NCBI GenBank assembly: GCA_013425375.1
Contig: JACCLH010000051.1
Location: 1 to 33,911, forward strand
Source of the DNA: Microcaldota archaeon
GTDB taxonomy: Archaea; Micrarchaeota; Micrarchaeia; Anstonellales; Bilamarchaeaceae
Reading direction: 5' to 3'
Length of the DNA: 33,911 nt
The notes beneath the pieces were generated by a model that was given only the letters and a program-made list of their open reading frames with translations, was not told the DNA's origin and ran no database searches. A program made the translations under genes and the position numbers. The number at the start of each line of letters is the position of its first letter. The stretch's first letter is position 1. Of this stretch, positions 1 through 33,911 are shown piece by piece.

Positions 1-135
1 ATAAGCCGCGACCTGAACGCCGCGCTCAATATACTCGCAAGAGCTACCGGTGGAACGCCGGAAAGTAACGCTTGTGGAGACGTCTTAATAGAGATGTCCG
101 TGAAACAAGACGCCACGGGCTTTAGCCCGTGGTAG
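1..135 (+). CDS. tnpB: C-terminal fragment of TnpB (IS200/IS605-family RNA-guided nuclease/transposase accessory), truncated by window start
   Basis: Frame 1 translates ISRDLNAALNILARATGGTPESNACGDVLIEMSVKQDATGFSPW*, with the TnpB-typical 'RDLNAA.NIL', 'GTPE..ACGD' and 'SVKQ(D/E)ATGFSPW' tail. Confidence 0.85.
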   Translation: MSRDLNAALNILARATGGTPESNACGDVLIEMSVKQDATGFSPW

Positions 136-140
136 TTCAC
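113..140 (+). mobile_element. IS200/IS605 right-end hairpin
   Basis: CCACGGGC-TTTA-GCCCGTGG (113-132) overlaps the tnpB stop, followed by TAGTTCAC. Confidence 0.75.
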
Positions 141-196
141 ATTCTGATTATTTCCTTGCGAAGAAAAGGAACCTACGGTTCCTTTTTAACCTCCCT

Positions 197-778
197 CTAT
201 TTCCTGGCGAAGACTAGGTATGCCGTGTGCATAAGTCCGAAATGCGCAGGCCTGAAGCCGAAATCCCGCACCTCGTACTCCCTGGAGATGGCCTCCATGG
301 TGAAAACGTCGCTGAAGACCTCTTTGGCAGCCAGGTGCAATGCCTTGGCCTGCTCGGAATGCAGGCAGTGCGCGGCCATATATCCGTCCTTGCGCAGGGC
401 CTTGTGCATCAGCTGGACCGCCTTTTCCGCATCGGCTATGTCGCAGAAGACCATATCCCAGCTTCCGTCCTGCTCCTCTATTCCTTCAAGGACATCCTTC
501 AGCTTGAATGTGATGTTGGTGAGGCCCACCCTTTTGGCGTTCTCCTTGGCGAGCGTCATGAACTCCTGCCTTTTCTCATAGCTCACGACCTCCTTGGCTA
601 TGTTCGCCAGCTGCACTGTCATGAAGCCTGTTCCTGCGCCGAGCTCTATCACGCGTGATTCGCGGCCCAGCCCGGTATATGCGATTATGAAGCCTGCATC
701 CTTCGGCAATGTGACAGCTGGTCCGCCTCTCTTCATCTTCCGCAGTAGCGGAGGGAAATGGAAATCCGGTTTGTACAT
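197..778 (-). CDS. trmI: Class I SAM methyltransferase, tRNA (adenine-N1)-methyltransferase TrmI-like
   Basis: VTLPKDAGFIIAYTGLGRESRVIELGAGTGFMTVQLA ... HTAYLVFARK; start taken at MYKPDFHF. Confidence 0.7.
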   Translation of the reverse strand: MYKPDFHFPPLLRKMKRGGPAVTLPKDAGFIIAYTGLGRESRVIELGAGTGFMTVQLANIAKEVVSYEKRQEFMTLAKENAKRVGLTNITFKLKDVLEGIEEQDGSWDMVFCDIADAEKAVQLMHKALRKDGYMAAHCLHSEQAKALHLAAKEVFSDVFTMEAISREYEVRDFGFRPAHFGLMHTAYLVFARK

Positions 779-782
779 GTGT

Positions 783-1220
783 TCACATCTTGAGCTTCTC
801 TTTGAAATCAGAAAGTTTCCCTGCCAATTCGCTGTCAGAAAGAGCAAGTATCTCAACAGCCAGTATGGCCGCATTCTTGCCCATGCCTATGCCGACGCAT
901 GCCACAGGCACGTTGGGTGGCATCTGTGCTATTGAAAGGAGCGAATCCAGTCCGCCCATGGCTGCATTGACCGGGACACCGATGACCGGTTTGCTTGTTT
1001 TTGAAGCCACCACTCCAGGAAGCGCGGCGCTCAGGCCAGCGATGCAGACAAAGACGTTCGCTGTTGACTCGCCGATAAGCCGTTCCACCTTGTCCGGGTT
1101 CCTGTGCGCAGAGGCCACCTCGTAGCGGTAGGGCACTCCGAACGCATCAAGCGCTCCCATGACCTGCTTGGCTATCTCCTCATCGCTCTTGCTTCCGGAT
1201 ATAATCAGGACTTTTTCCAT
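783..1220 (-). CDS. purE: N5-carboxyaminoimidazole ribonucleotide mutase
   Basis: [52 protein letters not shown], PurE signature. Confidence 0.9.
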
Positions 1221-1269
1221 ACTAACAACTTCCGATAAACCATTTAAAAACATTCAACAGAATCCTGTC

Positions 1270-1611
1270 ATGGTCAAAGCAGGCTCGTTGAGGAAGAGAT
1301 ACATCGCTTTTGAGTTCCAGGGTCCCCAGTTGGACGAGGAATCGCTGAAAAGGGCCCTCTATGCGGAAGCGCTCGCGTTCTTTGGAGAGCTTGGGCTTTC
1401 CTCTGCGGCATTGAAGCTGGTCGGCTACGATACGCGGACAAAACGCGGGATAATCCGCTGCGAGCGGGACTATCAGGACAAGGTTTTGGGCTTTTTGGCG
1501 CTCCTCAATTCACTGGGCGGCTCAGAAGCCCGTTTCAAGGCGCTCAAGTCCAGCGGAACCCTCAAGAGCCTGGCTGAGGAATTGCAGCTCTCATTCACCC
1601 AGTCCAGGTAA
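1270..1611 (+). CDS. rnp2: RNase P protein component 2 (Pop5/Rpp14 family)
   Basis: MVKAGSLRKRYIAFEF...GLSSAALKLVGYDTRTKRGIIRCERDYQDKV. Confidence 0.75.
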   Translation: MVKAGSLRKRYIAFEFQGPQLDEESLKRALYAEALAFFGELGLSSAALKLVGYDTRTKRGIIRCERDYQDKVLGFLALLNSLGGSEARFKALKSSGTLKSLAEELQLSFTQSR

Positions 1612-1886
1612 GCCTTCTGCCCGCCTTTTACTTCTAGATAGACGATTTCCGGGACCGAGTGCGGGTGCGTATTCTTGATGTGGGTTTCGAGTTGCGGGTA
1701 CGCTTTTTCAGTTGTTTTTATGATGAGAAGGTACTCCGGCGATTTCTCCAGCTTTCCTTTCCAGCGATAGACCGACTGCGCTATGCTTATTATGCTCACG
1801 CAGGCAGCGAGTTCCTTCTCCACGAGCGATTGGGCAGCTTCATCAGCGCTTTTCCTGTCCGGGTAGGTTGAAAGGACGAGAATCAT
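1473..1886 (-). CDS. cutA: Divalent-cation tolerance protein CutA
   Basis: MILVLSTYPDRKSADEAAQSLVEKELAACVSI...YRWKGKLEKSPEYLLIIKT...HPHSVPEIVYLEV..YLDWV. Confidence 0.88.
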   Translation of the reverse strand: MILVLSTYPDRKSADEAAQSLVEKELAACVSIISIAQSVYRWKGKLEKSPEYLLIIKTTEKAYPQLETHIKNTHPHSVPEIVYLEVKGGQKAYLDWVNESCNSSARLLRVPLDLSALKRASEPPSELRSAKKPKTLS

Positions 1887-1890
1887 GCCA

Positions 1891-3084
1891 TCAGCTCGGC
1901 TTCTTGAAGACGATTTCTATCACGTCGCGGTGCTTGAGCGCGTGGTCTTTCCCGACCGCCTGCCTTGTCTTCACGTCTATGGCCTTGATGAATCCCCTGC
2001 CTATGTCTGAATGCAGCTTGAAGGCGAAATCCAATGCAGTCGTCTTCGGAGGCATGAGGTAACAGTCAGGAATCACATTGCCGTTTGCATCCTCAAGCTT
2101 TCCCACTCCGCCGGGGAATATGGCTATGTAATGGAGGAAGTCGAACACCGCGGCGTTCAGGCACTTCTGTATCCCTGTTCCGTCGTACCTGTCGCACACC
2201 AGCTTCATGATTTTCATGGCGTTCTTCTGCTGCTCGTTCAGTTCGGTTTTGACATTGAATGTCTTGTCGCCAGGGATATAATCTATGAATCCTGCCTTGG
2301 CCGCCCCTTTGAGGGTTATCTCCGCTTCTGCAGAGCAAGGTATCACAAGATAATTCGGAAACTCCTTCTTCATCTTCTGGTAGTTGTCCCAGCCAGTGGA
2401 AAGGTCGCATTTGTTGGCAGCGATGATTATCGGCTTGCCTATCTGCCTTATCTTCTTGGACAGGAGCAGCGCATCCTCATCGCTCCATTCAGCTATCGGC
2501 TTATCATCGACTTTCAGCTCCTTGAGCACCTTGATGATTATGTCCTTGTTCATGCCCAGGCCGCTGAACTGCTCTGTCAGTATATCCTCGTTCTTCTTCT
2601 TGACAAGCCTGGACTCGCGCTGGAGTTTCTGCCAGTTGGCGTCCAGTATGCCCTTTATCCAGTAGTCCAGCTCCTGCTCCAGGAATCTCACGTCGTTGCA
2701 GGGGTCATAGCTGCCCACAGGTATCTTCTCGCCCATCTCGCTGGTGGAGCCGCTCGCATCAACGATATGGACCAGCACGTCAGCCTGCCTCAAGTCGTCC
2801 AGGAACTTGTTGCCCAAGCCTTTGCCCTCATGGGCGCCTGGAACCAGCCCCGCGACGTCCAGCAATTCTACCGGCACGAATCTCCTGCCGTTCACGCAGT
2901 AGCCTGTCCGGGGATTGCACTGCTTGTTGAACTCCTTGTCAACGCATTCCACTTCCACATAAGCCACTGCGCGATTAGGTTTGATCGTCGTGAACGGCCG
3001 GGAGGACCGCTCCACAGGCACTGAAGTGGCTGCCATGAAGAATGTGGACTTCCCGGTGCTCGGTTTGCCGACTATGCCGATTAA
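1891..3084 (-). CDS. ychF: YchF/Obg-family GTPase (archaeal redox-regulated ATPase YchF-like)
   Basis: [76 protein letters not shown]-terminal TGS-like domain. Confidence 0.85.
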
Positions 3085-3157
3085 CATCGCAGGGAGATTG
3101 CAGGGCAATGATTAAAATTGGTTTGAAACCAAAAACAATCCTGAATGAGGCTGTAAA

Positions 3158-3901
3158 ATGGAGATAATTCTGCGCGATTATCGCATCGAGGATCGCAACC
3201 AGGCCAGGGAAGTGGTGCGTGATGCCAACAATTCGCTCCGCAAAAGCTGCGGCGGCATGCACCCTGATGAAGCCATAGACCATCTCACGCGGAAAGTCCA
3301 GATGCGGGACATCCCCAGGAATCCGCGTTTACAGCCAGGCATGGTCGTCGCCGAGGTCAAGGAGACTGGAGAGATAATCGGCACAGGCGCCATAACACGC
3401 AGCCTGCTCGACAAACTGCTGGGCAGCGCCTATAGCACGACCCATTATGTGAAGCAGGATTTCCAGAGGGGCAAGGCAGGCGTCAGCGTCGGTTCGCTGC
3501 TCAGGAAGGAGACCATCGCAAGGGCCAAGGCCCTGGGGTGCAGGAAGATGTATGGCCTCTCCACCCCTGAAGCAGTCGGTTTCCACAGCAAGTTCGGGGC
3601 TCGCTTCTTCCCAAACCATGACCGCAGCTACCTCTACCCCCCGGTGCGCCTTTGCTACTACGAGATGGAGCTCAAGCCGAGCATGTGGAACGGGCTCAGG
3701 ATAGAGCCCTACACCTTCATAATCCGCGAAGCGGAGGGCTGGCTATTGGTGCTCCCGATCTTACTCGGGGGCGTGGTGGGGTCGCTCTTTTCGCTGAAAG
3801 AGATGCGCAGCTGGTTCCAGTTAGTCGCAGTCCTCATATCAGAGCTCCTTGGGATAAAACCAGGTAAAAAGGCACCGCAGGGGAAAACAAATGGCGGCTG
3901 A
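3158..3901 (+). CDS. GNAT-like acetyltransferase with C-terminal hydrophobic helix
   Basis: GNAT-like N-terminal layout (MVVAEVKETGEIIGTGAI...RGKAGVSVGSLLRKETIARAKALG), then WLLVLPILLGGVVGSLF hydrophobic segment. Confidence 0.6.
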   Translation: MEIILRDYRIEDRNQAREVVRDANNSLRKSCGGMHPDEAIDHLTRKVQMRDIPRNPRLQPGMVVAEVKETGEIIGTGAITRSLLDKLLGSAYSTTHYVKQDFQRGKAGVSVGSLLRKETIARAKALGCRKMYGLSTPEAVGFHSKFGARFFPNHDRSYLYPPVRLCYYEMELKPSMWNGLRIEPYTFIIREAEGWLLVLPILLGGVVGSLFSLKEMRSWFQLVAVLISELLGIKPGKKAPQGKTNGG

Positions 3902-4793
3902 TGGCATGGGCAACACCGATATTTACGAGCTCTTCGGGACCTCTGACATGCCCCACATGCGTAAGCTCATCATCCACGTGGCGCTCACAGGCAACTATTC
4001 CATGAAATCCGTCAACCCGCACGTGCCCTACGGACCTGAGGAGATAGCCGAGGACGCGCGCAGGTGCTTCAAAGCAGGTGCCTCATCGTTCCATATCCAT
4101 GCCCGCGAGGCCGATGGAAAACCTTCCTACCGCAAGGAACTTTTCGAGGAGATAGTCGCGAAGGTGAAAGCCGGCTGTCCTGGCGCCATAATCTGCCTCA
4201 CCACGAGCGGCCGCGTTTTCAAGACATTCGGGCAGCGCGCGGCGGTCCTTGACATCGATGGCAAGCTCAAGCCGGATTTCGCCAGCCTGAGCCTGGGCTC
4301 CATGAATTTCCCCAAAGAGCCGAGTATCAATTCCCCGGAGATGATAGAGAACCTGGCCAGGAAGATGCTGGAGAGGGGCATCCGGCCGGAGCTGGAGGCC
4401 TTTGAGACCGGCATGGTGAACCACAGCGCATATCTCCTGAGGAAAGGCATACTTCAAGGGCCATTGCATTTCAACCTTTTCTTCGGCCTCCCTGGCACCA
4501 TGCCCGGAAGGATGGTGGATATAATCCACCAGGTGTCAAGCCTTCCCCAGGGCTCCACATGGTGCGCTGCAGGCGGCGGGAGGTTCCAACTGCCGGTTAA
4601 TATGGCTGCCATCCTCATGGGCGGCCATGTCCGTGTCGGGCTGGAGGACAACCTGTTTTATGATAACGAGAAGACCGTCCCTGCCACCAACGAGATGCTT
4701 GTCCAGAGAGTGGTACGAGTGGCGAACGAATTGGGACGGCCGATAGCGAAACCAGAAGAGGCTCGGGAGGTCCTCGGAGTCAGGCGCCAATAG
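3891..4793 (+). CDS. Beta-keto acid cleavage enzyme (BKACE, DUF849)
   Basis: LIIHVALTGNYS..NPHVPYGPEEIAEDARRCFKAGASSFHIHAREADGKPSY ... PELEAFETGMV ... GGHVRVGLEDNLFYD. Confidence 0.85.
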   Translation: MAADGMGNTDIYELFGTSDMPHMRKLIIHVALTGNYSMKSVNPHVPYGPEEIAEDARRCFKAGASSFHIHAREADGKPSYRKELFEEIVAKVKAGCPGAIICLTTSGRVFKTFGQRAAVLDIDGKLKPDFASLSLGSMNFPKEPSINSPEMIENLARKMLERGIRPELEAFETGMVNHSAYLLRKGILQGPLHFNLFFGLPGTMPGRMVDIIHQVSSLPQGSTWCAAGGGRFQLPVNMAAILMGGHVRVGLEDNLFYDNEKTVPATNEMLVQRVVRVANELGRPIAKPEEAREVLGVRRQ

Positions 4794-4796
4794 TCC

Positions 4797-5960
4797 CTAT
4801 TTCCTCAAAACAACAACGCTCTCGCGCGTGCGCACCTTCTGCGGCCGGACATCAGCCACGCGTTCCGCTCCGACAAGTATCTCAACATCCCTGAATCCGA
4901 TGCGCTCGCCTATCTGACCAAGTATCTCGTCCACCATGACATGGGTCTCATGTATCACGGAATTAGACACGACGATATATGCGCTTCCACCATCCTTCAG
5001 CACCCTGGCCATCTCAGCCATCGCAAGCTCCATGTCCTTGAAATATGTGCCGATTATCGGTATCCTGGTTCCTATCTCTCCAACTTCAGGAGGCATGTCC
5101 GAGACATCCATCCTTCTCCCTATGAATGAACGCACCGCGCGCATCCGCACCTCCTCTGCCTCTGCCGCGCTCATGTGCAGGAGGCTCAGCTCCAGTCCGT
5201 ATATCTTGGAATAGTCTATATTGTTCAGGTAGGGCGGAGAGGTTATCACAGCATCCACGCTCTCGCTCTCAATATCCAAAGACCGCGCATCTCCTAGGAA
5301 GACAGAAGGTGAATGCCCCTGCGGCCTGCCTTCCAGTTCCCGCACCATCCGCTTCACTTTCCTCCTGAATATCTCTTTCGCAGGGAGCGCCCTCTTGTTC
5401 CTGTCTATCTTGAGCACGCCACCGTCTTTCATGATGATGGAAGCCTGCGGCAGGATGGACAGCAGGGCGAGAAGGAGAAGGTCACGGGGTCGCCCCTCTT
5501 CCTGTTCTATGGCCTCGCGGATGGCGAGTATCTCGTTGTAATTGCGCTTCGGGAATGCGGCGCGTGGCGAGAACAGTTCGAACTCCCAATCCAAACTAAC
5601 AACACTTCTACCCGAGCTCGCGCTTTCGGGTTTTGTTTTTGTTGTTTTGTTGATGAACGCGAGTGCGCCTTCCAGGTCTGCGGCATCGTAGTCATCGCTT
5701 TTCGTCCGTGAAACAAAGACCGCGAGCGGTGAGGCATCCACCCCTACGGATTCTATCGCTTTTTCCTTTGCAGTGAGAAGGGTCGTCCCCACACCGCAGA
5801 ACGGATCAAGTATGGCAGCCGGTTTGCAGTCCTGGATGGCATAATCCACAATCTCAGGCGCATAGCCTTCCTTGTACCAGAACCAGCCGTGCACAGGCTT
5901 CTCCTTGGAAAGCTCGAAGGTCATGTAACGGCCGAGCTCTGGCTTTTCGATGAGCTTCAT
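4797..5960 (-). CDS. DNA (amino) methyltransferase, N4/N6-type, no restriction partner visible
   Basis: Motif I ILDPFCGVGTTLLTA followed by motif IV VDAVITSPPYLNNIDY. Confidence 0.8.
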   Translation of the reverse strand: MKLIEKPELGRYMTFELSKEKPVHGWFWYKEGYAPEIVDYAIQDCKPAAILDPFCGVGTTLLTAKEKAIESVGVDASPLAVFVSRTKSDDYDAADLEGALAFINKTTKTKPESASSGRSVVSLDWEFELFSPRAAFPKRNYNEILAIREAIEQEEGRPRDLLLLALLSILPQASIIMKDGGVLKIDRNKRALPAKEIFRRKVKRMVRELEGRPQGHSPSVFLGDARSLDIESESVDAVITSPPYLNNIDYSKIYGLELSLLHMSAAEAEEVRMRAVRSFIGRRMDVSDMPPEVGEIGTRIPIIGTYFKDMELAMAEMARVLKDGGSAYIVVSNSVIHETHVMVDEILGQIGERIGFRDVEILVGAERVADVRPQKVRTRESVVVLRK

Positions 5961-6364
5961 TTTTTTTCACGTTTCCGACCGAGTTCAGCGGCCTCTTTCG
6001 ACAGCTCGTCCGCCTCCTCGTTCTTCTCCCGCGGTATGTGCTCGAAACGCACCTTCAGCCCGATGCAGAGGTGCTCTACCCTTTTCTTGAGCGGCTGCAG
6101 CTCCAGGTCCCGCACCTTGTACTCGTTGTTGAGCTGCCTGACAACCAGCTGGCTGTCGCTTTTCACATGAACGTCGCTTTCGCCCATGGCATGCGCTGTC
6201 TCAAGGGCCTTTATCACGGCGCTGTACTCGGCTATGTTGTTGGTCCCATGGCCCAGATACTCGCTGAGCTCCTCCACACGGACCCCGTCTTTGTATATCA
6301 CCACTCCTATGCCCATCGGGCCTGGGTTGCCCAGCGAAGCGCCATCAGTGAAAACTGTTATCAT
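5957..6364 (-). CDS. rnhA: Ribonuclease HI-like
   Basis: MITVFTDGASLGNPGPMGIGVVIYKDG..NNIAEYSAVIKALE..VKSDSQLVVRQLN..IPREKNEEADELS. Confidence 0.9.
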   Translation of the reverse strand: MITVFTDGASLGNPGPMGIGVVIYKDGVRVEELSEYLGHGTNNIAEYSAVIKALETAHAMGESDVHVKSDSQLVVRQLNNEYKVRDLELQPLKKRVEHLCIGLKVRFEHIPREKNEEADELSKEAAELGRKREKK

Positions 6365-6414
6365 ACAGCAGTCTTGGCTCACGGTTTTTATAATCTTTGG
6401 CACACTCTCCACCC

Positions 6415-6861
6415 ATGGCTCATTCTTTCCATCCGTTCCCTGCTGTCCGCATGGCAGAGGCGATTATCTTAGGCGTTGTCATCTGCGTCCTGCTCTTCCA
6501 CTATGGCGCTCTTCTCGGCGACTATCTTTTCATAGCCATACTCGCGGCGGCGGCCATATTCCTGGCCATCACCGTTCTGGCGTTCCTGCGCTCCAGGTTC
6601 GAGACCATCTCGCTGGATGACAGGACCATATCGCATACCTCGGGCATCCTGTCCACCAGGAAGATCATCGTGCCCTATGACAAGGTGACAGAAGCGAAAT
6701 ATTCACAGGGCATACTCCACAGGATATTCGGTGTCGGCTCGCTCCGCGTGGACAGCGCCGGAGGCACTGAGATCGCGATAAACGTGGATGAGGTCCGCAA
6801 GGCCGATCTGGAGACCATATTGAGCGCCATCAACGACAAGACGCACCCGACCAAAGGCTGA
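6415..6861 (+). CDS. Membrane protein with bacterial PH-like (DUF304) domain
   Basis: Two N-terminal TM segments, then FETISLDDRTISHTSGILSTRKIIVPYDKVTEAKYSQGILHRIFGVGSLRVDSAGG. Confidence 0.7.
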   Translation: MAHSFHPFPAVRMAEAIILGVVICVLLFHYGALLGDYLFIAILAAAAIFLAITVLAFLRSRFETISLDDRTISHTSGILSTRKIIVPYDKVTEAKYSQGILHRIFGVGSLRVDSAGGTEIAINVDEVRKADLETILSAINDKTHPTKG

Positions 6862-6865
6862 TGAT

Positions 6866-7363
6866 ATGGCACCCCAAGACGTTTCCGATGATTTCGTCAC
6901 GATAAAGGACCGCCAGCTCATCCTCAAGCTCAGGAGCCTCGGCGCAGGGGTGGAGGAGGCTGAGGAGACGAAGGTCTCCCTTCTTGAGGCAGCCTATTTC
7001 GCCGACCGTGGCGTCCTTCCTATGGACAAGGAGGCATTGCTCGCACAGGCAGCCAGGAAGGACAAGCTCTGCAGGGAGAAATACGCGGTGATAAAATACC
7101 TCAGGGACCGCGGCTATATAGTCCGGCCGAGCCTGGACGGCACACCATATCTAAGGCTCCACAGGAAAGGCTACAGGCCTGGAGAGGACAAGACCTATTA
7201 TCTGATAGATGTGGTGCCCAAGGACTGGACCTGCAGCCCTGAGGCGCTCATACCCCCCCTGGAGACCGCGGGCAGGCTGCGCAAGGAGCTGGCCATAGCC
7301 ATAGTGGACCCTGCCCAGGACAAGCCTTTCTTCATAAAGTTCGGCAGGATGAACTTTGAGTGA
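6866..7363 (+). CDS. endA: tRNA-splicing endonuclease-like protein (EndA family) with altered catalytic residues
   Basis: KYAVIKYLRDRGYIVRPS...YLRLHRKGYRPGEDKTYYLIDVVPKDW...RLRKELAIAIVD, EndA catalytic-domain pattern. Confidence 0.75.
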   Translation: MAPQDVSDDFVTIKDRQLILKLRSLGAGVEEAEETKVSLLEAAYFADRGVLPMDKEALLAQAARKDKLCREKYAVIKYLRDRGYIVRPSLDGTPYLRLHRKGYRPGEDKTYYLIDVVPKDWTCSPEALIPPLETAGRLRKELAIAIVDPAQDKPFFIKFGRMNFE

Positions 7364-7390
7364 GCGTCTCCAATTTAACTTAAGCGCTCT

Positions 7391-7478
7391 GCCGGGCTAG
7401 TCTAATGCTGCTAGCCTGGACGCCCTTTGGATGCATGCCTCCCGGCATGCATCGGCAGTCGGGTATTCTCACATCCGA
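7391..7478. other. Structured intergenic region with three consecutive hairpins; candidate ncRNA
   Basis: CCGGGCTAG(10 nt)CTAGCCTGG; ATGCATGCC-TCCC-GGCATGCAT; TCGGGT(8 nt)ATCCGA. Confidence 0.4.
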
Positions 7479-7518
7479 ATGAGCCAATGATTTTTAACTC
7501 CGCCTGCGTATCCCTTCC

Positions 7519-9030
7519 ATGGCGGAGTCATTGGGCGTGATAATCGCGACAGAGGAATCGCCCTCCACATCGGAATTCTCGTTCGTGGCAAAGGAAAAGA
7601 GCGTGAAGAAGGGCCAGTATGTCCAGGTCAGCCATGGGAAAGGCACCATGTTCGGCTTCGTCTCAGAGGTCTTCAAGTCCAACCGCTACTTCGAGAGGCC
7701 AGAGAGCGTGGCTGACTTTGAGAAAAGCGCAGGCATCTCCTCGCAGTTCCCTTCTGATTCCTGGGAATACGTCATCGGCGCGGTCAAGATACTCGGCGTG
7801 TTCAACAACAGCAGGTTCGAGCGCGCCTTCACTCCTCCATCACCGGGCGCAGCGGTCCATATCGCTGACAACACCATGCTGAGGACCTTCCTCGGCTTTG
7901 AGGACAATGGCCTCCATCTCGGCTCCATAGAGCACCATGACGTGCCTGCCACAGTATCAATGACAAGGTTGCTGCAGAAACATTTCGCGATCCTGGCCAT
8001 GAGCGGCGCGGGCAAAAGTCATCTCGCGAGCGTTCTCCTGGAGGAACTGCTCGAGCGGAAGAAGGAGGACGGCAGGGTGGCTGTGGTGGTGATAGACATA
8101 CACGGCGAATACCTCGGCTTCCTCCACGATCCTGTGTTCGGCCAGAAGACAAGCCTTGTGGACGGCAGCGACATCTGCATCCCGCTCAGGAAAGTTTCCC
8201 CAGAGACAATGATGGAGTGGGTGCCGACCTTGTCAATTCCCCAGCGTGATGTCCTTCGCCATGCGCTTTCAGCCTTGCGTTCCGAGAAGAAAGACAGCGC
8301 AGGCTATGGTTTCAATGAGCTGCTGGAGGCCGTAGAACGGACAGACGTGGCCAAGGACGAGGTCAAGCGCGCCCTCAAGAGGAGCCTTTCCGAACTGAAG
8401 AGATACCATTTCCTATCCCGCAAGAGCGAGAAGCCCAGGCTCCTTTCAGACATAAAGCCAGGCCACATGCTCATCCTGGATTTCAGCTCCATAGATTCCC
8501 TGAGGAAGAAGCAGATATTGGTCTCGCTCATGGCAAGGCGGCTTTTCAGCCTCAGGAAGAAAGGCAAGATCCCCCCGTTCCTCCTGCTGATAGAAGAGGC
8601 GCACAACTTCGCAAGGGAGAAGGCAGAAGAGAGCGAGGCTGTCTCAAGGAGCATAATAGAGACCATCGCAAGGGAGGGACGGAAATTCGGGGCATCGCTC
8701 TGCCTGATAAGCCAGAGGCCTGTCAATCTCAGCACCACCGCCCTTTCGCAATGTAATACCCACGTCATCCTCCGTGTCACCAACCCCAATGACCTGGACC
8801 ACATCCAGATGAGCTCGGAAGGGATAGACGCGAGGGTGGCCAAGAGCATAACCGGCCTGAAGGTCGGCGAGGCCATAATAGTCGGAGAGGCGGTGAATCA
8901 CCCGATATTCGTGAGCGTGCGCGAGCGGAAATCCATGAAAAGGGAGAAGGGCGCGCCGCTCCACCAGCAGGCCATAGACTTCGAGCAGAAAAAAGAGAAA
9001 AAGGAGAAGAACGTGGAAGCGTTCCTCTGA
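7519..9030 (+). CDS. herA: HerA helicase (HAS-barrel plus FtsK/HerA ATPase)
   Basis: N-terminal barrel, Walker A LAMSGAGKSHLASVLLEEL, Walker B FLLLIEEAHNFA, SIIETIAREGRKFGASLCLISQRPVNLS. Confidence 0.85.
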   Translation: MAESLGVIIATEESPSTSEFSFVAKEKSVKKGQYVQVSHGKGTMFGFVSEVFKSNRYFERPESVADFEKSAGISSQFPSDSWEYVIGAVKILGVFNNSRFERAFTPPSPGAAVHIADNTMLRTFLGFEDNGLHLGSIEHHDVPATVSMTRLLQKHFAILAMSGAGKSHLASVLLEELLERKKEDGRVAVVVIDIHGEYLGFLHDPVFGQKTSLVDGSDICIPLRKVSPETMMEWVPTLSIPQRDVLRHALSALRSEKKDSAGYGFNELLEAVERTDVAKDEVKRALKRSLSELKRYHFLSRKSEKPRLLSDIKPGHMLILDFSSIDSLRKKQILVSLMARRLFSLRKKGKIPPFLLLIEEAHNFAREKAEESEAVSRSIIETIAREGRKFGASLCLISQRPVNLSTTALSQCNTHVILRVTNPNDLDHIQMSSEGIDARVAKSITGLKVGEAIIVGEAVNHPIFVSVRERKSMKREKGAPLHQQAIDFEQKKEKKEKNVEAFL

Positions 9031-9085
9031 ACGGTATTGAGCCGGCTATCTCAATATTTTTAATCCTTGAGAAAGATATACCGCC

Positions 9086-9892
9086 ATGCTCGGCAGGACC
9101 ATAATCGCTCTGGCTCTCATATTCTCATTGTCTTTCGCCATAGACCTTGTCTCACCTGAAATGAAAGGCGTCAAGACAGGAGATGTCATAGACCTTGGTA
9201 CCATAGGCCCTGGCCAGACAGTATCCCTGCTCATAGACCGCGAGGTCACCACAGGAGGCATCCATGGCGAGGGTGGCTTCTACGACATGGCAGTAGTCGC
9301 GGACCTTCCCAGCGGATGGGCCACGAAGGAGAGCAAGCTCTATCAGGACCCTCTCCAGGTGACCATAACCGCTGACCCGAACGCGACTGAGGGCGAATAT
9401 TCCGCCCTGGTGAAGGTAATAGACGAGAACAATGGCGAGGAGCTCGGCAACGTCACCTTCATCGTCAACGTGCGCATAACCTATGATGTCATGGACTTCG
9501 ATGTCACGCCTACCTATCTGAATGTCGGTCCTGGCCAGCCGGCGAGGTTCTCCATAAAGATAACCAACAAAGGCTCCACCAGTGACGTGTTCGATGTGAG
9601 CGCCACAGGAGCCAAGAAATGGGATTTCGTCAGGCCTGTCTTCATCCCTGCCCAGACCACCAAGACCATACCCTACGAGATAGTGGGCAGTGAGGAGGAG
9701 ACCTACAGGACCACAATCAACGTGGTCTCCAAGGCGAGCCCGATCATCGCTGACCAGAAGAATGTGACGCTCTTCGTGAAGTCTGATCTCATAGGCGACT
9801 ACAAGGCCACCAACAACGGCGTGATGGTCTTCCCGATATTCGAGGCCCAGGTCTATGCGCTGGCAGGGCTGATATCAAACTTATTCGGTTAA
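9086..9892 (+). CDS. Secreted protein with NEW3/COG1470-like beta-sandwich repeats
   Basis: Signal peptide MLGRTIIALALIFSLSFA; DVTPTYLNVGPGQPARFSIKITNKGSTSDVFDVSATG; C-terminal hydrophobic tail. Confidence 0.6.
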   Translation: MLGRTIIALALIFSLSFAIDLVSPEMKGVKTGDVIDLGTIGPGQTVSLLIDREVTTGGIHGEGGFYDMAVVADLPSGWATKESKLYQDPLQVTITADPNATEGEYSALVKVIDENNGEELGNVTFIVNVRITYDVMDFDVTPTYLNVGPGQPARFSIKITNKGSTSDVFDVSATGAKKWDFVRPVFIPAQTTKTIPYEIVGSEEETYRTTINVVSKASPIIADQKNVTLFVKSDLIGDYKATNNGVMVFPIFEAQVYALAGLISNLFG

Positions 9893-9916
9893 AAACCGCT
9901 CCTTCCAATCTTATCT

Positions 9917-11656
9917 TTGATGTCACGCTCCCAGGGTGCGCGGCCTGCTCAATCTTCACAGAGAGCGCACCCCAGAGGCCGCCCTTCGCACTCCTTTACT
10001 TACGAGGGCTTCCTAGCGACTTGCGGTCGCTGGGACCCCGAGAGCGAAGCTCTCGAGGTCGGCCCTGGGAGTGTGCGAGCGCGAGCGATAAGCCTGATTG
10101 TCCACAGTATCCTCAGCGGAGAGACTGACCTCGACCGCATCAAGCGCCAGGCATGCAAGAGATTCAGGATATCCAGCATGATAAAGAATCCCGAGATACT
10201 CGCGCGTTTCCCGAAAAGCAAACTGACCCTGGAAATCCGCTCGCTTCTGCTCAAGAAACCCACCAAAACACTTTCTGGCGTCACACCGATAGCGGTGATG
10301 ATAAAGCCCCAAGGCTCCTGCAGGCACGGATGCATATATTGCCCTGCCGCCGGCCTTGCTGCGAAAAGCTACACAGGATTCGAACCTGCGGCCCTCCGCG
10401 CCCGCCAGTATTCGTTCGACCCGGCAAGACAGGCATCCGAGCGGGCAAGGCAATTGGAGGAAGGAGGTCATCCTGCAGACAAGTGTGAGGTCATCGTGAT
10501 GGGCGGCACGTTCCTGGAGACCCACAAAGCATATCGCCGGTCGTTCATCAAAGGCATCTATGACGGGCTGAACGGCAAGAAGGCCCGCTCCCTGGCAGAA
10601 GCCATGCGTCTGAACGAGCGGGCGAGGACGCATCGTGTTGTTGGTTTGACGATTGAAACGCGCCCTGATACCTGTGTCCCATACATAGACGAGATGCTTT
10701 CATACGGAGCGACACGGGTGGAGCTGGGGGTGCAGCACGCAGACGACAGGATATACAGGCTGATAAACCGCGGGCATAGGGTGAAGGATGTCGTTGACGC
10801 CACGAGGGAACTCAAGGATGCCGGCTTCAAGGTTCTCTATCATATAATGCCAGGCCTTCCAGGCTCCGATAAAGAAAAAGACATATCATTCGTCCGCAAA
10901 CTCTTCAGCAACCCGGATTTCCGCCCTGACATGCTCAAGATATACCCCACACTAGTCATCCCCGGCACGGGCTTGGAGAAGATGGCGAAGGAAGGCGGCT
11001 ACAGTCCGTATTCAACAGAAGAAGCCGCAGACGTCATCTCCGAGTTCTACCGTCATATCCCGCCATATGTCCGTGTCATGCGCATACAAAGGGACATCCC
11101 TGCGGCAAAGATAAGCGGCGGTGTCAACAAAAGCAACCTCCGCGAGCTCGTGGAGAACGGACTGCGCGAAAAACGCATCACCCCGGACGAGATACGCTAT
11201 CGCGAGATAGGATTGCAGAGAAACAATAACAAAAACAACAAAATGAACGCGTTCGCTGCGGGTTCGGGTGCGCTCCCGGATTTTGGGGTGGTTTCGGATT
11301 TCGGAATGAGAAGCCTTGTCTATGATGCGAGCGGAGGCAAGGATGTTTTCCTCTCCTACGAGAACGGCGAGAACATCATCGCGGGTTTCATACGGCTGAG
11401 ATTTCCATCCAATCGCGATGATTGCGCGCTAATCCGCGAGCTCCATGTCTATGGCCAGGAGGTCCCGCTAAAAGAAAACCCAGGAGCAGGAGTCCAGCAC
11501 CGCGGTCTGGGTTCAAGATTATTGGCAGAAGCCGAGCTGATAGCCGTGGACATGGGGAAAGAACGCATCCTGGTCATCAGCGGTGTGGGCGTGAGGGAAT
11601 ACTACCGCCGCCATGGCTATCGCAGGGCAGGGCATTACATGGGGAAAAGGCTCTGA
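9917..11656 (+). CDS. elp3: Elp3-type tRNA uridine(34) acetyltransferase (radical SAM + GNAT); true start may be GTG at 10073
   Basis: KPTKTLSGVTPIAVMIKPQGSCRHGCIYCP, RADSAM core, C-terminal GNAT GLGSRLLAEAELIAVDMGKERILVISGVGVREYYRRHGYRRAGHYMGKRL. Confidence 0.88.
   Translation: MMSRSQGARPAQSSQRAHPRGRPSHSFTYEGFLATCGRWDPESEALEVGPGSVRARAISLIVHSILSGETDLDRIKRQACKRFRISSMIKNPEILARFPKSKLTLEIRSLLLKKPTKTLSGVTPIAVMIKPQGSCRHGCIYCPAAGLAAKSYTGFEPAALRARQYSFDPARQASERARQLEEGGHPADKCEVIVMGGTFLETHKAYRRSFIKGIYDGLNGKKARSLAEAMRLNERARTHRVVGLTIETRPDTCVPYIDEMLSYGATRVELGVQHADDRIYRLINRGHRVKDVVDATRELKDAGFKVLYHIMPGLPGSDKEKDISFVRKLFSNPDFRPDMLKIYPTLVIPGTGLEKMAKEGGYSPYSTEEAADVISEFYRHIPPYVRVMRIQRDIPAAKISGGVNKSNLRELVENGLREKRITPDEIRYREIGLQRNNNKNNKMNAFAAGSGALPDFGVVSDFGMRSLVYDASGGKDVFLSYENGENIIAGFIRLRFPSNRDDCALIRELHVYGQEVPLKENPGAGVQHRGLGSRLLAEAELIAVDMGKERILVISGVGVREYYRRHGYRRAGHYMGKRL
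9926..10082. repeat. Palindrome-rich segment at the elp3 5' end
   Basis: GGGTGCGC...GCGCACCC; CACTCC...GGAGTG and AGGGC...GCCCT enclosing hairpins CCTAGCGAC-TTGCG-GTCGCTGGG and CGAGAGC-GAA-GCTCTCG. Confidence 0.7.
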
Positions 11657-11673
11657 TCGCACCAGCATTCCGG

Positions 11674-12483
11674 CTACTGCAGCGTCACAGCTATGTTCTC
11701 CTCATCCTTCGACTCGCGCAATAATTCGTCCTGCTCCTTCAGCAGGTCAAGGTACTGCCTCTGCAATGTGGCGAAATCCTGCTCTTCCTCGTCATTGAAG
11801 CGTTTTATCTGCCTTTCCGCGTTCTTGAGCTGTATCCTGGAGTTGAGCGACTGTATCTTCATGAGGTTGTCCCTGAGCTGGGGCACCACCGTCTCGCTCA
11901 CCCAGACGTTGCGGTGGGATACCTCCATCCTCACTTCCTTCTGGGGCGACTCGTCAGCCGGCTCCAGGTTTTTCCCCGAGGCGTCGCATGCGATGCCGCA
12001 GCGCTGCATGAACCTGGCCAGCCGTTTCACTCCGGCCTCATCAAGCGATTCTATCTTCACCGCAGACTCCACGGCCCCTGATGCGAGCGCGCCGAACGTC
12101 TCTTTCCTCTCCTCGGGCTTCATCCTGACGGCCAGCAGCCACAGTTTCGCTATCTCAAGCCGGTTCTCCTGGTTGCTTTTCACTACTGCTCCTCTTTCCT
12201 GGAGCACCTCATAGGGCCTTCCGCCCCTGGCCTTTATGCTCTCCTTTATATCGGCAGGCGAGAAACCTTCCAGGACCTTCGCCAGCTCCTCCAACTTGTT
12301 CTGGTTAGGATAAGTCATCTCTACTCCGGCGGCCCTTGCCTTACCGGCCAGCTCCTCTGCCCCGGCACGCACTGCCGCGAGCTCTTTCTCAGAATCCGAG
12401 CCGAAGACCAGCTTCTTGAACTCAAACTCTGCCTTTTTTTTGTTTAGCTCCATGAGCCTTGCCAGGTCCCTGGCCGTTATTTC
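11674..12483 (-). CDS. Conserved-looking hypothetical protein, C-terminal coiled coil
   Basis: Starts MEITARDLARLMELNKKKAEFEF; overlaps the 3' end of the upstream Lon-domain gene; helical charged C-terminus. Confidence 0.55.
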   Translation of the reverse strand, partial: EITARDLARLMELNKKKAEFEFKKLVFGSDSEKELAAVRAGAEELAGKARAAGVEMTYPNQNKLEELAKVLEGFSPADIKESIKARGGRPYEVLQERGAVVKSNQENRLEIAKLWLLAVRMKPEERKETFGALASGAVESAVKIESLDEAGVKRLARFMQRCGIACDASGKNLEPADESPQKEVRMEVSHRNVWVSETVVPQLRDNLMKIQSLNSRIQLKNAERQIKRFNDEEEQDFATLQRQYLDLLKEQDELLRESKDEENIAVTLQ

Positions 12484-14185
12484 CATGTGATCGCCTTGTG
12501 AGCACAATTACAACGACAATAAATAAAAGCGTTGATATGAGGGCAATCCCTCCGAGGGCGAAAATATCGCCATCCTGCGTTTCCTCCGCCACCGGCTGCC
12601 CAATATCGCCGTTTCCGGTGCCATTTCCGCCATCCATGGCCGGTTCCATGGCCCGGACCATCTCTGCCGTGGCCTCGTCAAGGCCTTTGGCGAACAATGC
12701 GGTCCTGTAGGCTCCGGCACTGTTGTTCTGGCTGTACAGGAAAGCGGCGTGGGACTGGTATATCCGCCCCCAAAGAGAGTCCCGGTCCTCCATCACCAGC
12801 ACGCTCACGTTCTCATAGGCCGCATCCCCGAGGTTCTCGGCCATGTCGCTTTCATGATTCGTTATCACGTAGACCGCTTCGTATGTCGCAGCTCCGTAAT
12901 AGCCTTTTGTGTAGGCATCCTGGGCTATGTTGAGCCTTGAGGCCAGTTCGCTGTCCGTGATGTCCAGCGCCCGCGCCTCATCTATGCCGGCCTTCGCGAT
13001 GGGCTCCCACGCGCTCTCGTTTATAGGAGTGCCGCCTGAAGGAGCTGCGCCAACGAGTCCCTTGGCTACATGGCACCATGCATCCGCGTACATGAGCCCG
13101 TTATATTCGCTATAGCTCTCATCTTTGAGCATCTTATCTTCTATCTTGGCATTGTCTATCTTGTCCTGGGCCCACGCCATCCTGAGGTCAGAGCCCACCA
13201 CCCATTCGAAATTCCTGTCGCTCAAGGCAGGCCTTTTTATGCCGCTGAGGCATATGCCCGCCTCGCCCTTTTTCCTGGGCAGATCCACGTCATCCTTCAG
13301 TATGACCTCTATGGTGGAGATGTCTATGTAGTTGAGGAACGCCTCGTTGGCAGCGCTGAACAGGTATCCGCTGTCCAGGATCTTCTGCTGCCTCTGCGCC
13401 TCGTTGCCGTAGAAATCCCTTACGATATCGGCCTCGTCGCCTCCGCCATCCACGCCAGCGAGCGCCGACCTCTCCAGGTCTACCATGGCAGCGGCCACCG
13501 GCGCAAAAGCCGTAATCCCGGAGTAATCATAGGGTTCAACGTCCGGTATCTCCCTTTTGGCAGCAGCGAGCGGCTCCTGCTCTATGCTTTTGTTGTCCAG
13601 CATGAACCCTGCGACCTCCTCCACGCTCCTGGCCTGCAGCACCTTCATGCCATAGCGCCCTTCAATCTCCTTCAGCAGGAGCATCTCGTATACGTTCTCA
13701 ACAGGAGTGATGAAATAGGACGCCCCCATGGAAGCGGCCCCCCTGGCTTTCTCATACAGCCCGCCCACGGGCCCGACTGCGCCTGATGCGTCCACAGCGC
13801 CGGTGATGACCGCGTCTGTGCGCATGGCCTCCCCCTCAAGGAGGGCATAAGTCATCACAGTCAGCGCAGCCCCTGCGCTCGGCCCTTCTATATAGGACGT
13901 GTCCGGCTGGCCGCCGAAATCCACCAGCACATCGCAATCCCGCTCCTTGTCAGCCATGCCGTATGCATAAGCCACCGCATCCTGCACGGATGCCTGCGCC
14001 ATGAGCCCTGTCCTGGGCCAGACGCTCACATATGTCTGCCCGTAGCCGGGCACCAGCCCCACGGTCACATTGACCAGGCTGCCTGAGTTGTCACCCACTA
14101 TGGCAGGCACATATTGCGATATGCTGCCGGTGCATTCGGCGAATGCCACGCACGAGATGACCAGCAGTAGCAGAAGAGGTCTCAC
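12422..14185 (-). CDS. Membrane-anchored extracellular Lon-type (S16-like, COG1750-like) serine protease
   Basis: GTG start, signal peptide; EGPSAGAALTV...GAVGPVGGLYEKARGA (Ser/Lys dyad spaced 43 residues); C-terminal TM ALGGIALISTLLFIVVVIVL plus basic tail. Confidence 0.8.
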   Translation of the reverse strand: MRPLLLLLVISCVAFAECTGSISQYVPAIVGDNSGSLVNVTVGLVPGYGQTYVSVWPRTGLMAQASVQDAVAYAYGMADKERDCDVLVDFGGQPDTSYIEGPSAGAALTVMTYALLEGEAMRTDAVITGAVDASGAVGPVGGLYEKARGAASMGASYFITPVENVYEMLLLKEIEGRYGMKVLQARSVEEVAGFMLDNKSIEQEPLAAAKREIPDVEPYDYSGITAFAPVAAAMVDLERSALAGVDGGGDEADIVRDFYGNEAQRQQKILDSGYLFSAANEAFLNYIDISTIEVILKDDVDLPRKKGEAGICLSGIKRPALSDRNFEWVVGSDLRMAWAQDKIDNAKIEDKMLKDESYSEYNGLMYADAWCHVAKGLVGAAPSGGTPINESAWEPIAKAGIDEARALDITDSELASRLNIAQDAYTKGYYGAATYEAVYVITNHESDMAENLGDAAYENVSVLVMEDRDSLWGRIYQSHAAFLYSQNNSAGAYRTALFAKGLDEATAEMVRAMEPAMDGGNGTGNGDIGQPVAEETQDGDIFALGGIALISTLLFIVVVIVLTRRSHGNNGQGPGKAHGAKQKKGRV

Positions 14186-14217
14186 GAAGCGCTTTTTCGG
14201 ACTACATTATTAAAACT

Positions 14218-14234
14218 AATCATTGACAATGATT
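14218..14234. promoter_or_regulatory. 17-bp palindrome (operator candidate) upstream of the larE-like gene
   Basis: AATCATTG-A-CAATGATT, overlapped by ATGAT-T-ATCAT. Confidence 0.5.
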
Positions 14235-14237
14235 ATC

Positions 14238-15002
14238 ATGGCGATAGAAAAAGGCCTGGAGCGCAAGCTCGGCGACCTCAGGAAGCGGATACGGAAGCTG
14301 GACTGCGCCCTGGTCGCGTTCTCAGGAGGGGTGGACAGCTCGTTCCTCATGCGCATCTGCAGGGAGGAGCTGGGCGAGAAGGCCGTGGCGGTCACTGCCC
14401 TTTCAGACAACTATCCCAATTCCGAGCTCGTATTGGCCAAGCGTGTGGCCAGGATAATCGGTGTCAAGCACGTGGTAGTGGACCCGGCTGTGCTCCAGGC
14501 GGTCAGCCAGTCATCCAAGTGCGGCCGCGGCAGCGTATACAGCTCCCTCAAGAGCCTTGCCATGCGCATGAAGGTCAAGAATGTCCTGGACGGCTCGCAT
14601 AAGGACGATGCCGTTGAGAAGCGCGCCCGTTTCGTGGCCGCCAAGCGTGCAGGCGTCAGGAGCCCACTGCTTGAAAGCAACCTCACGAAGGCCGAGGTGC
14701 GGTTGCTCGCAAGGGAGCTGGGCCTGCCGAATTGGGACAAACCAGCATCCTCGCAGAGCAGGCTCCGGAGAGCATCCGGTGCGAAAGTCAGGGCCCTGGA
14801 GAAAGCGAAAAGAGGTTCCCATGCCGCTGCTGAATATCTGCGTGCCCTTGGCTATGATGTGAAGACGCGCGCCAGGGGGAAGACGTTGCTGATATTCGTG
14901 AAACGGCGCTGGCTCCTCATGCTCGCAGAGCACCTGCCCTCGCTCGAGAAGAAGATGAAATGTTTCGGTTTCTCGCAGGTCTCGCTGAAGCTCGCCACAT
15001 AA
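14238..15002 (+). CDS. larE: LarE-like PP-loop sulfur transferase, degenerate cysteine motifs
   Basis: LVAFSGGVDSSFLMRI PP-loop; VLDGSHKDDAVEKRA; ARELGLPNWDKPASSQSR. Confidence 0.75.
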   Translation: MAIEKGLERKLGDLRKRIRKLDCALVAFSGGVDSSFLMRICREELGEKAVAVTALSDNYPNSELVLAKRVARIIGVKHVVVDPAVLQAVSQSSKCGRGSVYSSLKSLAMRMKVKNVLDGSHKDDAVEKRARFVAAKRAGVRSPLLESNLTKAEVRLLARELGLPNWDKPASSQSRLRRASGAKVRALEKAKRGSHAAAEYLRALGYDVKTRARGKTLLIFVKRRWLLMLAEHLPSLEKKMKCFGFSQVSLKLAT

Positions 15003-15065
15003 ACATAATTGCCTCCTGTCTTCTCATTAGCCGTACAGACGTGGTCTTGCTCCTATGTTCAAAGG

Positions 15066-15148
15066 GCTCGCAGTCTCCGTGCAAACCCAGGCCATGCGGC
15101 TTTCGGCCGCAAGCTTTCCTGTTCCTTCGGAACCGAAAACTGCGAGAG
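15066..15148. repeat. Y-shaped inverted-repeat element between larE-like gene and GNAT gene
   Basis: CTCGCAGT (15067-15074) / ACTGCGAG (15139-15146) enclosing GCGGC-TTTCG-GCCGC and GTTCC-TTC-GGAAC. Confidence 0.65.
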
Positions 15149-15270
15149 CCGAGCTGCTTCTCTCCGGCACGAAACTTAAGACACGAAACCCAAAACTCAA
15201 AACCGGAAACTGGATGCCGGAAACCCAACCTGGCCATCCGGAGGCTGCCATTCTTAATGCTGATAAGCAG

Positions 15271-15846
15271 CTATTTTGAAAGTCTCTTGAATGCCAGGAT
15301 GCCTTTCTCGGTCCTGAAGAATTCGTAATCCTCGGAAAGATAGAGCTTCTCAAGCGCGCTCCCGGCCTCTGTTATGTAGTGCGCTATGTTGTCGCCTTTC
15401 GGTATGTCTTCATACAAATAGCCGATGGCGTACCTGAAGCCTGAAGACGCCGCCTCCTTCTCCCTTTCCTTGAGCAGTATCCTCCTTATCCCCCTGCCTT
15501 CGTAGGCCAGGAGGACCGCCGGGTCCTCCATGTAGAGCGCGTTCGGCTCGCCGCTGGTTATCTTCTTCTCATCAAGGTCCAAAAAAGCCGGCCAGGACAG
15601 GCCGACTCCGACCACCATGCGGTTCACTGTGGCGGCGAAGCTCTTGCCATAATCCACTATGTTGCCGACCTCCACCTCAGTGACGTCGAATGCGCACTTC
15701 CTCATGACCTTGACGCAGTCCTCGATATCCTCGCTCGTCAGCCTCTTGATCTCCACCTCTTCGGTGTCCAGGAGGTCAATGAATCTCTTCTTGGGCAGGT
15801 CTGCCTCTTCCCTCTTCTCGCCCTGTTTGAATGTTGATTCGGCCAT
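15271..15846 (-). CDS. GNAT-like acetyltransferase
   Basis: EIKRLTSEDIEDCVKVMRKCAFD...YEGRGIRRILLKEREKEAASSGFRYAIGYLYED. Confidence 0.55.
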   Translation of the reverse strand: MAESTFKQGEKREEADLPKKRFIDLLDTEEVEIKRLTSEDIEDCVKVMRKCAFDVTEVEVGNIVDYGKSFAATVNRMVVGVGLSWPAFLDLDEKKITSGEPNALYMEDPAVLLAYEGRGIRRILLKEREKEAASSGFRYAIGYLYEDIPKGDNIAHYITEAGSALEKLYLSEDYEFFRTEKGILAFKRLSK

Positions 15847-15855
15847 AGTCTCCCA

Positions 15856-16194
15856 TCACATGAATCTGGCGCCGCACGAAGGGCACCGCGTCATCATGCC
15901 CTCCATCTTGAATCCGCACATAGGACATACATAAAAGGTTTTATTAGCCCTTTCTGAACCTGCTTCGAAATCATAGAAGCATTTGGTGCACTTCCTGGCG
16001 TCAAGCTCGTTCAGCGTCTGGCAGTTCGGGCATTTCCTCCTGAACATGCTCTTTATGCGCACCCCGCAGCTCTGGCAGCGCTCCATGCTGAGGTTGATGT
16101 CCTTACCGCAGTTCGGGCACTTCTGGGCATCTGCCTTCGTGGGGGCTTTCTTCCCGCCGCCCAGCATCCCCTTGAATATGTCTCCTATGCCCAT
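15856..16194 (-). CDS. Multi-zinc-ribbon protein
   Basis: CPNCGKDINLSMERCQSCG, CPNCQTLNELDARKCTKC, CPMCGFKMEGMMTRCPSCG. Confidence 0.75.
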   Translation of the reverse strand: MGIGDIFKGMLGGGKKAPTKADAQKCPNCGKDINLSMERCQSCGVRIKSMFRRKCPNCQTLNELDARKCTKCFYDFEAGSERANKTFYVCPMCGFKMEGMMTRCPSCGARFM

Positions 16195-16232
16195 TCCATC
16201 AACCATCCATAGGACCGCACTGGTCCGATACG

Positions 16233-19200
16233 CTATTGAGTTATGCTGCAGGTTATGTCATAGTTTCGCAGGGGCGTCTGGGTGACGCCGCAGAACTCCG
16301 ATATCTCGCCCAGCGTCCCTATATCTGTTCCCATGCCGCAGTCCACGTTCGGGTCCGTGGGGAAGGCGATAGGGGTGGAGACCGGCATCTGGTGGACGTC
16401 CTTGAAGTAAGTGTACTTGACGCTGAGATCCCCTTCCCCGGCCTGCAGGCAGCATTTGTATGGTTTGGGTATGCCGCCTATCACGTCCATGTAAGTGTCA
16501 GAGTTCAATACGCTCATGGACTCGCTCGGCATGACCTGCTTGGTTCCGTTGGTGTATGTCCTGGTGCAGCTGTAGGTGCCTGGGGTCTCGTTGCACAGCA
16601 CGCAATCCTCTGTGACTGTGTTGTCCGGACATTTTGCCGAGTTCTCATCAAGGCCGTCCGAAAGGACGCATTCGGTGCCGTCATCGCACAGCAGCGCGCT
16701 CACAGGCACGGCACTGGGACCGCACCTGTTGTTCGCCTTGTCGAGGCTGTCGCACAGAACGCACTTCGCTGACCCTGCCACAGTCGCTGGCCCTGCCACA
16801 GCCGCCACCTTGTTGAACATGGCGATGGATGGCGTGGTGGACATCAGCTGCATCGCCTCCTGCAGGGCGCAGAATTTCGCGTTCTTGGATCCCGGGGAGG
16901 ATCTCCTGTCCACAAGGCCCAGGTCCCCGGAGTCTGTGGCTGCCGGACTGTAGATGATGCCTATGACGCCGTTATTCACCAGCTTGTCCTGGCTGCCCAC
17001 TATAGCGCTGAACAGGATCCTGTGCGCTTCCTGGCCGGTCCATGTCGGGTCGCTGTTCTTGACATTAAGCCCCACGACCATCACCGGCTTGCCCCGCGTC
17101 TTGAGCGAAAGCGATGCCATGCCGTAGGATGCGATGTCATCTGCCACTGCCTGGCTCTGGTTCTGCACGCCTGTCTCCCCGGCATAGGCTCCGCTATGGT
17201 CGCTTATCGGGTAGTCGAACGTGATGAGGTCCAGCCTCGCGTTTATGCGCGCGTCACCGGTGATGCTCAGGATGATGTCCCTGAAACTATCATTGCTGGC
17301 CGGGCTGTCCACATGGACCGCAGCGAGGCATCTAGGGCAGAACGCCTTCAAGGTGAGGGTCCGGTTGGCTATCCTCTCCACCTTCTCCGGGTCGGCCTCG
17401 CTGCCGATGTCGTCCACTATCACCGCCACCGCGCCCATGCTGCCGAACAGCCTCTCGAAGTCGTACTGGAGGTAGTTGTCGAACTGAACCTCCACTACAT
17501 TACCCATCTCGTCTAGCGTCGGCTCGATGGCCGGGTTGTCTATGTCCCAGTTGGTGTCATTCGTCATGTTTATCACCGGCATGACCCCGGATTTCAGGTA
17601 GTCTCCCATCCTCTCCTTCAGGATGGTCGCGTCTGGTTCTGTCCTCGGCGAGCCGATGATGCCTATCAATTCCTTGTAATCGCCCACATCGGTTATGCGC
17701 TTGTTGAAACAGGACACGTTGTAGCCCATGTAATCGCATATGTCCTCGTAATCCTTGCTGGTGCCGTTTCCGATGTCCGCAGTCGCTACCGGCAGGTAGA
17801 TGTGGTCTTTGGCCGTTATGCTCTGATACGCCAGCGTGGAGGTCGTGCATGGTTCGCACCAGCCGAACGTCTTCATCTTCGGCATGCCGGTGTCGTCTAT
17901 TAAGCATTTGCCCAGCTTTCCGTCATCCGGCTTTTTTATCAGGTAAACATGGCTGCTGTAGGCGAAATCATAATAGTTGGGAGGCGATGGATACATGGCT
18001 AGGCTCGCCCTGCGTATGTCGCAGCTCTCTGTGCCGGGCGTTGCGCTCATCGTCTGGTCATAGATGTTGCGCTCCCTGAATATCTGGCCAGGTGTTGAAG
18101 CGAGCTGGTAGCTGGATTGGGACTGGACCATACTGTCCCCCAGTCCGTACTCCCAGCCGCTCTCGTAGTTCACCACCCACGGCATGCCTGCCAGCACGGC
18201 GTCCATGGCACGCACATACTTTCCGCAGCCATCGCTGAAGCCCTTGGCAGCGATGCCCTGCTTGACGAACCTGTTGACGAAATACGGCCTGAATGTCTCC
18301 ATGAGACCCTTCCATAGCAAATCAGAGGGATACCGCGGCTTGCATATCTGCAAGTTGTCCCCTGCCTCAAAGCAGCCGGTCTCTATATACTCCAGATTGA
18401 CATCGATGAAATCATCCTCGGTCATGCCGCACGCCTTGTACGCCTCCATCTCTTTCAGGCTCTCCGGCGTGGCCAGCGCATAACCTATGATATCTGTGCC
18501 GTCTGCGCCGCCCCATCTCATGTATTGGCCGTCTATTGAGCCGAGGAAAACCATGCCTCCGATTGGCGGGCCGGAACTCTCTTCTTCAGGCTGCGCGCCC
18601 CACGAAGAGTTCTCTACACGATTCAGCGCCCCCCCAACCTTACAGGGGTCCACAGGAAAGTCAGCCGGAGGGATCATCGTCAGAGGCAAGTCGCACGTAG
18701 AGTTTGGATAGTCGTTCCATGCAGTGTCATTCAGAGGATAATCGTTCCAATCAGGGCTATACACGCCCTCCTGCCAGTTCATATTACTGACGCCATTGAT
18801 CATATCCGTGTAACCCGCGCGCTTGGCCGAGCCCTCTGGTCCGGTCAGGATGGCGCCCGGCAGACTTATGCTCTTGTTCTCATCTGGGATGTTTTTATAT
18901 ATCTCCGTGAAATTGTCCCATACCCGGAAGAGCTGGTTGTCGCTCGCACCATCCTGGTCCCCGTCCTCCTCCAGAATATCAGTATATGACAGGAATGGGT
19001 TGTTGTTTTGAAGCCCCGTGAGGAAATTGTTGCCGGTGATAAAATTCGAGTTCATGCGCGCCACCCTGATAGGCACAGGCGCATAGGATATCTTGGGTGC
19101 GCCACTTCCGGAGGTCACCACATTGGTGGTGGGTGCGCAATAAACGACTCTCAGACCGTTCTGGTCCTCGACGTAATTGCAGTCGCTCGCGACCTCCTTC

Positions 19201-20357
19201 TCTTCGCCGGCGGGGCCTGCGGCCAGCAGCACGCCCCTGCTGTATACCGAGTTGTCGCATGTGCCTGAGAAGCAGTCATTGCTGGACATGTCGCATTCGA
19301 ATGGCGCCCTTGTGGTCTCGGAGGGGGTCAGGCCGTATATGTAGTCGGAGTATGCTATGGAGAGCCACTTCCTGTAATAAGCCTCATCCATCTTCTTGTA
19401 GATGCCTGTGGTATTGTCCACGTAACCTGAACCACCAAATACATAGTTCGCGCCATAGTCCGTGACATACCAAAACACGTCTTTGACAAGCCTTGCCTGG
19501 TAGGTGAACTTGTAATTGGACTTGTCCGGCTCTATGGCCTGATAGTCCCCTGATGCACTGCTTTTGAAGTTCCCTGAACTGACCCCGTTAAATTCGTACG
19601 ACAGCTTGCCAACCTTGTCTGTGAACCCGAAAGGAGTACCCTTGCCCGGCGAACCTGCCGTGTCATCTATGCAGTTCTTCTCGATGCCTGTGTATGGCGC
19701 ATACTGCCCGTTCTTTGCGGTGAGGTAGTTCATGTACCTGTCCACCATGGTTGCCGGGTCCCTGGTGCCAGCAGCCAGGTTGAGGCTGCAGTAGCGGTCC
19801 GATATCGGGAAGAAGTACCTGTACTGGTCATATTCGTCGAACGATCCCCCCACGCCAATCCTGAACACGTTTATCTGCGACTTGGAGCTCTTCATTACCT
19901 GCTTCAGGTTGGCATCCATCGGCAGGAACCGGCACTGGGACTTGTAGAACTGCAATGCCACGCCCTCCTGGTTCAGGTCCACCGGCACATCTCCGGCCGC
20001 GCTGTCTATTCCTGTGAAGCCCGGCATAGGCCTTGGCTTGAACGCGAAATCGCCGCATATCATGGCAGTGCAGTTAGGTTCCACGCAGGACACGAGCTGG
20101 TCGTCAGTGCATATGGGCAGCATCTGATAGTTGCCACCTATGGACACATTGCAGCCGCTCTGGGCGTTGCAGGATACAGCCTTGTCGAAATACTCCGGGT
20201 GCTCGCTGTAATCCGTGGTGTTGTAAAGCACGCAGCCAGACGGGTTCTGCATTGTGGCGTTGGGTCTCAGGCAGCAGCCGAAGCTCTGGGGCGGCGACAG
20301 GCACCCTGCCGCTATCATCGCGATGACTATCAGGACCAACGGAAGCGTGTGTTTCAT
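16233..20357 (-). CDS. Giant (1374 aa) Cys-rich extracellular lipoprotein, last paralog-operon gene
   Basis: MKHTLPLVLIVIAMIAAGC lipobox; many Cys and N-x-S/T; start overlaps upstream stop (TGATG). Confidence 0.8.
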   Translation of the reverse strand: MKHTLPLVLIVIAMIAAGCLSPPQSFGCCLRPNATMQNPSGCVLYNTTDYSEHPEYFDKAVSCNAQSGCNVSIGGNYQMLPICTDDQLVSCVEPNCTAMICGDFAFKPRPMPGFTGIDSAAGDVPVDLNQEGVALQFYKSQCRFLPMDANLKQVMKSSKSQINVFRIGVGGSFDEYDQYRYFFPISDRYCSLNLAAGTRDPATMVDRYMNYLTAKNGQYAPYTGIEKNCIDDTAGSPGKGTPFGFTDKVGKLSYEFNGVSSGNFKSSASGDYQAIEPDKSNYKFTYQARLVKDVFWYVTDYGANYVFGGSGYVDNTTGIYKKMDEAYYRKWLSIAYSDYIYGLTPSETTRAPFECDMSSNDCFSGTCDNSVYSRGVLLAAGPAGEEKEVASDCNYVEDQNGLRVVYCAPTTNVVTSGSGAPKISYAPVPIRVARMNSNFITGNNFLTGLQNNNPFLSYTDILEEDGDQDGASDNQLFRVWDNFTEIYKNIPDENKSISLPGAILTGPEGSAKRAGYTDMINGVSNMNWQEGVYSPDWNDYPLNDTAWNDYPNSTCDLPLTMIPPADFPVDPCKVGGALNRVENSSWGAQPEEESSGPPIGGMVFLGSIDGQYMRWGGADGTDIIGYALATPESLKEMEAYKACGMTEDDFIDVNLEYIETGCFEAGDNLQICKPRYPSDLLWKGLMETFRPYFVNRFVKQGIAAKGFSDGCGKYVRAMDAVLAGMPWVVNYESGWEYGLGDSMVQSQSSYQLASTPGQIFRERNIYDQTMSATPGTESCDIRRASLAMYPSPPNYYDFAYSSHVYLIKKPDDGKLGKCLIDDTGMPKMKTFGWCEPCTTSTLAYQSITAKDHIYLPVATADIGNGTSKDYEDICDYMGYNVSCFNKRITDVGDYKELIGIIGSPRTEPDATILKERMGDYLKSGVMPVINMTNDTNWDIDNPAIEPTLDEMGNVVEVQFDNYLQYDFERLFGSMGAVAVIVDDIGSEADPEKVERIANRTLTLKAFCPRCLAAVHVDSPASNDSFRDIILSITGDARINARLDLITFDYPISDHSGAYAGETGVQNQSQAVADDIASYGMASLSLKTRGKPVMVVGLNVKNSDPTWTGQEAHRILFSAIVGSQDKLVNNGVIGIIYSPAATDSGDLGLVDRRSSPGSKNAKFCALQEAMQLMSTTPSIAMFNKVAAVAGPATVAGSAKCVLCDSLDKANNRCGPSAVPVSALLCDDGTECVLSDGLDENSAKCPDNTVTEDCVLCNETPGTYSCTRTYTNGTKQVMPSESMSVLNSDTYMDVIGGIPKPYKCCLQAGEGDLSVKYTYFKDVHQMPVSTPIAFPTDPNVDCGMGTDIGTLGEISEFCGVTQTPLRNYDITCSITQ

Positions 20358-21382
20358 CAAATCACTTTGGATACCATCTTGGTGAGCTCATAGGTGTCTC
20401 CTCCCAGGATGGTCATCATGTACCTCACAAACACCAGCGTCAGGAAGAAAGCGATGAGCGGATGCAGCATGAGGCCTACATAATAGTCTGCGAGATTGTT
20501 CTTTATGTCTGACAGGCTGAGGCCGGAGCTGCTCCCGAGGCCGCCTGCCTCCACGGTCTTCATGATTGTCGCGCTGGTGCTCATGGTGGCGTAGCAGTAT
20601 GGATTGGCCATGATCTGCTGGGGCGCAGGCGGGTCTGGCGGGGCAGGCACGAATCCAGGGTCCAGCAGGACAAAGAACACCGGGAATATGAAATACATGC
20701 CTATGCCGAGCGATATCATGAGGGCGCCAGGTCCCCTTGTGAAGAAGAAGCTCCTCAGCAGTATGCCCATGGGTATGAATATGTCAAGCATGTTGAGGCG
20801 CAGGTACTCGATGAGCTGGGACTGGGCGTTGAGCGATATGAGCATGTTGGTGGCCATGTTGTTCACCACCCTGTAGCTCTCGGTCTCCTTGAAGAGCGAG
20901 CTTGACCACCCGCCGTCCCAGACCGGGAACCCGAAGATGCTGATCTTCACGTTCAGCGCGTTGAACTTCCAGGCTATGCCCGGGTCGGAGTGTATCTTGC
21001 TCTGCGCATCCGCCAGCTCCTGCGCCTTGCTCTGCAGCCTGCACCTGATGGCGCTGTAGGCGTCGTCCATGATGCCGTCGCCGGCCTTTATCTGGATGCT
21101 GTCGCCTCCGCACTGCACTTTCCCTTTTATGAACTGGCCGGCCACCGCCATGGCGCTGCCCACGATGAACACCAGGAATATGGCTATGAACGCAGTGGAG
21201 ACCGCCTGAAGCATCTCTGCCTTGGCATGGGTCTCCAGCTCATGGATGGAGAATGCCCTGCCGAACATCAGCACGATGGTATATATGATGATGGCTGTCA
21301 CCACAGCGACCAGGGCGAGCGGGAGCAGGCTGTCCCATGCCCCGTTCATGAACATATGTATCGACAGCAGCAAATCCATCAT
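20357..21382 (-). CDS. Polytopic membrane protein, paralog 6 of 6
   Basis: LMFGRAFSIHELETHAKAEMLQ; IFIPMGILLRSFFFTRGPGALMISLGIGMYFIFP; C-terminus GGDTYELTKMVSKVI. Confidence 0.8.
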   Translation of the reverse strand: MMDLLLSIHMFMNGAWDSLLPLALVAVVTAIIIYTIVLMFGRAFSIHELETHAKAEMLQAVSTAFIAIFLVFIVGSAMAVAGQFIKGKVQCGGDSIQIKAGDGIMDDAYSAIRCRLQSKAQELADAQSKIHSDPGIAWKFNALNVKISIFGFPVWDGGWSSSLFKETESYRVVNNMATNMLISLNAQSQLIEYLRLNMLDIFIPMGILLRSFFFTRGPGALMISLGIGMYFIFPVFFVLLDPGFVPAPPDPPAPQQIMANPYCYATMSTSATIMKTVEAGGLGSSSGLSLSDIKNNLADYYVGLMLHPLIAFFLTLVFVRYMMTILGGDTYELTKMVSKVI

Positions 21383-21384
21383 AT

Positions 21385-22446
21385 CTACACCATTTGCGTC
21401 AGTTTGCTTAAATCTATCTCGTCTCCGTAGAGGCGCGCCACATAGGACACGCTCGCCAGGGTCGCCAGCATCGCCAGCGTGGGGAAGAATATCCCGGCTA
21501 TGAATGCCGTGGCGGCCCATGATATCGCCCCGACCACCTCATCATTGCCACTAAAGTATAAAGCGCGGACGTATTCCGCGCCACCGGTGCTGCCGCCCAG
21601 CTCGGAACCCGTCTCTGACTCAGGGAATATCTTCTCGTTGTAGCTTGCCACATCCATCGGATGGCCTGCCGCATTCTGCGGAGCAATCAGCAGGGCTCCG
21701 TGCATCAGCCCGAATATGGCCAGCATCAGCGGGTACACTATCAGGAACGACAGCGCCATGGCGAACATCAGCGAGCCGAAGGGCCGCATGTAAGGCATGG
21801 AGCGCAGGAACACGCCCAGCGGCAGGAACAGGAACACGAAGCCGCGGTAGACGAACAGGAGTATGAACAGGAAGTTCATCGCGCTGAAATACGACATTAT
21901 GGAAGAGTTGAAGGCGACGTTGAGCGCGCCCATGGTCGCGCCGTATCCGCCCAGGGGCTGGATGCTGTCTGAGCCCTGGCCGAAGAAGCAGCCTATGCCT
22001 ATGCCGCCCCCTATCTGGCCCTCGCACATGAGCGCGTTGAAATAGGATATCACCGTGTAGCCCTCAAGGTGGTATCTCACGACCGTGACCGCGTTGTGGG
22101 CGTAAACCGCGGTATCGGCAAGGTAGCGCTGGGCCGAATCATAGATGTTGCCGGAGCCGTCTGTTATGTCGAAGATGCCGCCCACCTCCCCCATGTCCAC
22201 AGAGCAGAAGGTGCTCACCACGAGCGGTATGAACAGGACGGTCGCCGCTGATACGAACAGCTGGACCAGCTCGGTCTTGGACCACAGGGTGAGCTTGGGG
22301 TTGGAAAGCGCCCTGCCGAGCATGAATGAAATGGCTATCAGCATCGCGGTTATGAATGTGGCATATGCCACGAGCGGCAGTATGGTGCCTGTCATGAACG
22401 GACTGAACCCGGCACCGCTGCCACACATCATGTTTAGTTCTACCAT
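21385..22446 (-). CDS. Polytopic membrane protein, paralog 5 of 6
   Basis: FMLGRALSNPKLTLWSKTELVQL; FLPLGVFLRSMPYMRPFGSLMFAMALSFLIVYP; C-terminus YGDEIDLSKLTQMV. Confidence 0.8.
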   Translation of the reverse strand: MVELNMMCGSGAGFSPFMTGTILPLVAYATFITAMLIAISFMLGRALSNPKLTLWSKTELVQLFVSAATVLFIPLVVSTFCSVDMGEVGGIFDITDGSGNIYDSAQRYLADTAVYAHNAVTVVRYHLEGYTVISYFNALMCEGQIGGGIGIGCFFGQGSDSIQPLGGYGATMGALNVAFNSSIMSYFSAMNFLFILLFVYRGFVFLFLPLGVFLRSMPYMRPFGSLMFAMALSFLIVYPLMLAIFGLMHGALLIAPQNAAGHPMDVASYNEKIFPESETGSELGGSTGGAEYVRALYFSGNDEVVGAISWAATAFIAGIFFPTLAMLATLASVSYVARLYGDEIDLSKLTQMV

Positions 22447-23501
22447 CAAATAAACCTCGACACTGCGCTCACGTCCACCTCTGCTCCTGCGATGGATGTC
22501 AGCGCCCTCAGGCTGGCCACCATCAGCAGCAATGCCAGTATGGGCCCCATGGTCGCCTCTATGAGCATGGCGTAGAGATAGCTTCTCAGGGCGTTTCTCA
22601 TGTTCAGGTATGACGTCACAGCCTTGCCTTCGTTGGTGGATGTGTCCACGCTGGCGGCCAGCCCGTAGGTCTTCACCGCCGTGGATATGCCTTCAGAGTC
22701 GCCTATCACCCCGGTGTCCATGCCAGTGCATTCCATTATGGTGGCTTCGGCAGGCACCGGAGGATATTCCGGAGTCTTGCCTTCCTCTGCGAGGGTTGCC
22801 TGGTCAGCCAGGAACGTCTCGGCCAGCATGCTGTTGAATATGATGCCTGCAGGCAGCATGATGTGCATGGAGACTGCCAGCGCTATCATGAACCCTCCGG
22901 CTCCCCTGGTCATCTTGAACGTCCTCAGCAGTATGCCCAGGGGAAGTATGAAGTTGAGGGCGTAGTTCATGGATATCTGCACGAGCCTCTCCATGGACGC
23001 TATCTCGGCTATCGCGAAGCCGACTATGCCTCCGGCCATGGACAGCGGGGCGGCCAGCATGCTGTAGCCGCCGCATCCGCTGACGCTGTACCCTATGCCG
23101 AATATGTTGCACTGGCCCCCCTTGGAAGCCTCTATTGAGATTGACTGGTCCATCGCCGCAAGGCCGCCCAGGGCGCTTGAGACATTCGCTCTCCAGTCAG
23201 CGAGTATGATCACCGAGGCGTTCTGCATGGTGCCCGCATCTCCAGCGAATGCCATATTGGTCGATACGGAGTTCAGGATGCCGTCGCCGCCCCACAGGGC
23301 CGCTATCATGACCATGAGCGCGATGAGCTGGAAGAACTCCTCCTTGGCGAGTATCTGGAGCTCGCTGATGCTGAGCCCGAAGCCGATGATGTATATCCCT
23401 GCGAGGAGTATGGCCGAGGTGGCCATCGCCATGGCTGCCACCGACTGCCATGCGGCGAACGCCAGCGGCACCAGCAGCAGTAACACCATCAGCCTTTTCA
23501 T
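22446..23501 (-). CDS. Polytopic membrane protein, paralog 4 of 6
   Basis: IIGFGLSISELQILAKEEFFQL; ILPLGILLRTFKMTRGAGGFMIALAVSMHIMLP; C-terminus AGAEVDVSAVSRFI. Confidence 0.8.
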   Translation of the reverse strand: MKRLMVLLLLVPLAFAAWQSVAAMAMATSAILLAGIYIIGFGLSISELQILAKEEFFQLIALMVMIAALWGGDGILNSVSTNMAFAGDAGTMQNASVIILADWRANVSSALGGLAAMDQSISIEASKGGQCNIFGIGYSVSGCGGYSMLAAPLSMAGGIVGFAIAEIASMERLVQISMNYALNFILPLGILLRTFKMTRGAGGFMIALAVSMHIMLPAGIIFNSMLAETFLADQATLAEEGKTPEYPPVPAEATIMECTGMDTGVIGDSEGISTAVKTYGLAASVDTSTNEGKAVTSYLNMRNALRSYLYAMLIEATMGPILALLLMVASLRALTSIAGAEVDVSAVSRFI

Positions 23502-25615
23502 CAGAACACCTTGGATAATCCTGGTATCTCTATGTCCCCTCCGAGCAGGTCGGACAGGCCTTTTATGAATATTATCGTTGCCATGATGTTGAACAGCGGC
23601 AGCAGGTATGCAGGTATCATGAGTTTCGCTATGTTCTGCACAGGTGACAGGCCGACCAGCCCGGTATCGCCTATCTGCGTGAATGCGCTGGGGTCAGCGA
23701 CCGGAGTGGTGTCAGAGGGCTTGCAGATGTCGTTGCACTGGGTGTTCAGGGGCGGGTTGTAGACATAGCGTTCCTCGGTGAACGTGCACATCTCGCACGA
23801 CTGGAACGGCACGACCGCGCGATATTGCGGCGGGCAGTTGTCGTAGCTGCACGAGCCATTAGCGTATTCATCCGGCAGGTTGGAGTAGGTCAGCCTTTTG
23901 TATATCTCGCACGCGCTACACTTGCCGTCGGCGAAGGCATCCCCGGCCAGCGCTGCGAGCGCGCTCCACTGCACCACGCATCCGTCCATGCAGTCCGTGC
24001 ATTCGGCCGGACAGTAGTCAGGCACTATCGCTCCGCTGCCTGTTATCCTGCACTCCGGCGGGCACGCCGCGCAGATGTCGTCGCACCTGCCGCTCTGCGG
24101 CACGATATACCTGCACGATTGGTATGCATCCTCGCTCCCGGGGCAGCTCTGGGCATCTTCGCAGCGCTTCTTTATCTCCTTGCAGCCCTCGAACTTATTG
24201 CTGCATGTCTTCTCAGGCACCCATGTGTCGTCCCCCCGTATCACCATCCTGCAGTCAGGAGCCGAGTTCACGCACTTGTGCTCAGGGTCCGGATTGCCAT
24301 CCTTATCCACGTCGCAGTTGGAGCGCAATGGCGGCACCACCTTGCAGTCAGCAGGGCAGTTGCTGTCCTGGGCTGGGTCCACCACCTTCACCGTGCGTAT
24401 GACCTTGCACTCCGCAGGCACAGCCGCGCATTTCTCCGGCGTGCCGGCGCTGACGTTGTTGCACAGCGGCATGGAAGGATAAGGCAGCTCGCGGCATGCC
24501 ACTGGGCATTCTGTGGCACTGATGGGCGTATAGCATGACGTTATCACCCTGCCATTATAAACGCCCGCGGTTGCCACAGCGCTCGGCACAGTGCCATTCA
24601 TCAGCCCCTGGGCCAGGGCTTTGTCGCTCTCATTGAACTGGTTATATACCTCCTGGGTGTTGTTAAGCTTGTTATCTGCATCCACATACGCCGCGGGCGC
24701 GGTCATCTTGCATTCATCAGGGCAGTCGCTGCCCGCCCCGTTGCTCCCGGCCTTATCACCGTTCAGCACGTTGTCCAGCGTCACCCAGTCGAATATGTAC
24801 ATGGCGGGGAAGAAGAACATCATGCCTGCGGCAATGGCTATGAGCAGTCCGCCCAGCTTCCTGGTGGGGAAGAAGCAGCGGGCCACAACCCCTAGAGCCA
24901 TTATCACCGGTCCCATCCTGAATGCGATGGCGTTCACGAAGAACTTCTGCGCTTCCATGGACGCGATGAGGTTGGTGTAGTGGTCGAATATTATCATGTA
25001 CATGTCGCTCTTCAGTATGTACTGGCCGCCGACGGTTATGCTATTGCCCATCTGGGCGCAGAATATGGTGAGGCAGTTGAGGCCTATCCTCCTCCCTACC
25101 ATGCCTGCCGCGAACATGTTGTCCTTGAGGATGCCCTTGGCATTGGACTCCGCAGTTTCTATGTAGGAATTGAGATATGCGTTGGTCACTCCCTGGAGGC
25201 ATCCCACCGCATTTGCTCCCTGGCCGTAGCATACAGCAGTTTCCGCGGTGTTTAGGCCGCTCCCCTGCACTATGGCGAGCACCACCATCTCTATGAACAC
25301 CAGCGTGACTATGAGCAGGCCCACGATTATGGCGTTGGTTATTATCTGGACCAGCTCGGTGCCTGCCCACGCCTTCATCTCAGGCATCTCAAGGCCTATG
25401 CCGATGACATATGCTATGGCGACCAGTATCACGGATATCATCAGCGCCATGGCAGAGAGCAGCTGCCAGTTACCGGCAATATCAATGATGGAGAGCAGCT
25501 GCCAGTTCCTGCCTATCTCCATGGTGAAGGACGAGGTCTGGCCCCCGAACTGCTTCCCAGCATCATCTGCGATGCAGAGCGAAGCCAGCAAAAGCAATAT
25601 GAATATCCTCTTCAT
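23501..25615 (-). CDS. Polytopic membrane protein, paralog 3 of 6, with large Cys-rich insertion
   Basis: VIGIGLEMPEMKAWAGTELVQI; MALGVVARCFFPTRKLGGLLIAIAAGMMFFFP; about 34 Cys in insert; C-terminus LLGGDIEIPGLSKVF. Confidence 0.8.
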   Translation of the reverse strand: MKRIFILLLLASLCIADDAGKQFGGQTSSFTMEIGRNWQLLSIIDIAGNWQLLSAMALMISVILVAIAYVIGIGLEMPEMKAWAGTELVQIITNAIIVGLLIVTLVFIEMVVLAIVQGSGLNTAETAVCYGQGANAVGCLQGVTNAYLNSYIETAESNAKGILKDNMFAAGMVGRRIGLNCLTIFCAQMGNSITVGGQYILKSDMYMIIFDHYTNLIASMEAQKFFVNAIAFRMGPVIMALGVVARCFFPTRKLGGLLIAIAAGMMFFFPAMYIFDWVTLDNVLNGDKAGSNGAGSDCPDECKMTAPAAYVDADNKLNNTQEVYNQFNESDKALAQGLMNGTVPSAVATAGVYNGRVITSCYTPISATECPVACRELPYPSMPLCNNVSAGTPEKCAAVPAECKVIRTVKVVDPAQDSNCPADCKVVPPLRSNCDVDKDGNPDPEHKCVNSAPDCRMVIRGDDTWVPEKTCSNKFEGCKEIKKRCEDAQSCPGSEDAYQSCRYIVPQSGRCDDICAACPPECRITGSGAIVPDYCPAECTDCMDGCVVQWSALAALAGDAFADGKCSACEIYKRLTYSNLPDEYANGSCSYDNCPPQYRAVVPFQSCEMCTFTEERYVYNPPLNTQCNDICKPSDTTPVADPSAFTQIGDTGLVGLSPVQNIAKLMIPAYLLPLFNIMATIIFIKGLSDLLGGDIEIPGLSKVF

Positions 25616-26613
25616 CCAAGCACCCTCAGGCCCTTATGCACCGCTCCGAGGAACGTTATAAGGACCGCTATCGTCAGGTTAGGCAGGAAGAACGCCACCG
25701 GCAGCAGCCTTGAGACGTTCCAGAAGCTGTCCGGATTCGTGCATGTCTCCTTGGCGCTGTCGGCATCGCCGCAGTCGTAGTTGTCCACCACCGGGTCGCA
25801 CGCGGCCAGGGCGAACTTCTCGCAGTCCTCCTTGGTGCCCACCGCGTCATACATGGCGAAGCTGAACACGTACATGAAAGGCACCAGCACATAAAGCCCC
25901 AGCGACAGCGCTATCAGTATATTGCCCATCTGCCTTGTCGGTATGAATATGCGCAGGATGAATGCGGAAGGAAGTATCCACTGTATGACGCTGGTGGTGA
26001 CGAACTCAAGCAGGAGCTTCTGCATGCTCACGCTCACGAGGGCAGGTATGATGAACGAGTTCAGTACCATGTCGTACTGGTTGGCGATTATCTTCCTGTA
26101 GGAGCCGGCGCTGGAGGTGTAGGTGTTCATGAGCGGCCACTGGATGCTGAAGGCCCATGTGGAATCCATAATCATCCCGATATTGTTCTTTATGTAGCTC
26201 GCTGCCATCTTCTGGGCGTCTGCCTGCACCGCTCCGGCATAGCAGATGGCGGTGCTGTTCATGCCTTTGTCAGGGGCGTAGCAGCCCGTGGGCAGGTTGC
26301 CCATGTTCTGGAACACCGATGAGTAGAACATGTCGCCCAGGCCGCATGACATCAGGACAATGCCGCTGAACGCCGCCAGCATGAGCACAGAGAATGCGAG
26401 GTGGTACGCCTCGTCCTTGGCGAACACGATATAGTTGGCATTGCTCAGGGCCGTGCCTGCGATGTAGGCCGCGGCGACCACCATCACGACGAACATCATC
26501 GCCAGCAGGATGTTGGTGCCCTCCTCGCTGAGTATCACGCCCGTGGCATCTGCTGTGCACGAGCCTGCATGGACCGCGGTGATGGCCAGCAGCAGGAATA
26601 GGATGGCTTTCAT
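25612..26613 (-). CDS. Polytopic membrane protein, paralog 2 of 6
   Basis: Signal peptide MKAILFLLLAITAVHA; AGTALSNANYIVFAKDEAYHL; ILPSAFILRIFIPTRQMGNILIALSLGLYVLVP; ATGA overlaps at both ends. Confidence 0.8.
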   Translation of the reverse strand: MKAILFLLLAITAVHAGSCTADATGVILSEEGTNILLAMMFVVMVVAAAYIAGTALSNANYIVFAKDEAYHLAFSVLMLAAFSGIVLMSCGLGDMFYSSVFQNMGNLPTGCYAPDKGMNSTAICYAGAVQADAQKMAASYIKNNIGMIMDSTWAFSIQWPLMNTYTSSAGSYRKIIANQYDMVLNSFIIPALVSVSMQKLLLEFVTTSVIQWILPSAFILRIFIPTRQMGNILIALSLGLYVLVPFMYVFSFAMYDAVGTKEDCEKFALAACDPVVDNYDCGDADSAKETCTNPDSFWNVSRLLPVAFFLPNLTIAVLITFLGAVHKGLRVLG

Positions 26614-27812
26614 ATGAGCCTCTGTATGCCGGCCATGTAGGCCTCGCCTCCAAGGGCGCTGGAAAGGCTGCGGGCAGCCACGATGGTGACAGTGGCAATC
26701 ACTATGAAGTCTATGTAACTGAGGAGTATGAGGTTGTTCAGGTCCGTGAGGAACGGGTGCACCTGGCCATACACGCCCATCGCGTACGAGTCCCCGCCGC
26801 CGAGGCTCAGCTCCCAGAGTACGACCACCGTGGTCATCGCTATCTGGAATACCGTGAGGATGTACGGATAGACAACATACATGACCGCGTTCCAGCAGAT
26901 GGCGAACAGGGCACCTCCAATTGGGATGATCAGCAACAGCGGTGAGCAGACCATGACCGCGAACAGCGGGTCGGTGGCGCCGAGCAGGAGGCGTATCGGT
27001 ACGCTCTCGCACAACGGTTCCACGGCCACCATGCCCCAGGGGTTGGCATTGAGCTCTGAGAGGTCTTTTATGCTGGGGTCAGGCAGGTCGGGCCCCAGCG
27101 TCCTGTTGAGCTCGCCCGCCAGCACCACAGAGAACGGGAAGATGACTATGGCCGCCAGCGACACCGCTATCAGCGTGTTGCCGCTCTTCCTGGTGAACGG
27201 GATGAGGCGCAGGACCATGGCGAGCGGAAGTATGACCGGCGGCACCACCGCCTTCAGGAACAGGAGGAGGAGCCGCATCCCTTCCGAGAGGTAAATAATG
27301 TTGGTCAGTCCCTGCGTCGCTGCGTTGAGCGGGTTCATCATGAGGCCTACCCCTCCGAGCGGGTTGGTGCTATAGGTGATGGAGACGTACCACAGCGGTA
27401 TGCTTGTGTATGGCGCGTAGGTCGCAGCGGCGCGTATCTTGGTCGCTGCCTGTATTATATATGAGTAGGATGTGTCGTACTTGCCTATCAGGCCGTCTAT
27501 CACGCCCACGGCCGCGCCGACAGGGTCGGATTTGCCGGTCAGCGTCACGGTGACCCCTTCGGTGCCTATGAAGAACGCTGTGATTATCACGACCAGTATG
27601 ACCCCTGCCAGCAGCTCCCGTATCTCGGTTTTGGTCCATGCCTCCAGCCTGGGGTCTGATATGGTCCTGGAGAGCATGCCCATGAGCGCGAGGAAGATGG
27701 CGACTATGACCGCGACCAGCGGCACCGCGAACGTGAGGTCAAGCTTCTGCGGGGCTGCGAATGCGGCCGGTAGCATAAGGAATAGGAACAGCCATGCGGA
27801 CCACAGTTGCAT
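26610..27812 (-). CDS. Polytopic membrane protein, paralog 1 of 6 (operon-leading gene)
   Basis: Signal peptide; MGMLSRTISDPRLEAWTKTEIREL; ILPLAMVLRLIPFTRKSGNTLIAVSLAAIVIFP; C-terminus SALGGEAYMAGIQRLI. Confidence 0.8.
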   Translation of the reverse strand: MQLWSAWLFLFLMLPAAFAAPQKLDLTFAVPLVAVIVAIFLALMGMLSRTISDPRLEAWTKTEIRELLAGVILVVIITAFFIGTEGVTVTLTGKSDPVGAAVGVIDGLIGKYDTSYSYIIQAATKIRAAATYAPYTSIPLWYVSITYSTNPLGGVGLMMNPLNAATQGLTNIIYLSEGMRLLLLFLKAVVPPVILPLAMVLRLIPFTRKSGNTLIAVSLAAIVIFPFSVVLAGELNRTLGPDLPDPSIKDLSELNANPWGMVAVEPLCESVPIRLLLGATDPLFAVMVCSPLLLIIPIGGALFAICWNAVMYVVYPYILTVFQIAMTTVVVLWELSLGGGDSYAMGVYGQVHPFLTDLNNLILLSYIDFIVIATVTIVAARSLSSALGGEAYMAGIQRLI

Positions 27813-27861
27813 GGCAACATTTCTTACTCATCAATTTAAACCTTATCATCGTGTTTATATC
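27813..27861. promoter_or_regulatory. Bidirectional promoter with a single palindromic TATA (TTTAAA, 27835-27840)
   Basis: TTTAAA centre is 25.5 nt from the minus start codon (27812) and 24.5 nt from the plus start codon (27862). Confidence 0.65.
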
Positions 27862-30666
27862 ATGAGGCCTGTCGTCACATTCCTGGGCATAGCGTCGCTT
27901 CTCATCCTCCTCGGAACCTGCTTCGCCGTAGAGCCATGCGTGGCATGCCAGGAGTTCAAGGGCGTGCCGCAGGCCCAACTGAATGTAGAGAAGAATGACG
28001 TCACCCACGTCCTGGAGATAGGAGCGTATTATGAGAATCTCACGACCAGCCCGATTCGCCAGAACATAGCGAATACCACCATCATCGTGGAAGTCATGAA
28101 CCTCAAGACCAATTACAAATGGATATACAGGACATACACAAACGAAGAGGGCAAGGCAACGTTCAATTTCACAGACAATGTCCAGGGTGACAACTGCCTG
28201 AAGATGACTGTCCTGTACTGCCCGTTCTGCAAACCAGACGACCCGGTGTGCGGGTTCATGGACTGCCTTAACTACTCGGGCATGAGCAACTCGAGCGGCT
28301 ACTATTTAAACGCGCTGGCCGGGTTACCCAGCGCGGATTCCATACCCTTGGCCAGCGGTGCTGCTGTCCCCCCTGAGCTTAACGCCGGGAAATATGTCGC
28401 CCAGCTTGAACGAGTGCCTTTCTGTCCGCCTCCACCCCCGGTCACTGCGACTCCGGGCATGTGCCTTCCGTTGCTCGTGATATTCTCCCTGCTTTCCGGA
28501 GCCCTCTACCTCACCGGCAGGAACCCGTTCACAGGGTTCAACATAGGCGGAGCGAGGGTAGGCAAGCACATACAGTACCAGGCCAGGGGAAGAGGTTTCT
28601 CGCTGGCTTTGGCAACTGCTGCGACCAGCTTCGCCCAGACAGCTGTGAGCGTAGGGAAGGCCGCGGCTGAAGGTGGCTTTAAGGCGGTAGTTAAACAGGA
28701 GGTGCAGGCAGCCGAGAACCGTTTCATCGGTGGCGGTTTCGTGAAAGCTGCCGCGGGCGCCGCTGCCCTGGGAGGCGCACTGGGTAGCGCACCGACAAAG
28801 GGCGCTGACGGCAAGCCGCTGACATTCTCAGCACGCATGGGAGCCGTGACACACCACATGGAGGCGAGGATAAGCGGCACGGGCCTTGGAGGAGAAAAAG
28901 GCGGCCAGCAGACCACAGCGAAGAGAGGGACAGAAGCAGGCATCATATCTGTGGGCGGCCCGCGCGGCTCTGAGATCATGGGCAAGAGCGGCATACTCAC
29001 CGTGGCCGGCATCGGCAAGCTGACGATGTTCGTTTTCAGCCAGACCACCATAGGCAGGACGGTGGATGGCATGGTGTCGATGTTCCAGCCATTTGGCCAG
29101 GGGCGCGGCCTTTTCGAGATGGCGTTCGTAAGCAGGGGCGAGAGGGTCGCCAACGACACGAAGGTGCTTTCCGACATGATGGCTGCGGGCGGAGTGGGCT
29201 ACAAGGTGCCCGTACCAGGCGGAGTCGCGACTGTCACAGGCATAAAGCAGGAAGGGAATAACACATTGCTCACGCTTGCGCCTGAGAAAGGTTCTGACGC
29301 CAAGGGCCCTGTTACGCTCACAATAAACTCTCAAGGCAAAATCACGACCATAGATATGACAATCACTGATGCCGCAGGCAAGCCCCAGATGGTCAGTATT
29401 ACGGCCGACCCCAAAGGCAACCTAATCGTCTCGACAATAAGCGAGAAAGGCGATCTCACGCCGCTTAACCCGAGCAACAAGGAAGACAAGAATCTCATCG
29501 CATTGGCCTCCAATGCATGCGTCACCGCGCTTCCTGCAGGCATGAGGGTGGGCAGCGACGCCTCAACCCTTGTGAGCAATGCCAATCAGGTCATGTCTGA
29601 CGTGAAGAATATACAAGCATCAATCGGGATAGAGGCCAGAAAGGACGTTAGCCAGATAGAAAGCGATGTGAATGGAAAACTCAGCAGCAAGGTGGTCGAC
29701 AAGGCGAAGGAAGATGCTGCTGGCAGAGTTCTGGCGGATGCAGACATGCCAAACCAGCAAAAGCCCGCACAGGTCGTGGTCGCTGTGCATGAAGCGGCTG
29801 ACGATTCAAGATTGGCGAAGCCTGGTACGTTCGTCAGAGATATTGTTGCGAGCACCGAGGTGAAGCCAGAATATAGGGGTCAGGCCACGACCGCTTTAGC
29901 AAACGTCATAGCATTCCACAATCCGCACGAGCTCGCTAACATGCCACCAGAGCAGCTGAAAGCCGAGGTGAAAGCCCAAATAGAAAGTAACCTGCGTGCG
30001 AACCCATCCGAGTACAGGGCTCCATCCGCGATAAGCGCCGAGGCAGACCGCATCGTGAACAATATGAACTTCAAGCCCGTGGCTGGGGCTGTTCAAAATG
30101 GCGTAACAGAACTGAACGCAGAATTGAAGGGTGCAGGCCTTGACCCTGCCAAGTTCTCCAACGTGACCATATCCCAGCTGCGCCATATCTCCGATACTGG
30201 TGCTGTCATAGATGGAGGTAGTTCTGCTACCATAGTGATGCTGGACCCGAACGCGACCATGAATAACTCCAACATATCCAACGAAGTGAAATGCCTGCTA
30301 GCAGAGCGCGAGCACACCCTTAACACGCTGAACGCGGCCGGTAACATGGGCGAGGCTCTCAAAAACGGAAATGTAGCGGCTGCAGCCAGTTTGGGCTACC
30401 GCGCTGTCCAGGAGAACGCCCGCAGCACTGAGGCGAGGATATCAGCCATTGGCGGTAGCCCTGAGATGCAGGCTGCCGCAGGCCCCCAGGTGTCAAGGGC
30501 GTCAAACGAACTAATGGCAGGAGTCCAGGACCATTTCCTGGCTAGCAGGGCGGAAAATCCCCAGCGTGCAGCGCAGCTTGAAGCCGAAGGCAACAAGCAC
30601 TTCAAGGACGCCAACGGTATCATGCAGCGCATCATGGAAGAGAAGAAGAAAGAAGGGAAGACTTAA
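27862..30666 (+). CDS. 934-aa signal-peptide/TM protein: Cys-rich ectodomain, Pro-rich linker, TM, long predicted cytosolic/helical region
   Basis: MRPVVTFLGIASLLILLGTCFA; CPPPPPVTATPGMCLPLLVIFSLLSGALYLTG; long Ala/Gly-rich helical C-terminal region. The 5' part of the supplied ORF (27472-27861) is antisense to paralog 1 and excluded. Confidence 0.8.
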   Translation: MRPVVTFLGIASLLILLGTCFAVEPCVACQEFKGVPQAQLNVEKNDVTHVLEIGAYYENLTTSPIRQNIANTTIIVEVMNLKTNYKWIYRTYTNEEGKATFNFTDNVQGDNCLKMTVLYCPFCKPDDPVCGFMDCLNYSGMSNSSGYYLNALAGLPSADSIPLASGAAVPPELNAGKYVAQLERVPFCPPPPPVTATPGMCLPLLVIFSLLSGALYLTGRNPFTGFNIGGARVGKHIQYQARGRGFSLALATAATSFAQTAVSVGKAAAEGGFKAVVKQEVQAAENRFIGGGFVKAAAGAAALGGALGSAPTKGADGKPLTFSARMGAVTHHMEARISGTGLGGEKGGQQTTAKRGTEAGIISVGGPRGSEIMGKSGILTVAGIGKLTMFVFSQTTIGRTVDGMVSMFQPFGQGRGLFEMAFVSRGERVANDTKVLSDMMAAGGVGYKVPVPGGVATVTGIKQEGNNTLLTLAPEKGSDAKGPVTLTINSQGKITTIDMTITDAAGKPQMVSITADPKGNLIVSTISEKGDLTPLNPSNKEDKNLIALASNACVTALPAGMRVGSDASTLVSNANQVMSDVKNIQASIGIEARKDVSQIESDVNGKLSSKVVDKAKEDAAGRVLADADMPNQQKPAQVVVAVHEAADDSRLAKPGTFVRDIVASTEVKPEYRGQATTALANVIAFHNPHELANMPPEQLKAEVKAQIESNLRANPSEYRAPSAISAEADRIVNNMNFKPVAGAVQNGVTELNAELKGAGLDPAKFSNVTISQLRHISDTGAVIDGGSSATIVMLDPNATMNNSNISNEVKCLLAEREHTLNTLNAAGNMGEALKNGNVAAAASLGYRAVQENARSTEARISAIGGSPEMQAAAGPQVSRASNELMAGVQDHFLASRAENPQRAAQLEAEGNKHFKDANGIMQRIMEEKKKEGKT

Positions 30667-30698
30667 GGCGGCACGGTCCGCGATGAAATGGAACCGGT

Positions 30699-31040
30699 TT
30701 GATCAAGATGAAGGACCTACTGGCCACCAGGCCCATCAAGCGCCTCAAGCACCTGCTCACCTACGGCAACCTCTGGCTCTATGTGCTGTCGCTCACACGC
30801 ACCAGGAAGAAGGTCTATGCCTATGCCCTGGACGAGGACATAGAGAAGGAGTTCTTCTTCAGGCCAGACAAGATAACCATCTATGTGGTCCTCTACAAGC
30901 TTGAGAACGAAGGCCTCATATCCTCGCAGTTCCATGAGCGGAGGAAATACTACACGATAACCAGGAAAGGGACCCAGACGCTGGAGTTCGCCCGCGAGTA
31001 TTTCACGCTGCTGGCGGACAAGCTCCTTGCGGATAAGTGA
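30699..31040 (+). CDS. PadR-like winged-helix regulator
   Basis: KVYAYALDEDIEKEFFFRPDKITIYVVLYKLENEGLISSQFHERRKYYTITRKGTQTLEFAREY. Confidence 0.65.
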   Translation: MIKMKDLLATRPIKRLKHLLTYGNLWLYVLSLTRTRKKVYAYALDEDIEKEFFFRPDKITIYVVLYKLENEGLISSQFHERRKYYTITRKGTQTLEFAREYFTLLADKLLADK

Positions 31041-31123
31041 TAGCATGCGGATTTACTGATTGGTAATTGACGGATTCGAAATAAATAAAAGCGGCGTCTA
31101 TGTTATATATGCAGGTGAAACTG

Positions 31124-31327
31124 ATGCAAACAGTCACTATCACGCAATCTGAGTATCTGGAATTATTGAGATACAGGGATGTTATCCAGTCTCTTGAGAG
31201 TATGCTTCATGAGCCCCAATTTAAAAAGGATTTTGTAACGCGAATCATGGCAGCAGAAAAAAGAGTAAAGCAAGGAAAGAAGATGCGTTTTAAGTCTGTA
31301 GAAGAGATGAGCAGGTATTTGGATTGA
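31124..31327 (+). CDS. Antitoxin of a RelBE-like module
   Basis: MQTVTITQSEYLELLRYRDVIQSLES...MRFKSVEEMSRYLD; AGGTGA upstream of ATG; directly precedes RelE-like ORF. Confidence 0.65.
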   Translation: MQTVTITQSEYLELLRYRDVIQSLESMLHEPQFKKDFVTRIMAAEKRVKQGKKMRFKSVEEMSRYLD

Positions 31328-31338
31328 GGAGTGATTAC

Positions 31339-31602
31339 TTGCCATATTCTGCCGTTTATGATCTCCTTTTTCTGAAGAGGTTAAAGAAGTTGAAAAAGGA
31401 CGATCCGCAGCTTTTTCTAAGGTTGCAAAAGAAAATGGAAGAGGTTGCTGCAACCCCCCAGCATTACAAACCGCTAAGCAATGTTCTAAAAGGGAAAAGG
31501 CGCGCCCATATCGGCAGTTTTGTTGTGATTTTCAGTGTGGATGAAACCGGGAAAGCAATTATTTTCCTGGAATTTGAGCATCACGACCATGCATACAGAT
31601 AG
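31339..31602 (+). CDS. RelE/ParE-like toxin (TTG start)
   Basis: AVYDLLFLKRLKKLKKDDPQLFLRLQKKMEEVAATPQHYKPLSNVLKGKRRAHIGSFVVIFSVDETGKAIIFLEFEHHDHAYR; AGGAGTGA precedes TTG. Confidence 0.75.
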   Translation: MPYSAVYDLLFLKRLKKLKKDDPQLFLRLQKKMEEVAATPQHYKPLSNVLKGKRRAHIGSFVVIFSVDETGKAIIFLEFEHHDHAYR

Positions 31603-31629
31603 ACTTTGTTTTCAGAACCAGTGGTTTTT

Positions 31630-32157
31630 ATGCGTGTCATAATCACAGGCTCTCCGGGCACAGGCAAGTCGCTCATCGCGAAGCAGCTCTCCAGGCAGCT
31701 CGGCATCCAGCTCGTGCAGATACGGAAGGTCGCCATAGAGAACCTGCTCGTGGGGAAGAGCCACGAGGTCGACATCAGGCGCCTCGCCCATGCCCTCGCA
31801 TTCCTGAAAAACAGGAAGGATTTCGTGGCCGAGGGCCACCTGGCCTGCGAGATGAAGCTACCTGCGGATTTCGTCTTCGTCCTGCGCACGAATCCAGACA
31901 CCCTCAAAAAGCGCCTCGCGAAAAGGAAGTACCCGAAAGGCAAGCTCGGCGAGAACCTGATGGCAGAGATGCTCGACTACTGCACCCAGCGGTGCGAGAA
32001 CGTCTATGGCCGGAAGCCCCTGGAGCTGGACACATCCAGGCTCACAGTGGCAGCTTCTGTCCGGAAGCTCGCGATGGCCATAAAGCAAAAGAAGAAAAGG
32101 CTTGACAGCGTAGACTATTCCGGATATCTGAGGGCGTATCTGCGGCCATCCGGTTGA
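31630..32157 (+). CDS. Adenylate kinase-like NTPase, Fap7/hCINAP family
   Basis: MRVIITGSPGTGKSLIAKQLSRQLG...VAEGHLACEMKLPADFVFVLRTNPDTLKKRLAKRKY. Confidence 0.82.
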   Translation: MRVIITGSPGTGKSLIAKQLSRQLGIQLVQIRKVAIENLLVGKSHEVDIRRLAHALAFLKNRKDFVAEGHLACEMKLPADFVFVLRTNPDTLKKRLAKRKYPKGKLGENLMAEMLDYCTQRCENVYGRKPLELDTSRLTVAASVRKLAMAIKQKKKRLDSVDYSGYLRAYLRPSG

Positions 32158-32201
32158 GGGGTATGTAGAGGGTTTTGACAAGATTGGAAGAAAACAAATA
32201 G

Positions 32202-32278
32202 ATGGGGATGTCAAGGTCGGCGGTCCGACCTTGAGCATGCTCGCGAACGATACGTCGTTCGCGACATACAAAACCCCA
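32202..32278. repeat. Y-shaped double tetraloop-hairpin element upstream of scpB
   Basis: TCAAGGTCGG-CGGT-CCGACCTTGA and TCGCGAACGA-TACG-TCGTTCGCGA separated by GCATGC; TGGGG/CCCCA outer stem. Confidence 0.8.
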
Positions 32279-32304
32279 ATAAGAAATGCGTAGAGGGTTT
32301 TGAA

Positions 32305-32799
32305 ATGAAGGAAGAGAAGACACTCATAGAAGCAGCATTGTTCCTGAGCTCCAGGGCCATGAGCGCCGAGGAGTTCCGCACACTCACAGGCATAGGCGCG
32401 CTCGGATATATCAGGAGCGTGCTGGACGAGCTCAGGAAGGAATACGATGACCGCGGCAGCGCGCTGGAAATCACCGAGATGGACGGCAAGTACGTCATGC
32501 GCGTGCGCAACGAGCACCTCCAGAGGGTGAAGCAGTTCGCCCAGGACACAGAGATAAGCAAGAGCGCCCTGCGCACCCTGGCATATATCTCTAAGAATGA
32601 CGGCATACTGAAGTCCGCGCTGGTCAGGAAGATGGGTACCCATGTCTATGGCAATGTCAAGGAGCTGGTGGGTGCGGGCTTCATCCGCTCGCAGAAATCC
32701 GGCCGTTCGTCCAAACTCACCCTGACTGAGAAGTTTAAGAAGTATTTCACGCAAGAGATTCCACAGCAGCCTGCGGGTGAGGAGCAGACGGCATTATAG
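32305..32799 (+). CDS. scpB: ScpB-like chromosome segregation/condensation protein
   Basis: MKEEKTLIEAALFLSSRAMSAEEFRTLTGI...VLDELRKEYDDRGSALEITEMDGKYVMRVR..ALRTLAYISKNDGILKSALVRKMG. Confidence 0.8.
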   Translation: MKEEKTLIEAALFLSSRAMSAEEFRTLTGIGALGYIRSVLDELRKEYDDRGSALEITEMDGKYVMRVRNEHLQRVKQFAQDTEISKSALRTLAYISKNDGILKSALVRKMGTHVYGNVKELVGAGFIRSQKSGRSSKLTLTEKFKKYFTQEIPQQPAGEEQTAL

Positions 32800-32823
32800 C
32801 CTCATCCCCTCGCTACGCTCAAA

Positions 32824-33003
32824 AGCTGACGTCGTATTTGGACGGCGTTGTCATGGACGATGTTTCGTCCATGAGCATGTGCGTGGACGTTTCGACGTCC
32901 ACGACATCCGTCCAAAAGCCGTCAGCTCACATTCGTTCGCTGACGCATTGTGGACTTCGTCCACGTGCGTCACCATCCTCGCTTTGCTCGGATGCTGACG
33001 TCG
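32824..33003. repeat. Compound tetraloop-hairpin/Y-shaped palindrome elements
   Basis: AGCTGAC/GTCAGCT and TTTGGACGG/CCGTCCAAA enclosing CATGGACGA-TGTT-TCGTCCATG and GTGGACGT-TTCG-ACGTCCAC; second unit TGACGCA..GTGGAC-TTC-GTCCAC..TGCGTCA plus CATCC..GGATG. Confidence 0.8.
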
Positions 33004-33006
33004 CAT

Positions 33007-33108
33007 AACCTGGTAGTGCGCCGGTCTTGAAGCCATGGCTTCGAAGAGCTTGTGAACGGTTCGCCGTTCACATGGTCTTGAAAACCGGTCCCACTGGGAT
33101 TGCAGGTT
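33007..33108. repeat. Y-shaped double tetraloop-hairpin element
   Basis: AACCTG/CAGGTT, AGTG/CACT and CCGGT/ACCGG nested stems enclosing GAAGC-CATG-GCTTC and TGTGAACGG-TTCG-CCGTTCACA. Confidence 0.75.
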
Positions 33109-33176
33109 CAAAAGCTTTGGAAAGCTGGCGCTTTTCAAAATTTGCCAGCAAAGCTGTCAATCCTGCCGTCAGCGTT

Positions 33177-33199
33177 GTTCTTTTTTAGGAAAAAAGAAC
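33177..33199. terminator. Perfect 10-bp T-rich/A-rich hairpin
   Basis: GTTCTTTTTT-AGG-AAAAAAGAAC. Confidence 0.4.
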
Positions 33200-33290
33200 C
33201 AAAAAACTGACTGTAAAAGCGGCCCAAAAAGTGGCTGTAAAGTGTGGTCAAAAACTGGTTGTTGAAAGAACCAAAAACCGGCTAGTTATC
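33199..33290. repeat. Degenerate tandem repeat, ~23-25 bp period, about 4 copies
   Basis: CCAAAAAACTGACTGTAAAAGCGGC / CCAAAAAGTGGCTGTAAAGTGTGG / TCAAAAACTGGTTGTTGAAAGAA / CCAAAAACCGGCTAGTTATC. Confidence 0.55.
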
Positions 33291-33367
33291 TCGCGCTTCG
33301 CGTTTGTGACGGGTAAATACTGTCCCGCATCCTCTCTTTATTAATCCGTCTAGGCATATTATTACTG

Positions 33368-33553
33368 ATGAAGGTAAAATGCGATAAATGCAAGGCTGCT
33401 TGTTCCGCCCTTGTGGATGAGTTGATAACTCTGGGTTGGAGCCAGGCTGTCATCCCAGGTCCCATCAAGATAACATTGACGCGCTGCCCGGTGCACCGCG
33501 CCGGATTGACAGAAGAGATCGGCAAGGCCCAGGGCATGCGGGTCGGTGGCTGA
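33368..33553 (+). CDS. Small (61 aa) putative zinc-binding protein
   Basis: MKVKCDKCKAACSAL...TRCPVHRAGL (CxxC..CxxH pattern), AT-rich TTTATTAAT upstream. Confidence 0.45.
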   Translation: MKVKCDKCKAACSALVDELITLGWSQAVIPGPIKITLTRCPVHRAGLTEEIGKAQGMRVGG

Positions 33554-33643
33554 ATCTACTTAGTTTTTGAACATTAGACAGTCCTTAGAGGTATTCATCT
33601 GTTTTCTAAGGGGTCGTCGTCTCCAATCTGACTGATGCTCGCT

Positions 33644-33730
33644 AATGTTCGACGCTTCGAACATTGCGCACCATGTCCCTCATGTTCGACGGTTCGAACA
33701 TGGGGTCCCGCGAACGAAACGTCGTTCGCG
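33644..33730. repeat. Array of three perfect 9-bp tetraloop hairpins
   Basis: AATGTTCGA-CGCT-TCGAACATT; CATGTTCGA-CGGT-TCGAACATG; CGCGAACGA-AACG-TCGTTCGCG. Confidence 0.85.
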
Positions 33731-33911
33731 AGATCGGTCCGCCGAACATGATCGCCGACAGCTGGCCTGTATTCTGATAATTCTTGTTTTATCCGCAGAA
33801 CTCGGAAAACCCTCATAGATCTTGGGGGATGAATGAGCAAGCTTGGCGAATTCCGCTATAGACAATCATATATCAGCAGGCCTAAAATTTAAAATGCCAC
33901 CATGCCCATGC

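Follow-up and report, generated by a model that had tools for sequence, protein, structure and literature searches.

What is encoded by six consecutive genes for polytopic membrane proteins, lying end to end on one strand of a micrarchaeal contig with the gene for a giant lipoprotein behind them? The window analysed here is the whole 33,911-nucleotide stretch, which belongs to a 1.10-Mb draft genome. A preliminary description had suggested that the six arose by amplification and divergence into a hetero-oligomeric channel whose topology recalls VirB6/TrbL or CedA-type subunits. The results below make it likely that this six-pack is the channel of a chromosomal, vertically inherited T4SS-like apparatus of the Ced/Ted type, powered by a VirB4/CedB-like ATPase.

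The coordinates and minus-strand orientation of the six genes were confirmed (Table 1). Their junctions are ATGA at A/B and B/C and TGATG at C/D, D/E and F/G, the exception being E/F, where a 2-nt gap is found. For gene E, a start at the ATG at 22446 is more likely than one at the TTG at 22449. The six had been described as sharing three signatures, and these stand to differing degrees. Motif 1 (GxAxSxxELxxWAKxE) is recognisable in all six paralogs, but A begins with SRT where the G is expected. The central motif 2 (LPxGxxLRxFxxTRxxGxLLIA) is also found in all six, but is substituted in C (ALGVVAR) and E (MPYMRPFG; MAFFT alignment for both motifs). The C-terminal GG[DE] tail (motif 3), attributed to most copies, is exact in A, C and F only; D has AGAE, E has YGDE and B is without a tail. 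No curated Pfam or NCBIfam family was matched by A-G or U, and because its main membrane family has no such match the operon is easily overlooked.

Table 1. The six-pack and its neighbouring genes in the window.
Gene	Coordinates	Strand	Length (aa)	Description	Structural model
A	26610..27812	-	400	position-1 paralog; polytopic; signal peptide	
B	25612..26613	-	333	position-2 paralog	
C	23501..25615	-	704	position-3 paralog; 40 Cys; ~350-aa Cys-rich outside insertion before last TM	
D	22446..23501	-	351	position-4 paralog	
E	21385..22446/22449	-	353/354	position-5 paralog	
F	20357..21382	-	341	position-6 paralog; read as five-TM	AlphaFold2, pLDDT 80.5
G	16233..20357/20360	-	1374/1375	giant Cys-rich lipoprotein; 47 Cys; lipobox AAGC at Cys20	
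U	27862..30666	+	934	divergent partner facing A	

An all-against-all HMM-HMM comparison of ortholog profiles (hhalign) related A-F to each other at 99.3-99.9% probability in every one of the 15 pairs (E 1e-20 to 1e-37), and with the same method all of the family groups are mutually homologous. Single-sequence phmmer also connects the six, with top pairs at 1e-13 to 1e-15. Paralogy of the six is therefore strongly supported, far beyond chance. Moreover, no characterised non-secretion family was matched.

The number of copies and their order are equally well supported. Members were counted in six frames across 62 fetched loci, and exactly six were found in 58 (53 with none at an edge and five more with one at the edge). 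The remaining four comprise a locus that also includes the beginning of another six-pack, one in which a gene is split, one truncated at a contig end and one centred on a VirB4 gene with no member nearby. The survey of synteny showed the cluster to be present in close relatives, with exactly six members in nearly every uncut cluster. Within the window's order, clusters run A-B-C-D-E-F and are followed by G wherever the fetched stretch reaches far enough. Homologs of gene D were found in 58/59 genomes, all within this order, and a profile of F orthologs detected the family in 107/116 genomes sampled from Micrarchaeota.

On a tree of 135 proteins from 22 clusters, operon position requires 10 label changes (minimum 6, shuffled mean 88.6) and position 5 is a single clade, although the tree was made with FastTree, a fast method, and many of its branches are weak. 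That operon position sorts so cleanly indicates an early divergence of six lineages whose order has since been kept. With a profile of the six, a second six-pack was found on contig 22 of the window's genome and a single member on contig 12. A search of a collection of genome contigs with the single sequence of D gave no match; one with a profile of orthologs of C, the best-conserved of the six paralogs, succeeded. The two six-packs are collinear: in cross-cluster profile comparison A, B, C, E and F each match their own counterpart best (A2, B2, C2, E2 and F2), whilst for D the matches to D2 and E2 are nearly tied. The six-pack has been duplicated within the window's order. From the tree and this collinearity, the six lineages appear to be older than both the split of the sampled families and the cluster duplication, which confirms the proposed amplification and divergence. 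The second six-pack, the divergent gene U and an ATPase block on another contig are additions to the preliminary description.

Co-occurrence of the family with a VirB4/HerA-like ATPase was surveyed in 116 genomes. Both the family and a strong VirB4-like match were present in 106, the family only in one, the ATPase only in none and neither in nine (Fisher 1.3e-12, uncorrected for phylogeny or shared ancestry); the sole family-only genome has a weak ATPase match. In distant families of the class, all components lie in one operon, in the order VirB2/TrbC-like pilin, six-pack, two VirB4-N-domain-like 2-TM proteins (260-280 aa), ATPase (~510 aa), a ~245-aa coiled-coil protein and a ~800-aa 2-TM protein, the downstream genes being on the same strand as the six-pack. 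The one-operon version is carried on a single 952,257-bp contig. In 22/22 single-operon loci containing members, the ATPase lies 1.6-3.9 kb 3′ of the last member, on the same strand and after the two 2-TM proteins. It carries Walker A, Walker B and QNP motifs and matches CedB at 1e-20 (second copy 6.5e-27), as well as VirB4_plasma, TraC and the TraG P-loop domain. Linkage of the six-pack to this ATPase is strongly supported.

The ATPase block of the window's genome is dispersed and lies on other contigs than the window's six-pack. Contig 50 holds an ATPase, an N-domain protein and proteins of 267 and 851 aa. A solo module on contig 12 consists of one family member, an N-domain protein, the second ATPase and a 237-aa homolog; a TnpB-type gene interrupts this module. 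One N-domain protein is weakly matched by the N-terminal part of the CedB and VirB4 models (E 0.007-0.06), and hhalign gave no match between the 2-TM N-domain proteins and R388 VirB3/VirB4 or the pNOB8 ATPases. Against plasmids, tblastn returned distant TraC-type matches to the ATPase, at <30% identity among the matches listed. A HerA-like gene within the window (7519-9030) was set aside as the engine, since no copy of it was found elsewhere among the fetched loci and the VirB4-like genes are the better candidates.

Small 2-TM proteins encoded upstream of the six-pack resemble T4SS pilins. Eleven of 23 match TrbC/VirB2 (best 9.7e-8) and 13 of 23 match T4SS_pilin (best 1.6e-5). A pilin precedes the six-pack in 14/22 single-operon loci, and several of the others are cut at the locus edge. 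No pilin gene was found within the window; in its genome, pilin-like proteins are encoded on contig 24, and B of the second six-pack carries a tandem fusion of two pilin-like hairpins. The pilins were also compared with the N-termini of the membrane family. The pilin profile matched the N-terminus of C at 88.8%, that of position 2 of another family at 41% and that of the pooled family at 35%, the remaining family N-termini scoring <20% and controls <=0.3%; HMM matches between the pilins and the TM1-TM2 region of the family ranged from 2e-7 to 0.03. We have moderate confidence in the pilin identity of the small 2-TM proteins.

Homology to known channel subunits was sought directly. PF04610 (TrbL/VirB6) matched nothing, whether in the genome, among the window proteins or in 56 diverse members of the family. 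Comparison of the family with eight plasmid VirB6 proteins gave no match (at most 5.4%, hhalign), a test of low power given that R388-type VirB6 against VirB2 fails as well. The CedA model NF041796 hit 1/56 members, at E 0.15 only. The F model had no significant Foldseek match; R388 TrwI/VirB6 ranked fifth (E 1.2, TM 0.21-0.24). In a PDB sequence search, the F profile reached Ninjurin at E 0.2 and the G profile reached nothing. The suggestion of a VirB6/TrbL or CedA-type channel thus stands on its genomic context, namely the VirB4/CedB-like ATPase and the VirB2/TrbC-like pilins, but homology to VirB6/TrbL was not shown. From this context and the similarity between pilins and the N-terminal hairpin we infer that the family functions in the manner of a VirB6 channel; with the direct tests negative, we do not place it in the VirB6/TrbL family.

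The order of elements in the F model is TM1, motif 1, TM2, an outside Cys domain, a long TM3 helix, motif 2, TM4, a variable outside Cys loop, TM5 and motif 3. Across 41 F orthologs the motif-2 loop has a net charge of +2.0 and no Cys, whereas the two loops predicted to lie outside carry a net negative charge and contain almost all of the loop Cys, which confirms the variable Cys-containing loop noted previously. The large Cys-rich insertion of gene C sits in the second outside loop. With moderate confidence, each paralog is predicted to have five TMs with its N-terminus outside and its C-terminus inside. The same reading, again with moderate confidence, would place motifs 1, 2 and 3 (LGGD/E) in the cytosol and turn the Cys-bearing loops outward.

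The lipobox of G upholds its reading as a giant lipoprotein. A model of 1200 of its residues (pTM 0.75) contains a TIM barrel like those of clan GH-A glycosidases, at about residues 910-1176. Foldseek matched this barrel at probability 1.00 to GH10, GH2 and GH5 enzymes and a beta-1,4-galactanase; there were 253 PDB matches at E<=0.001, and the matches listed are glycosidases or Kemp eliminases built on a glycosidase. With the strand assigned by motif, the usual beta-7 catalytic Glu position is Gly in the window and its near relatives, and in distant orthologs mostly Asp and sometimes other residues, Glu occurring in 1/25. The barrel is probably a glycan-binding pseudo-enzyme and surface component, a model-based assignment of moderate confidence. 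Among the fetched loci, G orthologs are confined to the window's order. Gene U, kept beside the six-pack, encodes a signal peptide, a ~180-aa outside domain, one TM and a long Ala-rich, presumably cytoplasmic region; in two more genomes, U-like genes are also found next to clusters of the second type or others.

These observations fit a machine in which one copy of each paralog would have its own set position in a hetero-oligomeric ring of six positions that lies above the ATPase. The one-of-each arrangement is suggested by six lineages that have been separate, ordered and constant in number since early in the phylum, and the membrane channel is probably heteromeric. The cytosolic motifs 1-3 could dock the ATPase and the membrane-anchored N-domain proteins. 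G would be lipid-anchored, its barrel probably binding glycans of a partner cell, and transfer between the two cells would depend on contact. DNA is favoured as the substrate on sequence grounds, since among ATPase models CedB and other VirB4s come closest. A bolder version, which we offer tentatively and hold to be somewhat less than evenly probable, is an obligate hetero-hexamer with one paralog for each protomer of a hexameric VirB4-like ATPase, established early in Micrarchaeota and exchanging DNA or proteins with a host archaeon. If it is true, the duplicated six-packs would be two machines of different specificity, the window's with a pseudo-glycosidase receptor.

A VirB4-type engine might instead inject proteins, not DNA, into an archaeal partner. 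We noticed neither a relaxase nor a VirD4 coupling protein among the operons fetched, a giant lipoprotein with a glycosidase-type barrel suits host contact, and such a role has been proposed for the VirB4/TraG-bearing giant proteins of nanohaloarchaea (PMC10266531). However, the ATPase comes closest to the models of CedB and conjugative VirB4s, and neither an effector gene nor a secretion signal was identified, so that we regard effector delivery as unlikely, if plausible. It is less probable still that the six form an envelope scaffold or pilus-assembly platform, in which the ATPase drives assembly of an appendage or adhesion structure and no macromolecule passes: the VirB2-like pilins in the operon, the pilin-family fusion and the large Cys-rich surface protein would suit it, but the ATPase is of the VirB4/HerA and not the PilB/GspE class, and six conserved membrane paralogs would seem to exceed the needs of known platforms.

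Coincidental linkage of VirB4 to a solute transporter or unrelated membrane complex would agree with the missing direct profile match to VirB6. Such coincidence is very improbable in view of operon linkage and co-occurrence over many families and of the resemblance of the family N-terminus to TrbC-like pilins. We give least credence to a recently spread conjugative element of the archaeal plasmid type. In its favour are the VirB4-like ATPases, which typify these elements, and the TnpB-type gene that interrupts the solo module; yet the presence of the family in nearly all genomes of the order and phylum, the old lineages that correspond to operon positions, the conservation of flanking genes within the genus and the failure of pNOB8 membrane proteins to match the family (hhalign) all argue otherwise, and this reading was rejected on distribution and tree. 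A vertically inherited Ced/Ted-type channel is the reading we retain. A near-universal VirB4-linked operon in Micrarchaeota is a candidate machine by which DPANN archaea of reduced genome might draw what they need from partner cells, and the strict keeping of six ordered paralogs would be a striking example of how evolution has fixed what is probably a heteromeric ring.

Lastly, we compared the six-pack with known systems. In the open-access journal literature on Micrarchaeota with VirB4 or type IV secretion, no published description of a six-paralog system was found; the paper on the co-cultured 'Ca. Mancarchaeum acidiphilum' Mia14 names type IV pili, Sec and Tat, and VirB does not occur in its text (PMC5498576). 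Several divergent polytopic channel copies with variable extended flanks also occur in the rvh T4SS of Rickettsiales (rvhB6a-e), where up to five VirB6 copies are found in Rickettsia (PMC2653234). However, those proteins carry the PF04610 domain, number five and serve a Gram-negative T4SS, so that the likeness is one of architecture only. The SPEARE-like proteins of nanohaloarchaea are likewise from DPANN and combine a VirB4-like ATPase with a giant surface protein for which a role in host contact has been proposed (PMC10266531), but there the ATPase domain is inside the giant protein and no six-pack has been described. The T4SS of Patescibacteria is a phylum-wide, VirB4-based system of episymbionts thought to serve host interaction (PMC12102498); it differs in that it is bacterial and of the MPF-FATA type, and that VirB6 homologs can be recognised in many of the genomes.

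The closest parallels are the T4SS-like archaeal DNA exchange systems Ced and Ted (PMC9905601, PMC11868833). Ted of Thermoproteales (TedA, TedB, TedC) also has a VirB6-like channel, a VirB4-like ATPase and a VirB2-like pilin in one locus, but a single channel gene is described and there is no counterpart of lipoprotein G or of U. Ced of Sulfolobales comprises CedA, CedA1, CedA2, CedB, CedD and CedE and is concerned with both import and export of DNA; CedA and CedE are reported to be paralogs, the VirB4 N-domain to be divided (PMC9905601, PMC11868833) and the CedA1 pilin to be related to the N-terminus of CedA (PMC9905601). Common to Ced and the six-pack system are a CedB/VirB4-like ATPase, a membrane protein of five to seven TMs and a small 2-TM pilin, which here too may be related to the N-terminus of that protein. 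Against this, Ced has one or two membrane paralogs where six stand here in fixed order, the part resembling the ATPase N-domain is encoded here by separate 2-TM genes, usually two, and conserved ~245-aa and ~800-aa proteins are added, in a different phylum and with no clear sequence match to CedA. The six-pack system is apparently a conserved, undescribed variant of the T4SS/Ced kind.

In the second six-pack of the window's own genome (six paralogous polytopic membrane proteins, A to F, in fixed order), gene B encodes two pilin-like hairpins joined in-frame to the family domain. In contrast, B was unfused in the other second-type clusters examined. At locus L038 (genome G007, contig 61), a window-type six-pack lies near the start of a second six-pack, together with two genes similar to U, the divergent gene 5′ of A, and a giant lipoprotein G of 1673 aa.

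Locations of features discussed in the text
Feature	Location	Strand	Detail
Fused B of second six-pack	L033:2039-3604 (G000 contig 22)		521 aa
~245-aa ATPase-linked protein	L123:4020-4823, and homologs		
Solo module	L032:2448-8339 (G000 contig 12)		
Lon (S16) protease-domain protein	window 12422-14185	-	
HerA-like ATPase	window 7519-9030	+	
BKACE (beta-keto acid cleavage enzyme) gene	window 3891-4793	+	E 5.7e-93

Within the window, the Lon-domain product is secreted and membrane-anchored, and its gene is kept next to the cluster within the genus. The HerA-like ATPase gave a weak HAS-barrel match, besides hits to the models for CedD and HerA, and none of the other loci fetched yielded a copy of it. 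The BKACE gene is surprising for a genome of such small size.

The ~245-aa protein and its homologs carry a C-terminal winged-helix-like region, with weak matches to EAP30/Vps36 and PCI. At L155 (G071) no family members adjoin the VirB4-like ATPase block, although they normally do in genome family f12. The solo module comprises a single family member, a 2-TM N-domain protein, a VirB4-like ATPase and a ~237-aa partner, and a TnpB-type gene is inserted within it. Found also in relatives, this module represents a minimal arrangement resembling Ced, an archaeal T4SS-like DNA exchange system.
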